Origin: Pseudomonas sp. GD03919
Lineage (GTDB): Bacteria > Pseudomonadota > Gammaproteobacteria > Pseudomonadales > Pseudomonadaceae
Assembly: GCF_029814935.1 (NCBI RefSeq)
Contig: NZ_CP104582.1
Location: 310,001-374,000 of the forward strand
Length of the DNA stretch: 64,000 bases
Reading direction: 5' to 3'
The notes beneath the pieces were generated by a model. It was not told where the DNA came from, made no database searches, and saw only the letters and a list, made by a program, of their open reading frames with translations. Positions 1 through 64,000 of the stretch are shown piece after piece. A program made the position numbers and the translations under genes. Position 1 is the stretch's first letter. Every line of letters begins with the position of its first letter.

Positions 1-85
1 CGCCCCGTTGAGGCGCCTTTCGGCAAGGCTGAACGCCAGCTGATACGTTATTGTTTTGGTTGATATTGACTATCTGGGCAGGAAC

Positions 86-94
86 TTATCCACA
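86..94 (+). promoter_or_regulatory. consensus DnaA box upstream of rpoH
   Basis: TTATCCACA matches the E. coli DnaA-box consensus exactly, 60 bp before the rpoH start codon. E. coli rpoH is known to have DnaA-responsive promoters. That the same control exists here is inference from one box. Confidence 0.45.
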
Positions 95-154
95 GGCCCT
101 GCATCAGATAGCGCAGTGCTACACTGCATGAGTTTCGTGAATCGGAGGATTCGA

Positions 155-1009
155 ATGTCCACTTCCTTGCAATCTGTTCATGCCCTTGTTCCAGGCGCCA
201 ACCTGGAAGCTTACGTGCATGCGGTCAACAGCATCCCGCTGCTGACGCCTGAGCAGGAGCGTGAACTGGCCGAAAATCTCTACTATCAGCAGGACCTCGA
301 GGCCGCCCGCCAGATGGTGCTGGCCCACTTGCGTTTCGTTGTGCACATTGCGCGCAGCTACTCCGGTTATGGTCTGGCCCAGGCTGACCTGATCCAGGAA
401 GGCAACGTCGGCCTGATGAAGGCGGTCAAACGCTTCAATCCTGAAATGGGTGTGCGTCTGGTGTCCTTCGCCGTGCACTGGATTCGTGCGGAAATCCACG
501 AGTTCATCCTGAAGAACTGGCGCATCGTCAAGGTGGCCACCACCAAGGCCCAGCGCAAACTGTTCTTCAACCTGCGCAGCCAGAAGAAGCGTCTGGCTTG
601 GCTGAACAACGATGAAGTGACTGCCGTAGCGGAAAGCCTGGGCGTCGAGCCGCATGAAGTGCGCGAGATGGAAAGCCGCCTGACCGGCCAGGACATGGCC
701 TTCGACCCGGCAGCCGATGCCGACGACGACAGCGCCTTCCAGTCGCCTGCGCATTACCTGGAGGACCACCGCTACGACCCGGCTCGCCAGCTCGAGGATG
801 CCGACTGGAGCGACAGCTCCAGCAGCAACCTGCACGAAGCGCTGGAAAGCCTGGACGAGCGCAGCCGCGACATCCTCTACCAGCGCTGGCTGGCTGAGGA
901 GAAGGCGACGCTGCACGATCTGGCCGCCAAGTACAACGTATCCGCCGAGCGTATCCGCCAGCTCGAGAAGAACGCGATGAACAAGCTCAAGGGCTGTATT
1001 GCCGCCTGA
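155..1009 (+). CDS. rpoH: RNA polymerase heat-shock sigma factor sigma-32
   Basis: Sigma factor that directs RNA polymerase to heat-shock promoters. The 284-residue product has the family length. Conserved sigma region 2 lies at about residues 53-122, with [17 protein letters not shown] and the aromatic-rich stretch around [10 protein letters not shown]. The RpoH box QRKLFFNLR is at 133-141, and a region 4.2 helix-turn-helix is near the C-terminus ([19 protein letters not shown]). The ATG at 155 is chosen because GGAGG sits 6 bp upstream (144-148) and the protein then begins at the normal point. An in-frame upstream ATG at 56 would add residues the family lacks. A strong terminator follows, so it is probably monocistronic, as usual for the gene next to ftsX. 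Known control by RNA structure and by DnaK cannot be judged here. Confidence 0.97.
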
Positions 1010-1025
1010 GTCTGCTGTTACCCCG

Positions 1026-1054
1026 AAAAGCCGCGCCCCCTGGTGCGGCTTTTT
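1026..1054 (+). terminator. rho-independent terminator of rpoH
   Basis: AAAAGCCGC and GCGGCTTTTT form a stem around a 10-nt loop and end in a T-run, 17 bp after the rpoH stop codon. Confidence 0.9.
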
Positions 1055-1072
1055 GCTGTCTGGAGCATTGCC

Positions 1073-1684
1073 ATGAACAAAACCCCGCTGAAAGCGCAGC
1101 ACTGGCTGATATTCGCACTCGTCGCCGCGCTGTTCTTCGCCTGGGGCGCCTGGTTGATGCGCAGCAGCGAGGTTCGGCCGGTGGCCAACCTGCAGCAGTG
1201 GCGCGATGCGCTGTTGCAGCCGCTGGCCGAAGATGGGCTGACGCTGCGTGATGTGCAGGCGCTGGTGCCGGGTGAGCTGTGGCTGGAGCCGCGTCTCGAT
1301 GGCGCACGGCTGTTGTATCGAGTAACGCTCGAAGGCGAGGAGGGCGAGTGGTTGCTGCAGGCTGAAGTGGCACTGAGCAAGAATCAGCGCGACAGTCTGA
1401 TGGCGGCGCAAGGCCTGAAACCTGGCGATGCCGACACCGTGCTGGATGACTCGTTGAGCGAGCAGATGGCCGGTTTTGCTATTGCCAGTCTGACTCTGCA
1501 AGCGCCTGATGCGCTGGCCAGTGAGCGCTTGGCTGCCAGTCTCGGGCAGCCGCGCCTGACTTTGGAGCTGGCCGACGGCCAGGCTTGGGTCTATCCGCAA
1601 TGGGGGCTGACCGTGCATCTGCGCGGTGACGAGGTCGAACTGTTGCACGCCGTCCCGCGCAAGGCGTTTCGCGCTACCCGCTAG
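1073..1684 (+). CDS. hypothetical single-pass membrane protein
   Basis: A 203-residue protein that I cannot assign to a named family. Residues about 10-29 form one hydrophobic segment (LIFALVAALFFAWGAWL), after which the chain looks like a soluble periplasmic domain rich in Glu and Leu. The ATG at 1073 is preceded by TGGAG (1061-1065). Its stop codon is one base from the stop of the convergent mtgA gene. Many pseudomonads carry an uncharacterised gene at this place, so a conserved envelope protein is likely, but no function can be read from the sequence. Confidence 0.75.
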   Translation: MNKTPLKAQHWLIFALVAALFFAWGAWLMRSSEVRPVANLQQWRDALLQPLAEDGLTLRDVQALVPGELWLEPRLDGARLLYRVTLEGEEGEWLLQAEVALSKNQRDSLMAAQGLKPGDADTVLDDSLSEQMAGFAIASLTLQAPDALASERLAASLGQPRLTLELADGQAWVYPQWGLTVHLRGDEVELLHAVPRKAFRATR

Positions 1685-1685
1685 C

Positions 1686-2414
1686 TTACAGCCAGCGTGG
1701 CCACCAATCGGGGCGTTGCGGCTTGAGCTGATTGAGGTAGTGGCTGCCGCCGAGCTGGTTCATCTGCTGGCGAATCCAGGCCGCGCGGCGGATCACGTAG
1801 CCATTTGGCCGGCCTGCGCTCCAGCGCAGCGGGTTGGGGAGCACGGCAGCCAGTTGGCTGGCCTGCTGGCGATTGAGGTACGGCGCGCCGATACCGAAAT
1901 GATGCTGTGCGGCCGCTTCGGCGCCGAAGATGCCATCACCCCACTCGACGCTGTTGAGATAGACCTCAAGGATGCGTTCCTTCGACCAGAACAGCTCGAT
2001 CAGCGCGGTGAACCAGGCTTCCAGTCCCTTGCGCAGCCAGCTACGGCCAGACCAGAGGAACAGGTTCTTCGCCACCTGCTGGCTGAGGGTACTGGCGCCA
2101 CGTAGCGAGCCGCCACTCTGGTTGTGTGCCAGTGCCGCCTGGATGGCGCCCATGTCGAAGCCCCAGTGTTCGGCGAACTTCTGGTCTTCGGCGGCTATCA
2201 CCGCCATCTTCAGGTGATCCGGCAGCTCGTTCCACGGGCGCCATTGACGCTTGAGTTCCAGCGACTGCCCGCTACCCCAGGATTCGATCTTGCGTTCGAT
2301 CATCAGCGCCGTACCGGGCGGCGGCACCCAGCGCAACACGAGCACCAGCAGGGCACTGGCCAACATCAGCCAGAGCAGCAATTTCAGCAGGCGGCGGGTC
2401 AGGGCTCGGAGCAT
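1686..2414 (-). CDS. mtgA: monofunctional biosynthetic peptidoglycan transglycosylase
   Basis: Polymerises lipid II into glycan strands at the outer face of the inner membrane. The 242-residue protein has an N-terminal transmembrane anchor (about residues 8-29) followed by a GT51 domain. Visible GT51 motifs are AAEDQKF with the catalytic Glu at 76, GASTLSQQVAKNLFL at 107-121, and the block ERILEVYLNSVEWGDGIFGAE. There is no transpeptidase domain, so it is MtgA rather than a class A penicillin-binding protein. The ATG at 2414 is preferred over an in-frame TTG at 2426. Neither start has a strong ribosome-binding site, so the exact start is uncertain. The gene converges on the upstream hypothetical gene with a 1-bp gap. 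Confidence 0.94.
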   Translation of the reverse strand: MLRALTRRLLKLLLWLMLASALLVLVLRWVPPPGTALMIERKIESWGSGQSLELKRQWRPWNELPDHLKMAVIAAEDQKFAEHWGFDMGAIQAALAHNQSGGSLRGASTLSQQVAKNLFLWSGRSWLRKGLEAWFTALIELFWSKERILEVYLNSVEWGDGIFGAEAAAQHHFGIGAPYLNRQQASQLAAVLPNPLRWSAGRPNGYVIRRAAWIRQQMNQLGGSHYLNQLKPQRPDWWPRWL

Positions 2415-2451
2415 GGGGTCTCGCAATGATTGGGCGTTGCGCTATTAAAAC

Positions 2452-2638
2452 AAAAAATCGCCGGGAGCGATTTTTGACGTCGGCTCTGCCGACGGCCCGG
2501 AGGGTTACCGCCAGGGATGGCGGGTAGCAAAAAATCGCCGGGAGTGATTTTTGACGTCGGCTCTGCCGACGGCCCGGAGGGTTGCCGCCAGGGATGGCAG
2601 GCAGCAAAAAATCGCCGGGAGCGATTTTTGACGTCGCC
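2452..2638. repeat. 77-bp tandem repeat (2.4 copies) of terminator-like hairpins
   Basis: The unit starts with AAAAAATCGCCGGGAGCGAT at 2452, 2529 and 2606, exactly 77 bp apart. The third copy stops after about 33 bp. Each start is a 9-bp perfect stem (AAAAATCGC/GCGATTTTT) that would terminate in both directions. It is followed in copies 1 and 2 by a second hairpin GTCGGC-TCT-GCCGAC. Copies differ at only a few positions. The array lies between the divergent mtgA and DUF423 genes and would also lie in the leader of mtgA. Confidence 0.9.
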
Positions 2639-2750
2639 TTTTACATTCCCGCGACACCACAGGCTTGGGCGCCGGTGTGACAATAACGACCATCTCGCCA
2701 CACGAGCCAGTGGTTAAACTGCGCTCTGGTCGATCTATCCAGGAGTTTCC

Positions 2751-3122
2751 ATGGCTCGTCTCTGGCTGTTGCTATCCGCTTTTGCCGGTTTTACCGGTGT
2801 CGCGCTTGGCGCCTTTGCCGCGCATGGTCTGAAGAACCGCCTGACGCCCGAGTATCTGGCGGTGTTCCAGACCGGAACGCACTATCAGCTGATCCACGCG
2901 CTGGCTCTGTTCGGCGTCGGTCTGCTGGCGCTGCACATGCCTGGACGCTTGGTAAACCTGGCCGGTGGCGCCTTCGCGCTGGGTATCCTGCTGTTCTCCG
3001 GCAGTCTCTATCTGCTGACGCTCAGCGGCATCGGCAAGCTCGGCATCATCACCCCGTTCGGCGGTGTCGCGTTTCTGATCGGCTGGCTATGCCTGGGCTT
3101 GGCGGCCTGGAGACTGGCCTGA
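2751..3122 (+). CDS. DUF423 family small membrane protein (YgdD-like)
   Basis: The 123-residue protein is almost entirely hydrophobic, with about four transmembrane segments. The N-terminal FAGFTGVALGAFAAHGLK block is typical of the DUF423/YgdD family. The molecular role of the family is unknown. AGGAG lies 5 bp before the ATG (2741-2745). It stands alone upstream of thiS, about 100 bp away. Confidence 0.88.
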   Translation: MARLWLLLSAFAGFTGVALGAFAAHGLKNRLTPEYLAVFQTGTHYQLIHALALFGVGLLALHMPGRLVNLAGGAFALGILLFSGSLYLLTLSGIGKLGIITPFGGVAFLIGWLCLGLAAWRLA

Positions 3123-3224
3123 CCCTGGCGTCAGAAATGAGGACGAATGGCGCCTTTTAGCCTTGGTCGCCGGCGGCTGTCGGGCTAGAATGCCGGCCCT
3201 CTTCCTAGTTGTGACCGAGTCGTC

Positions 3225-3425
3225 ATGCGTATCCAGTTGAATGGTGAACCCTTCGAACTGCCGGATAACCAGAGCGTCGCCGACCTGTTGGTTCGCCTCG
3301 ACCTGACCGGGCGCCGTGTGGCGGTCGAGCTCAATCTGGACATCGTTCCACGCAGCCAGCACGACAGCACCCAGCTCGCCGAGGGCGATCAGGTGGAAGT
3401 GGTGCACGCCATCGGCGGCGGTTGA
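3225..3425 (+). CDS. thiS: sulfur carrier protein ThiS
   Basis: The 66-residue ubiquitin-like carrier carries sulfur as a C-terminal thiocarboxylate for assembly of the thiazole ring of thiamin. The diagnostic C-terminal Gly-Gly is present (HAIGGG). ThiF adenylates it and ThiG uses it. thiG follows 18 bp later in the same operon, the usual pseudomonad arrangement. I see no TPP riboswitch in front. Confidence 0.95.
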   Translation: MRIQLNGEPFELPDNQSVADLLVRLDLTGRRVAVELNLDIVPRSQHDSTQLAEGDQVEVVHAIGGG

Positions 3426-3443
3426 CTTCACGAGGAGTATTCC

Positions 3444-4238
3444 ATGAGCCAAGTTCGCAGCGACAAGCCCTTCACCCTGGCCGGTCGTACGTTCCAGTCG
3501 CGCCTGCTGGTCGGTACCGGCAAGTACAAGGATATGGACGAGACCCGCGATGCCATCGCGGCTTCCGGTGCCGAGATCGTCACCGTGGCCGTGCGCCGCA
3601 CCAACATCGGCCAGAACCCCGGCGAGCCGAACCTGCTCGATGTGATCAGCCCGGACAAGTACACCATCCTGCCCAATACCGCCGGCTGCTACGACGCTGC
3701 CGAGGCCGTGCGTACCTGTCGCCTGGCCCGTGAGCTGCTCGACGGCCACAACCTGGTCAAGCTGGAAGTGCTGGCCGACCAGAAAACCCTGTTCCCCAAC
3801 GTTATCGAAACCATCAAGGCCGCCGAAGTGCTGGTCAAGGATGGTTTCGACGTCATGGTGTACACCAGTGACGATCCGATCATCGCCCGCCAACTGGCCG
3901 AGATCGGCTGCATCGCGGTGATGCCGCTGGCTGGCCTGATCGGCTCGGGCCTGGGTATCTGCAACCCGTACAACCTGCGCATCATCCTCGAGGAATCGAA
4001 GGTGCCGGTGCTGGTCGATGCCGGCGTGGGCACGGCCTCCGATGCCACCATCGCCATGGAGCTGGGCTGCGAGGCGGTGCTGATGAACAGCGCCATCGCC
4101 GAAGCGCAGAATCCGGTGCTGATGGCGCGTGCCATGCAGCATGCCGTCGAGGCCGGGCGCCTGGCCTACCTGGCCGGGCGCATGCCGAAGAAACTCTATG
4201 CCAGTGCGTCGTCGCCGCTGACTGGCCTGATCAATTAA
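3444..4238 (+). CDS. thiG: thiazole synthase
   Basis: Joins 1-deoxy-D-xylulose 5-phosphate, dehydroglycine or iminoglycine and ThiS thiocarboxylate into the thiamin thiazole. The 264-residue TIM-barrel enzyme has the family length. The Schiff-base Lys is at about 106 (HNLVKLEVL). The conserved [18 protein letters not shown] and [11 protein letters not shown] blocks are all present. It is preceded by a GAGGAG ribosome-binding site and sits directly behind thiS, its sulfur donor. Confidence 0.97.
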
Positions 4239-4306
4239 GGATGACGATTGGCTGCGCGTCGGCCTGCCCGCGCGCCAAGTCGTAACGCAATCTACAAGAG
4301 CCCAGC

Positions 4307-5023
4307 ATGACTGATACCCAACAGCCCGAATTGACCGAAGACGGTCGCCAGCGCCGTACCATCAAGAGCTTCGTGATGCGCGCCGGGCGCATGACCGAAG
4401 GCCAGCAGCGTGGCCTCGACAAGGGCTGGCCGCTGTTCGGCCTGGAGCTGGAAGACGGTCTGCGTGACTTCGATCAGGTGTTTGGCCGCAGCGCGCCGCG
4501 TACTTTCGAAATCGGTTTCGGCATGGGCCATTCCACCCTGGAGATGGCCGCTGCCGCGCCCGAGCAGGACTTCATTGGCGTCGAGGTGCACAAGCCGGGC
4601 GTGGGCGCACTGCTCAATGGCGTTATGGCGCAGAACCTGAGCAACATCCGCGTGTACAGCTGCGATGCGCTGGAAGTGCTGCGCGATTGCGTCGCCGATG
4701 CCAGCCTGGATCGCGTGCTGCTGTTCTTCCCTGATCCCTGGCACAAGTCGCGCCACCACAAGCGCCGCATCGTCCAGCCGGCGTTCGCCGAGTTGGTACG
4801 TCGCAAATTGAAGATCGGCGGCGTGCTGCACATGGCTACCGACTGGGAGAACTATGCCGAGCACATGCTCGAGGTGATGAACGCGGCGCCCGGCTATCGT
4901 AATCTGGCGGTCGATGGCACCTATGTGCCGCGTCCTGAAGAGCGTCCGGTGACCAAGTTCGAGCGTCGGGGCGAGCGCCTCGGCCATGGCGTATGGGATC
5001 TGAAGTTTCAGCGTCAGGCATGA
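4307..5023 (+). CDS. trmB: tRNA (guanine-N7-)-methyltransferase
   Basis: Methylates G46 in the variable loop of tRNAs with S-adenosylmethionine. The 238-residue length is close to E. coli TrmB. The SAM-binding motif [11 protein letters not shown] lies at 67-77. The TrmB signature [15 protein letters not shown] lies at about 140-154, and the C-terminal [17 protein letters not shown] block completes the fold. It follows thiG on the same strand after 68 bp, so it may be co-transcribed with it, a common linkage in Pseudomonas. Confidence 0.96.
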
Positions 5024-5110
5024 TTCACCCGGCGACACGCGTTTGATTAGAACCGGCAGGATGCATGATTAGATCGGGATAATCCGACAGCCAGGACGGC
5101 GCCTCATCTC

Positions 5111-5340
5111 AGAACCTGCTCACGATCTGCTGCGCGTCGGCGCTACTGCGTTAAAAACAAGCTTGGAAAGCCGCTTGCGGCTAACGCGCCTCTGGTGCGG
5201 TCCCGAAGGGGCGAGCGAAGCGAGTCATGCTCATTTACCACTCGTAAAGTCGAGCGCGACTCCGACCGTTCCTCGCTTGTTTTTGCGGGGCCGCCATCGG
5301 TGTTGTATCGCTCTAGCTCGCGAGATCGTGAGCAGGCTCT
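5111..5340. mobile_element. MITE-like inverted-repeat element, 230 bp, non-coding
   Basis: The ends are 18-bp inverted repeats with one mismatch, AGAACCTGCTCACGATCT at 5111-5128 and AGATCGTGAGCAGGCTCT at 5323-5340. Inside, a second inverted pair (AAAAACAAGC near 5153, GCTTGTTTTT near 5275) suggests the whole element can fold back. The 9-mer TCTCAGAAC occurs at both edges (5107-5115 and 5338-5346) and may be a target duplication. No transposase is encoded. The element fills most of the 399-bp gap between trmB and the DUF1329 gene, so that gene's promoter must lie within or just behind it. Confidence 0.7.
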
Positions 5341-5422
5341 CAGAACACAACAAAGACAAGCGCACCTACAAGGCGCGCGGACAATAGCGGCGCCGCTGTC
5401 ATGGCGTCGCGAGGAGAGCATT

Positions 5423-6766
5423 GTGTTGAGATCGGTTTCCATTCTTCTGCTGACCGCACTGGCCTTTCAGGCCCAGGCCAAGGTCGATGCCAGCCAGGCC
5501 GCGCGCCTGGAGCAGGACCTGACCCCGCTGGGCGGCGAGCGTGCGGGCAATGCTGCCGGCACCATTCCGGCCTGGACGGGTGGTCTGGCGACGCCGCCAG
5601 CCGGTTACCAGCCCGGTATGCACCACCCGGACCCTTATGCCGGCGACAAGCTTCTGTATCGCGTCGACAGCCAGAATCTGGCGCAGTACGAACAACAGTT
5701 GCCGGTCGGCCTCAAGACGCTGTTGCAGCAGAACCCAAGCTTCTATTTGCGCGTATTCCCGACTCGCCGCAGTGCAGCTGCGCCGCAGCGCATCTACGAT
5801 GCCACCCGCTTCAATGCACTGAATGCCGAGCTGATTTCTGGCGGTAACGGTGTTCAGGGCGCTGCGGCCGGTGTGCCGTTCCCGATACCGCAGAATGGCC
5901 AGGAGGCCATCTGGAACCACATCATGCGCTACCGTGGCGACCAGATCAGCATGGTCACCAACCAGGCAGCGGTGCTCGCCAACGGCGGCTACAACCTGCT
6001 CAAGCTCGAGCGCGACATCTATTTCCTCTACGGCCGCGCAGGTGTGGCCCCGCAGGATCTGGACAACACCCTGTTCTACTACAAGTACAAGGTGGTGGCG
6101 CCGGCCAAGCTGGCCGGTTCGGCGCTGGTGGTGCAGGAGACCCTCGACCAGGTGCTGGCGATTCGCAAGGCCTGGCGCTTCAATCGTGGTGAGCGCCGTG
6201 TGCGCCGTCTGCCGATGCTTGCCTACGACACCCTGCAGCCCGATACCAACGGCATGGCCACGGCCGACCAGGTGGACGCCTACAACGGCGCACCGGATCG
6301 CTACGAATGGCAACTGCTGGGCAAGCGCGAGATGCTGGTGCCGTACAACAGTTATGCCGTGCACCAGCAGGGCATCCCCTACGCCGATATCCTGCAGGCC
6401 AAGCACATCAACCCCGAGCTGCTGCGCTATGAGTTGCACCGCGTTTGGGTGGTGGAGGCGGATCTGCGCACGGGCTTCAGCCACCCATATGCCAAGCGCC
6501 GCTTTTACCTGGACGAAGACAGCTGGCAGATCCTTGCCGTCGACCTGTACGACCGCAGCGGCAACCTGATTGGCCTGCAGGAAGCGCATCCGATCAGCTA
6601 TTACGACGTGCCTATGTTCGGTTCCACGCTTGAAACCGTCTATGACTTCAAGGGCGGGCGCTACTTCGCCGATGGTCTGGACAACAACGAGAAGATGTAC
6701 GACTTCAACGCCCGCCTGAGCCCGCGCGACTTCACTCCGCAGGCGCTGCGCCGCGAAGGCAACTGA
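5423..6766 (+). CDS. DUF1329 family exported protein
   Basis: The 447-residue protein starts with a signal peptide (LLLTALAFQAQA, likely cleavage after AQA). It belongs by overall sequence to the DUF1329 family, large secreted or outer-membrane-associated proteins of Pseudomonas often annotated as outer membrane lipoprotein-sorting proteins. Its biochemical role is not established. The GTG at 5423 is chosen because GAGGAG precedes it at 5411-5416 and the signal peptide then begins directly. The longer in-frame extension runs through the MITE-like element. In other genomes related genes sit near RND exporters and BNR-repeat proteins. Here it has no such partner. Confidence 0.85.
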   Translation: MLRSVSILLLTALAFQAQAKVDASQAARLEQDLTPLGGERAGNAAGTIPAWTGGLATPPAGYQPGMHHPDPYAGDKLLYRVDSQNLAQYEQQLPVGLKTLLQQNPSFYLRVFPTRRSAAAPQRIYDATRFNALNAELISGGNGVQGAAAGVPFPIPQNGQEAIWNHIMRYRGDQISMVTNQAAVLANGGYNLLKLERDIYFLYGRAGVAPQDLDNTLFYYKYKVVAPAKLAGSALVVQETLDQVLAIRKAWRFNRGERRVRRLPMLAYDTLQPDTNGMATADQVDAYNGAPDRYEWQLLGKREMLVPYNSYAVHQQGIPYADILQAKHINPELLRYELHRVWVVEADLRTGFSHPYAKRRFYLDEDSWQILAVDLYDRSGNLIGLQEAHPISYYDVPMFGSTLETVYDFKGGRYFADGLDNNEKMYDFNARLSPRDFTPQALRREGN

Positions 6767-6773
6767 GCCGGCA

Positions 6774-7202
6774 TCATCCGCGCGACCAGCGCATCGTCAG
6801 CTCCGGCTGGCCGGTGTGCGGGTCGCGCGTTTCGTTCAGCGTGACGAAACCGCCTGCGCGGTAGAAGGCCGCCGCCCGGGCATTGGCGCGGTAGACGCCC
6901 AGTTCGAGGCTGTCACGCCTGCGCTTGGCTTCGTCCAGGAGCTGGCGACCGAGGCCGCGGCCCTGAGCATCCGGGCTGACGAACAATGCGGCCAGGCGCT
7001 GTTCGTGCAGCGATGCGAAGCCCAGTACCTGCCCCTTTTCCTCCAGCACAAGGGTTTCGGCCTGCGGCAGGTATAGCTCGCGCATCGCGGGCAGCTGCTC
7101 GCGCCAGAAGCTCTCCGGCACGAAGTCGTGGGCCAGGATGGAGGCCTTCAACCAGAGGTCGAGTACGGCGTCACTGTCTGTGGGATGGTAGGGGCGAATC
7201 AT
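6774..7202 (-). CDS. GNAT family N-acetyltransferase
   Basis: The 142-residue protein has the compact GNAT fold. The acetyl-CoA pyrophosphate-binding loop QGRGLG is at 80-85, with the preceding LFVSPDA strand and the following helix. The C-terminal NARAAAFYRAGGF block is typical of YiaC/RimI-like acetyltransferases. The substrate cannot be inferred. The ATG at 7200-7202 is chosen because the GNAT fold begins there. The divergent P-loop gene starts 32 bp away, so the two share a short promoter region. The stop lies 7 bp from the end of the DUF1329 gene. Confidence 0.88.
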   Translation of the reverse strand: MIRPYHPTDSDAVLDLWLKASILAHDFVPESFWREQLPAMRELYLPQAETLVLEEKGQVLGFASLHEQRLAALFVSPDAQGRGLGRQLLDEAKRRRDSLELGVYRANARAAAFYRAGGFVTLNETRDPHTGQPELTMRWSRG

Positions 7203-7233
7203 GATGAAGTCCTGTTCGAGGAGATGTGAATCC

Positions 7234-7782
7234 ATGGAGGTTCGGTTACATATATTCGGTGCATCCGGCTCGGGCACCACTACCCTGGCCCGCACGCTGG
7301 CCGAGCGCAATGGCTGGCTGCATCTGGATACCGACGATTTCTACTGGCTGCCCAGCGAGCCGCCCTATCTGCACAAGCGGCCGCCCGAGGACCGGGTCAG
7401 GCTGATCCGCGAGAGCGCCGCACAGGCACCTAGATGGGTGCTCAGTGGTTCGCTGTGCAGTTGGGGTGAGGCGTTGATCCCGTCTTTCAGCCATGCCTTG
7501 TTCCTGCGCCTGGATGATCAGGAACGCATGTGCCGGCTGCGCCAGCGTGAAGCACAGCGTTATGGCGCGCGCATCCAGCCGGGAGGTGACATGCATGAGC
7601 AAAGTCAGGCCTTCCTGGAGTGGGCCGCCGGTTACGAGCAGGGCGACTTGAGCACGCGTAGCCTGGCCATGCACGAAGCCTGGATGACCCGCCACCTGAA
7701 TTGTCCGCTGCTATGCCTGGACTCGACCCGGCACACACCCGAGCAATTGGCCGAACAGGTTCTGGCGTGGTTGCACGCCTGA
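7234..7782 (+). CDS. P-loop NTPase, adenylate/shikimate-kinase-like
   Basis: The 182-residue protein has a Walker A motif at residues 9-16 (GASGSGTTT). Next comes a LHLDTDDFYWLP segment that resembles the nucleoside-binding part of small kinases of the adenylate or shikimate kinase fold. A substrate was not identified, and a resistance or nucleotide-salvage kinase are both possible. The ATG at 7234 follows a GAGGAGA ribosome-binding site (7218-7224). The upstream in-frame ATG at 7201 overlaps the start of the divergent acetyltransferase and has no such site. Confidence 0.78.
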   Translation: MEVRLHIFGASGSGTTTLARTLAERNGWLHLDTDDFYWLPSEPPYLHKRPPEDRVRLIRESAAQAPRWVLSGSLCSWGEALIPSFSHALFLRLDDQERMCRLRQREAQRYGARIQPGGDMHEQSQAFLEWAAGYEQGDLSTRSLAMHEAWMTRHLNCPLLCLDSTRHTPEQLAEQVLAWLHA

Positions 7783-7820
7783 GATCGGTGACGATCTGCC
7801 TTGCGTTCATGCCGCCCTGG

Positions 7821-8144
7821 CTAATTGCGGTCGGCCATGATGCCGATCACCACGAAGATCAGGATCAGCACCGGCGCCAGGGTGAAGTTGTTGAAGTGCG
7901 CCAGCCCCTTGGCCAGCCAGGGCGTGAGGAAGACGATCGCCAGGCCATAGCCGACCGCGCAGAACACCACGAACAGCAGGGTACGCAGGACGAAGTTGAG
8001 GTTGCCGATGGTGCGCTGAACCCAGGCGTTGATGGCCGGGCCGAACAGCACCAGCAGCGTGGCCATGATGGCCAGGGAGATATCGCCGAGGTGGCTGCGA
8101 CTCCAGCGCGAGAGGGTGACGATCAGGTCCAGTAGCAGATCCAT
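7821..8144 (-). CDS. DUF3392 family membrane protein
   Basis: The 107-residue protein has about three hydrophobic segments (IAIMATLLVLFG-like, LLFVVFCAVGYGLAIVF, LAPVLILIFVVIGIM). The sequence is characteristic of DUF3392, an uncharacterised gammaproteobacterial inner-membrane family. It is encoded downstream of hemW on the same strand, separated by a hairpin. No role can be assigned. Confidence 0.85.
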   Translation of the reverse strand: MDLLLDLIVTLSRWSRSHLGDISLAIMATLLVLFGPAINAWVQRTIGNLNFVLRTLLFVVFCAVGYGLAIVFLTPWLAKGLAHFNNFTLAPVLILIFVVIGIMADRN

Positions 8145-8160
8145 GCAGGCTCCTTCAGTA

Positions 8161-8223
8161 CAGCGCGGCGTGAGCGATGGCCGCGCGAATGGCGCGTTAG
8201 CCTACCGGATTCACGCCGCGCTG
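8161..8223 (-). terminator. 13-bp inverted repeat between hemW and DUF3392
   Basis: CAGCGCGGCGTGA (8161-8173) and TCACGCCGCGCTG (8211-8223) are perfect inverted repeats around a 37-nt loop, just after the hemW stop. It lacks a T-run, so attenuation or transcript-end stabilisation is as likely as termination. Confidence 0.45.
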
Positions 8224-8231
8224 TGGGTGAT

Positions 8232-9392
8232 CTAGGCCAGGAACTGCTGCAGCAGATCGTTAAGAAACAGCTGGCCCTTGGCCGTGGCGACCAGTCGGGT
8301 TTGGTCGGCTTGCAGCAGCCCCTGACGTTCGGCTTCGCGGCGTGACCGTTCAAGTTGCTGCAACGGCAGACCGGTGCGCTGGCTGAACAGCTCGGCGGGC
8401 GCGCCTTCGGTCAGGCGCAGCACGTTCATCAGAAACTCGAAGGGCAGTTCGTCGGCTTCGAGCGTGCGCTCGCCGGCCTGGAAGGCCTTGGCCGGGTCCA
8501 GATAGTCCTTGGGCAGACGGGTTTTCCAGGTGCGCTGAATGCGCCCGTCGGGCGTACTCAATTTGGCGTGGGCGCCGGCGCCGATGCCGAGGAAATCACC
8601 GAAGGTCCAGTAGTTGAGGTTATGCCGTGCCTGTTTGCCGGGTTGGGCGTAGGCGGACACTTCGTACTGCGCGTAGCCCTCGGCGGCGAGCAGCGCCTGG
8701 CCGGCTTCCTGGATGTCCCACAGCAGATCGTCTTCCGGCAGCGTGGGGGGCTGGCTCCAGAACACCGTGTTCGGCTCCATGGTCAGCTGGTACCAGGACA
8801 GGTGCGTCGGGCCCTGGCTGATGGCGGTGCGCAGGTCGAACAGAGCGTCCTCGATGCTCTGCTCGGGCAAGCCGTGCATCAGGTCGAGGTTGAAATTGTC
8901 GAAACCGGCAGCACGGGCCATATCGGCGGCGCGAATGGCCTCGTCGCCATCGTGGATACGCCCCAGCGCCTTGAGCTTGGCCTGCTGGAAACTCTGCACA
9001 CCGATGGACAGGCGATTGATACCCAGCGCCCGATAGCCCTTGAACTTGGCCTGCTCGAAGGTGCCGGGGTTGGCTTCCAGGGTGATTTCGATGTCACCAG
9101 CGAAGGCCACGCGCCGTTCGACGCCTTCCAGCAAACGGCCCAGGGCGCGGTCGGAGAACAGGCTGGGCGTGCCGCCACCGAAGAAGATCGAAGTCAGTGG
9201 CCGGCCATGGACGTGCTGCAGGTCGATATCGAGGTCGGCCAGCAGCGCGTCGACGTACTCTTCTTCAGGCAGCGTCGGCCCGGCGGCGTGGGAGTTGAAG
9301 TCGCAGTAAGGGCATTTGCGCACGCACCACGGGATGTGGATGTAGAGCGCGAGGGGCGGGAGCAGGAAACTCCCGCCAGCGGAATCGCTCAT
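8232..9392 (-). CDS. hemW: radical SAM heme chaperone HemW
   Basis: A radical SAM protein of the HemN-like family that binds heme and is thought to insert it into respiratory enzymes. In the 386-residue product the cluster motif C23-x3-C27-x2-C30 is followed by Asp-Phe. It therefore lacks the fourth cysteine of coproporphyrinogen dehydrogenase HemN, which points to HemW. The FFGGGTPS motif and the C-terminal helical domain are present. The start at 9392 overlaps the rdgB stop by 4 bp (ATGA), so the two are translationally coupled, the usual rdgB-hemW order. Confidence 0.95.
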
Positions 9393-9991
9393 GCCAGCCC
9401 CAGGCGCTGCTTGAGCAGGGCCATGGCGCGGGCGCGGTGGCTGAGGCGGTTCTTCTGCTCGGCCGGCAGTTCGGCACTGGAGCACTGGGTTTCCGGCACC
9501 CAGAACAGCGGGTCATAGCCGAAGCCGTGTTCGCCACGGGCTTCATGCAGGATGCTGCCGTGCCACAGGCCTTCGCAGAGGATCGGCAGCGGATCGTCGG
9601 CATGCCGCACCAGGGCCAGGGCGCAGACGAACTGGGCGCCGCGCTGGGCGTCCGGCACGTCTTTCAGGGCGTCGAGCAGCTTGGCATTGTTCGCCGCATC
9701 GCCCTGGCCATCGGCATAGCGCGCCGAGTAGATGCCGGGGGCGCCGCCGAGGGCGTCCACCGCCAGGCCGGAGTCGTCGGCCAGTGCCGGCAAACCGGAG
9801 ATGCGCGCGGCGTTGCGCGCCTTGAGGATGGCGTTTTCGACGAACGACAGGCCGGTTTCCTCCGGCTCGACCTGGCTGAACTCACTGATCGAACGCACGC
9901 GCACGTCGTCGCCGAGCATGGCCTGCAGCTCCTTGAGCTTGCCGGCGTTATGGCTGGCCAGTACCAGTTCCTTGAGGTCGATCATGCGCAT
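9389..9991 (-). CDS. rdgB: dITP/XTP pyrophosphatase (RdgB/HAM1 family)
   Basis: Hydrolyses dITP, dXTP and similar non-canonical purine triphosphates to monophosphates, keeping them out of DNA and RNA. The 200-residue product has the substrate loop [10 protein letters not shown] near the N-terminus and the metal site ADDSGL with the following [14 protein letters not shown] stretch. The [10 protein letters not shown] and LSHRARA motifs near the end complete the family pattern. An ATG two codons inside (9985) is an alternative start. It is the first gene of the pair with hemW. Confidence 0.96.
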
Positions 9992-10029
9992 AGTGCCTGT
10001 CAGTTGAACGTTGAATTACAGAATTTGCA

Positions 10030-10088
10030 GGAGCAGCGCCCCGCCGCGAATCAGGAAGAAAGCTTCGCCCCGGGGCGGGGCTCCTACG
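10030..10088. repeat. GC-rich REP-like inverted repeat (GGAGC...GCTCC family)
   Basis: GGAGC plus GCGCCCCGCCGCGAA on the left and TTCGCCCCGGGGCGGGGCTC on the right form an imperfect long hairpin around an AT-richer loop. A sister copy lies at 23125-23198. It sits between rdgB and DUF4426. Confidence 0.75.
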
Positions 10089-10114
10089 CAAAGGCGCTGG
10101 CAGCGCCTGCGGCA

Positions 10115-10531
10115 TCAGTCATCCGGGAACATTTCCTGGTTGAAGGTGATGCGGTGTGCGTCGTCGCCCTGGCGCACATCGAGGGTGAAACTGAGAATCT
10201 CGCGGCTGGAGAAGGGAAATTGCGCCAGGTAGTAGATGGCGCCGCTCTCGGTGACCTGCCTGAAGGTCAGTGCGGTGCTCTGTCCCATCAGGTTCTTCAC
10301 CTGGCCGCTGACCTGCGCGGTGCTGGCCTTGCCGGCCTTGAGCGCGGCGACGTTGATAACGCCCTGGGTCTTGCTGCGTACCAGGCCGGAAGCGCTGGCA
10401 ATATCCGGCTGGATGAAGCTGGAGTTGAACACGCTGTAGTGCACGTCGAGATCGCCGAAGCTCTGTTTGCGCTCAGCGGCGGCCGGTAGGGCCAGGCACA
10501 GGGCGATCAGGAAGGGGATGATGCGGCGCAT
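10115..10531 (-). CDS. DUF4426 domain exported protein
   Basis: The 138-residue protein has a signal peptide (IIPFLIALCLALPAAAE). The small beta-rich domain begins KQSFGDLDVHYSVFNSSFI, which matches the DUF4426 family found behind metW in pseudomonads. Function is unknown. It lies 14 bp after the metW stop on the same strand, so it is probably the last gene of the metX-metW transcript. Confidence 0.86.
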   Translation of the reverse strand: MRRIIPFLIALCLALPAAAERKQSFGDLDVHYSVFNSSFIQPDIASASGLVRSKTQGVINVAALKAGKASTAQVSGQVKNLMGQSTALTFRQVTESGAIYYLAQFPFSSREILSFTLDVRQGDDAHRITFNQEMFPDD

Positions 10532-10545
10532 GTTGTTCTCCTCGT

Positions 10546-11172
10546 TCAGACCGCGACGCGGTGGGCGGACAGATCCGCGCCGCTGATGCGGTAAATGCCG
10601 ATTTCACCCAGCAGGTTGGGCCAGATGCGGCTTGCCAGGCCATGGCGATGGTCACGGTCGACCGCCAGGCGTTCTTCCACACGGGCACCCTGGGCGTGAC
10701 AGAGACGCTCGAAGTCCTCGAAGGTGCAGAAGTGGATGTTCGGGGTGTTGTACCAGGTGTAGGGCAAAAAGTCCGACACCGGCATGCGACCTTTTGTCGT
10801 CAGGTACCACCGGCAGCGCCAGTGGCCGAAGTTGGGGAAGGTGATGATGCAGGTCTTGCCGACGCGCAGCATCTCGGCCAGCACCTTGTCCGGGTAGTGC
10901 AGCGCCTGCAGCGACTGGGTCATGACCACCACATCGAAGCTGTTGCTGGCGAAGTTGCCCAGGCCCAGGTCGAGGTTCTGCTCGATGACGTTGACGCCGC
11001 GCTCGATGCACAGGGCGATCTTGTCCGGGTCGATTTCCAGGCCGTAGCCGGAAACCTGCTTGTTGTCACGCAGCCAGGCGAGCAGTTCGCCGTCGCCGCA
11101 GCCCAGGTCAAGCACACGGCTGCCCGGGGCGATCCATTCCTGGATGATGTCCAGATCCGCTCGCATGCTCAT
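10546..11172 (-). CDS. metW: methionine biosynthesis protein MetW (SAM-dependent methyltransferase fold)
   Basis: The 208-residue protein has the class I methyltransferase motif [12 protein letters not shown] at 20-31. MetW is known to act together with MetX in homoserine acylation in Pseudomonas relatives, although its own catalytic role is unsettled. The ATG at 11172 overlaps the metX stop (ATGA), so translation is coupled. A second ATG two codons in (11166) is possible. Followed by the DUF4426 gene. Confidence 0.95.
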
Positions 11173-12308
11173 ACCTCGATTCGCTTCATGTAGCTGCCGA
11201 ACGCCTGCAGGTAACGCGGGATCGGCATGAGGAAGGCGTCGTGGCCCTGCGGCGCATCGATCTCCAAGTAGCAGACGTTCTTCTTCGCCGCCGTCAGCGC
11301 GTCGACGATCTCCCGCGAGCGGGCAGGGGAGAAGCGCCAGTCGGTGGTGAAGGACATCAGGCAGAAGTCCGCCTTGGCCACGGCCAGGGTCTTGGCCAGG
11401 TCGCCGTCGTGGGCGGCGGCCGGGTCGAAGTAGTCCAGGGCCTTGGTCATCAGCAGATAGGTGTTGGCGTCGAAGCGGCCGGAGAATTCCTCGCCCTGGT
11501 AACGCAGGTAGCTTTCCACCTGGAACTCGACGCTGTGGAAGTCGTAGTTGAGCTTTTCGCTCTTCAGGCCACGGCCGAATTTCTCGCCCATGGCATCGTC
11601 GGACAGGTAGGTGATATGCCCGACCATGCGCGCCAGCATCAGGCCGCGCTTGGGAATCACGCCCTGTTCCAGGAAGTGTCCGCCGTGGAAGTCCGGGTCG
11701 GTGAGAATCGCCTGGCGCGCCACCTCGTTGAAGGCGATGTTCTGCGCCGACAGCTTGGGCGCCGAGGCGATGGCCAGGCAGTGGCGTACGCGCTCGGGGT
11801 AGCTGATGGTCCACTGCATGGCCTGCATGCCGCCGAGGCTGCCGCCGATTACCGCCGCCCACTGGGCAATGCCGAGCACATCGGCCAGGCGTGCCTGGCT
11901 GTGCACCCAGTCTTCCACGGTCATCACCGGAAAATCCGCGCCGTAGGGTTTGCCAGTGGCCGGATTGGTGCTGCTCGGGCCGGTGGAACCGTTGCAGCCG
12001 CCAAGGTTGTTGAGGCTGACGACGAAGAATTTGTTGGTGTCTATCGGCTTGCCGGGGCCGATGCAGCTGTCCCACCAGCCGGGTTTGCGGTCATCCGGGC
12101 TGTGGTAACCGGCGGCGTGATGGTGGCCGGACAGGGCGTGGCAGATCAGCACGGCATTGCTGCGTGCGGCGTTCAGTTCGCCATAGGTTTCGACGACCAG
12201 TTCGTACTCGGCCAGGCTGCGTCCGCAGGCCAGGGCCAGCGGCTCGCTGAAGCGGAATACCTGGGGGCTGACCAGGCCGACGGAATCTTCGGGAAATGCA
12301 GTGGGCAT
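11169..12308 (-). CDS. metX: homoserine O-acyltransferase (MetX; succinyltransferase in pseudomonads)
   Basis: First committed step of methionine synthesis, acylating homoserine. The 379-residue alpha/beta-hydrolase has the nucleophile Ser157 in GGSLGGMQ, the substrate-site [12 protein letters not shown] motif at about 100-111, and a C-terminal QGHDAFL with the catalytic His. Experimental work on Pseudomonas MetX shows use of succinyl-CoA. That specificity here is inferred from kinship. The operon runs metX-metW-DUF4426. Upstream lies the zeta-toxin module instead of the yggT-proC block I would expect nearby. Confidence 0.95.
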
Positions 12309-12378
12309 GGAGGCGCTGCTAATGAAACGGAGGAGGGCGCCAGTCTAAAGAGCACCGCCCCCAGCGGCAACCTGGACG

Positions 12379-13007
12379 CTAGGTTTCCTCTGCAATGCAA
12401 TGTTTGATCTGCAATGCCCAGTCGGGGATATCGGAGTCGGCCGCATAGGTCTTGCAGAGACTGCCCTGCCGAGTGCGAAAAAGCAGGCGTGGGCCTTGGT
12501 CGTTCACAGAGTTGTCGTAGACATAGAGACGATCTACTACAGACGACAGCGCGACACAGTTGGCGATGGACTTGGTGTAGCGAGAAACGATCTTGCTGAT
12601 TGGCACTTCATGGCCGCCATCCATATAGCGGTAGGTGATTCGGTAGGCGTTTATGGCGGGGTGCGAAGTGCTGACGAAAAATACCCGGACAAAGAAGCCG
12701 GCACTGATCGCCCGATGGATGAACTCGAGTTTGTCTTCGGTCGACAGCACTGTCTCGAAGGCCAGACTGCGACCAGTCAGTAGGCACTGTTCGCGCAATT
12801 GCTCAGCCTTTTCGGCTGCTTGCCTGAAAGCTTCCTCCGAGTTCCAGCCGCCAAACTCCTCCTGAGCCATTTCATCGGGGTTGATGAGGGGTTGATGAAG
12901 GTGCAGCCGGACAGCCAGTGGTGCTCGCGCAGGGTTTCGGTGATCGACGTCTTACCAGAGCCGTTGGGGCCGGCAAAGACGATCAGTTTGGGTTTGTTCT
13001 CAGGCAT
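12379..13007 (-). pseudogene. zeta-toxin-like P-loop kinase, frameshifted by an 11-bp duplication
   Basis: The reading frame starts at 13007 with PKLIVFAGPNGSGKTSITET (Walker A at 13-20) and runs to FINP. There the 11-mer GGGGTTGATGA (plus strand) is present twice in tandem, at 12877-12887 and 12888-12898. Reading on gives nonsense (SSTPMKW). Removing one copy restores FINPDEMAQEEFGGWN and an unbroken frame to the stop at 12379. The continuation has zeta-toxin/COG4185 features (FETVLST, VPISKIVSRY, YVYDNS). Intact relatives phosphorylate UDP-N-acetylglucosamine or other targets. As sequenced, the kinase is interrupted. Base composition is less GC-rich than in neighbours, which suggests acquisition. 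Confidence 0.85.
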
Positions 13008-13194
13008 CACGGTTGGCGCGTGCGGCTGAGTTTTCCTTCTTGGCATGTATTGCCTGGATCAAAGCCCGGTTTAACTGATTGTCAACGCGCTCGACACGCC
13101 TGTGAGCCGTCTTGCGAACTTGATTCATGAGTTCTGCAAGCTGTGTATCCGTTGGGTCGTCCTGAGACGTAATCAAACTAAAGTGGTTGTTCAT
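13000..13194 (-). CDS. small antitoxin-like protein upstream of the zeta-type toxin
   Basis: A 64-residue, mostly helical, charged protein (LAELMNQVRKTAHRRVERVD). It has an excellent AGGAGG ribosome-binding site in front of the ATG at 13194. Its stop overlaps the toxin start by 8 bp, a typical antitoxin-toxin arrangement. I see no named domain, so the antitoxin role rests on position and size only. Confidence 0.65.
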   Translation of the reverse strand: MNNHFSLITSQDDPTDTQLAELMNQVRKTAHRRVERVDNQLNRALIQAIHAKKENSAARANRDA

Positions 13195-13252
13195 CACAAG
13201 CCTCCTGATCATGGCTTTGGCACAGCATATGGGCTTGCGCGAATAAATCCAA

Positions 13253-15241
13253 TCAGCCAAGGTCGCCTGCTCCCCTTCGCCGCGCCGCCACCGGCAAACT
13301 GACCACCTTGCCCTGGCGCTGCACTGGTGCCGGGCGGCGCAGCACGCGGAGCATGTCGCTGGCCTGGGCCAGCTGTTGCTCCAGCTCTTCCTGGTAGCGC
13401 GCCAGTTGCTGGCTGCGTTTGCGCGTCTGCTGGGTTTCCTGAGCCAGCGCCTTGAGGCGCAGCATGTGGCTTTCCAGCATCTGCTTGTGTTCCAGGGTGT
13501 GCTGCATCAGCGGCATCAGTGCATCGGCGGCCCACTGTTCGGCGTCCAGGCGCAGGCGCTGGTGCAGGCCGATCACTTCCTGGGCCAGGGTGGCGAAGAA
13601 GCGCCGGGTCAGGCTGCGCTGTTCGGTGAGCAGGGTCTTCAGGTGCAGGCGGAACTGGTCGCCCTTTTCCTGCAGTTTCTTCAGCTCGCGCAGGTAACGC
13701 TGAATCTTGAATTGCGGCGCATCGACACCGCCCAGCGGGCTTTCTTCGTTATGCCGGCGATAGATGGCTGCAACCATCTTGTTGGCCATGTCGGCTTCGT
13801 GCTGCAGGTTGTGCAGATCCTGCTCGACGGCGCGGAAGAAATGCAGGATGGCCTGGTTGATGCCCAGGGTGGTCCAGCTGCCGGTGAGATTGCGGCGCAC
13901 CTCGCTCAGGTGTTCCTCCAGGCGTTCGGCGCGCGCGGCGTGGCGCAGCAACTGACCCTGACGCTGCAGCAGGCGCTGGTTGGTCTTCAGACCGAGCAGG
14001 CGCTTGTGGTGCAGGCTATGGTCTTCCTTGGTCTTGGCGGTCAGCTCGAGCAGCAACTGGCCATTGTCCTGTTGGTGGTTGCCGAGCAGCGCCAGTTGTT
14101 CGCTGACCTTTTCCAGGCGCAGATTGAGCACGTGCTGGCTGTTGTTCAGCAGGGCTAGCACCTGACGCACCACATGATCTTCGATCAGGCGCTCCTTCTG
14201 CGCGACGATGCGCTCGCATAGCAGGTTTTCCAGACCGGCCATCTGGCTGCGTGCCAGCAGTTCTTCGTCCTTGCGCACCTTGGCCAGCAGTGCCTGCTTG
14301 GCCGACAGCGGCAGTACGTCCTGCTTGGCGATGCCCAACTGCTTGGCGGTGGCGCTCTGGATTTGGCCAATGGCGTTCTGCACGAAAGTTTCGCCGGCCA
14401 GGTCGTCCCACAGTACGTCGATCTTGTTTAGCACGGCGAACAGGCAGGTCTGCGCGTCTTCATCGAGTTGGCGGATGTGCTGCTGCCAGATGCTCATGTC
14501 GCTGGCGGTGACGCCGGTATCGGCGGCCAGCAGGAAGATGATCGCCTGGGCATTGGGTAGCATCGACAGGGTCAGCTCCGGCTCGCTACCGAGGGCGTTG
14601 AGGCCGGGGGTGTCGAGAATGCGCAGGCCCTGGCGCAACAGCGGATGGTCGAAGTTGACCATGGCATGGCGCCAGGCCGGCACCAGCACCTGGCCGCGCT
14701 TGCCGGTGCCTTCGAGCATATCCGGGTGGAAACCGAGCTGGATGGCCTGCTCCACCGGCATGGCTTTGGTCTTGGCCACCTGGCTGAAGGCCAGCGCCAT
14801 GTTGGCGGGGTCGCTGGTATCCAGCGGGATGTTCACCCAGTGACGGGGGATGCGCTTGAACTGTGCGACGCTGGCCGAGGCCGTGCGGGTCTCGATGGGC
14901 AGCAGGCGAATGTAGGGACGTTCCGAGCGCGGATCGAAGAACAGCTCGGTTGGGCACATGGTGGTGCGTCCGGCTTGCGAGGGCAGCATGCGCTGGCCGT
15001 ATTCTGAGAAGAACAGGCTGTTGATCAGTTCGGTCTTGCCGCGCGAAAACTCGCCGACGAACGCCAGGGTGATGTGGTCGGTGCGCAGGATCTTCAGCGC
15101 GCGCTCGAGCTTGGCCTGCACCGCCTCGGAGTTGAGCCGGTTGTGCTCCAGCCAGCTGCGATAGCGCGTGATCTCACGCATCAGTTCGCGTTTCCAGGCG
15201 ATGTAGGCATCGACCTGCTGGCTGAGACGTTCCATGCTCAT
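13253..15241 (-). CDS. dynamin-like GTPase
   Basis: The 662-residue protein has a complete dynamin-type GTPase domain. G1 is GEFSRGKT (63-70), G2 is Thr in GRTTMCPTE (about 92-100), G3 is DTPG (210-213) and G4 is NKID (272-275). The rest is long alpha-helix with strong coiled-coil character. No transmembrane segment is obvious, so membrane binding, if any, would be peripheral. Bacterial dynamin-like proteins remodel or repair membranes, and some take part in phage defence. Which applies here is unknown. The ATG at 15241 follows GAGAGGAG. It lies between the toxin module and a broken DUF167 gene, inside an otherwise conserved metX to proC neighbourhood. Confidence 0.85.
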   Translation of the reverse strand: MSMERLSQQVDAYIAWKRELMREITRYRSWLEHNRLNSEAVQAKLERALKILRTDHITLAFVGEFSRGKTELINSLFFSEYGQRMLPSQAGRTTMCPTELFFDPRSERPYIRLLPIETRTASASVAQFKRIPRHWVNIPLDTSDPANMALAFSQVAKTKAMPVEQAIQLGFHPDMLEGTGKRGQVLVPAWRHAMVNFDHPLLRQGLRILDTPGLNALGSEPELTLSMLPNAQAIIFLLAADTGVTASDMSIWQQHIRQLDEDAQTCLFAVLNKIDVLWDDLAGETFVQNAIGQIQSATAKQLGIAKQDVLPLSAKQALLAKVRKDEELLARSQMAGLENLLCERIVAQKERLIEDHVVRQVLALLNNSQHVLNLRLEKVSEQLALLGNHQQDNGQLLLELTAKTKEDHSLHHKRLLGLKTNQRLLQRQGQLLRHAARAERLEEHLSEVRRNLTGSWTTLGINQAILHFFRAVEQDLHNLQHEADMANKMVAAIYRRHNEESPLGGVDAPQFKIQRYLRELKKLQEKGDQFRLHLKTLLTEQRSLTRRFFATLAQEVIGLHQRLRLDAEQWAADALMPLMQHTLEHKQMLESHMLRLKALAQETQQTRKRSQQLARYQEELEQQLAQASDMLRVLRRPAPVQRQGKVVSLPVAARRRGAGDLG

Positions 15242-15423
15242 CCTGGCTCTCCTCTCGGCAAGATCATCCACTTGCGGGGGCTGCGTAACGGTTCGGTTGG
15301 GTTTGCCGCCAGGACGCACGGCGTTTCGCGAGAACAGTTTGCATTATGCGGCGTACAGGGCCGCCGTCAATTGGCTGCTTGAGCAGTCCCGCCTTATGGT
15401 CGGCAATGGCGGCTGAGTGGTCG

Positions 15424-15730
15424 TCAGGGGCGCTGCAGGCCGGGAATCGGCGGCAGGCTCTGCGGGGCGCGAATGCGCAGGCGTTTCTGTCGATTGAGTT
15501 CGCCGCTTTCCAGGCTCACCTGGCTCTTGGCTACGCCGAAGGCCTTGGCCAGGAAGGCCTGCAAGATGGGCGTTGGCCTTGCCGTCGACCGGTGGGGCGG
15601 TGAGGCGGATCTTCAGCCGCTCACCATGCAGCCCGGCGAACTCGTCCGTGCTCGCCTTGGGCTGCAGTTGGCAGTCAAGGATCAGATCCTCGCCGTCCCA
15701 GCGGTAGAAGCTTGCGGTATTGATGGACAT
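15424..15730 (-). pseudogene. DUF167 (YggU-like) gene with a single-base frameshift
   Basis: The first half encodes a normal DUF167 start ([20 protein letters not shown], then [18 protein letters not shown]). At about 15563 the coding strand reads CATCTTGCAG, where CATCTGCAG would keep frame. One extra base shifts the frame. In the other frame the family continuation is intact ([20 protein letters not shown]) and ends at a TGA at 15424. Without the insertion the product would be 101 residues, the family length. A sequencing error is possible. The gene lies just downstream of yggT, its common partner. Confidence 0.85.
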
Positions 15731-15754
15731 GCCCCTCATCTGGCGCTGCGCGCC

Positions 15755-15777
15755 ACCTTCTCCCGTTGGGAGAAGGT
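15755..15777. repeat. perfect hairpin between yggT and DUF167
   Basis: ACCTTCTCCC-GTT-GGGAGAAGGT is a 10-bp perfect stem in the 81-bp gap between the two genes. It resembles common intergenic repeats of this genus. Confidence 0.6.
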
Positions 15778-15811
15778 CGGCAAGGAAAGCGTCGCTGCGC
15801 GACTTTTATGT

Positions 15812-16405
15812 TTAAAGGAAGGGGCTGAGCATCGGTGGCAGGCCAGTGGACGCGGCCAGACCACCGATGACGAAGCGATCGATCAGGTTGATGGCGATGA
15901 AGGCGAAGATCGGCGAAATATCCAGGCCGCCCAGATTTGGCAGCAGCTTGCGGAACGGCGCCAGCAGCGGTTCGCAGATCTGACTCACCAGTTGTGCGCC
16001 TGGGTTGTAGCTACCCGGCGCGACCCAGGAAAGGATCACGCTGATGATCAGGGCGAAGAAGAACACCTTGAGAAACAGCGAGGTCACGCCAATCACCGAC
16101 CACACCAGCAGTTGCGGAATGACACCGCCAACGTTGATGCCCATCAATGTCAGGGTGACGATCATCAGCAGCAACTGCACCAGGATGGCCAGCACCAGCG
16201 AGGCCAGATCCAGCCCGGCGAAGCCGGGGATGATGCGGCGCAGCGGTGTCAGCAAGGGTTGCGTGGCCTTGACGATGAACTGGCTGAGCGGGTTGTAGAA
16301 ATCGGCGCGTACCAGTTGCAGGATGAAACGCAGCAGCACGATCAGCAGATACAGGCTGCCGAGGGTCTGGATGATGTAGATGAGGGCTTCGATGAGTCCG
16401 GACAT
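15812..16405 (-). CDS. YggT family inner-membrane protein
   Basis: The 197-residue protein consists of two homologous halves, each with two transmembrane segments and a conserved amphipathic stretch (NPLSQFIVKATQPLLTPLRR and a related LLAPFRKLLP). This is the duplicated YggT architecture. YggT proteins are linked to osmotic-stress tolerance and cytokinesis-associated functions, without a defined activity. The ATG at 16405 lies 10 bp after the proC stop, so the unit is yggS-proC-yggT. Confidence 0.93.
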   Translation of the reverse strand: MSGLIEALIYIIQTLGSLYLLIVLLRFILQLVRADFYNPLSQFIVKATQPLLTPLRRIIPGFAGLDLASLVLAILVQLLLMIVTLTLMGINVGGVIPQLLVWSVIGVTSLFLKVFFFALIISVILSWVAPGSYNPGAQLVSQICEPLLAPFRKLLPNLGGLDISPIFAFIAINLIDRFVIGGLAASTGLPPMLSPFL

Positions 16406-16415
16406 AAGTGCTTCC

Positions 16416-17234
16416 TTATTGACCCAGTTGTTCGGCCAGTTCGGCCGAGCGGTTGGCGGCGGCATTCAGCGCCTGTTGTACCAGCGCTTCGAAGCCGCCG
16501 GTCTGGAAGGTGTTGATCGCTGCCTCGGTGGTGCCGTTCGGCGAGGTGACACGACGACGCAATTCGGCGGCGTCGACATCGCTTTCACTGGCCATGCGTG
16601 CCGCACCCAGCGCGGTCTGGATGCTCAGGCGTGCAGCGGTTTCGCGCGGCAGACCGAGTTTTTCGCCCGCAGCGGTCATCGCTTCGATCAGCAGGAAGAA
16701 ATAGGCCGGGCCGCTGCCGGATACTGCAGTGACGGCATCGAGCTGGCTTTCCTCATTCAGCCACAGCGCCAGGCCAACGGCGCTCAGCACCTGTTCGGCC
16801 TGTGCCTTCTGCGCGGCGCTGACGCGGGCGTTGGCGAACAGCCCGGACACGCCCTGACGCAGCAGCGCCGGCGTGTTGGGCATGCAGCGCACCACTGCAC
16901 GCTCGCCCAGCCAGTTCTCCAGGCTGGCGCAGCTGATGCCGGCCGCGATGGAGATGATCACCTGGTTGGGAGCCAGGTGCGGTGCCAGATCCAGGCATAC
17001 CGCCTTCATGATCTGCGGCTTGACCGCCAACACGATCAGATCGGCACCTTTTATGGCTTCAGCGTTGTCGGCGAAGGTGGCGATACCGTGCTCCTGCTGC
17101 AGGCGTGCACGTTGTTCGTCACCAGGCTCGCTGGCACGAATGGCGCTGGCCGCCACGCCCTGGGCGCGCAGGCCGCCAATCAGGCTGGCGGCCATGTTGC
17201 CGGCGCCGACGAAGGCGATGTTCGGGTTGCTCAT
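16416..17234 (-). CDS. proC: pyrroline-5-carboxylate reductase
   Basis: Catalyses the last step of proline synthesis, NAD(P)H-dependent reduction of 1-pyrroline-5-carboxylate. The 272-residue enzyme starts with the Rossmann motif FVGAGNMAASLIGGL. The C-terminal dimerisation domain has the ProC signature around VTSPNGTTEAAI. SVVRCMPNTPA-like residues (VVRCMPNTPALL) form the active-site region. Position between yggS and yggT is standard for Pseudomonas. Confidence 0.96.
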   Translation of the reverse strand: MSNPNIAFVGAGNMAASLIGGLRAQGVAASAIRASEPGDEQRARLQQEHGIATFADNAEAIKGADLIVLAVKPQIMKAVCLDLAPHLAPNQVIISIAAGISCASLENWLGERAVVRCMPNTPALLRQGVSGLFANARVSAAQKAQAEQVLSAVGLALWLNEESQLDAVTAVSGSGPAYFFLLIEAMTAAGEKLGLPRETAARLSIQTALGAARMASESDVDAAELRRRVTSPNGTTEAAINTFQTGGFEALVQQALNAAANRSAELAEQLGQ

Positions 17235-17251
17235 TGCAGAAATTCCTTCAT

Positions 17252-17944
17252 TCAGTGAGTGGGCTGGCCGTAATCGCGGGCGCCGAACAGGGCCGTGCCG
17301 ATGCGCACCCAGGTGGCGCCTTCGGCGATAGCGGCTTCCAGGTCATGGCTCATGCCCATGGACAGGGTATCGAGGTTCAGCGCCAGCTCATCACGCAATT
17401 GGCGCAAGCGGGCGAAGGCGGCGTGTTGTGCGGCGACATCGTCGGTCGGTTCGGGAATCGCCATCAGCCCGCGCAGCCTGAGGTTGGGCAGGGCAACGAC
17501 GGCCCGGGCCAGCGCCGTTAGCTCTTCGGGGCTGCAGCCGGACTTGCTGTCCTCGCCGCTGACGTTGACCTGTAGGCAGATGTTCAGCGCTGGCAGATGG
17601 GCGGGGCGCTGATCGGACAGGCGTTGGGCAATTTTCAGGCGGTCCACGGAGTGCACCCAGTCGAAATGCTCGGCGATGGGGCGGGTCTTGTTCGATTGAA
17701 TGGGGCCGATGAAGTGCCAGATCAAGGGCAGGTCAGCCAGCTGGGTCTGTTTTTCCAGGGCCTCCTGCAGGTAGTTCTCGCCAAAATCGCGCAGACCGGC
17801 GGCGTGCGCTTCGCGGATGGCTTCGGCTGGTTTGGTCTTGCTCACCGCGAGCAGGCCGATATCCGCGAAATTACGCTGCGAGGCTTGCGCCGCCTCACGG
17901 ATACGCGCACCGACCTTTGCAATATTCTCTGCTATCGTGGACAT
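17252..17944 (-). CDS. YggS family pyridoxal-phosphate homeostasis protein
   Basis: The 230-residue single-domain PLP-binding TIM-barrel protein has the cofactor Lys at 36 in LLAVSKTKP, the same position as in E. coli YggS. The GENYLQE and WHFIGPIQSNKT motifs are present. The family buffers PLP and affects amino-acid metabolism without known catalysis. It is the first gene of the yggS-proC-yggT unit and divergent from pilT, 75 bp away. Confidence 0.95.
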   Translation of the reverse strand: MSTIAENIAKVGARIREAAQASQRNFADIGLLAVSKTKPAEAIREAHAAGLRDFGENYLQEALEKQTQLADLPLIWHFIGPIQSNKTRPIAEHFDWVHSVDRLKIAQRLSDQRPAHLPALNICLQVNVSGEDSKSGCSPEELTALARAVVALPNLRLRGLMAIPEPTDDVAAQHAAFARLRQLRDELALNLDTLSMGMSHDLEAAIAEGATWVRIGTALFGARDYGQPTH

Positions 17945-18019
17945 TACCTGCGCTCTATCAAAGCCCGCTCGTTCAGCGTTCGCGGCATTCTACCTGCTTG
18001 CTTGTAATTGGGGAGTCCC

Positions 18020-19054
18020 ATGGATATCACTGAGCTGCTCGCCTTCAGCGCCAAGCAAGGCGCGTCGGATTTGCACCTCTCGGCGGGGCTGCCGCCGATG
18101 ATCCGCGTCGACGGCGATGTACGCCGCATCAACCTGCCGCCGCTGGATCACAAGCAGGTACATGCGCTGATCTACGACATTATGAACGACAAGCAGCGCA
18201 AGGATTTCGAAGAGTTCCTCGAGACCGACTTCTCCTTTGAGGTGCCGGGCGTGGCGCGTTTCCGCGTCAACGCCTTCAACCAGAACCGTGGCGCGGGTGC
18301 GGTGTTCCGGACCATTCCATCCAAGGTACTGACCATGGAAGACCTCGGCATGGGCGAGGTGTTCCGCAAGATCACCGACGTGCCGCGCGGCCTGGTGCTG
18401 GTCACCGGCCCCACCGGCTCGGGCAAGTCGACTACCCTGGCGGCGATGCTCGACTACCTCAACAGCAACAAGTACCACCATATCCTCACCATCGAGGACC
18501 CCATCGAATTCGTTCACGAGTCGAAGAAGTGCCTGGTCAACCAGCGTGAGGTGCACCGCGACACCCACGGCTTCTCCGAAGCGCTGCGCTCGGCCCTGCG
18601 TGAAGACCCGGACATCATCCTGGTGGGCGAGATGCGCGACCTGGAAACCATCCGCCTGGCGCTGACTGCCGCGGAAACCGGCCACTTGGTATTCGGCACC
18701 CTGCACACCACCTCTGCTGCCAAGACCATCGACCGCGTGGTCGACGTGTTCCCCGCCGAAGAGAAATCGATGGTGCGTTCGATGCTGTCGGAATCGCTGC
18801 AGGCGGTGATCTCGCAGACCCTGCTGAAGAAGATCGGCGGCGGTCGTGTGGCGGCGCACGAAATCATGATCGGTACGCCGGCCATCCGAAATCTGATCCG
18901 CGAGGACAAGGTGGCGCAGATGTATTCGGCGATCCAGACCGGTGGCGCCCTGGGCATGCAGACCCTCGATGCCTGCCTGAAGACCCTGGTGTCCAAGGGC
19001 CTGGTCAGCCGCGACAGTGCGCGCGAGAAGGCCAAGAGCCCGGAAAACTTCTAG
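18020..19054 (+). CDS. pilT: type IV pilus retraction ATPase PilT
   Basis: Hexameric motor that depolymerises type IV pili, powering twitching motility. The 344-residue protein has the PAS-like N-domain, Walker A GPTGSGKST at 130-138, and the Asp-box/Walker B region DIILVGEMRD. The PilT-specific AIRNLIRE motif is in the C-domain. The ATG at 18020 follows GGGGAG at 18009-18014. pilU follows on the same strand after a REP-containing gap. Confidence 0.97.
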   Translation: MDITELLAFSAKQGASDLHLSAGLPPMIRVDGDVRRINLPPLDHKQVHALIYDIMNDKQRKDFEEFLETDFSFEVPGVARFRVNAFNQNRGAGAVFRTIPSKVLTMEDLGMGEVFRKITDVPRGLVLVTGPTGSGKSTTLAAMLDYLNSNKYHHILTIEDPIEFVHESKKCLVNQREVHRDTHGFSEALRSALREDPDIILVGEMRDLETIRLALTAAETGHLVFGTLHTTSAAKTIDRVVDVFPAEEKSMVRSMLSESLQAVISQTLLKKIGGGRVAAHEIMIGTPAIRNLIREDKVAQMYSAIQTGGALGMQTLDACLKTLVSKGLVSRDSAREKAKSPENF

Positions 19055-19067
19055 GAAAACCCAGTGG

Positions 19068-19127
19068 GTAGGGTGGGCTTCAGCCCACCAAGGCCGGCCA
19101 CTGTTGGTGGGCTGAAGCCTACCCTAC
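19068..19127. repeat. REP-like inverted pair between pilT and pilU
   Basis: GTAGGGTGGGCTTCAGCCCA plus CC (19068-19089) faces its near-complement GGTGGGCTGAAGCCTACCCT plus AC (19106-19127). Each arm is itself palindromic. The same family occurs at 52486-52545 and 59308-59541. Confidence 0.85.
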
Positions 19128-19219
19128 GGACTACTTCACGGCTGCGATGACACGCTCGCAGCCGCTGGTCCTGCGCTGCGGGGCCTTGTATTCATGCGTG
19201 CGGATGAGCGAACACGACG

Positions 19220-20365
19220 ATGGAATTCGAAAAACTACTGCGCCTGATGGTCGAAAAAGGTGGCTCCGACCTGTTCATCACCGCTGGCGTGCCGCCGTCG
19301 ATGAAGGTCAATGGCAAGATCATGCCGGTGACCAAGACCGCCATGTCGCCGGAAATGACCCGCGAAACCGTGCTGGGCGTGATGAACGAGGCGCAGCGTC
19401 GTGAGTTTGCCGAAAAGCACGAATGCAACTTCGCCATCAGCGCCCGTGGTATCGGCCGTTTTCGTGTCAGTGCCTTCTACCAGCGCAATCTGGTGGGCAT
19501 GGTGCTGCGCCGCATCGAGACCAATATCCCCACCCTCGATGAACTCAAGCTGCCGGAAATCCTCAAGAAGCTGGCGCTGACCAAGCGCGGCCTGGTGCTG
19601 TTCGTCGGTGCCACCGGTACCGGTAAGTCCACTTCGCTGGCGGCAATGATCGGCTACCGCAACAGGAACAGCAGCGGTCATATCATCTCCATCGAAGATC
19701 CGATCGAGTACATCCACCAGCACCAGAGCTGCATCGTCACTCAGCGTGAAGTGGGTATCGACACCGAGTCGTTCGAAGTGGCGCTGAAGAACACGCTGCG
19801 TCAGGCGCCGGACGTGATCCTCATCGGCGAGGTGCGCACCCGCGAGACCATGGATCATGCCGTGGCTTTCGCCGAAACCGGTCACCTGTGTCTGGCCACC
19901 CTGCACGCCAACAACGCCAACCAGGCGCTGGACCGCATCATCAACTTCTTCCCGGCCGACCGGCAGAACCAGGTGTGGATGGACCTGTCGCTCAACCTCA
20001 AGGCCATTGTCGCTCAGCAGCTGATTCCAACCCCAGATGGTAAAGGTCGCCGCGCGGTGATCGAGGTCCTGATCAACACCCCGCTGGCCGCCGACCTGAT
20101 CCGCAAGGGCGAGGTGCACGAGCTCAAGGGCCTGATGAAGCGCTCCACCGAGCAGGGCATGCAGACCTTCGACCAGGCGCTGTACAACCTCTACACCCAG
20201 GGCGAGATCACCTACGAAGATGCGTTGCTCTACGCCGACTCGGCCAACGACCTGCGCCTGATGATCAAGCTCGGTTCGGAAACCGATGGCGATCACCTGA
20301 CCAGCATGGCTCAGGGGTTGGCGCTGGAGGTCAGCGAGGAAGATCCGGGGCGTCGCTTCCGCTGA
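19220..20365 (+). CDS. pilU: type IV pilus ATPase PilU
   Basis: PilT paralogue that assists pilus retraction. The 381-residue protein has Walker A VGATGTGKST around 129-138, the DVILIGEVRT Walker B region and the HLCLATLHANN stretch. It is longer than PilT at the C-terminus and lacks PilT's AIRNLIRE motif, which identifies it as PilU. The start is 165 bp from pilT. Its last 35 bp overlap the end of the convergent gene. Confidence 0.96.
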   Translation: MEFEKLLRLMVEKGGSDLFITAGVPPSMKVNGKIMPVTKTAMSPEMTRETVLGVMNEAQRREFAEKHECNFAISARGIGRFRVSAFYQRNLVGMVLRRIETNIPTLDELKLPEILKKLALTKRGLVLFVGATGTGKSTSLAAMIGYRNRNSSGHIISIEDPIEYIHQHQSCIVTQREVGIDTESFEVALKNTLRQAPDVILIGEVRTRETMDHAVAFAETGHLCLATLHANNANQALDRIINFFPADRQNQVWMDLSLNLKAIVAQQLIPTPDGKGRRAVIEVLINTPLAADLIRKGEVHELKGLMKRSTEQGMQTFDQALYNLYTQGEITYEDALLYADSANDLRLMIKLGSETDGDHLTSMAQGLALEVSEEDPGRRFR

Positions 20366-21218
20366 CGCTACCTGACGGGGGACGCGCTGCGTCCCCTTCG
20401 TTTATCCGGGCGATACGTTTGCCCTTTCTGCCGGCCAGCACCAGGGCCTGGCCATCGCGCTGCGCATCAGCGCGGGCTTCGCTCATCAGGTGCGGAATCA
20501 GCGGGCCTTCCGGCAGGTGCTTCCAGAAGCGCAAGGGCAAATGCTGCTGCATCACCGTGCGGTTGAGCCGCGCCGGGTTGAAGGTACTGCCGTAATAGGC
20601 GCGCCACAGGGCCTGGCCGTCATCCTCGGGCTGCTGCGCCCAGGCCTGCCACTGCGCCGGGCAGCGGCGTTCGTGCTGCAGGTGCTGGCCATCCCAGTAC
20701 ACACCGTCACGCGGCGTGGCGATCAGCCAGCTGTGTTTGCCCAGGCGTTCGGCGAAGTGCCCGCTGGCCGAGGCGAGAATGTCATGCGCGGGTTCGAACC
20801 AGGCGACGAAGTCCGGCGCGTCAGGGATTTTGCATGGCTGGAAACGCACGAAGGCATGCAGGTGATGCGCCTCGCGGCGCACCGCCTTGAGCCGGCGATG
20901 CAGCTCGCTGCCGTCGGGATCGCCGGCCAATACGGCGCTGCGCTCGCCCTGCACGAAACGCCAGAGCACGCGGTAGAGCAGGCTCCAGCGCTCCTCACCA
21001 CGGTACTGTGCGGCGCTCTCCAGCAAATCCAGCAGTTCGGGCGATACGCGCAGGCGACCGCTGGGCTGCGGCGTACACTCGGCGGGCTGGTCGAACAGGC
21101 TGGGGTGTTCCTCTTCGTCCAGCCATTGCAACTGATGGGAAGCCAGGCCCTGCAGTAGAGCACGGCGCGCGGCCTGGCGCCAGGTGGTGAAGGTGCCGTC
21201 GAAGCGCAGGCTGTGCAT
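20331..21218 (-). CDS. TIGR03915-type probable DNA metabolism protein (partner of a radical SAM protein)
   Basis: The 295-residue protein resembles the TIGR03915/DUF4130 family, described as a probable DNA metabolism protein. In other genomes it is adjacent to, or fused with, a uracil-DNA-glycosylase-like domain. Visible features are RREAHHLHAFVRFQ and VAWFEPAHDILASASGHFAERL, then a second half with WRAYYGSTFNPARLNRTVMQ. The ATG at 21218 overlaps the upstream stop as TGATG, so it is translationally coupled to the radical SAM gene. A GTG at 21224 is an alternative start. Its 3' end overlaps pilU and contains pilU's likely terminator. It shares the LexA box of the operon. Confidence 0.82.
   Translation of the reverse strand: MHSLRFDGTFTTWRQAARRALLQGLASHQLQWLDEEEHPSLFDQPAECTPQPSGRLRVSPELLDLLESAAQYRGEERWSLLYRVLWRFVQGERSAVLAGDPDGSELHRRLKAVRREAHHLHAFVRFQPCKIPDAPDFVAWFEPAHDILASASGHFAERLGKHSWLIATPRDGVYWDGQHLQHERRCPAQWQAWAQQPEDDGQALWRAYYGSTFNPARLNRTVMQQHLPLRFWKHLPEGPLIPHLMSEARADAQRDGQALVLAGRKGKRIARINEGDAARPPSGSVSGSDAPDLPR
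20378..20402 (+). terminator. probable pilU terminator inside the convergent gene
   Basis: GGGGACGC-GCT-GCGTCCCC followed by TTCGTTT lies 13 bp after the pilU stop. It is within the coding end of the opposite-strand gene. Confidence 0.6.
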
Positions 21219-22429
21219 CACCACAACGCCATCTGCGCCGGGGTGTCGCGCAACTTCTGGCGCAGCACCAGGGACTCGTGTTCGGCCCGCGGCGGTCGGT
21301 AGTCCTGGGTGACGATGAAGGGCTTGGCCTTTTCCAGCACGCAGCGCAGGCGGGTCAGGTCTTCGTAGCGGATGCGCCGTTCACGCCGCAGCGCGCCCAG
21401 GCGTCGTGCGCTGAGTACGCCGATGCCGGGTACACGGGCAATCAGTGATTCGTCTGCGCGGTTGAGATCGACGGGAAACTGCTCGCGGTTGGCCAGGGCC
21501 CAGGCCAGCTTGGGGTCGATGTCCAGCGCCAGGTTGCCGGGACCGGCGAGCAGCTCCGTGGCGCTGAAACCGTAGCCGCGCATGAGGAAGTCGGCCTGGT
21601 ACAGGCGATGCTCGCGCAGCAGTGGCGGCGCCTCGAAGGGCACCGTTTTCGGGCTTTGAGGAATCGGGCTGAACGCCGAGTAGTAGACGCGGCGCAGGCG
21701 GTAGTCGTGATACAGGCTCTGGGCGTTGTGCAGGATGGTGCTGTCATCGGTGGCATCGGCACCGACGATCATTTGCGTGCTCTGCCCGGCTGGGGCAAAG
21801 CGCGGCGCGCGGCGTTCTTCCTTGGCCTCACGCTCGCCGAGATGAATCTTGTGCATGGCCTGGTGGATGCTGCCGACGTTCTTTTCCGGTGCCAGGCGTA
21901 CCAGGCTGGTTTCGGTGGGCAGCTCGATGTTGACGCTGAGGCGGTCCGCGTACAGGCCGGCTTCGGCGATCAACTCCGGTGCGGCATCGGGAATGGTCTT
22001 GAGGTGAATGTAGCCGCGGAACTGGTGCTCCTGACGCAGCAGCTTGGCGACGCGAATCAGCTGCTCCATGGTGTAGTCGGCCGAGCGGATGATGCCGGAG
22101 CTGAGGAACAGGCCGCTGATGCAGTTGCGCTTGTAGAAGTCCAGTGTCAGCGTCACTACTTCCACGGGGGTAAAGCGCGCGCGAGGTACGTCACTGGAAC
22201 GACGGTTGATGCAGTATTGGCAGTCGTACAGGCAGAAGTTGGTCAGCAGTACTTTGAGCAGCGCCACGCAGCGACCGTCTGGCGTATAGCTGTGGCAGAT
22301 GCCCATGCCGTTGGTCGAGCCGATGCCGTCCTTGCCCCTGGAGCTGCGCTTTGGTGCACCGCTGCTGGCGCAGGAGGCATCGTACTTGGCGGCGTCGGCG
22401 AGGATGGTGAGCTTTTCGATCAGTTGCAT
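21218..22429 (-). CDS. putative DNA modification/repair radical SAM protein (TIGR03916 type)
   Basis: The 403-residue protein has a radical SAM cluster motif C66-x3-C70-x2-C73 (NFCLYDCQYC). A C-terminal helix-hairpin-helix (RVPGIGVLSARRLGALRRE, about 326-344) implies DNA contact. An N-terminal conserved block with several Cys residues precedes the cluster. This matches the family annotated as a putative DNA modification or repair radical SAM protein linked to TIGR03915. Chemistry and substrate are unknown. It is the first gene of a two-gene operon 16 bp downstream of a strong LexA box, so it is expected to be induced by DNA damage. Confidence 0.88.
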   Translation of the reverse strand: MQLIEKLTILADAAKYDASCASSGAPKRSSRGKDGIGSTNGMGICHSYTPDGRCVALLKVLLTNFCLYDCQYCINRRSSDVPRARFTPVEVVTLTLDFYKRNCISGLFLSSGIIRSADYTMEQLIRVAKLLRQEHQFRGYIHLKTIPDAAPELIAEAGLYADRLSVNIELPTETSLVRLAPEKNVGSIHQAMHKIHLGEREAKEERRAPRFAPAGQSTQMIVGADATDDSTILHNAQSLYHDYRLRRVYYSAFSPIPQSPKTVPFEAPPLLREHRLYQADFLMRGYGFSATELLAGPGNLALDIDPKLAWALANREQFPVDLNRADESLIARVPGIGVLSARRLGALRRERRIRYEDLTRLRCVLEKAKPFIVTQDYRPPRAEHESLVLRQKLRDTPAQMALW

Positions 22430-22444
22430 GGTACGCGATATCTA

Positions 22445-22464
22445 TACTGTTTTTTTATACAGTA
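22445..22464 (-). promoter_or_regulatory. LexA (SOS) box of the radical SAM operon
   Basis: TACTGTTTTTTTATACAGTA has the CTGT-N8-ACAG core and matching TA flanks of the gammaproteobacterial LexA consensus. It lies 16 bp before the radical SAM start codon, where bound LexA would block transcription. Confidence 0.88.
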
Positions 22465-22577
22465 TATGGGCGCTGTACAGCTATCAAGTGGTTCGTGCTA
22501 TTGCGTCGCCCCGGTGCGCGTGAAACCTTATCCCGGCCTGCAGCGTCTTATGCTGTATCTCGCACAAGGAGTTCGCC

Positions 22578-22976
22578 ATGCAACGACAGGATACGCACAG
22601 CAAGCTGATTGGCTACCTGCTGTGGATTTTCGGCTTTCTCGGTTCGCACCGTTTCTACTACGGCAAACCGGTCACTGGCACCATCTGGTTCTTCACCCTG
22701 GGATTGTTCTTCATCGGCTGGATTATCGACCTGTTTCTGATCCCGGCGATGGACCGCGAAGCCGATCTGCGCTTCACCGCCGGCGACACCGACTACAACG
22801 TGGCGTGGATTCTGCTGACCTTCCTTGGCATTTTCGGCGTACACCGCATGTATCAGGGCAAGTGGATCACCGGGATCATCTACCTGTTCACCGGCGGCCT
22901 GTTCCTGATCGGCGTGCTCTACGACTTCTGGACGCTCAATACGCAGATCTCGATCAAGAACGCGCAGCGCGGTTGA
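22578..22976 (+). CDS. TM2 domain protein (two TM2 repeats)
   Basis: The 132-residue membrane protein has two copies of the TM2 pattern. The first is GFLGSHRFYYGKPVTGTIWF with the following helix pair, and the second is GIFGVHRMYQGKWITGIIYL with another. TM2 proteins are widespread with undefined function. AAGGAG at 22566-22571 precedes the ATG. It is divergent from the SOS-regulated operon. Confidence 0.88.
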   Translation: MQRQDTHSKLIGYLLWIFGFLGSHRFYYGKPVTGTIWFFTLGLFFIGWIIDLFLIPAMDREADLRFTAGDTDYNVAWILLTFLGIFGVHRMYQGKWITGIIYLFTGGLFLIGVLYDFWTLNTQISIKNAQRG

Positions 22977-23067
22977 GCCTGTCTCAATAGGCGGCGCGCG
23001 CGGCGCACTCTAAGGTTTGCTCATGGTTCCGTAGCCCGGATGCAATCCGGGGACATTCTCCGAGAAA

Positions 23068-23256
23068 CGAAAAGGGCATCCCATGGGATAATGCCAGTCA
23101 GTTAAGCATCGACGCTGCCAATGGGTAGGAGCGGCGCCCCGCCGCGAACCAGGGCGATACGCGATTGAAAAGCTTCGCCCCGGGGCGGGGCTCCTACGAA
23201 AGACCGCTTTGGCAAGCTTATCTGATCGGCATTATCCCATGGGATGCCCTTTTTCG
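23068..23256. repeat. 28-29-bp inverted repeats flanking a GC-rich REP element
   Basis: CGAAAAGGGCATCCCATGGG plus ATAATGCC at 23068-23095 recurs inverted at 23228-23256, with one extra T in the run. Each arm has the palindrome ATCCCATGGGAT. Between them, 23125-23198 is a second copy of the GGAGC...GCTCC repeat seen at 10030-10088. A half REP of the GTAGCCCGGAT family lies just outside (23031-23052). The right arm, read on the minus strand, sits 15 bp after the ntrC stop and could serve as its terminator. The 294-bp gap holds no gene. Confidence 0.8.
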
Positions 23257-23270
23257 TAGCGCTGGCGGGA

Positions 23271-24704
23271 TCAGTCGTCGCTGTCGTCGTCGTCCGCGCC
23301 GTCGACCTTCATGCCCAGCTCCTTGATCTTGCGCGTCAGGGTGTTGCGGCCCCAACCCAGCAGCAGGGCCGCATCGCGGCGGCGGCCAGCGGTGTGCTTG
23401 AGGGCGGTCTCGATCATGATGCGCTCGAAGGCCGGCACGGCGACATCGAGCAGGTTGGACTGGCCACGCGCCAGGGCCTGATCGGCCCACAGGCGCAGCG
23501 CCTGTTCCCAGTTGGTCACCGGCGCGGCGTCCTGCGGCTGGGTCAGCAGTTCCGGTGGCAGGTCGTCGACATGCACTTCGCGTCCCGAAGCCATGACGGT
23601 GATCCAGCGGCAGGTGTTCTCCAGCTGGCGCACGTTGCCCGGCCAGGGCAGGTGCTTGAGGTAGTCCTCGGTTTCGCTCTTGAGCAATTTCGGCTCCACC
23701 GCCAGCTCCTGCGCAGCGCGGGCGAGGAAGTGATGAGCCAGGGTCGGAATGTCCTCGCGGCGGTCGGCCAGACGCGGGATATGGATGCGGATGACGTTGA
23801 GGCGGTGGAACAGGTCTTCACGGAACTTGCCGGCCTGTACCAGGGTTTCCAGGTTCTGGTGGGTGGCGGCGATGATGCGCACGTCAACCTTCACCGGGGT
23901 GTGGCCACCGACGCGGTAAAACTCGCCATCGGCCAGAACGCGCAGCAGGCGCGTCTGGGTATCGGCCGGCATGTCGCCGATTTCGTCGAGGAACAGCGTG
24001 CCGCCGTCGGCCTGCTCGAAGCGACCGCGGCGCTGGTTGGCCGCGCCGGTGAAGGCGCCTTTCTCGTGGCCGAACAGCTCGGACTCCATGAGATCCTTGG
24101 GGATCGCCGCCATGTTCAGGGCGATGAACGGCGCCGCCGCGCGCGGGCTGTGGCGGTGCAGGGCATGCGCCACCAGCTCTTTACCCGTGCCGGATTCGCC
24201 GTTGATCAGCACGGTGATATTGGAATGGCTGAGGCGCCCGATTGCGCGAAAGACCTCCTGCATCGCCGGGGCTTCACCGATGATTTCCGGCGTGCGCGCC
24301 TGTGCAGCGGGCGCGGCCAGGCTCTGCTGTTCCTGGGCGTGCTGGAAGGCGCGCTTGACCAGCGACACCGCTTCATCGACGTCGAATGGCTTGGGCAGGT
24401 ATTCGAAGGCGCCACCCTGGTAGCTGGCCACCGCGCTGTCCAGGTCGGAATGCGCGGTCATGATGATCACCGGCAGACGTGGGTACAGCTCGCGGATGCG
24501 GGCCAGCAGGTCGAGGCCGCTGGCGCCGGGCATGCGGATGTCAGAGATGATCACGTCCGGCTGCTGGCGGGTCAGGCGGGCGAGTACGCCGTCGGCACTG
24601 TCGAAACTCTGGGTGGTTATGCCTTCCTGTTGCAGGGCCTTTTCCAGAACCCAGCGGATGGAACGATCGTCGTCGACAATCCAGACGGTTTCACTGCGGC
24701 TCAT
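23271..24704 (-). CDS. ntrC: nitrogen regulation response regulator NtrC (NR-I)
   Basis: Sigma-54-dependent activator of nitrogen-assimilation genes. The 477-residue protein has a receiver domain with phosphoacceptor Asp55 (VIISDIRMP). Its AAA+ domain has Walker A GESGTGKE and the sigma-54 contact loop GAFTGA. A Fis-type helix-turn-helix at the C-terminus ([15 protein letters not shown]) ends in an acidic tail. The ATG at 24704 overlaps the ntrB stop by 4 bp, so the sensor and regulator are coupled. Confidence 0.97.
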
Positions 24705-25789
24705 GGCGTGGGCGCTCCTTGTTCCAGCGGCAGGAAGATCGAGAACACGGTATGGCCGACGTGGCTCTCGCACTCGATCAGACCTTGGTGCTGACTGATG
24801 ATGTTCTGGGTGATGGCCAGGCCCAGGCCGGTGCCGTCGGCACGCCCGCTGACCATGGGGTAGAAGATGGTTTCCTGCAGCTCCGGTGGAATGCCGGGGC
24901 CGTTGTCGATGATCTCGACCTTGACCACCAGGCGGTGGCGCGTATGGCCGATGGTGAACTGGCGCAGGGTGCGGGTGCGCAGGCTGATGCGCCCCAGGCC
25001 CATGTCGTGTTTCTGCCCGGCGATGGCCTGCATGGCATTGCGCACGATATTGAGCACGGCCTGGATCATCTGCTCGCGGTCGATCAGCAGATCCGGAATG
25101 CTCGGGTCGTAATCGCGCACCAGGGTGATGCCGCCCTGGCATTCCGCTTCGATCAGGTTGGCGACGCGCTCGAGCACTTCATGCACGTTGGTCATCGCCA
25201 GCGACGGCAGCTTGTTCGAGCCGAGCATGCGGTCGACCAGGTTACGCAAGCGGTCGGCTTCTTCGATGATGACGTTGGTGTAGTCCTTGAGCTCTTCATT
25301 GGGCAGTTCGCGCGACAGCAGTTGCGCCGCACCGCGAATGCCGCCGAGCGGATTCTTGATTTCGTGAGCCAGGCCGCGCACCAGCAGTTTGGTGGTTTCC
25401 TGCTTGGACAGCTGCGCCTCTTCCTTGGTGATGCGCAGCAGGCGGTCGCGTGGGTGCACCTCCAGCAGCAGCAGGGTTTCGCCCTTGCTGAACAGTGGCG
25501 TCACCGCGTAGTCCACGGTCAGCGTCTGGCCGGTGACCGAGGTCAGCACCGCCTCACGCTTGTTGAACGGGTGCGCCTGCTCCACCGCCTGGCGCAGGGA
25601 TGACAGCGCCTCTGGCGATTCGGTGAACAGGTCGCTGATGAACTGACCATGGCTGCGCTGGCCGCTAACGGCCAGGAGCATTTCCGCCGCCGGGTTCATG
25701 TACTCAAGGCACAGCTTGCTGTTGAGCAGCAGGGTGGCGGTGGTCAGGTTGTCGAGTAGCAGGCGGTGCAGCGCGTCGTTGATGATCAT
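24701..25789 (-). CDS. ntrB: nitrogen regulation sensor kinase NtrB (NR-II)
   Basis: Cytoplasmic histidine kinase/phosphatase that senses nitrogen status through PII and controls NtrC. The 362-residue protein has an N-terminal PAS domain (about 1-110), the phosphorylated His142 in GLAHEIKNPLGG, and an ATPase domain with NIVRNAMQA, DNGPGIP and GTGLGLAI motifs. There is no membrane segment, as expected. The ATG at 25789 fits the family start but has a weak ribosome-binding site. A palindromic NtrC-like site lies 240 bp upstream. Confidence 0.96.
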   Translation of the reverse strand: MIINDALHRLLLDNLTTATLLLNSKLCLEYMNPAAEMLLAVSGQRSHGQFISDLFTESPEALSSLRQAVEQAHPFNKREAVLTSVTGQTLTVDYAVTPLFSKGETLLLLEVHPRDRLLRITKEEAQLSKQETTKLLVRGLAHEIKNPLGGIRGAAQLLSRELPNEELKDYTNVIIEEADRLRNLVDRMLGSNKLPSLAMTNVHEVLERVANLIEAECQGGITLVRDYDPSIPDLLIDREQMIQAVLNIVRNAMQAIAGQKHDMGLGRISLRTRTLRQFTIGHTRHRLVVKVEIIDNGPGIPPELQETIFYPMVSGRADGTGLGLAITQNIISQHQGLIECESHVGHTVFSIFLPLEQGAPTP

Positions 25790-26026
25790 AGGCAGTGCGT
25801 TCCGGCGATGGGGCAGAAAATGCAAGAAGCAAACCAAAGCCCCGAAAAGACGCATTTTTTCTGGCCTGCCATCCCCGGCAGCCGCCTCTGGGCCGTTGCA
25901 AGCGAGGTGAAAAATGGTGCGAGGCCGTTTTCTCTGCGATCTACCCGGGCTTTGTGGGTGCCAACGGGTGGCGACGTGAGGAAAAGCGACCCAAAACAGG
26001 GAGAGCTTAGGAGGTGGTGCGCCAGA

Positions 26027-26045
26027 TTGCACCATTAAGGTGCAA
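26027..26045. promoter_or_regulatory. palindromic NtrC-like binding site upstream of ntrB
   Basis: TTGCACC-ATTAA-GGTGCAA is a perfect palindrome matching the GCACC-N5-GGTGC pattern of NtrC sites. A second GGTGC/GCACC pair overlaps its left side. About 65-80 bp closer to ntrB, 25948-25963 reads on the minus strand as a poor sigma-54-like TGGCAC...GC element. Autoregulation of ntrBC is the likely meaning. Confidence 0.65.
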
Positions 26046-26052
26046 TCAGCGT

Positions 26053-26673
26053 TCAGAGAAAGGGCAGGATGCTGGTTTTTTCCTTGGGCTTGTCTTTCAG
26101 TGGGCACTCGGGCCGCACGCCGTATTCCTCTTTCTTGCAGGGATTGATCTTGCGCTTTTGCGTCAGGCTCATGCGGTGCATATGAAAGGGTTGCGCCGGT
26201 GTGCGCTCGACGATGAGACCGGCAGAGTCGAGGATCTCTGCTGCCAGTTGGTGCGTGCCCCGGTCGATGTGCTGCAGGGAGAAAACCGGGCTGCGGCTGC
26301 TTTCACCCTGTTGCTGGCCATTGAGCAGCAGGCGGTAGTTGTGCCCCGGCAGCAGGCCGGGCTCGCTGCTCAGGGTAACGATCATCTCGCCTGAACCGTT
26401 ATGGATGGAGGCATCCGGCTCCGGTACGAGAATGCGCAGCACCTGGTAATGCACGGTGGGCTTGCTCACTGCGGGTGCCGGCGCCATGCGCACCGTGGGC
26501 GCGGGTTGGCTCAGTTCGATGTTGTTGGAGGGCGCTAGCATCACCCGCTCGGCATTGCTGCTACGCGGTTTGTCGGTAAACACGCGGTTACCTTCGGCAT
26601 CGATATAGGTATAGACCTGGGCCGAAGCCACTGGGGTGATGAACAGCAGGCAGAGCAGCAGTACGCGCATCAT
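26053..26673 (-). CDS. DUF4124 domain exported protein (second of tandem pair)
   Basis: The 206-residue protein has a signal peptide (LLLCLLFITPVASA) followed by the DUF4124 motif VYTYIDAEGNRVFTDKP. A C-terminal beta-rich domain (SGEMIVTLSSEPGLLPGHNY and following) resembles an immunoglobulin-like fold. A Lys-rich tail with two Cys residues closes the chain. Function is unknown. It starts 2 bp after the stop of a paralogue, so they are one transcript between glnA and ntrBC. Confidence 0.86.
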   Translation of the reverse strand: MMRVLLLCLLFITPVASAQVYTYIDAEGNRVFTDKPRSSNAERVMLAPSNNIELSQPAPTVRMAPAPAVSKPTVHYQVLRILVPEPDASIHNGSGEMIVTLSSEPGLLPGHNYRLLLNGQQQGESSRSPVFSLQHIDRGTHQLAAEILDSAGLIVERTPAQPFHMHRMSLTQKRKINPCKKEEYGVRPECPLKDKPKEKTSILPFL

Positions 26674-26675
26674 GA

Positions 26676-27239
26676 TCAGTTCGCAGGTTTCGGGGCTGGG
26701 CGCGGTGGCGATAGCGGTGGGCGGGCTGGGCTGTTGACGCTGATGCGCTGCACGGTAAAGGTTTCGCTGGCGCTTTGCTGGACGATACGGTCACCGGCCA
26801 TGACGGCGACGGCTAGGCTGTGTTCGCCTCGGTCGAGTTCAGTCAGTTGCAGGCTGGGGACGTTGCTGGGCTGGCCGTAGGGTTGGCCATCGAGTATCAG
26901 CCTGAGCACATGTCCTGGTTGCAGGCGCGGCTCGATGTTTACCCCGACGACGAAGCTGCCATTGTTGGCGCGCATGGCTTCATCGTCCGGTATCCCGCTC
27001 AGGCTCAGTACGGCGTAGGGCGCCTCATTCTGTGCGGAGGCATTGTCGCCTTCGGCTGCCATCGCGGGCGCTTGGCTTTCCACCGTATTGGTAGGTGGCA
27101 GGTTGATGCTTTCAGCTGCCACGCCTTCAGGCGGCTGGTTGGTGAAGACCGTATTGCCGTTGGCGTCAATGTACTTGTAGATCTGCGCATGGGTCGGCAG
27201 GGCCAGGGCAAGCAGCAGGCAGGCGAGTAGCGGGCGCAT
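26676..27239 (-). CDS. DUF4124 domain exported protein (first of tandem pair)
   Basis: The 187-residue protein has a signal peptide (LLACLLLALALPTHA), the DUF4124 motif IYKYIDANGNTVFTNQPPEG, and the same kind of C-terminal beta domain as its downstream paralogue (PRLQPGHVLRLILDGQ against LLPGHNYRLLLNGQ). It ends in a proline-rich tail. The ATG at 27239 follows GGAAGGA. Such DUF4124 genes commonly lie next to glnA and ntrB in pseudomonads, but no link to nitrogen metabolism is proven. Confidence 0.87.
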   Translation of the reverse strand: MRPLLACLLLALALPTHAQIYKYIDANGNTVFTNQPPEGVAAESINLPPTNTVESQAPAMAAEGDNASAQNEAPYAVLSLSGIPDDEAMRANNGSFVVGVNIEPRLQPGHVLRLILDGQPYGQPSNVPSLQLTELDRGEHSLAVAVMAGDRIVQQSASETFTVQRISVNSPARPPLSPPRPAPKPAN

Positions 27240-27431
27240 GGGCCGTTCCTTCCGCGGATGATGCGCTAAGCCTTGCACTGCAATCGGTTCCTGGCAAGCG
27301 CAGGGGATTGTGGCTGTGATGTTTGGCTACAAATCGGCCGCTTGGCGTGCGGTCGTGTATGGGTGAAATCCGCTTGCGAGCATTCGAGGCGAGCGGGTTC
27401 GTGAGTAGCGACAGTCGGTGCGCAGGCGCAT

Positions 27432-27465
27432 AAAAAAGCCCCGCACGGCAGGCCGGGCGGGGCTT
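27432..27465 (-). terminator. rho-independent terminator of glnA
   Basis: Read on the minus strand, AGCCCCGC...GCGGGGCT forms an 8-bp stem followed by TTTTTT, about 32-65 bp after the glnA stop. Confidence 0.9.
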
Positions 27466-27496
27466 CGGGTACGCCGCAGAGCGGCGCGAATCTGGC

Positions 27497-28903
27497 TTAG
27501 ACGCTGTAGTACAGGTCGTATTCCAGCGGGTGTACGAAGGTACGTACCTTGATTTCTTCTTCGGACTTCAGCTCGATGTAGGCATCGATGAAGTCGTCGG
27601 AGAACACGCCGCCCTTGGTCAGGAACGCGCGGCCCTTGTCCAGCTCTTCCAGGGCTTCCTTCAGGCTGCCGCACACCTGCGGGATCAGCTTGCCTTCTTC
27701 TGGCGGCAGGTCGTACAGGTTCTTGTCCGCTGCATCGCCAGGGTGGATCTTGTTCTGGATGCCGTCGATACCGGCCATCAGCAGAGCAGCGAAGGCCAGG
27801 TAGGGGTTGGCAGCCGGGTCCGGGAAGCGCGCTTCGATGCGGCGGGCTTTCGGGCTGGCAACGTACGGGATACGGATCGAGGCGGAGCGGTTGCGAGCCG
27901 AGTAGGCCAGCATCACCGGTGCTTCGAAGCCCGGAACCAGACGCTTGTAGGAGTTGGTCGACGGGTTGGTGAAGCCGTTCAGGGCCTTACCGTGCTTGAT
28001 GATGCCGCCGATGAAGTACAGAGCGGTCTCGGACAGGCCGGCATAGCCTTCGCCAGCGAAGGTGTTCTTGCCGTCCTTGGAGATCGACATGTGCACGTGC
28101 ATGCCCGAGCCGTTGTCGCCGTACAGCGGCTTCGGCATGAAGGTAGCGGTCTTGCCGTAGGCGTCGGCGACGTTGTGCACGCAGTACTTCAGGGTCTGAA
28201 CTTCGTCAGCCTTGGCGACCAGGGTGTTGAACTTCACGCCGATTTCGTTCTGGCCGGCAGTGGCCACTTCGTGGTGGTGCACTTCGACGACCAGGCCCAT
28301 TTCTTCCATGGCGTTGCACATGGCAGTACGGATTTCGTGGTCGTGGTCGCACGGCGGAACCGGGAAGTAACCGCCTTTGACGGCCGGGCGGTGGCCCTTG
28401 TTGCCGCCTTCGACGTCGCCGTCGGTCATCCAGGAGCCTTGCTCGGAGTAGATCTTGAACATCGAGCCGGAGATGTCGGACTTGAACTTCACTTCGTCGA
28501 AGATGAAGAACTCGGGCTCCGGGCCGACGAATACGGTGTCACCGATGCCGGTGGTTTTCAGGAACTCTTCAGCGCGCTTGGCGATGGAGCGCGGGTCGCG
28601 GTCGTAGCCCTGCATGGTGCTTGGCTCGATGATGTCGCAGACCAGGATCAGGGTCGGCTCTTCGGTGAACGGATCCAGCACAGCGGTCTCGTCGACCGGC
28701 ATCAGGATCATGTCGGAGGCTTCGATGCCTTTCCAGCCGTGAATGGACGAACCATCGAACATCTTGCCGTGCTCGAAGAAGTCTTCGTCCAGGGCGTCAC
28801 GGGCCGGCATGGTCACGTGGTGCTGCTTGCCTTTGGTATCGGTGAAGCGCAGGTCTACCCACTTCACGTCGTGTTCTTTGATCAGTTGAACAGCCTTAGA
28901 CAT
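27497..28903 (-). CDS. glnA: glutamine synthetase type I
   Basis: ATP-dependent synthesis of glutamine from glutamate and ammonium, the main entry of nitrogen. The 468-residue subunit has the GSI length, the metal-site motifs MFDGSSI and EPEFFIFDE, and [10 protein letters not shown]. The adenylylation loop is NLYDLPPEE, with its Tyr near 397. That indicates control by GlnE adenylylation. GGAGG precedes the ATG at 28903. Upstream are a sigma-54 promoter and an NtrC-like site, so the expected control is by the ntrBC system encoded downstream. Confidence 0.98.
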
Positions 28904-29000
28904 GTTGTCCTCCAGATGGAAAAGGCTCGCTTCGTGGAGCCCTGATATGTGCGGTGAAGCCCGGCGGGATACTCCTTCAGGGCGACCTGCCTCACAAGGG

Positions 29001-29016
29001 AGCAAATTGCATGCCA
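29001..29016 (-). promoter_or_regulatory. sigma-54 promoter of glnA
   Basis: On the minus strand TGGCATGCAATTTGCT matches the -24/-12 consensus TGGCAC-N5-TTGCW with the invariant GG and GC correctly spaced. It lies about 98 bp before the glnA start. Confidence 0.85.
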
Positions 29017-29121
29017 GTGCCCTGTATTGGGCAGAAGCCGCGAAACTCAGGGATTGAGCCGCCTGCATCGTCATTTGCCAGGAATATTTGCACTGTTTAG
29101 GGTCTGGAAATTTCAATAAAG

Positions 29122-29136
29122 AATCATTTTGGTGCA
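29122..29136 (-). promoter_or_regulatory. NtrC-like enhancer site for glnA
   Basis: TGCACCAAAATGATT on the minus strand resembles the NtrC consensus TGCACCAAAATGGTGCA in its left half and spacer. It lies about 106 bp upstream of the sigma-54 element, a usual enhancer distance. Confidence 0.6.
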
Positions 29137-29184
29137 TGAAGTGGTCGATGCAGTATTTTTGGTCAAGGCTTGAACAATTTCCGC

Positions 29185-29190
29185 TATAAT
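29185..29190 (+). promoter_or_regulatory. likely -10 element of the thiI promoter
   Basis: A perfect TATAAT lies 43 bp before the thiI start, within CCGCTATAATCCGCGCC. No convincing -35 hexamer is at the ideal distance. The 329-bp glnA-thiI gap holds this and the glnA control sites. Confidence 0.6.
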
Positions 29191-29232
29191 CCGCGCCCCT
29201 GTTTTTTCGTCCCCCAAGTGGGCGGCTTATTC

Positions 29233-30687
29233 ATGAAGCTCATCGTCAAAGTTTTCCCGGAAATCACCATCAAGAGCCGCCCGGTGCGCAAGCAGTTCAT
29301 CCGCCAGTTGGGGAAGAACATCCGCTCCGTGCTGCGTGATCTTGACCCCGACGTTCGGGTGACCGGTGTCTGGGACAATCTGGAGGTCGAGACCGATCTG
29401 GACGATCCCAAGCTGCTGGCCGAGATGACCGAACGCCTGCGTAACACGCCGGGCATTGGTCTGTTCCTCGAGGTGAATGAGTACCCGCTGGGCGATCTGG
29501 ACGACATCACCGAACACTGCAAGCGCCACTACGCCGACCAGTTGCCGGGCAAGATCTTCGCTGTGCGCTGCAAGCGCGGTGGCAAGCACGCCTTCAGCTC
29601 CATCGATGTCGAGCGCCATGTCGGCTCGCGCCTGCGCCAGGAGTGCGGTGCAGCCGGTATCGATTTGAAGAAGCCGGAAGTGGAAGTGCGTATGGAAATT
29701 CGCGACCAGCGCCTCTTCGTGGTGCACAAGCGTCACGAAGGGCTCGGTGGCTACCCGCTGGGCTCGCTGGAGCAGACCCTGGTGCTGATGAGCGGTGGTT
29801 TCGATTCCACCGTGGCCGCCTACCAGATGATGCGTCGCGGCCTGGTCAGCCACTTCTGCTTCTTCAACCTCGGCGGTCGAGCCCATGAACTGGGCGTGAT
29901 GGAAGTGGCGCATTACATCTGGCAGAAGTTCGGCCGTTCGCAGCGCGTGCTGTTCATCAGCGTGCCGTTCGAGGAAGTGGTCGGCGAGATTCTCGGCAAG
30001 GTCGACAACAGCCAGATGGGCGTCATCCTCAAACGCATGATGCTGCGCGCGGCCACCCGTATTGCCGAAAACCTGCAGATCGAAGCGCTGGTCACCGGCG
30101 AGGCGATCAGCCAGGTATCGAGCCAGACCCTGACCAACCTGGCGGTGATCGATTCGGCCACCGACATGCTGGTGATGCGTCCGCTGATTGCCAGCCACAA
30201 GCAGGACATCATCGACACCGCCACGCAGATCGGCACCGCCGAGTTCGCCAAGAACATGCCCGAATACTGCGGCGTGATCTCGGTCAACCCGACCACCAAG
30301 GCGCGCGCCTACCGCATCGAGCACGAGGAAGCGCAGTTAGACATGGCCATCCTCGACCGTGCCCTCGAGCGGGCTACTCAGTTGCCCATCGACCGCGTGA
30401 TCGACGAGTTGGGCAAGGACGTGCAGGTCGAGGAAGTAGGGGAAGCGCTGGCTGGTCAGATCGTCATCGATATCCGTCACCCCGATGCTGTCGAAGACCA
30501 GCCCCTGGCCGTGCCGGGCATCGAAGTGCAGGCGCTGCCGTTTTATGCGCTGAACAACAAATTCAAGGAACTGGATGAGAACCGCCAGTACCTGCTGTAT
30601 TGCGATAAGGGCGTGATGAGTCGCCTGCACGCCCATCACTTGCTGAGCGAGGGGCATGCCAATGTGCGCGTTTATCGCCCGGCATAA
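29233..30687 (+). CDS. thiI: tRNA 4-thiouridine synthase ThiI (sulfurtransferase)
   Basis: Makes 4-thiouridine at position 8 of tRNA and donates sulfur for the thiamin thiazole. The 484-residue protein has an N-terminal ferredoxin-like and THUMP region (about 1-165), an ATP-binding PP-loop SGGFDS, and a C-terminal rhodanese domain. The active-site Cys at about 457 lies in [10 protein letters not shown]. The rhodanese domain makes it competent for thiamin synthesis, consistent with thiS-thiG elsewhere in the window. The ATG at 29233 gives the E. coli-like length. Its ribosome-binding site is weak. Confidence 0.96.
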
Positions 30688-30820
30688 GGTGCCCGGATTG
30701 TATGGCGGCAGCATCCGCCATCGCCCTCCCGACCACACGGCGCGGTGACCACACCTACGCTCTTCATATTTTTCGCCCAGGCTGGGCGATGCACCGAATC
30801 CTCTGATCGAGACATACACA

Positions 30821-32641
<1,821 letters not shown>

Positions 32642-32660
32642 GTCGCTTCAGGCTGAAATG

Positions 32661-32696
32661 AAAAGCCCCGCCAGGTCGCTCTGGCGGGGCTTTTTT
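32661..32696. terminator. bidirectional terminator between typA and the SpoU methyltransferase
   Basis: AAAAGCCCCGCCAG and CTGGCGGGGCTTTT form a 14-bp stem with A-run and T-run flanks. It can serve both convergent genes. Confidence 0.92.
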
Positions 32697-32737
32697 GGTT
32701 TCGCCGAGCGCCGGGACGCGCGGGCATGAGTCGCGAG

Positions 32738-33463
32738 CTAGCGGCTCAACTCATACACGCAGATGTTTACCGTGCTGGCCAGGTTCAGTGACTCGATCGC
32801 GCCGCTGCCGGCAATGGTAAACGGCGTGGCGTTGAGCTCGCTCAGCGCCTGGCTGGGGACGCCGCGCGCTTCATTGCCGAACAGGTAGCAGTCGGCCTGC
32901 GCGAAGTCCGGCGCGCGCAGGCTTTGGCCCTGCATGTCGAGGCAGGCGATGCGTGCAAAACGTGTGCTCAGGCTGTCGAGGCTGACATCCTGCTCGATGG
33001 GGGTGTGAAAGATTGCCCCCATGCTGGCGCGCACCACCTTGGGATTGAAGGGGTCGACGCTGCCGGGGCTGAGCAGGCAGCGGAAGCCGCCGAACCAGGC
33101 CAGACTGCGCAGGATGGTGCCGAGGTTGCCGGGGTCCTGGATTTCGTGCAGGTAAATGGCCTTGCCGGCCGGCGCCGACGGGCTGGCGCCAATCGCCGCC
33201 ATCGGCACTACCGCGATGACTCCCTGCGGGGTCTTGGTGTCGGCGATCTGCGCCATCTGTCGGTCACTGATCAGGTGCGTCCTGAACGGGCTCTGCCAGT
33301 GCTCGTAGGCGGCCGTGACGTAGAGTTCGCTGCTCGCCAGCAGGGGCGCGTGCTGCGCCGCTTTCTGCAGTTCCAGCACCAGGTGTTCGCCCTCGACGAG
33401 GAAGTGGCCGAATTGCTCCCGGTACTTTTTCTGCTGCAGTTTCTTGACGTCGTCGAGTTTCAT
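32738..33463 (-). CDS. TrmH/SpoU family RNA 2'-O-methyltransferase
   Basis: The 241-residue protein has an N-terminal substrate-binding domain (KKYREQFGHFLVEGEHLV) and a SPOUT methyltransferase domain. All three motifs are present: QDPGNLGTILRSL, LFGNEARGV and SGAIESLNLAS. The family methylates ribose in rRNA or tRNA. The YsgA/RlmB-like organisation favours 23S rRNA, but the target base is unproven. It converges on typA and is divergent from rlmE. Confidence 0.92.
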   Translation of the reverse strand: MKLDDVKKLQQKKYREQFGHFLVEGEHLVLELQKAAQHAPLLASSELYVTAAYEHWQSPFRTHLISDRQMAQIADTKTPQGVIAVVPMAAIGASPSAPAGKAIYLHEIQDPGNLGTILRSLAWFGGFRCLLSPGSVDPFNPKVVRASMGAIFHTPIEQDVSLDSLSTRFARIACLDMQGQSLRAPDFAQADCYLFGNEARGVPSQALSELNATPFTIAGSGAIESLNLASTVNICVYELSR

Positions 33464-33665
33464 GGAAGGCCTGGAAAGGGGCGTGAAAGCGGGGCTCCTC
33501 GCGGTAGCGAGGCCGCTGCGATTGTACCTGCCACCCCGCGGGCTGTCAGGCTGCAGGGCCGGCCGGCGTGAGCCGGAGGGCTGCGATGGCTTATACTCGC
33601 GACAATTGTGCAGCCCGGGTCACCATGCCGGCGGGCTGCCTTCCTGGAATTGATCTGGTTGAACG

Positions 33666-34295
33666 ATGAAACGCTCAAAAAGCAGCAGCCGCTGGCTGAA
33701 CGAACATGTGAACGATCCCTACGTGAAGCAGGCGCAGAAGGACGGCTACCGCTCGCGTGCCGCCTACAAGCTGATCGAGATCAACGAAAAGGACAAGCTG
33801 ATTCGTCCCGGTATGCTGATGATGGACCTGGGCTCGGCCCCCGGTGGCTGGTCGCAGATCGCCGGACGTATGGTGGGGGCCACCGGCCGGGTAATCGCCA
33901 GCGACATCCTGCCGATGGATTCGCTCGATAACGTCGACTTCATTCAGGGTGACTTCACCGACGACAAGGTGTTCCAGCAGATTCTCGATCTGCTCGATGG
34001 TCGTCGCCCGGATTTGATCGTCTCTGACATCGCCCCCAATATCAGCGGCGTCGGCGTGGCCGATCAGGCAGCGTCGATGTATCTGGTGGAACTGGTGCTG
34101 GACATGGCCCGACAGGTGCTCAAACCTGGCGGCAACTTCGTCGCCAAGGTGTTTCAGGGCGAGGGTTCGGATGAGTACCTGCGCGACGTACGGCGTTCCT
34201 TCGAGAAGGTCATGGTGCGCAAGCCGGCAGCCTCGCGTCCGCGTTCGCGTGAGGTGTACTTCGTCGCCAAGGGCTTCAAGGGCGACGCTCAGTAA
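33666..34295 (+). CDS. rlmE: 23S rRNA U2552 2'-O-methyltransferase RlmE (FtsJ/RrmJ)
   Basis: Heat-shock rRNA methyltransferase that modifies U2552 of 23S rRNA at a late step of 50S assembly. The 209-residue protein has the K-D-K-E catalytic set: SRAAYKL, the SAM motif [23 protein letters not shown] and SREVYFVA. The usual position is directly before ftsH. Here ftsH is absent and the gene stands alone between a SpoU methyltransferase and the gbc genes. A second, ftsH-linked copy elsewhere is possible. The ribosome-binding site is weak. Confidence 0.92.
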
Positions 34296-34387
34296 GGATC
34301 AGTTTGCGCGCATGCGCGGCGTTTGTGCTGAGCCAGCCAGCGCTCGGCGTTCAGTGATGCGCTTGCTGCGGGGTGGCTTACGGGGGA

Positions 34388-34415
34388 AGTGGCCGGCCTG
34401 ATGAGGCCGGCCACT
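34388..34415. terminator. perfect 12-bp hairpin between rlmE and gbcA
   Basis: AGTGGCCGGCCT-GATG-AGGCCGGCCACT lies between the two convergent genes. It has no T-run, so it may act as a bidirectional transcript end rather than an intrinsic terminator. Confidence 0.55.
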
Positions 34416-34437
34416 GGGATGGCCCGTCGGGGCGTTG

Positions 34438-35724
34438 TCAGCCCTCAACCTGGCGCAGTTGCGCCGGGGTGTCGCCGAGGTTGTTGAGCATGCGCTCGCT
34501 GTACCAGTCGAGGAAGTTGATCACGCCGAACTCGTAGGTCTTGGAGTACGGGCCCGGCTGGTAGGCGGTGGAGTTGATGCCGCGCTGGTTTTCCTCGCCC
34601 AGACGGCGGTCCTGATCGTTGGTGGCATCCCACACCTGGCGCAGGCGCGCCACGTCATAGTCGACGCCTTCTACTGCATCCTTGTGCACCAGCCATTTGG
34701 TGATGACGATCGTCTCCTGGGCGCTGACCGGCCACACGGTGAAGTTGATCAAGTGATCGCCCATGCAGTGGTTCCACGAATGCGGCAAGTGCAGGATGCG
34801 CATGGAGCCCAGGTCCGGGTCGGTGATGCGGCCCATCAGCTTGTTGCAGCCCGGTTTGCCGTCCAGGGTCATGGAGACGGTGCCCTTGAGCAGCGGCATG
34901 CGCACGATGCGGTTGCGCAGGCCGAAGCTGGCGTGGGCGTAGGGGATGTTGTCCTTGTCCCAGCGGCTGGTGCATTCGGCGACCTGGTCCTTGAACGCCT
35001 GGCTGGCGCGTGGGTCGGTGACGTCATCCCATTCCAGCAGGGTGTTGAGTAGCTCCGGGTGCGAACCGTTGCAGTGGTAGCACTCGCGGTTGTTTTCCAT
35101 CACCAGCTTCCAGTTGGCCTTCTCGTGCATAACGCTCTGCACGGCGACCTTGGTGTTCTCCATGTCGTACGGTTCCATGTAGTGAGCCAGGGTGCTCAGG
35201 AACTCGTCGATGGCCGGCGGGTTGTCTGCCAGGCTGATGAAGATGAAGCCGCCTGCGCTCTTGCAGTTGACCGGCTTGAGGTTGTAGTCGGACAGCTTGA
35301 AGTTGTCACCCATCTCGGTGCCGGCGAACAGCAGGCGGCCGTCCAGCTCGTAGGTCCACTGGTGGTAGGGGCACACCAGCTTGGCGACCTTGCCCTTTTC
35401 CGATACGCACAGGCGCGAGCCACGGTGGCGGCAGACGTTGTGGAAGGCGTGGATCTGACCTTCGGCACCGCGGATGACGATGATCGGGTTGTCGCCGATC
35501 TGCAGGGTGAGGAAGTTGCCCTTGGCCGGGATTTCGCAGGTCATGCCGGCGATCAGCCACTCCTTGTGGAAGATCTCCTGCATGTCGACCTGGAACAGGC
35601 GCTCGTCGTTGTAGAAGGGCTGCGGCAGCGAGAAGCTGTGGTCGCGTTCGTGCAGCATCTGGGCAGTGGCCTTGCGGACGGGCTCCAGCGGGTCGCCCAG
35701 GCTCAGGTTTTGGGTGCAGTCCAT
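34438..35724 (-). CDS. gbcA: glycine betaine monooxygenase, Rieske oxygenase subunit
   Basis: With GbcB it demethylates glycine betaine to dimethylglycine and formaldehyde. The 428-residue protein has the Rieske ligands C98/H100 (CRHRG) and C118/H121 (CPYHQW). The mononuclear iron region NNRECYHCNGSHPE supplies His217 and His222. GAGGAG lies before the ATG at 35724. It is divergent from gbcB, and both starts face the same 315-bp regulatory gap, each with its own copy of the shared operator described at 35845-35996. Confidence 0.96.
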   Translation of the reverse strand: MDCTQNLSLGDPLEPVRKATAQMLHERDHSFSLPQPFYNDERLFQVDMQEIFHKEWLIAGMTCEIPAKGNFLTLQIGDNPIIVIRGAEGQIHAFHNVCRHRGSRLCVSEKGKVAKLVCPYHQWTYELDGRLLFAGTEMGDNFKLSDYNLKPVNCKSAGGFIFISLADNPPAIDEFLSTLAHYMEPYDMENTKVAVQSVMHEKANWKLVMENNRECYHCNGSHPELLNTLLEWDDVTDPRASQAFKDQVAECTSRWDKDNIPYAHASFGLRNRIVRMPLLKGTVSMTLDGKPGCNKLMGRITDPDLGSMRILHLPHSWNHCMGDHLINFTVWPVSAQETIVITKWLVHKDAVEGVDYDVARLRQVWDATNDQDRRLGEENQRGINSTAYQPGPYSKTYEFGVINFLDWYSERMLNNLGDTPAQLRQVEG

Positions 35725-35844
35725 GTTGGCTCCTCATGTGGCTGACGCGCTGCGCCCGCCGGAAATAGTGGCTGATACGGTGTGTGCCGCAAGGTCTTGA
35801 GCAATCGCTGCTGCCTGCAAGGGGCGTGCATGCTGGTTGTGGCG

Positions 35845-35899
35845 AGTGTGGAGCCGGCGCACGGGCAAACCTTATCCATGGGCGACATGGCTGGATTCG
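35845..35899 (-). promoter_or_regulatory. GbdR-type operator/promoter of gbcA (weakest of five copies)
   Basis: On the minus strand GTCG starts at 35886. After N9 comes AAGGTT as a poor -35, and after a 17-bp spacer CACACT as -10 (35850-35845). GTCGCCCATGGATAA closely matches GTCGCGGATGGATAA of the gbcB copy. The upstream half-site (CGAATC) is degenerate. Confidence 0.55.
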
Positions 35900-35941
35900 T
35901 TTCCGACGCGCCAGAGCCCGTGGCATGGGGGCAGGTCGCGA

Positions 35942-35996
35942 TAAGCATGCGAATGTCGCGGATGGATAAATGAAGGCGCACGGGCTTTCGCACAAT
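35942..35996 (+). promoter_or_regulatory. GbdR-type operator/promoter of gbcB
   Basis: TAAGCA at 35942, GTCG at 35955, TGGATA at 35963, AAATGA as weak -35 at 35968, a 17-bp spacer and CACAAT as -10 at 35991-35996. The 13-mer TTTCGCACAATCG around the -10 is identical to that of the glyA promoter. Confidence 0.65.
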
Positions 35997-36039
35997 CGCA
36001 GCCATATAGGCCGACATCCGGCCGCGTGGAGAGCCGTGC

Positions 36040-37143
36040 ATGACCACCAATGCCTTCCTCAACCCGGTTACCACTCAGACCTGGACCAATGGCCGCCACC
36101 TGGTGCGTTGCGTCAAGGTGATCCAGGAAACCTGGGATGTGCGCACCTTCTGCTTCATGGCCGATCAGCCGGTACTGTTTTTCTTCAAGCCGGGGCAGTT
36201 CGTTACCCTGGAGCTGGAGATCGACGGCCAGCCGATCATGCGTTCCTACACCATTTCCAGCTCGCCTTCGGTGCCTTACAGCTTCTCCATCACCATCAAG
36301 CGCGTACCCGGTGGCAAGGTGTCGAACTGGCTGCATGACAACCTCAAGGAAGGCGACGAGGTGCCGGTGCATGGCCCGGTCGGGCTGTTCAACGCCATCG
36401 ATTTCCCGTCCGAAAAAGTGCTCTACCTCTCCGGTGGCGTCGGCATTACCCCGGTGATGTCGATGGCGCGCTGGTTCTACGACACCAACGCCAACGTCGA
36501 CATGGTCTTCGTACACAGCGCCCGTTCGCCCAAGGACATCATCTACCAGCGCGAGCTGGAGCACATGGCCGCGCGCATCAACAACTTCAGCCTGCATGTG
36601 ATCTGCGAAAAGCATGGCCTGGGTGAATCCTGGGCCGGTTATCGCGGTTACCTGAACAAGCCGATGCTGGAGATGATCGCCCCGGACTACCTGGAGCGCG
36701 AGATCTTCTGCTGCGGCCCTACGCCCTACATGGCGGCAGTCAAGCGCCTGCTTGAAGTCTCTGGTTACGACATGAGCCGCTACCACGAGGAAGCCTTCGG
36801 CCCGACGCCGCCGGAGATTCGCGCCGAGGTCAAGGAGCTGGCCGCCGAGGCCGCCGACGCGCCGGAAGTGCCGGTGGCCGAGCTCAATCAGGTGGAGTTC
36901 GTCAGCACTGGCAAGAGCATCCGCGTGGCGCCCGGCGAAACCGTGCACGCCGCCGCTGCCAAACTCGGCCTGCATATTCCCAAGGCCTGCGGCATGGGTA
37001 TCTGCGGCACCTGCAAGGTGATGAAGACGGCGGGTGAGGTGGAGATGGAGCACAACGGCGGCATCACCGACGAGGACGTCGCCGAGGGCTATATCCTGTC
37101 GTGCTGCAGCGTGCCGAAAGGGGATGTGGCGATCGATTACTGA
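36040..37143 (+). CDS. gbcB: glycine betaine monooxygenase, ferredoxin reductase subunit
   Basis: Passes electrons from NAD(P)H to the GbcA oxygenase. The 367-residue protein has an FAD domain with MRSYTISSSP, a nucleotide-binding domain starting around LYLSGGVGITPVMSM, and a C-terminal plant-type [2Fe-2S] ferredoxin domain. That domain has Cys in ACGMGICGTC and the final Cys in LSCCS. It is divergent from gbcA. A REP element follows its stop. Confidence 0.96.
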   Translation: MTTNAFLNPVTTQTWTNGRHLVRCVKVIQETWDVRTFCFMADQPVLFFFKPGQFVTLELEIDGQPIMRSYTISSSPSVPYSFSITIKRVPGGKVSNWLHDNLKEGDEVPVHGPVGLFNAIDFPSEKVLYLSGGVGITPVMSMARWFYDTNANVDMVFVHSARSPKDIIYQRELEHMAARINNFSLHVICEKHGLGESWAGYRGYLNKPMLEMIAPDYLEREIFCCGPTPYMAAVKRLLEVSGYDMSRYHEEAFGPTPPEIRAEVKELAAEAADAPEVPVAELNQVEFVSTGKSIRVAPGETVHAAAAKLGLHIPKACGMGICGTCKVMKTAGEVEMEHNGGITDEDVAEGYILSCCSVPKGDVAIDY

Positions 37144-37192
37144 TCGTCACGGTCGCGGCTGAAGCCCCTCCCACGAGTGCGCGGCTTAGTCT

Positions 37193-37250
37193 GTAGCCCG
37201 GATGAAATCCGGGGCGGTTGAGCGATTGCCCCGGATTGCATCCGGGCTAC
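37193..37250. repeat. REP-like inverted pair (GTAGCCCGGAT family)
   Basis: GTAGCCCGGATGAAATCCGG plus GGC (37193-37215) faces GCCCCGGATTGCATCCGGGC plus TAC (37228-37250). It lies between the convergent gbcB and ltaE and may terminate both. A single arm of this family is at 23031-23052. Confidence 0.85.
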
Positions 37251-37293
37251 GGTCGCAGCTCAAGCCCCTTCCTCGGGCATGTCAGAGCGTTAT

Positions 37294-38334
37294 TCAGGCG
37301 CTCATCACTTCACGGATATCGGCGGCGAGCTGGCGTACGCGGGCCTCTTCGGTATCCCAGCTGCACATGAAGCGCGCGCCGCCAGCGCCGATGAAGGTGT
37401 AGAAGCGCCAGCCACGGGCAGTGAGGGCGGCGATGGCCGGCTCCGACAGTTGCAGGAACACGCCGTTGGCCTGTACCGGGAACATCAGGCTGACGCCGGG
37501 TACATCCGCCACCAGGCTGGCGAGCAACTGCGCACAACGGTTGGCGTGGTTGGCGTATTTCAGCCAGACATCGTTCTGCAGGATGCCGACCCAGGGCGCG
37601 GACAGGTAGCGCATCTTCGAGGCCAGTTGGCCGGCCTGCTTGCAGCGGTAGTCGAAGTCCTCGGCCAGATCCTTGTTGAAGAAGACGATGGCCTCACCGA
37701 CGGCCATGCCGTTCTTGGTGCCGCCGAAACACAGCACGTCGACGCCGGCCTTCCAGGTCAGTTCCGCCGGGCTGCAGCCGAGGAAGGCGCAGGCGTTGGA
37801 GAAGCGTGCGCCGTCCATGTGCAGGTGCAGGCCCAGTTCCTCGCAGACCTGGCTGATGGCACGGACTTCTTCCGCGCTGTATACGGTGCCGACTTCGGTG
37901 GCCTGGGTGAGGGTGACCACGCGCGGTTTCGGGTAGTGGATATCCTGACGCTTGCGGGCAATTTCGCGGATCGCTTGCGGCGTGAGTTTGCCGTTCTCGG
38001 TCTTGGCCAGCAGCAGTTTGGAGCCGTTGGAGAAGAACTCCGGCGCGCCGCATTCGTCGGTCTCGACGTGGGCGGTTTCCGAGCAGATCACGCTGTGGTA
38101 GCTCTGGCACAGCGAGGCCAGAGCCAGGGAGTTGGCGGCGGTGCCGTTGAAAGCGAAGAACACTTCACAGTCGGTCTCGAACAGGCGGCGGAAGTGGTCG
38201 GCAGCGCGCGCCGTCCATTCGTCATCGCCGTAGGCGCGCTGGTGGCCCTGGTTGGCTTCGGCCATGGCGGCCCAGGCTTCGGGACAGATGCCGGAGTAGT
38301 TGTCGCTGGCGAATTGCTGGGCATTGTCGGACAT
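37294..38334 (-). CDS. ltaE: low-specificity L-threonine aldolase
   Basis: PLP enzyme that splits threonine and allo-threonine into glycine and acetaldehyde, here tied to the glycine pool of the betaine pathway. The 346-residue fold type I protein has the substrate-site HMDGARFSNA block and the PLP Lys in LCFGGTKNGM. The ATG at 38334 is chosen because the family start SDNAQQFASDNYSGICPEA begins there. A threonine aldolase next to gbcAB is a known Pseudomonas arrangement. Confidence 0.93.
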   Translation of the reverse strand: MSDNAQQFASDNYSGICPEAWAAMAEANQGHQRAYGDDEWTARAADHFRRLFETDCEVFFAFNGTAANSLALASLCQSYHSVICSETAHVETDECGAPEFFSNGSKLLLAKTENGKLTPQAIREIARKRQDIHYPKPRVVTLTQATEVGTVYSAEEVRAISQVCEELGLHLHMDGARFSNACAFLGCSPAELTWKAGVDVLCFGGTKNGMAVGEAIVFFNKDLAEDFDYRCKQAGQLASKMRYLSAPWVGILQNDVWLKYANHANRCAQLLASLVADVPGVSLMFPVQANGVFLQLSEPAIAALTARGWRFYTFIGAGGARFMCSWDTEEARVRQLAADIREVMSA

Positions 38335-38563
38335 GGGCGTTCCTTCTCGAGCGGGGCCGGCAGGGAGCACCGGCGGATGGCGCTACTTTACTCCGCGCGG
38401 GCCCTGGCCTGGGGCCGCCAGGGCGACAACTTGTTGTATTCATGCGTACTGCAGGGTCGCGATCCGGACGACCGTTCGACCATTCGGCGGAACTCATGGC
38501 GACGCCGGGGGTTCACAACCCCAGGGCGGCGGTTTGCCGCCTGTCATCGAAAAGGAGTGCCTT

Positions 38564-38863
38564 ATGAACCATCGCCACCTGCTCGCCTTCGCCCTGTCGC
38601 TGGCCGTTGCCCTGCCGTTGTCTGCGGCCGAGTGGACGGCGCAGGCGAAAACCGAATTCGTCCAGCACTGCATCAACGGCGCGCCGGCCGGCTACGAGCA
38701 GCCGCAGCTGCAGGCCTATTGCGACTGCGCCGCCGACAAGGTCAGTCGGGAGTTCAGCGAGGCCGAAGTGCAGGCGATCAGTCGCCAGTCGCCGCCCGAT
38801 GCGGCGCTGCAGCAGCGTCTGGTCGACGCCAGCGGCAGCTGCGCCGGCAAGCTCAAGCCCTAA
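38564..38863 (+). CDS. small cysteine-containing exported protein, unknown
   Basis: A 99-residue protein with a signal peptide (LLAFALSLAVALPLSAAE). A short helical mature domain has four Cys (EFVQHC, QAYCDC, SGSC) that could form two disulfides in the periplasm. AAAGGAG precedes the ATG. I do not recognise the family. It is divergent from ltaE and precedes the long repeat-filled gap before sdaB. Confidence 0.75.
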   Translation: MNHRHLLAFALSLAVALPLSAAEWTAQAKTEFVQHCINGAPAGYEQPQLQAYCDCAADKVSREFSEAEVQAISRQSPPDAALQQRLVDASGSCAGKLKP

Positions 38864-39011
38864 GCCAAAGCGCATGGCTGGCGATGCCCTGCGGGGTGGC
38901 CTTGTGCGCTGACGGTGGTGCGGCGTGATTGGCCCTGGAGGAGCCGGCTTGCCGGCGAGCCTGTGCCGCGGTTGCCGGTAGGAGCCAGGCATCCCCGCGG
39001 CTGCTCCAGGT

Positions 39012-39540
39012 TCTGCCGCTTGATTGAGCAAATAACGCGCGCCCGGATCCAGGCCCCACAGGGCCTGGCCTGGCGCCGCCTGCCCACAGGCTGTGCACAG
39101 AACGGCGCACAGCATTTGTGCACAAGCATCTTCTATCTGATTGATTCTGCTCGATTTTTGCTCGATTGCCGGAAAGCCTTGCGCAGCCTGGGCTGCAGCC
39201 TGGACCGAACAGCCTATGCACAGTTTGCTCCACAGCATCTGTGTGCATAGTCCACCGCGCCGCAGCCTGACGCCGGCTGTCGCGGGTGGATAAGTCGCCG
39301 CGCCGCCGCGCCTGGCTGTTTCTCGGCCAGCCGCGGCAAGTCCAGTGCCGGTAGGGGCTGGCGCCGACTGATCACAGCTTATGCACAACCTGGTGCACAG
39401 TATCTGTGCATGGTCTGATCTATTAACTGCTTGATATCGTTCAATAAATACACGATTCACGGCAGGCCTTGATGGGCCTGGCCCGGCGGCTTCTGTGCAC
39501 GGCTTATCCACAGCTTGATCCACCCATCCTGTGCATAGCG
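39012..39540. repeat. four-unit degenerate repeat with DnaA-box-like motifs
   Basis: The 793-bp gap 38864-39656 holds no gene. Four cores of 36-39 bp start at 39089, 39212, 39377 and 39502 (steps 123, 165, 125). The general pattern is GCTTATGCACA, then TGCACAG, then CATC, then TGTGCATAG. Core 4 contains a perfect DnaA box TTATCCACA (39504-39512). Cores 2 and 3 have the TATGCACA variant. Between cores, an AT-rich piece (TTGAT...CAAATA type) and a GC hairpin (AGGCC...GGCCT) also recur, so the whole 125-165-bp unit is repeated. The left part of the gap (38864-39010) shows only GC-rich sequence. Confidence 0.8.
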
Positions 39541-39555
39541 GCAGGGGGGCGACTC

Positions 39556-39610
39556 TGAACACTTTCGCGTCGAAGTTGAGCAAATTTGCTGCCTAGCGAC
39601 ATCGGACAAT
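39556..39610 (+). promoter_or_regulatory. GbdR-type operator/promoter of sdaB
   Basis: TGAACA at 39556 and TGAGCA at 39577 form a direct repeat 21 bp apart, with GTCG at 39569. AAATTT is the weak -35 at 39582, followed by a 17-bp spacer and GACAAT as -10 at 39605-39610. It has the same geometry as in front of gbcA, gbcB, creatinase and glyA. Confidence 0.7.
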
Positions 39611-39656
39611 CTGCCGCACTGCGCCCCGTGGCGCATCCGAGCTAAGGAGTCCTCTC

Positions 39657-41033
39657 GTGGCCATCAGCGTATTCGACCTGTTCAAGATCGGCATCGGGCC
39701 GTCCAGCTCGCACACCGTGGGGCCGATGCGCGCCGCCGCGCTGTTCGTCGAGGCGCTGCGCGAGCGCCAGCTGCTGGCGCGGGTGCGGCGCATCGAAGTG
39801 CGCCTGTATGGCTCGCTGTCGGCCACCGGCGTCGGCCACGGCAGCGACCGTGCGGTGATCATGGGCCTGATGGGCGAGTGGCCGGATCGCATCGACCCGG
39901 CGCAGATCGTCCCGCGCATCGTCACGCTGCTCGAGCGCGGCGAGCTGCTGCTCGACGGCCGCCTGCCGGTCGCCTTCGACTGGGCGCGCGACATGCGCCT
40001 GCTGGAGGAGAACCTGCCCTACCACCCCAACGCCATGACCCTGGTGGCCGAGGGCGAGGGCGGCGAGCTGCATGCCGACACCTACTACTCGGTGGGCGGC
40101 GGTTTCGTCGTCGATGCCGCGCAGGCCGCTACCGGCGCGCTGGACCAGGACCACACCGCGCTGCCCTACGATTTCTCCAGCGGCGCCGAGCTGCTGCGCC
40201 TGTGCCGCCAGCATGGCCTGCGCGTGTCGCAGCTGATGCTGGCCAACGAAAAGGCCTGGCGCAGCGAGGCCGAGATCCGCGCCGGCCTGCTCGGGCTGTG
40301 GCAGGCCATGCAGGACTGCGTGGCCAACGGCCTGCGCGAGGAGGGCATCCTCCCCGGCGGGCTGAATGTGCGCCGGCGCGCGGCCAAGCTGCACCGCAGC
40401 CTGCAGGAGCTGGGCAGGCCCAACGTGATCGGCAGCACCATGAGCGCCATGGAATGGGTCAACCTCTACGCCCTGGCGGTCAACGAGGAAAACGCCGCCG
40501 GCGGGCGCATGGTCACCGCGCCGACCAACGGCGCGGCGGGGATCATCCCGGCGGTGCTGCACTACTACATGCGCTTCAACCCGGATGCCAGCGACGCCGA
40601 CGTGGTCGACTTCCTGCTGGCCGCGGCGGCGGTGGGCATCCTGTGCAAGAAGAACGCCTCGATCTCCGGCGCCGAAGTCGGCTGCCAGGGCGAGGTGGGC
40701 TCGGCCTGCGCCATGGCCGCGGCGGGTTTGGCCGAAGTGCTCGGCGCCAGCCCCGAGCAGCTGGAGAACGCCGCCGAGATCGGCCTGGAGCACAACCTGG
40801 GGCTGACCTGCGACCCGGTCGGCGGCCTGGTGCAGGTGCCGTGCATCGAGCGCAACGCGATCGCCGCGGTGAAGGCGATCAACGCGGCGCAGATGGCCCT
40901 GCGCGGCGACGGCGAGCACCACATCTCGCTGGACCGGGTGATTCGCACCATGCGTGACACCGGCGCCGACATGCACGACAAGTACAAGGAAACCTCGCGC
41001 GGCGGCCTGGCGGTGAGCCAGGTCGAGTGCTGA
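39657..41033 (+). CDS. sdaB: L-serine ammonia-lyase (iron-sulfur type)
   Basis: Deaminates L-serine to pyruvate, the exit of sarcosine- and glycine-derived carbon into central metabolism. The 458-residue protein combines the beta domain ([13 protein letters not shown] near the N-terminus) and the alpha domain with cluster cysteines in [23 protein letters not shown] start at 39657 with TAAGGAG at 39643-39649. The gene is strongly GC-biased. It carries the shared 55-bp operator and is followed closely by a GlxA-type regulator gene. Confidence 0.96.
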
Positions 41034-41069
41034 TTCTCCTGCCCGCTGGTTTTGTCGAGGACTGCCGCA

Positions 41070-42059
41070 ATGACCCGTTTCGAGAAACTGCCGACCCTTG
41101 CCGCCGTGGAGTCGATCGGCTTTCTGCTGGATGACCAGTTCAGCCTGGTAGCCTTGGCCGCCGCGCTGGAGCCACTGCGCCTGGCCAACCAGCTGGCCGG
41201 GCGCAGCCTGTACCGCTGGCAGACGCTTAGCCTGCAGGGCCGGCCGCTGCGCGCCAGCAACGGCATGTGGATCACCCCGGATGGCGCCGCCGACGCGGCG
41301 GGCGAGCTGCACGGGCTGATCCTCTGTGGCAGCGATGCCGCGCAGGCGCGCGAGCGGCCCGAACTGGAGCGCTACCTGCGGCAGCAGGCGCAGCCCGGGC
41401 GGTTTCTCGGCGCGCTCGGCAGCGGCAGCTGGACGCTGGCGCGCGCCGGTCTGCTGGAGGGCCACCAGTGCAGCACCAGCTGGCGCTGCCGGGTCGATCT
41501 GCAGCGCGCGTTTCCCGGCGTGGCGCTGAGCGCCCAGCCCTTCGTCGTCGACCGCGACCGCGCTACCGCCGCCGGCGGCGCGGCGGGGCTGGAACTGATG
41601 CTGCAGCTGATCGCCGGCCGGCATGGCCAGCCGCTGGTCAGGGCGATCGCCGAGACCCTGGCGTTCGAGCTGGTCCGCTGCGAGCCGCTGCCGGCGCAGA
41701 TGCCCTTGCACCTGTGCGGCGACGAGCCCAGCCCCAAGCTGCGCGAGGTGATCAGCCTGATGGAGAGCAACCTCGAGGAGCCGCTCGAACTCGGCCAACT
41801 GGCGGGGTTCGTCGCGTTGTCGCGGCGCCAGCTGGAGCGCTTGTTCGAGAAATACCTGCAGTGCTCGCCGGCGCGCTACTACCTGCGCCTGCGCCTGGTG
41901 CGCGCGCGCCAGTTGCTGCGTCGTACCCGCCTCAGCGTGGTCGAGGTGGCAGCCGCTTGCGGCTTCCTCTCGGCGCAGACCTTCTCGCGCTGCTACCGCG
42001 AGCACTTCGCCCTCTGCCCCAGCGACGAGCGGCGTACGCCGCAGGTGGCGCTGCACTGA
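41070..42059 (+). CDS. GlxA family AraC-type regulator, GbdR-like paralogue (divergent)
   Basis: The 329-residue protein has an N-terminal DJ-1/PfpI-like domain (SIGFLLDDQFSLVALAAALE) and a C-terminal AraC helix-turn-helix pair (about 230-325, with LSRRQLERLFEKYLQCSPARYY and VVEVAAACGFLSAQTFSRCYREHF). The overall family is that of GbdR, the betaine-responsive activator. The DJ-1 domain is unusual. Where the other paralogue in this window reads GICTGSH, this one reads GALGSGSW, without Cys. It lies 36 bp after sdaB and probably shares its transcript. Target and ligand are unproven. Confidence 0.85.
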   Translation: MTRFEKLPTLAAVESIGFLLDDQFSLVALAAALEPLRLANQLAGRSLYRWQTLSLQGRPLRASNGMWITPDGAADAAGELHGLILCGSDAAQARERPELERYLRQQAQPGRFLGALGSGSWTLARAGLLEGHQCSTSWRCRVDLQRAFPGVALSAQPFVVDRDRATAAGGAAGLELMLQLIAGRHGQPLVRAIAETLAFELVRCEPLPAQMPLHLCGDEPSPKLREVISLMESNLEEPLELGQLAGFVALSRRQLERLFEKYLQCSPARYYLRLRLVRARQLLRRTRLSVVEVAAACGFLSAQTFSRCYREHFALCPSDERRTPQVALH

Positions 42060-42176
42060 CCGCCGTCCCTCCGGCTGTCACCCTTTCGAGGCCCGTCCGT
42101 GCTGGCAGCGCGGTACGGGTCTCTTTTTTTGCGCGCGGAAATTGCCCGCTCGGCAGGGCATAGGCCGCAGCGGATC

Positions 42177-42231
42177 TGACCAACTTCGGGTCGGAATCGT
42201 ACAAAAGTTCGCGTAGGGCATCTGGTGCAAT
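42177..42231 (+). promoter_or_regulatory. GbdR-type operator/promoter of the creatinase operon
   Basis: TGACCA at 42177, GTCG at 42190, CGTACA at 42198, AAAAGT as weak -35 at 42203, a 17-bp spacer and TGCAAT as -10 at 42226-42231. The spacing is identical to that of the four sister sites. Confidence 0.65.
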
Positions 42232-42293
42232 CCTCTCAACGACCCGCCAAACCGGCCGGTCGCCTTACCGCAGACAGCAAAGGGATTCACACC

Positions 42294-43505
42294 ATGCAGA
42301 TGCCCCAAACCCTCCGAATCCGCAACGGCGAAAAGGTCAAATCGACGTTCTCCGCCGAGGAATACGCCAACCGTCATGCCAAGCTGCGCGCCCACCTGGC
42401 GGCCGAGAACCTCGACGCGGCGGTCTTCACCTCGTATCACAACATCAACTACTACTCGGACTTCCTCTACTGCTCCTTCGGCCGCCCCTACGCCCTGGTG
42501 GTGACCCAGGACGCCGTGGTCAGCATCAGCGCCAATATCGACGGCGGCCAGCCCTGGCGCCGCACCGTCGGCACCGACAACATCGTCTACACCGACTGGC
42601 AGCGCGACAACTACTTCGTCGCCATCCAGCAGGCGCTGCCGCGCGCGCGCCGCATCGGCATCGAGTTCGACCACCTGAACCTGCAGAACCGCGACAAGCT
42701 GGCCGCCCGCTATCCGGACGCCGAGCTGGTCGACGTCGCCGCGCCCTGCATGCGCATGCGCATGATCAAGTCCGCCGAGGAGCATGTGATGATCCGCCAC
42801 GGCGCACGCATCGCCGACATCGGCGGCGCGGCGGTGGTCGAGGCCCTGCGCGACCAGGTGCCGGAGTACGAGGTGGCCCTGCACGCCACCCAGGCCATGG
42901 TCCGCGCCATCGCCGAGACCTTCGACGAGGTCGAGCTGATGGACACTTGGACCTGGTTCCAGTCCGGCATCAACACCGACGGCGCGCACAACCCGGTGAC
43001 CACCCGCAAGGTGAACAAGGGCGACATCCTCAGCCTCAACTGCTTCCCGATGATCGCCGGCTACTACACCGCGCTGGAGCGCACCCTGTTCCTCGACCAC
43101 TGCTCCGACGACCACCTGCGCCTGTGGCTGGCCAACGTCGAGGTGCACGAGGCCGGCCTCAAGCTGATCAAGCCCGGCGCACGCTGCAGCGACATCGCCA
43201 AGGAACTCAACGAGATCTTCCTCAGCCACGACCTGCTGCAGTACCGCACCTTCGGCTACGGCCACTCCTTCGGCACCCTCAGCCACTACTACGGCCGCGA
43301 GGCCGGCCTGGAGCTGCGCGAGGACATCGACACCGTACTGGAACCGGGTATGGTGGTGTCGATGGAGCCGATGATCATGCTGCCCGAGGGCCTGCCCGGC
43401 GCCGGCGGCTATCGCGAACACGACATCCTGATCGTCAACGAGCAGGGCGCGGAGAACATCACCAAGTTCCCCTACGGCCCGGAGCGCAACATCATCCGCA
43501 AATAG
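42294..43505 (+). CDS. creatinase (creatine amidinohydrolase)
   Basis: Hydrolyses creatine to sarcosine and urea, feeding the sarcosine oxidase encoded downstream. The 403-residue M24-fold protein is very close to the well-studied Pseudomonas putida creatinase as I remember it. It has the same start (QMPQTLRIRNGEKV) and the catalytic His at 232 (INTDGAHNPVT). The ATG at 42294 gives exactly that start. It heads a probable operon with creatininase (80 bp later) and a BCCT carrier. Confidence 0.95.
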   Translation: MQMPQTLRIRNGEKVKSTFSAEEYANRHAKLRAHLAAENLDAAVFTSYHNINYYSDFLYCSFGRPYALVVTQDAVVSISANIDGGQPWRRTVGTDNIVYTDWQRDNYFVAIQQALPRARRIGIEFDHLNLQNRDKLAARYPDAELVDVAAPCMRMRMIKSAEEHVMIRHGARIADIGGAAVVEALRDQVPEYEVALHATQAMVRAIAETFDEVELMDTWTWFQSGINTDGAHNPVTTRKVNKGDILSLNCFPMIAGYYTALERTLFLDHCSDDHLRLWLANVEVHEAGLKLIKPGARCSDIAKELNEIFLSHDLLQYRTFGYGHSFGTLSHYYGREAGLELREDIDTVLEPGMVVSMEPMIMLPEGLPGAGGYREHDILIVNEQGAENITKFPYGPERNIIRK

Positions 43506-43585
43506 TCTCTGCCACCGCCGTGCCCTTGCCGGGCACGGCCCCATTCGGGTCGCCTGCCGCCAGCAGGTGACCAGGAGGTCACTTA

Positions 43586-44371
43586 ATGAATGACAGCGTG
43601 TTCGTCGGCGAACTGAGCTGGAAGGAATACGAAGCCCTGGTGGCCGACGGCCAGCGCGTGCTGTTCCTGCCGGTCGGCGCCCTGGAGCAGCACGGTCACC
43701 ACCTGTGCATGGACGTCGACGTGCTGCTGCCCACCGCGGTCAGCCAGCGCGTCGCCCAGCGTATCGGTGGCCTGGTGCTGCCGGCTCTGCCGTACGGCTA
43801 CAAGTCGCAGCAGAAGTCCGGCGGCGGCAACCATTTCCCCGGCACCACCAGCCTGGACGGGGCCACCCTCAGCCACACGGTGCTGGACATCATCCGCGAG
43901 CTCGGGCGCCACGGCGTACGCCGCCTGGTGCTGATGAACGGTCACTACGAGAACGCCATGTTCCTGGTCGAAGGCATCGACCTCGGCCTGCGCGAGCTGC
44001 GCTACGCCGGCATCGACGATTTTCGTGTGGTGCTGCTGTCCTACTGGGACTTCGTCAAGGACCCGCAGGTGATCGCCCAGCTCTACCCGGACGGTTTCCT
44101 TGGCTGGGATATCGAGCATGGCGGCGTCTTCGAAACCTCGCTGATGCTCGCCCTCTACCCGCAGCGAGTGGACATGAGCCGCGTGGTGGATCACCCGCCG
44201 GCGACCTTCCCGCCTTACGACCTCTACCCCATCGATCCTTCGCGCACCCCGGCACCCGGCACCCTGTCCTCGGCGCGCGGCGCCAGCCGCGAGAAGGGCG
44301 AGCTGATTCTCGAGGTGTGCGTAGAGGGTATCGCCAAGGCGGTCGGCGAGGCGTTCGAGAACGCCCCCTGA
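43586..44371 (+). CDS. creatininase (creatinine amidohydrolase)
   Basis: Interconverts creatinine and creatine with two metal ions. The 261-residue protein keeps the residues known for the Pseudomonas enzyme at the same numbers: metal ligands Glu34, His36, Asp45, His120 and Glu122, plus active-site Trp154, Trp174 and His178. GGAGG is close before the ATG. With creatinase it forms a two-step route from creatinine to sarcosine. Confidence 0.95.
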   Translation: MNDSVFVGELSWKEYEALVADGQRVLFLPVGALEQHGHHLCMDVDVLLPTAVSQRVAQRIGGLVLPALPYGYKSQQKSGGGNHFPGTTSLDGATLSHTVLDIIRELGRHGVRRLVLMNGHYENAMFLVEGIDLGLRELRYAGIDDFRVVLLSYWDFVKDPQVIAQLYPDGFLGWDIEHGGVFETSLMLALYPQRVDMSRVVDHPPATFPPYDLYPIDPSRTPAPGTLSSARGASREKGELILEVCVEGIAKAVGEAFENAP

Positions 44372-44446
44372 CGACGCAGACGCGACATCCGCATGACTTC
44401 GCCCACTGATTCCGACAATGACAAGAATGATCGAGAGGCTAGCATT

Positions 44447-46081
44447 ATGAAAGCGCACCAATGCGTGGCGGAACCCGCATCAACCTTCGTCGGGCCGCCA
44501 CAGGAGGCCCGCGTGGACATCTCCGAGAGCGCCTGGCTCAAGGGTCTCAACCCCGTGGTTACCCTCGGCTCGCTGCTGGTGATCGTGGCGGTAGTGGTCG
44601 GCCTGCTGCTGTTCCAGGAACAGGCGGCGCTGCTGTTCGACCGGGTGCGCAGCGGCATCACCTACTACTTCACCTGGTACTACGTACTGATCGCCGCGTT
44701 GTTCCTGTTCTTCAACGCCTGGCTGGCCTGCAGCCGCTTCGGGCGCATCCGCCTGGGCCGCCAGGACGAGCGGCCCGAGTTTGGCTACTTCTCCTGGTTC
44801 GCCATGGTGTTCTCCGCCGGACAGGGCATCGGCCTGATCTTCTGGAGCATCGCCGAGCCGATGTTCCACCTGCAGGGCAACCCTTTCAGCGACGGCAGCA
44901 TGAACGCCGCGACGGCGGAAAGCGCCATGCGCATCACCTTCTTCCACTGGGGCCTGCATGCCTGGTCGATCTACTGCATCGTCGCCCTGGCGTTGGCCTA
45001 CGCCGCCTTCCGCAAGAACCTGCCGCTGACCATACGCTCCACCCTGCGCCCGCTGTTCGGCCGGCTGATGGACGGCCCGCTCGGCCATGCGGTGGATATC
45101 CTGGCAATCCTCGCCACCATCTTCGGCGTCGCCACCTCGCTGGGCCTCGGTGCGCAGCAGATCAATGCCGGGCTCAGCCGTCTGCTCGGCCTGGACAGCT
45201 CGATCCTGGTGCAGCTCAGCCTGATCGGCGGTATCACTCTGGTCGCCGTGCTGTCGGCGGTGTCCGGCGTGACCCGCGGAATCAAGCGGCTCAGCGAGTT
45301 GAACATCTGGTTGAGCTTCGTGCTGATCCTGTTCTTCTTCATCTGGGGGCCGAGCCGCTACCTGATCATGTCGCTGGTCGACGCCACCGGCGATTACCTG
45401 GCGCACTTCATCGAAATGAGCTTCTGGATGGACGCCAACCGCCAGGATCCGGGCGCCTGGGAAGGCTGGAAATCCAGCTGGCAGGGCTGGTGGACGGTGT
45501 TCTACTGGGGCTGGTGGCTGTCCTGGGCGCCCTTCGTCGGCGTGTTCATCGCCCGGGTTTCCCGCGGGCGGACCATCCGTGAGTTCATCCTCGGGGTGAT
45601 TCTGGTGCCATCGCTGATGACCTTCGTGTGGATCGCCGCATTCGGCGGTACCGCCATGAGCCACGAGCTGTTCGATCAGGGTGGCGTCGCCGCCGCGGTA
45701 TCCCAGGACGTCGCCAGCGCCTTCTTCGCCACCGTGGACAGCATGGCGCTCGAGGGCCTCGGCACCCTGGCGCTATGGCTGGGCACCCTGCTGGTGGCCA
45801 CCTACTTCATCACCTCGGCCGACTCCGCCACCTTGGTGCTGACCACCATCATGTCCCACGGCGGCATTCACCCGGCCAAGCGCCATCGGGTGTTCTGGGG
45901 CGCGCAGCAGGGGGTGGTGGCCGGTGTGCTACTGTTCGCCGGCGGCACTGCCTCGCTGGCCACCCTGCAGACCGCGGCTATCGCCGGCGCCCTGCCGTTC
46001 TCGCTGATCATGCTGCTGATGTGCCTGAGCCTGACCAAGGCCCTGCATGCCGAGGCTGCGGTTCCCGCGCCGGCCAGCTGA
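44447..46081 (+). CDS. BCCT family transporter, candidate creatine/creatinine or betaine carrier
   Basis: The 544-residue protein has about twelve transmembrane segments and the BCCT signature GWWLSWAPFVGVFIARVSRG. In TM3 the glycine stretch reads GQGIG (125-129), where betaine carriers have GMGIG. Substrate preference may therefore differ. The ATG at 44447 is preferred for its GAGAGG ribosome-binding site. An in-frame ATG at 44393 is an alternative. Location right after creatininase suggests uptake of creatinine, creatine or sarcosine, which is inference. Confidence 0.88.
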   Translation: MKAHQCVAEPASTFVGPPQEARVDISESAWLKGLNPVVTLGSLLVIVAVVVGLLLFQEQAALLFDRVRSGITYYFTWYYVLIAALFLFFNAWLACSRFGRIRLGRQDERPEFGYFSWFAMVFSAGQGIGLIFWSIAEPMFHLQGNPFSDGSMNAATAESAMRITFFHWGLHAWSIYCIVALALAYAAFRKNLPLTIRSTLRPLFGRLMDGPLGHAVDILAILATIFGVATSLGLGAQQINAGLSRLLGLDSSILVQLSLIGGITLVAVLSAVSGVTRGIKRLSELNIWLSFVLILFFFIWGPSRYLIMSLVDATGDYLAHFIEMSFWMDANRQDPGAWEGWKSSWQGWWTVFYWGWWLSWAPFVGVFIARVSRGRTIREFILGVILVPSLMTFVWIAAFGGTAMSHELFDQGGVAAAVSQDVASAFFATVDSMALEGLGTLALWLGTLLVATYFITSADSATLVLTTIMSHGGIHPAKRHRVFWGAQQGVVAGVLLFAGGTASLATLQTAAIAGALPFSLIMLLMCLSLTKALHAEAAVPAPAS

Positions 46082-46167
46082 GTGGCACTGATCGCGCAGC
46101 GCGATCGGCCCTTGCCCCTAGCCCCCACTTGTGGGGGTACCCATAACGACAACAAGAGGCCTCATCT

Positions 46168-46281
46168 ATGAACTCCTGGGTACTCACGCTCTTCGTAGCG
46201 CTAAACATCCTCATGTTCCTGATCGCGGCCGCCACCTATGTGTGCCGTGCCGCCCACGAAACCTCCCGACCGGCGGAGTAA
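46168..46281 (+). CDS. 37-residue membrane peptide, symporter small accessory protein candidate
   Basis: ATG at 46168 to TAA at 46281 encodes a peptide with one transmembrane helix (WVLTLFVALNILMFLIAAAT) and a short charged tail. AAGAGG precedes it. Its stop is 5 bp before the ATG of the sodium:solute symporter, so the two are almost certainly co-translated. Short one-helix proteins before SSS transporters are annotated in databases as symporter small accessory proteins, a role inferred mainly from context. Confidence 0.75.
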   Translation: MNSWVLTLFVALNILMFLIAAATYVCRAAHETSRPAE

Positions 46282-46286
46282 GCGCA

Positions 46287-47744
46287 ATGGACTTCTATGA
46301 ACTGTTCAACTGGGCTCTGCTGGTCGTCACCTTCGCGGTAATGATCGGAATAGGTTTTCTCTCCTCGCGCAAAGTCAGGGACAGCGACGAAGGCGGCTTT
46401 CTGCTCGCCGGCCGAAGCCTGGGCGCCTTCGTCGGCGCCAGCACCATAGTCGCCACCGGCTTCAGCGGCTGGGGCTTTATGGGCTCGCCGGCGGTGGCCT
46501 ACGAGTTCGGCGCCATCGAGTTGCTGGGTAACTTCTTCTTCGCCCCGGCGATGATGATCGCCGTGCTGTTCTTCGCCAATCACATGCAGAAGCGCGCCCT
46601 GTGCATGGGCAGCAACACCATCCCCGAGTACATCGGCCAGATCCATGGCGGCGGCGCCGGCGGGCGCCTGCTGCAGGGGGTGGCGGCGGTCATGACCATC
46701 GTCCTGCTGATGGTCTTTCTGGTCAGCCAGATCAAGGCGGTGGGCATGCTCGGCGCGTCCTGGCTGAACATCGATATGACCAGCAGCGCCTGGCTGATGA
46801 TCTCGGTGATCATCCTCTACACCATGCTCGGCGGCCTGGCTGCGGTGGCCTGGACCGACACCGTGATGGTCTGCGGCATGGCCCTGGCCGCGGTGGTGAT
46901 CATGCTGCAGATGTTCACCAGCGTCGACCTGGGGCTGTGGGAGGCCAACCTCAACGGTATCGACCCGAACCTGCTCAACCCGGTCACCGCGGCGCCCTAC
47001 GGCGCGAGCAAGGCTTCGGTGTTTCTGGTGCTGCCCTATGCCTTCCTGTTCGCCGCGGTGTTGCCCTATATGGCCATCCGCTTTCTGGCCTTCCGGCCCA
47101 AGGTGAAGATGCACAAGGTCGGGATCTACGTGGCCATTCTCGGCGGCCTGCTCAGCCTGATCCCCATCGTCGGCCTGTACATGCGCGCCTTCGGCCCGCA
47201 GCTGGCCGATCCTGACAACGCCATGCCGATGTACCTGCAGACCTTCATGCACCCGGCGCTGCAGGGCTTGATCACCCTGTTCATCATCTTCGCCATGAAG
47301 TCCACCGCCAACTCCATGCTGCATACCGTGGCCTCGGCGACCTCGCACGACCTGCGCCTGGCACTGAACAAGCATGCCGAGACAGATTCGCCGCGTGCGC
47401 TGATCGTCAACCGTGTCGCGGTGGTGGCGCTGGGGCTGCTCGGCTTGCTGATGATGATGTACGCGCCGCCGTTCATGCTGTCCTGGCTCGGCATCCTCGG
47501 CTCCGGCACCCTGCTGGCGGCGATGATCGGCCCGGTGTTCATCTCCACCTTCTGGCGTGGCAACGTCGCCGGCGCGCTGACGGCCATGCTGGTCGGCTTC
47601 TTCACCAGCGGCGGTCTGTTGCTGAGCACCGATATCGGCTGGGTGGAAGGACCGTTGCTCGGTTGCCTGGTCTCGTCGCTCTGCTACGTGACGGTATCCG
47701 TCCTGACCCGCAGCCGACTGCCGGTGTTGCAGCGCGGGCTCTGA
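46287..47744 (+). CDS. sodium:solute symporter (SSS family)
   Basis: The 485-residue protein has about thirteen transmembrane segments. The SSS core motifs are visible at the N-terminus ([20 protein letters not shown], then ATGFSGWGF) and in [11 protein letters not shown]. The substrate is unknown. It may carry creatine, sarcosine, glycine, urea-derived or betaine-type compounds, given the cluster. The ATG at 46287 lies 5 bp after the small membrane peptide. A terminator follows at 47762. Confidence 0.88.
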
Positions 47745-47761
47745 GTCCTGCTCTGTTGAGC

Positions 47762-47795
47762 AAGGCCACGGTCTTTCTGGAGTCCGTGGCCTTTT
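47762..47795 (+). terminator. rho-independent terminator after the SSS gene
   Basis: AAGGCCACGG and CCGTGGCCTT form a 10-bp stem with a 12-nt loop and a following TTTT, closing the creatinase to SSS unit. Confidence 0.88.
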
Positions 47796-47850
47796 GCTAT
47801 CCGTAGCCCGCCGGTGGCGGGCCCAAGGTTTCTACAGGAGTTCGAACACG

Positions 47851-49734
47851 ATGAGGATCAGCACCAAGGTGGCGTTAGCCGCAGCATTGGTTCTGCTGTT
47901 GACCACCAGCCTGTTGTCGCTGATTCTGATCAGCCAGGTGCGCGGCACCTTGCGCCAGCAGGTCGAAACCAGCATCAACGAATCGAGCACGGCGCTGGCG
48001 CGCCGGATCGAGGCCTGGCTGAACGCCAAGTTGCAACTGATCGACATGGCTGCGCAGCAGATAGATCTCAATTTCAGCGAGTCGCAGATAGAACAGGTTT
48101 TCGCATCAGTCGTGCTCAAGGAGCAGTTTCTCTCCATGTTCGGCGGGCTGGAGGCGACCGGAGGGCGAGCTCTCAGCAACGATCCGGGTTGGCATCCTCC
48201 CGCCGATTGGGACGCCCGCCAGCGGCCCTGGTATGCGCAGGCCCGGGACGCCTCGCGAGCCGTGCTAACCGAACCCTACGCGGTAGCCGGGACCGGTGAG
48301 GTCCTGATATCTGCAGTGGCTCGGTTCAGCGACGTCGGGGCGTTCAAGGGAGCATTCGGTGGCGACATCCGCTTGCAGACGGTGGCCGACGCGATCAACA
48401 CCCTGGATTTCAACGGGGCTGGTTATGCCTTCCTGTTGAGCCGCAGTGGCACCATCATTTCCCACCCTGATACCCGCATGAACGGCAAGGCCTACAGCGA
48501 CCTGTTCGACGGCCAGACACCTCCGCTGGACAAGGGGCTGCAGGAGGCCTGTGACGATGGGCGGCTGCTGCTTTCCTTCACGCCCCTGAGCGATCTTGCG
48601 GATATGGATTGGTACATCGGTGTGGTGTTGGACAAGCGCTTGGTCATGGCCGAGGTCGATGCCCTCAGTCAACGTGCCGTGCTCGGCACCCTGCTCGGGG
48701 TGGTTGTCAGCCTGGTGCTGCAGGGGTTGTTGATGAGGCGGCTGCTCGAGCCCCTCGATCGGCTCAGGGCTTCTTTGCGCGAGGTCAACAGCGGTCAGGG
48801 CGATCTCACGCGTCGTCTGCCGGCCAGCGGTAGCGATGAGATCGCCCTGGTCTCGCGCGAGTTCAACGGCTTTCTGCAGTACCTGCAGGGTTTGATCGGC
48901 AAGATGGTCGGTGGCTCGCAGCGGGTGCGTGCCAGTACTGCCCTGACCTGCAACGAAGCCGAGGTGTCCGCCGAGCGTTTGCAGGCGCAATTGCAGGAGC
49001 TCGACCAACTGGCCACGGCGATGCAGGAAATGGCGTCCACTGCCGAGGAGGTTGCGCGCAACGCCCAGGCCGCCGCCCAGACGGCGACCGGCGCCAACCT
49101 GGAAACCGCAAGCGGCCTCGTCGTGGTTGCGCGCACCAGCCGGGCGATCAAGCAGTTGGCCGCCGATATGGATGACACCGGCCAGGCAATCAATCGGCTG
49201 GTCGGGCTCAGCCACGACATCGAGTCGATTCTTGCGGTGATCGTCAGTATTGCCGAGCAGACCAACCTGCTGGCCCTCAACGCGGCAATCGAGGCGGCCC
49301 GTGCCGGGGAGTCTGGGCGAGGTTTTGCCGTGGTGGCTGACGAGGTTCGCTCGCTGGCCTCGCGTACCCAGCAATCGACCGAGGAGATCCGCCAGATGAT
49401 CGACCATCTCCAGAGCGGGGTGAAGGAGGTGGAGGCGCGCATGCGGCAGAGTCGCGACAGCGCCATCTGGACCGCCGAAGATGCCGGCGACGCCAATCGG
49501 CTGCTCGAGAGTGTTGGTGAGGCGATCGCCCGGATCAGCGACATGAACCTGCAGATCGCCGCCGCGGCCGAGCAGCAGAGCGCCACTACCGAGGAGATCA
49601 ACCGCAATACCTGCAACATCCGCGACATCAGCCAGCTGGTCGCCGCCGGCGCTCAACAGCAGGTCCGGCAATGTGGGCTGATGGTCGAGCAGGTGGTCCA
49701 ACAGGATCAGTTGCTGGGTCGTTTCAACGTGTGA
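47851..49734 (+). CDS. methyl-accepting chemotaxis protein with dCache ligand domain
   Basis: The 627-residue receptor has TM1 at about 10-30 and a periplasmic dCache domain to about 275. TM2 ([16 protein letters not shown]), HAMP and the signalling domain with [20 protein letters not shown] follow. The ligand pocket motif reads W120-D121...R125-P-W127-Y128, Tyr143, Asp172. That matches the amino-acid/amine dCache pattern except for Trp-Asp in place of the first Tyr. CAGGAG precedes the ATG. Lying inside the creatinine and sarcosine cluster, it may sense one of these amines, which is inference. No C-terminal CheR pentapeptide is seen. Confidence 0.92.
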
Positions 49735-49830
49735 GCCTGCTGCGCGGAGGAGGGCGCTCAGTTGTGGTGAAGACGGCAAGCGCCCTGGCGAGACGGTCTC
49801 CGGGGGGCCGCGAGCGTTGTGCAGCAGCGC

Positions 49831-50829
49831 TCAGCCCAAGGGGCTCTGCTTGCGCTCGCCGCGCGGCGACAGGCCGAACTGGCGGCTGTAGCACTTGGAA
49901 AAGTGCGCCGGCGAGGCGAAGCCGCAAGCCAGGGCGACGTCGCGCACCTGGGCATCGCTGCGCAGCAGCAGCTCGCGCGCCCGGTTCAGCCGCAGCTCCA
50001 GGTAGTACTGGCTGGGCTTGCGCCCCAGGTACTTGTGGAACAACCGCTCCAGCTGGCGCACCGACACCTCGTTGAGCTGCGCCAGCTCCTCCAGTTCCAG
50101 CGGTTCCTCCAGATTCGACTCCATGATCGCCACGATCTGGCTCAGCTTGGGCTGGGCGTTGCCGATCTTCTGCCGCAACGGGATGCGCTGCTGGTCGCGG
50201 GCGCTGCGCACCCGGTCGCACAGCATCAGCTCGGCGGCGCGGCTGGCGATCTCGGCGCCGTCGGGCTCGCGGCTGACCAACTGCAGGGTCATGTCCATCG
50301 CGGCGGTGCCGCCCGAGCAGGTGTAGCGATCGCGATCCAGCTCGTACAGCTGGTTGGAGATGATGATTCCCGGGAACTTCTCCTTGACCTGCTCGATGTC
50401 TTCCCAGTGCAGGGTGCAGCGATAACCCTTGAGCAGGCCGGCGCAGGCCAGCAGGTGGCTGCCGGTGCAGATGCCGCCCAGCGGCACGCCCTGTTCGGCC
50501 AGCCGGCGTAGCCATGCGAGCAGCGTCCGGTCGTACTTCTGCGGGATCGGGTTGGCGCCGACGACGAACAGGGCGTCCAGCGGTGGCGCCTGCTCGAAGC
50601 TGGTGTCCGCCAGCACGCGCATGCCGTTGCTGGCCGGCACCGGCTCGTTGCCGGCGGCGATAAGCAGGGTACGGTACAGCGGTCGTCTGGCGGCCAGGCC
50701 GGCCATGCGCAGGGTCTCGATGGACGAGGCGAAGCCGATGGCGGTGAAGTTGGGGATCAGCAGGAAGCCGAAGGTCTTCAGCGTGCCGCAGGCAGGCGCT
50801 TGCGGTTGCAGATATTCGGTGTAGCTCAT
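49831..50829 (-). CDS. GlxA family AraC-type regulator, GbdR/SouR-like
   Basis: The 332-residue protein has a DJ-1/PfpI-type domain (FGFLLIPNFTAIGFASSIETLR) with Cys retained in GGICTGSHLLACAG. The C-terminal AraC domain (VSVRQLERLFHKYLGRKPSQYY, VRDVALACGFASPAHFSKCYSRQFG) binds DNA. It is divergent from glyA-sox, whose promoter has the shared operator. It is therefore the best local candidate for the regulator of sarcosine use. GbdR itself may lie elsewhere. The start at 50829 begins SYTEYLQPQAP. A longer in-frame form to 50898 is less likely. Confidence 0.87.
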   Translation of the reverse strand: MSYTEYLQPQAPACGTLKTFGFLLIPNFTAIGFASSIETLRMAGLAARRPLYRTLLIAAGNEPVPASNGMRVLADTSFEQAPPLDALFVVGANPIPQKYDRTLLAWLRRLAEQGVPLGGICTGSHLLACAGLLKGYRCTLHWEDIEQVKEKFPGIIISNQLYELDRDRYTCSGGTAAMDMTLQLVSREPDGAEIASRAAELMLCDRVRSARDQQRIPLRQKIGNAQPKLSQIVAIMESNLEEPLELEELAQLNEVSVRQLERLFHKYLGRKPSQYYLELRLNRARELLLRSDAQVRDVALACGFASPAHFSKCYSRQFGLSPRGERKQSPLG

Positions 50830-51034
50830 CTGGTGGTGCTCCTGTCCGGTCCTCGCCAGCGGGAGGCGGGTCAACCCTGTTCGGCCCCCGGCGCGCATGA
50901 CGCGATCTTACACCGAATTGGCCCTGGCCCGGCGCTGTGGTCCAGGGCGCCACCTGTCTCTGCGCGACATCCCCGGCGTTGGGCCGCCAGGCACCGCCGT
51001 CACCGCCCGTCGCGTGATTCGTGGCAGGTCAGTT

Positions 51035-51089
51035 TGAGCATTTTGACGTCGTATTTAGGCAAATGACCCCCCAGGCTATTTCGCACAAT
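51035..51089 (+). promoter_or_regulatory. GbdR-type operator/promoter of glyA-soxBDAG
   Basis: TGAGCA at 51035 and TAGGCA at 51056 are 21 bp apart, with GTCG at 51048. AAATGA is the weak -35 at 51061, followed by a 17-bp spacer and CACAAT as -10 at 51084-51089. The rest of the 357-bp gap 50830-51186 shows no gene and no glycine riboswitch that I can recognise. Confidence 0.7.
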
Positions 51090-51186
51090 CGATTCCAACA
51101 GATGTCTTGCCTATGGCTACGCGAGCCAGCGCGGCGGGCGCTTCACCAACACTGATGTGGCCCTGACGGGTTGCCGGGAGATCGAG

Positions 51187-52440
51187 ATGTTCAGCAAGCA
51201 GGATCAGATTCAGGGTTACGACGACGAGTTGCTCGCGGCGATCAATCAGGAAGAGCGCCGTCAGGAAGAGCATATCGAGCTGATCGCCTCGGAGAACTAC
51301 TGCAGCCAGCGCGTGATGGAAGCGCAGGGCAGCGGCCTGACCAACAAGTACGCCGAAGGTTATCCGGGCAAGCGTTATTACGGTGGTTGTGAATATGTCG
51401 ACAAGGTCGAGCAGCTGGCCATCGACCGCGCAAAGGCGCTGTTCGGCGCCGACTACGCCAACGTCCAGCCGCACTCCGGCTCCTCGGCCAACAGCGCTGT
51501 CTACCTGGCGCTGCTCAATGCCGGCGACACCATCCTCGGCATGAGCCTGGCCCACGGCGGTCACCTGACTCACGGCGCCAAGGTGTCGTCCTCGGGCAAG
51601 CTCTACAACGCCGTACAGTACGGTCTGGACACCGCTACCGGTCTGATCGATTACGACGAGGTCGAGCGTCTGGCCGTGGAGCACAAGCCGAAGATCATCG
51701 TCGCCGGCTTCTCCGCCTATTCCAAGACCCTGGATTTCCCGCGCTTTCGTGCCATTGCCGACAAGGTCGGCGCGCTGCTGTTCGTCGATATGGCGCATGT
51801 GGCGGGCCTGGTCGCTGCGGGTCTGTACCCGAACCCGATCCCCTTTGCCGATGTGGTCACCACCACCACCCACAAGACCCTGCGCGGCCCGCGTGGCGGC
51901 CTGATCCTGGCCAAGGCCAACGAAGAAATCGAGAAGAAGCTCAACTCCGCCGTGTTCCCGGGTGCCCAGGGCGGCCCGCTGATGCACGTCATCGCCGCCA
52001 AGGCGGTGTGCTTCAAGGAGGCCATGGAGCCGGAGTTCAAGGCTTACCAGCAGCAGGTGATCGACAACGCTCAGGCCATGGCCAGGGTGTTCATCGAGCG
52101 CGGCTACGAGGTGGTCTCTGGCGGTACCGACAACCATCTGTTTTTGCTCAGCCTGATCAAACAGGGCCTGACCGGCAAAGAGGCCGATGCTGCCCTGGGC
52201 CGCGCCGGCATCACCGTGAACAAGAACGCCGTGCCCAACGACCCGCAGTCGCCGTTCGTGACCTCGGGCATCCGCATCGGTACGCCGGCTGTGACCACTC
52301 GAGGTTTCAAGGTCGCCCAGTGCCAGGCGCTGGCCGGCTGGATCTGCGACATCCTCGATCACCTCGGCGATGCCGATGTCGAGGCGCAGGTGGCCAGGCT
52401 GGTCGCCGGGCTGTGCGCGGATTATCCGGTCTATCGCTAA
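51187..52440 (+). CDS. glyA: serine hydroxymethyltransferase
   Basis: PLP enzyme joining glycine and 5,10-methylene-tetrahydrofolate to serine. Here it consumes both products of sarcosine oxidase. The 417-residue length is standard. The active-site Lys lies in [15 protein letters not shown], and the IELIASENY start motif is present. The ATG at 51187 follows GGGAG. It is the first gene of the glyA-soxB-soxD-soxA-soxG order known from P. aeruginosa (glyA1). Another glyA copy presumably serves biosynthesis. Confidence 0.97.
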
Positions 52441-52485
52441 CGCGTTTTGTTCTGTTGCCGGAGCGTGATAACCAGGGTCATAGCC

Positions 52486-52545
52486 GTAGAGTGGGCTTCA
52501 GCCCACTAGCAGCAGGCAGTCCTGGTGGGCTGAAGCCCACCCTAC
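52486..52545. repeat. REP-like inverted pair between glyA and soxB
   Basis: GTAGAGTGGGCTTCAGCCCA plus CT (52486-52507) and GGTGGGCTGAAGCCCACCCT plus AC (52524-52545) belong to the same family and 60-bp format as the pilT-pilU copy. It lies within a probable operon, so it may attenuate transcription or protect upstream mRNA. Confidence 0.85.
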
Positions 52546-52615
52546 TGGAAACATCTGACGATCAAAAAAGCATCTACAGGTCAGGCGTTCGAGAACAGAT
52601 TCAAGGAGCATTTTC

Positions 52616-53866
52616 ATGCAACGTTATTCCGGCTTCGGCCTGTTCAAGCACTCGTTCAGCCACCATGAGAACTGGCAGCGCATGTGGCGCAACCCGACGC
52701 CCAAGCCGGTGTACGACGTGGTCATCGTCGGCGGTGGCGGCCATGGCCTGGCCACGGCCTATTACCTGGCCAAGGAGTTTGGCGTGAAGAACGTCGCCGT
52801 GGTCGAGAAGGGCTGGCTTGGCGGCGGCAACACCGCGCGCAATACCACCATCGTGCGTTCCAACTACCTGTGGGACGAGTCCGCGCAGCTCTACGAACAC
52901 GCCATGAAGCTGTGGGAAGGTCTGTCGCAGGACATCAACTACAACGTCATGTTCTCCCAGCGGGGTGTCTACAACCTCTGCCACACCCTGCAGGACATGC
53001 GCGACGCCGAGCGCCGCGTCAGCGCCAACCGCCTCAACGGCGTGGACGGCGAACTGCTCGATGCCAAGCAGGTGGCCGAGGAGATTCCCTACCTCGACTG
53101 CAGCAAGAACACCCGTTACCCGGTGATGGGTTCCACCGTACAGCGTCGCGGTGGCGTTGCCCGTCACGACGCCGTGGCCTGGGGCTACGCGCGTGCCGCC
53201 GATGCCCTGGGCGTCGACCTGATCCAGAACACCGAGGTGATTGGTTTTCGCAAGCAGAACGGTGCGGTGATTGGCGTGGAAACCAACAAGGGCTTTATCG
53301 GTGCCAAGCGTGTCGGTGTGGTCACGGCCGGCAACTCCGGGCACATGGCCAAACTGGCCGGGTTCCGCTTGCCGCTGGAATCGCACCCGTTGCAGGCACT
53401 GGTGTCCGAGCCGATCAAGCCGATCATCGACAGCGTGATCATGTCCAACGCCGTGCATGGCTACATCAGCCAGTCGGACAAGGGCGACCTGGTCATCGGC
53501 GCCGGTATCGACGGCTACAACGGCTACGGCCAGCGCGGCTCCTACCACACCATCGAACACACCCTGCAGGCCATCGTCGAGATGTTCCCGGTGCTTTCGC
53601 GGGTGCGCATGAACCGTCAGTGGGGCGGCATCGTCGACACCAGCCCGGACGCTTGCCCGATCATTTCCAAGACCCCGGTGGACAACCTGTTCTTCAACTG
53701 CGGTTGGGGCACCGGTGGCTTCAAGGCTACGCCGGGTTCGGGCCACGTATTTGCCGCCAGCCTGGCCAAGGGTGAGATGCACCCGCTGGCCAAGCCGTTC
53801 TCCATCGACCGTTTTCACACCGGCGCACTGATCGACGAGCACGGCGCCGCTGCAGTGGCTCACTAA
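52616..53866 (+). CDS. soxB: sarcosine oxidase beta subunit
   Basis: FAD- and FMN-binding subunit of heterotetrameric sarcosine oxidase, which oxidises sarcosine to glycine and a one-carbon unit. The 416-residue protein has a Rossmann motif [20 protein letters not shown] at about 36-55. His184 in [10 protein letters not shown] fits the covalently flavinylated His of known beta subunits. Ribosome-binding site AAGGAG before the ATG at 52616. The sox genes follow in order B, D, A, G, with a repeat-filled gap after soxB. Confidence 0.96.
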
Positions 53867-53891
53867 AAGCGCGCGTAGCGCAAAGCTGATG

Positions 53892-54154
53892 ACCCTCTCC
53901 CGCTTGCGGGAGAGGGTGGCCCGCAGGGCCGGGAGAGGGCGGTTCGGCCAACACCGTAGCCCTCTCCCCCGACCCCTCTCCCACAAGTGGGAGAGGGGAG
54001 AACAAAACGTCCTCCTCCGCTTGCGGGAGAGGGTGCCCGAAGGGCGGGAGAGGGTGCTGAGTTCGGCACTGCAGCTCCCAGTAACTGACTCGGGGGATGG
54101 CGTGCATAGAGCAGCCCTCTCCCCCAGCCCCTCTCCCGCAAGCGGGAGAGGGGA
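53892..54154. repeat. CTCTCCC hairpin repeats between soxB and soxD
   Basis: The 311-bp gap holds several hairpins of the CCCTCTCCCGC/GCGGGAGAGGG type (first at 53892-53917, last around 54130-54154) plus degenerate copies between them. No gene is present. The same repeat type sits before purU at 58294-58394. Confidence 0.85.
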
Positions 54155-54177
54155 GCAAAGCAAGCGGAGGCTCCACC

Positions 54178-54504
54178 ATGCTGCACATCTTCTGCCCTTA
54201 CTGTGGCGAACTGCGCTCCGAAGAGGAATTCCACGCCAAGGGTCAGGCGCACATCGCCCGCCCGCTCGATCCCGATGCCTGCAGTGATGCGGAGTGGGGC
54301 GAGTACATGTTCTTCCGCGACAACCCGCGCGGCATTCACCATGAGCTGTGGGTGCACGCAGCCGGTTGCCGCAAGTATTTCAACGTCACCCGCCACACCG
54401 TGACCTACGAGATCCTCGAGACCTACAAGGTCGGCGAGAAGCCTTCGGTCACCGCGGCCGGGGCCACCGACAAGCAAGCCGTGGTAGAAGGAGTAACGGC
54501 ATGA
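54178..54504 (+). CDS. soxD: sarcosine oxidase delta subunit
   Basis: Small zinc-binding subunit of the heterotetrameric sarcosine oxidase. The 108-residue protein has Cys6 and Cys9 (FCPYCGE), and His60 and Cys64 in ELWVHAAGCRKYF, which correspond to the zinc ligands of known delta subunits. The ATG at 54178 directly follows the repeat block (CGGAGG upstream). Its stop overlaps the soxA start (ATGA). Confidence 0.95.
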   Translation: MLHIFCPYCGELRSEEEFHAKGQAHIARPLDPDACSDAEWGEYMFFRDNPRGIHHELWVHAAGCRKYFNVTRHTVTYEILETYKVGEKPSVTAAGATDKQAVVEGVTA

Positions 54505-57500
54505 GCCAGGTCAATCGTCTTGCCAAGGGCGGTCGCATCGACCGCAGCCAGCCGTTGAGCTTCACCTTCAACGGCCAGACCTACCAGGGCTATGCCGGCG
54601 ACAGCCTGGCCGCCGCGCTGCTGGCCAACGGCGTCGACATCGTCGGGCGCAGCTTCAAGTATTCGCGCCCACGCGGCATCGTTGCCGCAGGTGCGGAAGA
54701 GCCCAATGCCGTGCTGCAGATCGGCTCCACCGAGGCGGCGCAGATTCCCAACGTGCGCGCCACCCAGCAGGCGCTGTACAGCGGTCTGGTGGCCAACAGC
54801 ACCAACGGCTGGCCGAGCGTCAACACCGACCTGATGGGTATCCTCGGCAAGGTCGGCGGCGGCATGATGCCGCCCGGTTTCTACTACAAGACCTTCATGT
54901 ATCCACAGAACCTGTGGATGACCTACGAGAAGTACATCCGTAAGGCCGCAGGCTTAGGCCGTTCGCCCACCGAGGTCGACCCGGACATCTATGACCAGCT
55001 CAATCAGCACTGCGACGTGCTGATCGTCGGCGCTGGTCCGGCCGGTCTCGCCGCCGCGCTGGCTGCCGGCCGTAGCGGTGCGCGGGTGATCCTCGCCGAT
55101 GAGCAGGAAGAGTTCGGCGGCAGCCTGCTCGACACTCGCGAAACCCTCGACGGCAAGCCCGCCGCCGACTGGGTGGCGCAGGCCATCGCCGAGTTGCAGG
55201 CAATGCCGGAAGTGACCCTGCTGCCACGCGCCACGGTCAACGGTTACCACGACCACAACTTCCTCACCATCCACCAGCGTCTGACCGACCACCTCGGTGA
55301 AACCGCGCCGATGGGCCAGGCCCGTCAGCGCATGCACCGCGTGCGTGCCAAGCGTGTGGTATTGGCCAGCGGTGCCCATGAGCGGCCGCTGGTGTACGCC
55401 AACAATGATGTGCCCGGCAACATGCTGGCCGGCGCCGTATCGACCTATGTGCGTCGCTATGGTGTGGCGCCAGGGCAGGAACTGGTGTTGTCGACCAACA
55501 ATGATTACGCCTACCGCGTGGTGCTCGACTGGCTCGATGCCGGGCGCCAGGTGGTGGCTGTCGCCGATGCCCGCAGCAACCCGCGCGGCAGCTGGGTCGA
55601 GGAAGCGCGTGCGCGTGGCGTGCGCATCCTCACCGGCAGCGCGGTGGTCGAGGCGCGCGGCAGCAAGCGCGTCACCGGGGCGCGCATCTGCGCCATCGAT
55701 GCCAAGGCACACAAGGTCACCAGTCCCGGCGAAGTGTTGGACTGCGACCTGATCGTCAGCTCCGGCGGCTATAGCCCGGTGGTGCACCTGGCTTCGCACC
55801 TGGGCGGTCGCCCGGAGTGGCGTGAAGACATCCTCGGTTTCGTGCCGGGGCCGGGTAACGGTATCCAGCAGCGCATCGACGCCGGTGCGGTGAATGGCGT
55901 GTTCGCCCTCGGCGACGTGCTCGCCAACGGTTTCGAGGCCGGCGCCAAGGCAGCTGCCGAGGCTGGTTACAAGGCCGTCAGCGGTAGCCTGCCGCAGGCC
56001 GAGGCGCGCCAGGAAGAGCCGATGCTGGCGCTGTTCCAGGTGCCGCACGACAAGTCCACGGCGCGTGCGCCCAAGCAGTTCGTCGACCTGCAGAACGACG
56101 TCACCGCCGCCGGCATCGAGCTGGCCACGCGCGAGGGCTTCGAGTCGGTCGAGCACGTCAAACGTTACACCGCACTGGGCTTCGGCACCGACCAGGGCAA
56201 GCTGGGCAACATCAACGGCCTGGCTATCGCCGCGCGTTCGATGGGCATCAGCATCGTGCAGATGGGCACCACCATGTTCCGCCCGAACTACACGCCGGTG
56301 ACCTTCGGTGCTGTGGCCGGTCGCCACTGTGGCGAGCTGTTCGATGCCAAGCGCTACACCGCGATGCAGGCCTGGCACGTGAAGAACGGTGCCGAGTTCG
56401 AGGACGTCGGCCAGTGGAAGCGCCCCTGGTACTTCCCGAAAAATGGCGAGGATCTGCACGCCGCCGTGGCCCGTGAGTGCCTGGCCGTACGCAACAGCGT
56501 GGGCATCCTCGATGCCTCGACCCTGGGCAAGATCGACATCCAGGGCCCGGATGCGCGCGAGTTCCTCAATCGCGTCTACACCAACGCCTGGACCAAGCTG
56601 GACGTGGGCAAGGCGCGCTACGGTCTGATGTGCAAGGAAGACGGCATGGTCTTCGACGACGGCGTTACCGCCTGTCTGGCCGACAACCATTTCGTCATGA
56701 CCACCACCACTGGCGGCGCGGCGCGGGTGATGGAATGGCTGGAGATCTACCACCAGACCGAATGGCCGGAGCTGAAGGTGTACTTCACCTCGGTCACCGA
56801 CCACTGGGCGACCATGACCCTGTCCGGCCCCAACAGCCGCAAGCTGCTGGCCAAGGTCACCGACATCGACCTGGACAAGGACGCCTTCCCGTTCATGAGC
56901 TGGAAGGAAGGCCTGGTCGGTGGCGTGCCGGCGCGGGTGTTCCGCATCTCTTTCACCGGCGAGCTGAGCTACGAGGTGAACGTGCAGGCCGACTACGCTC
57001 TGGGCGTGTGGGAGCAGATCATCGAAGCCGGCAAGGAGTTCGACCTGACTCCCTACGGCACCGAGACCATGCACGTACTGCGTGCGGAGAAGGGCTTCAT
57101 CATCGTTGGCCAGGACACCGACGCCTCGGTGACCCCGGACGACCTCAACATGGGCTGGTGCGTCGGTCGCACCAAACCTTTCTCCTGGATCGGCAAGCGT
57201 GGCATGAACCGCGCCGACTGCCTGCGCGAAGACCGCAAGCAGCTGGTCGGGCTGAAACCGGTCAACCCGAACCAGGTGCTGCCGGAAGGTGCGCAACTGG
57301 TGTTCGACCCGAAACAGTCCATCCCGATGCAGATGGTCGGTCACGTCACCTCCAGCTACATGAGCGCGGCTATGGGCTACAGCTTCGCTATGGCGGTGGT
57401 CAAGGGCGGCCTCAAGCGCATGGGCGAGCGCGTGTTCGCGCCACTGGCCGATGGCAGCGTGATCGAAGCCGAAATCTGCAGCTCCGTGTTCTATGACCCG

Positions 57501-57524
57501 AAAGGGGATCGCCAGAATGTCTAA
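54501..57524 (+). CDS. soxA: sarcosine oxidase alpha subunit
   Basis: The 1007-residue NAD- and folate-binding subunit. An N-terminal ferredoxin-like 2Fe-2S-type fold (TFNGQTYQGYAGDSLAAALL) is followed by a dinucleotide-binding domain (VLIVGAGPAGLAAALAAGRSG, about 173-193 before trimming). The C-terminal half is a glycine-cleavage T-protein (GCV_T) domain that transfers the C1 unit to tetrahydrofolate. The start overlaps soxD by 4 bp, and its end overlaps soxG by 8 bp. Full family length, no defects. Confidence 0.96.
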   Translation: MSQVNRLAKGGRIDRSQPLSFTFNGQTYQGYAGDSLAAALLANGVDIVGRSFKYSRPRGIVAAGAEEPNAVLQIGSTEAAQIPNVRATQQALYSGLVANSTNGWPSVNTDLMGILGKVGGGMMPPGFYYKTFMYPQNLWMTYEKYIRKAAGLGRSPTEVDPDIYDQLNQHCDVLIVGAGPAGLAAALAAGRSGARVILADEQEEFGGSLLDTRETLDGKPAADWVAQAIAELQAMPEVTLLPRATVNGYHDHNFLTIHQRLTDHLGETAPMGQARQRMHRVRAKRVVLASGAHERPLVYANNDVPGNMLAGAVSTYVRRYGVAPGQELVLSTNNDYAYRVVLDWLDAGRQVVAVADARSNPRGSWVEEARARGVRILTGSAVVEARGSKRVTGARICAIDAKAHKVTSPGEVLDCDLIVSSGGYSPVVHLASHLGGRPEWREDILGFVPGPGNGIQQRIDAGAVNGVFALGDVLANGFEAGAKAAAEAGYKAVSGSLPQAEARQEEPMLALFQVPHDKSTARAPKQFVDLQNDVTAAGIELATREGFESVEHVKRYTALGFGTDQGKLGNINGLAIAARSMGISIVQMGTTMFRPNYTPVTFGAVAGRHCGELFDAKRYTAMQAWHVKNGAEFEDVGQWKRPWYFPKNGEDLHAAVARECLAVRNSVGILDASTLGKIDIQGPDAREFLNRVYTNAWTKLDVGKARYGLMCKEDGMVFDDGVTACLADNHFVMTTTTGGAARVMEWLEIYHQTEWPELKVYFTSVTDHWATMTLSGPNSRKLLAKVTDIDLDKDAFPFMSWKEGLVGGVPARVFRISFTGELSYEVNVQADYALGVWEQIIEAGKEFDLTPYGTETMHVLRAEKGFIIVGQDTDASVTPDDLNMGWCVGRTKPFSWIGKRGMNRADCLREDRKQLVGLKPVNPNQVLPEGAQLVFDPKQSIPMQMVGHVTSSYMSAAMGYSFAMAVVKGGLKRMGERVFAPLADGSVIEAEICSSVFYDPKGDRQNV

Positions 57525-58146
57525 CGTCAACGTCTATCAACAACGTCCCGCCGACATCGCCGGGCAATCGCCGCTGCACCATGCCGGCCTGCACGAACTG
57601 GTCGGCAAGGGGCGCAACAACGCCGGTATCACCCTGCGCGAGAAGAAGCTGCGTGGGCATCTGGTGATCCGTGGCGACGCCCGCGACACCGCCTTCTCTG
57701 GCGGCGTGCACAAGGCCCTGGGCCTTGAGCTGCCGGTGGCGCTGACCCTGGTAGCCGACGGCGACACCTCACTGCAGTGGCTGGGCCCGGACGAGTGGCT
57801 GCTGATCGTGCCTGGCGGCAGCGAGTTCGAAGTCGAGCGCAAACTGCGTGCGGCCCTTGAAGGCCAGCATGTCTCGGTGGTCAACGTCAGTGGCGGGCAG
57901 ACCCTGCTGGAGCTGTCCGGGCCGAAGGTGCGCGAGCTGCTGATGAAGTCGACCAGCTATGACGTGCACCCGAGCAACTTCCCGGTCGGCAAGGCGGTGG
58001 GCACCGTGTTCGCCAAGTCGCAGCTGGTGATTCGCCACACTGGCGAGGACACCTGGGAGCTGGTGGTTCGTCGTAGCTTCGCCGACTACTTCTGGCTCTG
58101 GCTGCAGGATGCCAGTGCCGAGTATGGGTTGGCGGTCGAGGCTTGA
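57517..58146 (+). CDS. soxG: sarcosine oxidase gamma subunit
   Basis: The 209-residue gamma subunit, related to the N-terminal part of the GCV_T fold. It is identified by order in the operon and by motifs such as LQWLGPDEWLLIVP and ELVVRRSFADYFWLWL. The ATG at 57517 overlaps the soxA stop by 8 bp, which indicates translational coupling for stoichiometric assembly. A repeat-containing gap separates it from purU. Confidence 0.94.
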   Translation: MSNVNVYQQRPADIAGQSPLHHAGLHELVGKGRNNAGITLREKKLRGHLVIRGDARDTAFSGGVHKALGLELPVALTLVADGDTSLQWLGPDEWLLIVPGGSEFEVERKLRAALEGQHVSVVNVSGGQTLLELSGPKVRELLMKSTSYDVHPSNFPVGKAVGTVFAKSQLVIRHTGEDTWELVVRRSFADYFWLWLQDASAEYGLAVEA

Positions 58147-58293
58147 GGCTGAACTTGAGGCATACGCGGACAGCTCCCTCTTCCTCCCGGAGACGACTGC
58201 ATGGAGCAGGAGGTAGGGGGCGCAGGATGCCAACGCTGAGGGGAGTTCGCTATGACGTGTGTCTGGCGTGGGTCTCACAAGCAGCCACGAACA

Positions 58294-58394
58294 ACCCCCT
58301 CTCCCTCCGGGAGAGGGTTGGGGTGAGGGGAAGGCAGACCGCGTTGTGTCGGATAGCCCTCACCCCCGGCCCCTCTCCCGGGGGGAGAGGGGTG
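58294..58394. repeat. CTCTCCC hairpin repeat between soxG and purU
   Basis: CCCTCTCCCTCCGGGAGAGG opens the block and CCCCTCTCCCGGGGGGAGAG closes it, the second such block inside the sox region. The rest of the gap 58147-58425 shows no gene. Confidence 0.8.
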
Positions 58395-58425
58395 AAGAGC
58401 AACGGAGTTTGTTTTGGAGTCTATG

Positions 58426-59289
58426 ATGAGCCGCACCCCCGACACCTGGATTCTCACCGCCCACTGCCCGAGCGTGCTCGGTACCGTGGATGCGGTGACG
58501 CGCTTTCTCTTCGAGCAGCGCTGCTACGTCACCGAGCACCACAGCTTCGATGACCGGCTGTCCTCGCGCTTTTTCATCCGCGTCGAGTTCCGCCAACCGC
58601 AGGACTTCGATGAGGCTGCGTTCCGTGCCGGGGTGGCCGAGCGGCTGGCGCCCTTCGACATGCAGGTCGAGCTGACCCCGCCGGGCTACCGCGCCAAGGT
58701 GGTGCTGATGGTGTCCAAGGCCGACCACTGCCTGCATGACTTGCTGTATCGCCAGCGCATCGGCCAGTTGGCCATGGACGTGGTGGCGGTGGTGTCCAAC
58801 CACCCGGATCTGGAACCGCTGGCGCGCTGGCACGGCATTCCCTACCACCATTTCCCGCTCGATCCGGCCGACAAGCCGGCGCAAGAGCGCAAGGTGCTGC
58901 AGGTGATCGAGGACACCGGCGCGGAGCTGGTGGTGCTCGCCCGCTACATGCAGGTGCTGTCGCCCGAGCTGTGTCGCCGGCTGGACGGCTGGGCGATCAA
59001 TATCCACCACTCGCTGCTGCCCGGTTTCAAGGGCGCCAAGCCCTACCACCAGGCCTACCAGAAGGGCGTCAAGTTGGTCGGTGCCACGGCGCACTACATC
59101 AACAACGACCTCGACGAGGGGCCGATCATCGCCCAGGGCGTGGAGGCGGTGGATCACGCGCATTACCCGGAGGACCTGATCGCCAAGGGCCGCGATATCG
59201 AATGTCTGACCCTGGCCCGCGCCGTCGGCTACCACATCGACCGCCGTGTGTTCCTCAATGCCAACCGCACTGTGGTGCTCAACGCCTGA
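58426..59289 (+). CDS. purU: formyltetrahydrofolate deformylase
   Basis: Hydrolyses 10-formyl-tetrahydrofolate to formate and tetrahydrofolate, regenerating the C1 carrier for sarcosine oxidase. The 287-residue protein has an N-terminal ACT-like domain (ILTAHCPSVLGTVDAVTRFL) and a formyltransferase-like catalytic domain with INIHHSLLPGFKG and its His. The ATG at 58426 is favoured by GGAG at 58416-58419. ATG 58423 and TTG 58414 are in frame but badly spaced. Confidence 0.95.
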   Translation: MSRTPDTWILTAHCPSVLGTVDAVTRFLFEQRCYVTEHHSFDDRLSSRFFIRVEFRQPQDFDEAAFRAGVAERLAPFDMQVELTPPGYRAKVVLMVSKADHCLHDLLYRQRIGQLAMDVVAVVSNHPDLEPLARWHGIPYHHFPLDPADKPAQERKVLQVIEDTGAELVVLARYMQVLSPELCRRLDGWAINIHHSLLPGFKGAKPYHQAYQKGVKLVGATAHYINNDLDEGPIIAQGVEAVDHAHYPEDLIAKGRDIECLTLARAVGYHIDRRVFLNANRTVVLNA

Positions 59290-59307
59290 ACACGAGGCTA
59301 CCTGGCT

Positions 59308-59541
59308 GTAGGGTGGGTCGGGCGGCGCTCCGCTTCAGCCCACAGGCTTTTTCGGTAGGCTAAAGTGGAAGGCCGCCCGGCCCACCCTAGAGAAGGAGTC
59401 GCAACGTAAAACGCTATTTGGTGGGCTAAAGCCCACCCTACGGTAACAACGGTGCCATTTGTAGGGTGGGCTTTAGCCCACCAGGCGCAACGGAAGAACG
59501 TAATTGGTGGGCTAAGGCGGATCGCCGCTCGGCCCACCCTA
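59308..59541. repeat. cluster of REP-like inverted repeats between purU and fdhA
   Basis: At least two complete pairs of the GTAGGGTGGGC family are packed here. A degenerate pair lies at 59308-59389. Clean arms GGTGGGCTAAAGCCCACCCT plus AC (59420-59441) and GTAGGGTGGGCTTTAGCCCA plus CC (59461-59482) follow. A longer variant arm ends at 59541. The 373-bp gap has no other feature. Confidence 0.85.
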
Positions 59542-59662
59542 CGGAAACCGCCCTGCCAGGCTTTACCGGCGGTTTCCGGCAACAGATGCAACAAGCTCCA
59601 GTGCAAGGTCGCGCGGCCCGTCGGTCGCGTCTTGTGTCCACAACAAGAAAGGAGAGTTACGC

Positions 59663-60862
59663 ATGTCTGGTAATCGTGGTGTGGTTTATCTCGGTACGGG
59701 CAAGGTCGAAGTGCAGAAGATCGACTACCCGAAAATGCAGGATCCGCGCGGCAAGAAGATCGAGCACGGGGTCATCCTGAAAGTCGTTTCCACCAATATC
59801 TGTGGCTCCGACCAGCACATGGTGCGTGGCCGTACCACCGCACAGGTCGGCCTGGTGCTGGGCCACGAGATCACCGGTGAGGTGATCGAGAAGGGCCGCG
59901 ATGTCGAGCGTCTGCAGATCGGCGATCTGGTTTCCGTGCCCTTCAACGTCGCCTGCGGCCGCTGCCGCAGCTGCAAGGAACAGCACACCGGCGTCTGCCT
60001 GACCGTCAACCCAGCGCGTGCCGGTGGCGCCTACGGCTACGTCGACATGGGCGACTGGACCGGCGGTCAGGCCGAATACGTGCTGGTGCCCTACGCCGAC
60101 TTCAATCTGCTCAAGCTGCCGGACCGCGACAAGGCCATGGAGAAGATCCGTGACCTGACCTGCCTGTCCGACATTCTGCCCACCGGTTACCACGGTGCGG
60201 TCACTGCGGGCGTTGGCCCGGGCAGCACCGTCTACGTCGCCGGTGCCGGCCCGGTCGGTCTGGCCGCCGCCGCTTCGGCGCGTCTGCTCGGCGCCGCCGT
60301 GGTCATAGTCGGCGACGTCAACCCGGTGCGCCTGGCCCATGCCAAGGCGGTGGGCTTCGAGATCGCCGACCTGTCCAAGGACACGCCGCTGCATGAGCAG
60401 ATCGCCGAGCTGCTCGGCGAGCCGGAAGTCGATTGCGCCATCGACTGCGTGGGCTTCGAGGCCCGCGGTCACGGCCATGACGGCGCGCAGCACGAGGCCC
60501 CGGCCACCGTGCTCAACTCGCTGATGCAGGTCACCCGCGTGGCCGGCAAGATCGGTATTCCCGGCCTCTACGTCACCGAAGACCCGGGCGCGGTGGACGC
60601 GGCGGCGAAGATCGGCGCTCTGAGCATCCGCTTCGGCCTCGGCTGGGCCAAGTCGCACAGCTTCCACACCGGCCAGACCCCGGTGATGAAGTACAACCGC
60701 GCGCTGATGCAGGCCATCATGTGGGATCGCATCAACATCGCCGAGGTGGTCGGTGTGCAGGTCATCAGCCTGGACGATGCGCCGCGTGGCTACGGCGAGT
60801 TCGATGCCGGCGTGCCGAAGAAATTCGTCATCGACCCGCATAAGACCTTCAGTGCGGCGTGA
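59663..60862 (+). CDS. fdhA: glutathione-independent formaldehyde dehydrogenase
   Basis: Zinc- and NAD-dependent oxidation of formaldehyde to formate, detoxifying the product of betaine and sarcosine demethylation. The 399-residue protein has the catalytic zinc ligands Cys47 and His68, structural zinc Cys98, Cys101, Cys104 and Cys112, and a Rossmann motif AGAGPVGLAAAASARLLGA. These match P. putida formaldehyde dehydrogenase with an offset of one. GGAGAG precedes the ATG. Confidence 0.97.
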   Translation: MSGNRGVVYLGTGKVEVQKIDYPKMQDPRGKKIEHGVILKVVSTNICGSDQHMVRGRTTAQVGLVLGHEITGEVIEKGRDVERLQIGDLVSVPFNVACGRCRSCKEQHTGVCLTVNPARAGGAYGYVDMGDWTGGQAEYVLVPYADFNLLKLPDRDKAMEKIRDLTCLSDILPTGYHGAVTAGVGPGSTVYVAGAGPVGLAAAASARLLGAAVVIVGDVNPVRLAHAKAVGFEIADLSKDTPLHEQIAELLGEPEVDCAIDCVGFEARGHGHDGAQHEAPATVLNSLMQVTRVAGKIGIPGLYVTEDPGAVDAAAKIGALSIRFGLGWAKSHSFHTGQTPVMKYNRALMQAIMWDRINIAEVVGVQVISLDDAPRGYGEFDAGVPKKFVIDPHKTFSAA

Positions 60863-60931
60863 CGTCGTGACCTGGGCGTAGTCCCAGGTCGCCCTTTCAC
60901 GGCCTAGACGCATTGGTCCGCGCCTTTCTTT

Positions 60932-60955
60932 GGGAGCCTTCGGGCTCCCATTTTC
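60932..60955 (+). terminator. rho-independent terminator after fdhA
   Basis: GGGAGCC-TTC-GGGCTCCC followed by ATTTT lies about 70 bp after the fdhA stop. The acyltransferase gene converges from the other side. Confidence 0.8.
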
Positions 60956-60967
60956 TGTTACGTGCAA

Positions 60968-61858
60968 TCACTGCCACTCGGCACGGATTTGCGCTATGCG
61001 CGCGTCCTTCTCCTGCCAGAGCTGAGTGACCCAGTCCTGCATGTACTGGCGAAATACCGGGTCGTTCTGGTAGTCGCCCTGCCACAGTTCGGCAGCCAGG
61101 TTGCGCGTCTGGATATCGACGATCACCTTGTCCACCTGACCGCTGAGCAGTGCCCAAAAGCCCGGCGCTTTGCCCTCGGGATACACCAGTGTCACGTCCA
61201 GCACGGCGTCGATCTGTTCACCCAGCGTCGCGAGTACGAACGCCACGCCGCCGGCTTTGGGCTTGAGCAGGTAGCGGTAGGGCGACTGCTGTTGCGCCTG
61301 CTTGGCCGGGGTGAAGCGGGTGCCCTCCAGGTAGTTGACCACGGTGACCGGCAGGCGCTTGAACTTCTCGCAGGCGGCCTTGGTGATCTCCAGGTCCTTG
61401 CCCTTCATATGCGGGTTCTTCTGCAGAAAGGCCTTGGAGTAACGCTTCATGAAGGGGTAATCGAGTGCCCAGAAGGCCAGGCCGAGAAAGGGCACCCAGA
61501 TCAGCTCCTGCTTGAGGAAGAACTTGAAGTAGGGCGTGCGGCGATTGAAGGCCTGCACCAGTGCCGGAATATCGACCCAGGACTGGTGATTGCTGATCAC
61601 CAGGTAGGAGGTGTCGCGGCGCAGCTCGGCATTGCCGCGAATGTCCCAGTGCGTCGGGGTGAGCAGGGCGAAGAGGCGCTTGCAGTTCTCGGCCCAGAAC
61701 TCGGCCACCCACATCACCCCGCGCGAGCAGGCATCGCGCGCCGCCTGGCCCGGCAGGACGAACTTGGCCAGGGCGATCAGCAGCAGTGGGCCGATCAGCA
61801 GCAGGGTGTTACCCAGCAGCAGAATGACATTGAGTAAGCCGATCAACAGGGGGCGCAT
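60968..61858 (-). CDS. PlsC-like acyltransferase (YihG type)
   Basis: The 296-residue membrane protein has two N-terminal hydrophobic segments. Its acyltransferase motifs are NHQSWVD (the NHx4D box) and LEGTRFT, the LPLAT family pattern. The length and the sequence around LNVILLLGNTLLLIGPLLL recall E. coli YihG, which adjusts fatty-acyl composition of phospholipids. The exact acceptor is unknown. It stands alone, convergent with fdhA. Confidence 0.9.
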   Translation of the reverse strand: MRPLLIGLLNVILLLGNTLLLIGPLLLIALAKFVLPGQAARDACSRGVMWVAEFWAENCKRLFALLTPTHWDIRGNAELRRDTSYLVISNHQSWVDIPALVQAFNRRTPYFKFFLKQELIWVPFLGLAFWALDYPFMKRYSKAFLQKNPHMKGKDLEITKAACEKFKRLPVTVVNYLEGTRFTPAKQAQQQSPYRYLLKPKAGGVAFVLATLGEQIDAVLDVTLVYPEGKAPGFWALLSGQVDKVIVDIQTRNLAAELWQGDYQNDPVFRQYMQDWVTQLWQEKDARIAQIRAEWQ

Positions 61859-62041
61859 GGCAACTCCTTGGCAGGCGTGGACGCCGCATCATAAGCACCT
61901 GTTGGTTGTGGCTCAAAATCGTCACCAGTGGCCTATGGCCATTTTTTGTCAAAGCCCTGATGCGGGTCAGTGTGAAAAATCAGGGAATTATCCGACAATG
62001 ACAAGGCCCAGCTCCCGGACTCCCTCGCCAACCCGTTCTGG

Positions 62042-63289
62042 ATGATGTCGATGTTGAAACGTATTGCGGTGGCCGATCTGCGGATCGGTATGTACATCCA
62101 GGAGTTTTGCGGATCATGGATGGATCACCCCTTCTGGAAGTCCAAGTTCGTGCTCAGCTCGGAAAAGGATCTGGCCCGCATTCGCAGCAGTGCGATCACC
62201 GAGCTGTGGATCGATGTCGGCAAGGGGGCTGATGTAACCCCTGGTGTGCAGGCCACGACCGAAGAAGAGGCCGAATGCGAGGCCGAAGCGCGGCTGCTGG
62301 CCGCCATCGAGCCGCCCAAGGTCAAAGCCCTGTCGATGGAGCAGGAGCTGGAACAGGCCGTCAGACTCTGCGCGCGTTCCCGGCAGGCGGTCATGGAAAT
62401 GTTTAACGATGCGCGCATGGGGCAGGCGCTGCAGTTCGAGCAGGCCGAGGCACTGGTCGAGGAGATTTCCGAATCGGTTCTGCGTCACCCCAACGCGCTG
62501 ATCAGCCTGGCGCGGCTCAAGCACAGCAATGAATACACCTACATGCACTCGGTTGCCGTATGCGCGCTGATGATCGCGCTGGCGCGCAAGCTCGGCTTGC
62601 CCGAGGATGCCGTGCGCGAGGCCGGGCTGGCCGGGCTGCTGCATGACATCGGTAAGATGGCCGTCCCGCAGGAGCTGCTGGACAAGCCCGGCAAGCTTAC
62701 CGACACCGAGTTCGCCAAGGTGCGCAAGCACCCGGAGGAAGGCGGCAGCATTCTGCTGGCGAGCAAACAGGTCAGCGCGCTGGTGCTCGACGTATGCCTG
62801 CATCACCACGAAAAGGTCGACGGCAGTGGCTATCCTCACCGTCTGCAGGGCGACCAGATCAGCCTGATGGCGAAGATGGGCGCGGTCTGCGACGTGTATG
62901 ACGCCATCACCTCGAACCGTCCCTACAAGCAGGGCTGGGATCCGGCCGAGTCGATCCGCAAGATGGCCGAGTGGAAGGGGCATTTCGACGAGGCCGTGTT
63001 CCAGGCCTTCGTCAAGACGGTTGGCATCTACCCGGTCGGCGCGCTGGTGCGCCTGCAGAGCGGGCGTCTGGCGGTAGTCATGGAGCAGAATCCCAAGGCG
63101 CTGCTGGCGCCCAGGGTCAAGGTGTTCTTCTCGGCCAAGTCGCGTTTGCCGCTGCCACAAAGCATCGTCGACCTGAGCAAGATTACCGACCAGGACCGTA
63201 TCGTCGGCCGTGAGTCGGCCGAGGAGTGGGGCTTCGAGCGGCTCGACGAGTTGTGGAGTGGGATGGATCTGGAGGGGCGCGGCCGCTAG
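62042..63289 (+). CDS. HD-GYP domain protein with N-terminal DUF3391, probable c-di-GMP phosphodiesterase
   Basis: The 415-residue protein begins with a DUF3391 module (RIAVADLRIGMYIQEFCGSW). The HD-GYP domain has HD at 201-202 in LLHDIGKMAVP, HPEEG at 230-234, and HHHEKVDGSGYP at 254-265. All metal and GYP residues appear intact, so it is expected to degrade cyclic-di-GMP. No membrane or receiver domain is present. Several in-frame ATGs (62042, 62045, 62051) lie close together without a clear ribosome-binding site. Confidence 0.92.
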   Translation: MMSMLKRIAVADLRIGMYIQEFCGSWMDHPFWKSKFVLSSEKDLARIRSSAITELWIDVGKGADVTPGVQATTEEEAECEAEARLLAAIEPPKVKALSMEQELEQAVRLCARSRQAVMEMFNDARMGQALQFEQAEALVEEISESVLRHPNALISLARLKHSNEYTYMHSVAVCALMIALARKLGLPEDAVREAGLAGLLHDIGKMAVPQELLDKPGKLTDTEFAKVRKHPEEGGSILLASKQVSALVLDVCLHHHEKVDGSGYPHRLQGDQISLMAKMGAVCDVYDAITSNRPYKQGWDPAESIRKMAEWKGHFDEAVFQAFVKTVGIYPVGALVRLQSGRLAVVMEQNPKALLAPRVKVFFSAKSRLPLPQSIVDLSKITDQDRIVGRESAEEWGFERLDELWSGMDLEGRGR

Positions 63290-63376
63290 TTCGCAGCATG
63301 TTATAACGCTTCTGGTGGAACACGGCAGGCGCATGGCAGTCGTAGGTTCGGTTACCGCAAACGAGAGGACCTGACC

Positions 63377-63886
63377 GTGAAATACGCTCTGCTCCTGCTG
63401 GCCGCCGCCATCAGTCTGCCGACCATGGCCGATGAACAACCGGACCTTTACGGCCGCTACGAACTGATCAAGCTCCCTGTTCTGGGCCAGACCCTCAAGG
63501 CCAAGATGGACACCGGCGCGATGACCGCCTCGCTATCGGCCAAGGACATCGAATCGTTCGAGCGTGATGGTCAGGACTGGGTGCGTTTCCGCCTGGCTGT
63601 AGAGGGTGCCGAAGATACGGTTTACGAGCATCCGCTGGTGCGCATCGCCGAGATCAAGAAGCGTACCGAAGAGAGCGGTGCCGAGGCTCAGGAAGTCGCC
63701 TACTCGCAACGCCCGGTGATCGAGATGCCGATCTGCCTCGGCGAAGAGGAACGCACCATCGAAGTCAACCTGACGGACCGCAGCACTTTCAGCTATCCGC
63801 TGCTGATCGGTGCCAGCGCCATGCGCGATCTTGGTGCAGCCGTGGACCCGGCCGAGCGCTACACCCGCGATCGTCCCCAATGCTGA
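63377..63886 (+). CDS. exported retropepsin-like protein (COG4067, putative ATP-dependent zinc protease family)
   Basis: The 169-residue protein has a signal peptide (LLLLAAAISLPTMA) and a retropepsin-like fold with the catalytic-type Asp45-Thr-Gly in AKMDTGAMTASL and the later LLIGASAMRDLG strand. The family name of zinc protease is a database label. The DTG motif suggests an aspartyl-protease-like relative of RimB. Starts with GTG at 63377 behind GAGAGGA. The remaining 114 bp of the window show no recognisable feature. Confidence 0.85.
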   Translation: MKYALLLLAAAISLPTMADEQPDLYGRYELIKLPVLGQTLKAKMDTGAMTASLSAKDIESFERDGQDWVRFRLAVEGAEDTVYEHPLVRIAEIKKRTEESGAEAQEVAYSQRPVIEMPICLGEEERTIEVNLTDRSTFSYPLLIGASAMRDLGAAVDPAERYTRDRPQC

Positions 63887-64000
63887 GTTAATTGTCGCAT
63901 TTCGGAAAAGGCTGATACTCATTGGCCATTACATTCGTCGAGAGTGCCTAGTATCGACTTCCTTGCCCTCAGGGGTGTTGGACCTAGCGCCACTCAGTTG

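Follow-up and report, generated by a model that had tools for sequence, protein, structure and literature searches.

Five promoters of betaine, creatinine, sarcosine and serine catabolism in a 64,000 nt stretch of the Pseudomonas sp. GD03919 genome (GCF_029814935.1, NZ_CP104582.1, positions 310,001-374,000, forward strand; hereafter the window) share one layout, and probably carry tandem operators for paralogous GATase1-AraC activators that overlap in specificity and act in a class II-like manner. The sub-types among these sites suggest several sister regulators, not one master switch. The sequences, coordinates and strands given for the five sites in the original prediction were all correct (Table 1). 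The creatinase start that is kept in relatives is the ATG at 42294, as opposed to the ORF start at 42225.

Table 1. Putative operator-promoters, regulators and catabolic genes in the window
Feature	Position	Strand	Elements or supporting match
gbcA operator-promoter	35845..35907	-	distal GTCG 35907-35904; proximal GTCG 35886-35883; -10 CACACT 35850-35845
gbcB operator-promoter	35934..35996	+	distal GGTCGC from 35934; proximal GTCG 35955-35958; -10 CACAAT 35991-35996
sdaB(-regC) operator-promoter	39548..39610	+	proximal GTCG 39569-39572; -10 GACAAT 39605-39610
Creatinase (creA) operator-promoter	42169..42231	+	proximal GTCG 42190-42193; -10 TGCAAT 42226-42231
glyA-sox operator-promoter	51027..51089	+	proximal GTCG 51048-51051; -10 CACAAT 51084-51089
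gbcA, glycine betaine monooxygenase oxygenase subunit	34438..35724	-	NF058607, 804 bits (cut-off 670)
gbcB, glycine betaine monooxygenase reductase subunit	36040..37143	+	NF058606, 688 bits (cut-off 500)
sdaB, L-serine ammonia-lyase	39657..41033	+	TIGR00720, 690 bits
regC, GATase1-AraC regulator, GbdR paralogue	41052..42059	+	NF052371, 386 bits (below cut-off 480); PF12833 and PF01965
creA, creatinase	42294..43505	+	PF01321 and PF00557; conserved start
crnA, creatininase	43586..44371	+	PF02633; first of four in-line genes downstream of creA
regS, GATase1-AraC regulator	49831..50898	-	NF052371, 377 bits (below cut-off 480); divergent from glyA
glyA, serine hydroxymethyltransferase, head of sox genes	51187..52440	+	NF000586, 657 bits

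The layout has a fixed phase. As originally predicted, the last base of the -10 lies 42 bp from the GTCG at all five window sites, and the same distance recurs in GTCG-anchored relatives of the creA (52/52), glyA (12/12) and sdaB (9/9) sites. The 13-mer TTTCGCACAATCG also stands: its sole + strand occurrences in the window begin at 35986 (gbcB -10 region) and 51079 (glyA -10 region). The five -35 positions read AAGGTT, AAATGA, AAATTT, AAAAGT and AAATGA, none of them a consensus -35, and at this fixed distance from the -10 the proximal half-site overlaps the -35 position in 5/5 sequences. Across the aligned sites the spacer holds 0.45-0.98 bits per base as against 1.2-2.0 for the -10, while the 2.0 bits of the A-box in the same alignment follow from anchoring.

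The half-sites themselves had to be redrawn. The common core, which appears to repeat at 20-21 bp (with GTCG in both copies at gbcA and gbcB), is a GTCG-led half-site and not the TGANCA proposed, which is literal in sdaB, creA and glyA only (gbcB has TAAGCA and gbcA CGAATC). The proposed second element, TGNNCA, is literal in sdaB alone (TGAGCA), and reads CGTACA in creA, TAGGCA in glyA and TGGATA in both gbcA and gbcB. Used as a search motif, TGNNCA-N6..8-GTCG-N4-TGNNNA gave 39 whole-genome matches of which just one, sdaB, was among the five sites, so that it was set aside as too loose and partly wrong; the layout first proposed also left the distal GTCG of gbcA and gbcB unused. The motif to look for is thus a GTCG-led tandem in fixed phase to the -10. 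A published parallel is the ARG box of ArgR, TGTCGCN6GNAA, arranged in tandem with 5 bp between copies (a 21-bp period), the second repeat being generally less conserved (PMC10963909). Proximal half-sites differ from this box at 1-3 of 10 positions in the window and at 0-4 in orthologues. In the 21-bp register, distal copies of all five window sites have 5-6 mismatches per 10; those of sdaB, creA and glyA contain TGANCA and GGCG, AGCG or GGTC instead of GTCG.

Position weight matrices were scored over about 128,000 window positions with the training sites set aside. The operator-plus-(-10) matrix ranked held-out gbcB, sdaB, creA and glyA first and gbcA 31st or 24th; the operator-only matrix ranked sdaB and glyA first, gbcB 3rd or 2nd, creA 11th or 3rd, and gbcA 350th or 172nd. 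Operators learned from glyA orthologues alone placed sdaB 2nd, creA 3rd, gbcB 4th and gbcA 3156th. The matrix check originally suggested therefore supports four of the five sites, but gbcA fails every cross-promoter matrix. In its own genome, with scoring applied to 150 of the 820 candidates from a first look, model R1 found five places at E ≤ 0.01 and the next at 13.6 bits (E 0.39), a result that is partly by construction because R1 contains the five sites; models R2 and R3 were built against this circularity. A model built without creA gave the creA site 10.7 bits in the window (E 0.036) and did not list it genome-wide, where position 2513300 scored 15.2 bits. The gbcA failure, the unrecoverable creA site and the poor distal copies are counterpoints to the reading we prefer.

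Conservation in the gbcA/gbcB intergenic region shows that gbcA, which its matrix scores had made suspect as a false site, has a footprint of its own. Its GTCG-N17-GTCG is kept in 38/38 intergenics (0.32 expected from shuffles, which keep single-base content only and ignore the common descent that makes conserved relatives other than independent samples). The gbcB tandem, with 20 bp between GTCGs, is likewise present in 38/38, partly by construction as 34 of these regions were fetched through an R1 match at the gbcB site (at most 64 candidates per genome were scored). Of three intergenics with gbcB and no R1 match there, those of G020 and G044 have both tandems and agree in the distances to the -10 ends. 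As a control for general conservation, 296 4mer-N17-4mer pairs in the window intergenic were compared, and only the gbcA and gbcB tandems were kept in all 37 others. The -10 ends at 42 bp in 24 and 43 bp in 14 of the 38 regions for gbcA, and in 30 and 8 for gbcB. The intergenic of G002 has neither tandem, though gbcA, gbcB and GbdR are present, another counterpoint to our reading. Held-out scoring and these footprints together rule out a chance origin. They support the five sites as genuine, with a predicted AraC-family type site of the GbdR/ArgR kind adjoining the -10 at all five promoters, and hence a promoter architecture that the betaine and creatinine units would have in common.

Could the layout reflect ArgR? 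In 34/38 intergenics the proximal half-site of gbcB matches the ARG box perfectly (0-1 mismatch in 37/38), and that of gbcA has at most one mismatch in 36/38. A published P. alloputida table puts gbcA, together with cbcV, dgcA, dgcB, soxG, fdhA and betX, under negative control by ArgR (PMC10963909), an effect that may be indirect. Boxes with one mismatch number 28 in the window, and the creA (2-3 mismatches) and sdaB (2-4) orthologues fit poorly. That the gbcA and gbcB boxes are also arginine-responsive sites, with the layout mainly reflecting ArgR competition or repression, is very improbable.

The likely activator was originally thought to be GbdR or one of the two GlxA-type regulators encoded here. 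The window does encode two GbdR paralogues, but GbdR itself (NF052371, 656 bits) lies outside it, at 4.11 Mb, and a single activator is not supported. Both putative regulators, regC and regS, score below the NF052371 cut-off and are therefore kept apart from GbdR. The regC product is 51% identical to GbdR of this genome; all three proteins, GbdR, regC and regS, have the same RQLERLF in HTH1 but diverge in HTH2. The genome has four such regulators at E 1e-60 to GbdR or regS: these three and a putative ArgR, so named from its neighbour gene. In the tree, regS groups with regulators that neighbour creatinase genes. A GATase1-AraC gene adjoins creA in putida- and fluorescens-group loci, and its product is 68-75% identical to regS. 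A GATase1-AraC protein that adjoins and co-occurs with creA is what marks CahR membership, and among 79 genomes regS (at least 78% identity) is present in all 8 with creA and in none of the other 71. On synteny, regS is a putative CahR-type creatinase regulator.

On the models, the creA site classes as a separate sub-type, since the model built without it does not list it genome-wide and a creA-only model found 0/4 of the others. Outside Pseudomonas, 14/27 regions upstream of creA contain the full GTCG-N17-GTCG, and 10/27 contain neither box type, which again runs counter to our reading. Upstream of Betaproteobacterial creA there are tandem sites, and regulators of the regS sister clade adjoin creA in many loci. 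These findings bear on the original proposal of one regulon joining betaine and creatinine catabolism. The common architecture favours it, as does the presence of GbdR at 80% identity or more in all 36 genomes with a gbcB-site match. Set against this are the creA sub-type, the tracking of creA by regS, the Betaproteobacterial loci, and genome G078, a 99%-complete draft with no GbdR match above 53% and no gbcB match above 32%, in which strong glyA and sdaB sites persist, and the creA site too. We regard it as improbable that GbdR alone binds all five sites, including that of creatinase.

G078 could also be read as a case of two regulons, with gbcA and gbcB under GbdR, and the sox, sdaB and creatinine units taken over by regS or regC in this lineage. 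The positions of the genes would suit this, the regC ORF beginning 18 bp after sdaB and regS being divergent from glyA. Yet the same type of glyA site is found in G002, G011, G027 and G047, which have GbdR but lack both regS and any further protein reaching 50% to GbdR, and gbcB-trained operators rank glyA 2nd just as glyA-trained ones rank gbcB 4th. A clean division of this kind is quite unlikely. Overlapping specificity would account for the recovery of sdaB, creA and gbcB by glyA-trained operators, for the glyA sites of these four genomes, and for the glyA and sdaB sites of G078, where no GbdR was found.

In our preferred model, activators of the GbdR/ArgR/CdhR kind bind tandem operators at all five sites. 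Each half-site would consist of an A-box, GTCG at best, and a B-box some 4 bp on, with copies every 21 bp, or two helical turns. The proximal copy would overlap the would-be -35, with the -10 ending 42 bp (41-43) past the proximal A-box; as the promoters have no good -35, RNA polymerase would be recruited by the proximal subunit contacting sigma (class II activation). The operators would be variants of a single design, recognised by paralogues whose specificities overlap. The most likely driver of gbcA and gbcB is GbdR, and regS, being of the creA-neighbour type, of creA and the downstream crnA, transporter and chemoreceptor genes. For the putative glyA-sox and sdaB-regC operons, either GbdR or the paralogues encoded in the window may act. 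Visual inspection of the 400 bp upstream of a dgcA-like gene (L141:11557) showed no tandem.

More tentatively, and short of what we would call probable, the 21-bp tandem with a -10 at 41-43 bp may be a promoter chassis common to the whole regulator family, fixed in Gamma- and Betaproteobacteria, with paralogue specificity lying in the B-box and in the choice of strong half-site. If so, the two glyA promoter types, in which the strong GTCG is proximal in one genome group and distal in another with the same geometry, would show it directly, and paralogues with betaine, creatine or arginine ligands could take over or share operons while the promoter stays unremodelled. The one-regulon picture gives way to a testable set of paralogous regulators with one promoter design, and natural contrasts, such as a genome without a found GbdR and the two glyA promoter types, offer a view of how sister activators may divide or share nitrogen-compound catabolism.

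Compared with known systems, the window sites resemble the tandem ARG boxes of Pseudomonas ArgR in half-site core and, most plainly at gbcA and gbcB, in tandem order, 21-bp period and a usually weaker copy. They differ in serving betaine, sarcosine and creatine catabolism, in the B-box of creA and sdaB, and in poorly fitting distal copies. For CdhR, PMC5806209 gives GGTCGC half-sites with a 15-bp spacer, describes them as very similar to GbdR, SouR and ArgR sites, and reports class I activation at its own promoter. P. aeruginosa GbdR and CdhR sites match ours in core, 21-bp period, regulator family and betaine pathway, and the gbcB distal box likewise reads GGTCGC; unlike class I CdhR, a further counterpoint to our reading, the window proximal half-site overlaps the -35 position. 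CahR reportedly controls creatinase in P. putida KT2440 (Hinkel 2022). Our locus resembles that one in having a GATase1-AraC regulator adjoining creatinase, and differs in that, in this lineage, regS is flanked by the creatinine genes on one side and glyA-sox on the other.

The promoter layout in front of gbcA (minus strand), gbcB, sdaB, creA (creatinase) and glyA is real, conserved and well above chance. All five 55-bp sequences lie where the original prediction had placed them, the −10 element ends 42 bp from GTCG at each (5/5), and within the window the shared 13-mer is confined to gbcB and glyA, on the plus strand. The half-sites had been described more loosely: TGANCA occurs literally at three of the five sites, and the second half-site, TGNNCA, at only one. 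The −35 positions read AAGGTT, AAATGA, AAATTT, AAAAGT and AAATGA, none of which resembles TTGACA.

GTCG served as the anchor for sites in relatives, with −10-like ends sought at 34–50 bp and loci in which the gene was cut near its start left uncounted; GTCG in relatives is thus given by construction, while the distance to the −10 is not. The −10 ended at 42 bp in 52/52 creA, 12/12 glyA, 9/9 sdaB, 3/3 gbcB and 2/3 gbcA relatives, with a second candidate at 47 bp in 2 of the 52 creA relatives. Dropping identical sequences reduced 41 gbcA–gbcB intergenic regions to 38, and every one carried a gbcA-directed GTCG-N17-GTCG tandem (0.32 expected from shuffles). The −10 ended at 42 bp in 24 and at 43 bp in 14 for gbcA, and at 42 bp in 30 and 43 bp in 8 for gbcB; since a gbcB-site match was the route to 34 of the 38 regions, construction accounts in part for the gbcB count but not for the gbcA one. 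To control for general conservation, 296 four-base pairs with the same spacing, from the window's own intergenic region, were followed across the other 37; only two, the gbcA and gbcB tandems, were kept in every one. Among three genomes checked that have gbcB and no gbcB-site match, both tandems were present in G020 and G044, and neither was found with the patterns used in G002 (L200), though gbcA, gbcB and a 79% identical GbdR are present.

Outside Pseudomonas, GTCG-N17-GTCG precedes creA in 14 of 27 upstream regions (0.12 expected), always with a TA..AT −10, ending at 41 bp (8) or 42 bp (6). Thirteen of these belong to Thauera, Aromatoleum, Burkholderia, Caballeronia, Paraburkholderia or a betaproteobacterial bin, and one to a proteobacterial bin. 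GGCCA boxes take the same layout in 3 of the 27, and neither box layout was found in 10. Related-looking GGCCA-like boxes were seen upstream of creA in Paraburkholderia and Burkholderia (L081, L083, L086, L087, L095, L097 and L102); of these, L086, L087 and L097 have the strict form, with boxes 21 bp apart and the −10 at 41 bp.

A second type of glyA promoter emerged from 27 genomes with a soxB orthologue and no window-type glyA match, of which 20 were fetched and 19 read, one stretch being too short. With −10 distances of 40–44 bp allowed, 17 of 19 showed GTCG-N17-GGCG followed by TACCAT or TAACAT with its end at 42 bp (tandem alone expected in 1.08); the other two have GACG in the proximal box and so fall outside the pattern. 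In this type (L179–L181, L183–L198) the strong GTCG is in the distal half-site, so the strong A-box of glyA has moved between half-sites with the geometry unchanged.

Each promoter was also left out in turn and ranked among non-training positions on both window strands, using matrices from the other four window sites or from those plus orthologues. With the −10 included, gbcB, sdaB, creA and glyA each ranked first with both matrices, and gbcA came 31st and 24th; from the operator bases alone, the two ranks were 1/1 for sdaB and glyA, 3/2 for gbcB, 11/3 for creA and 350/172 for gbcA. Operator-only matrices from a single promoter's orthologues gave sdaB 2, creA 3 and gbcB 4 (trained on glyA); glyA 2, creA 3 and gbcB 52 (sdaB); sdaB 2, glyA 3 and gbcB 714 (creA); and glyA 2, sdaB 50 and creA 929 (gbcB), with gbcA at 235 or worse under all four.

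In its own genome, a model from 13 sites of all five promoters (R1) reached E ≤ 0.01 at exactly the five predicted places, but it had been trained on those promoters; the next-best place scored 13.6 bits. Across 79 family genomes R1 gave 70 places in 39 genomes, upstream of gbcB (36), glyA (13), creA (8), sdaB (6), gbcA (1, own genome), crnA (creatininase; 1), a binding-protein gene that looks like one for polyamine transport (1), a short GATase1-AraC regulator (GATR) remnant (1) or no query gene (3). Most of these places are orthologous to promoters used in training and so show specificity of layout rather than independent discovery. A model without creA and gbcA sites (R2) found gbcB, sdaB and glyA, and scored creA at 10.7 bits in the window and gbcA at 3.6; creA was absent from its genome-wide list, where another place scores 15.2 bits. 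A creA-only model omitting the window's own site (R3) found that site at 54.8 bits and none of the other four. From these scans, the five sites share one design, which separates into two sub-types, with gbcA a third variant. Among L164 (G064), L174 and L162 (G062), creA-type sites precede a creatininase gene and the polyamine-transport-like binding-protein gene, and an sdaB-like site precedes the GATR remnant.

The genome's GbdR scores 656 bits against NF052371 (cut-off 480); the window's regC (386) and regS (377) fall below it. An electron-transfer-flavoprotein alpha gene and two genes with family hits, which we take for dgcAB from their order, lie near GbdR, and genes read as choline/betaine-ABC-transporter-like lie a few kilobases from it. 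A possible sixth site there has the best operator-only score (17.0 bits) in 36 kb around GbdR; its −10-like TATCGT ends 41 bp on, and with the −10 its matrix score is only 6.5, not the best. In the tree, regC falls within the GbdR clade (26 rows, support 100/94) and regS within a Pseudomonas creA-neighbour clade (48 rows, 100/100), joined by a betaproteobacterial sister group at 98/75. Another GATR (40–45% to GbdR/regC), placed away from regC on a long branch, lies just upstream of creA in L042, L044, L046, L047, L048, L050, L053 and L075, and also beside sdaB in L044, L046 and L050.

RegS (≥78% identity) occurs in exactly the creA genomes (8/79: G000, the genome studied here, G039, G056, G062, G064, G071, G072 and G078). 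Window-type glyA sites occur in these and in G002, G009, G011, G027 and G047, all with GbdR and only G009 with a regC-like protein (51–55% identity to GbdR, from the GbdR search rather than a regC search). The 99% complete draft G078 gave no GbdR match above 53% and no gbcB match above 32%, and keeps sites at glyA (44.5 bits), sdaB (34.4) and creA (28.4). By this distribution, no one of the three regulators by itself explains the glyA site. The single regulon originally proposed is not upheld, given a separable creA sub-type, a regS that tracks creA and sites in G078 where GbdR was not found; judged from sequence, a picture of overlapping paralogous regulons should replace it. GbdR, regC and regS have the same RQLERLF stretch in the first helix-turn-helix (RQLERIF in an ArgR-like protein) and differ in the second, which fits an invariant A-box and variable B-boxes; the pairing of helices with boxes is inferred from the family.

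The cluster runs gbcA, gbcB, sdaB, regC, creA, crnA, BCCT transporter, SSF transporter, chemoreceptor, regS, and glyA followed by sox genes, in a single-contig genome of 4.66 Mb. The closest named relative found, Pseudomonas mendocina EF27, shares 96–100% identity over the 11 cluster proteins found there; crnA, BCCT transporter and chemoreceptor had no match in the 21 kb examined of the nearest named relative (L026). The creA–chemoreceptor run is a probable operon for creatinine uptake, sensing and breakdown. Because regC starts so close behind sdaB, the sdaB site would probably transcribe it, and a feed-forward loop would follow if regC acts at sdaB. The regS promoter is probably of simple sigma-70 type; its extended −10 is present, by eye, in many relatives.

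Positions of cluster features and of the possible sixth site (window numbering unless stated)
Feature	Position	Strand	Detail
Window	310001–374000 (genome)		
sdaB end to regC start	41033-41052		regC ORF begins 18 bp past sdaB end
creA, crnA, BCCT, SSF, chemoreceptor	42294-49734		in line, gaps 21-80 bp
regS extended −10	50905-50912	−	TGTAAGAT
GbdR gene	4.11 Mb (genome)		
Possible sixth site	L142:3686-3749 (G000 4116686-4116749)	+	GTCG-N17-GTCG, ~440 bp before transporter-like genes

Assuming a start about 7 bp after the −10, the centres of the two half-sites would lie near −41 (proximal) and −62 (distal), where class II activators of the AraC family bind. This placement is not a family-wide rule, since CdhR is termed class I at its own promoter in PMC5806209.

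The ARG box, the published ArgR site, is given in PMC10963909 as TGTCGCN6GNAA, in tandem copies 5 bp apart. Proximal half-sites differ from it at 1 (gbcA, gbcB), 2 (sdaB, glyA) or 3 (creA) of 10 positions, and distal copies match poorly (5–6 of 10 in the 21-bp register); it is a better description of the proximal half-sites than the half-site patterns first given. In 34/38 intergenic regions the proximal half-site of gbcB matches the ARG box perfectly, and in 36/38 that of gbcA has at most one mismatch. According to a table in PMC10963909, ArgR exerts negative control over cbcV, dgcA, dgcB, gbcA, soxG, fdhA and betX in P. alloputida. ArgR and GbdR might compete for the same boxes, a testable addition, although one-mismatch ARG boxes are common (28 in the window).

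Overall, the sites are best filed as predicted class II-like tandem operators of the GATR/ARG-box kind, a kind already known and here shown for this cluster, in fixed phase with the −10. The CdhR half-sites, GGTCGC with a 15-bp spacer, are termed very similar to those of GbdR, SouR and ArgR in PMC5806209, and have the same 21-bp period as tandem ARG boxes.
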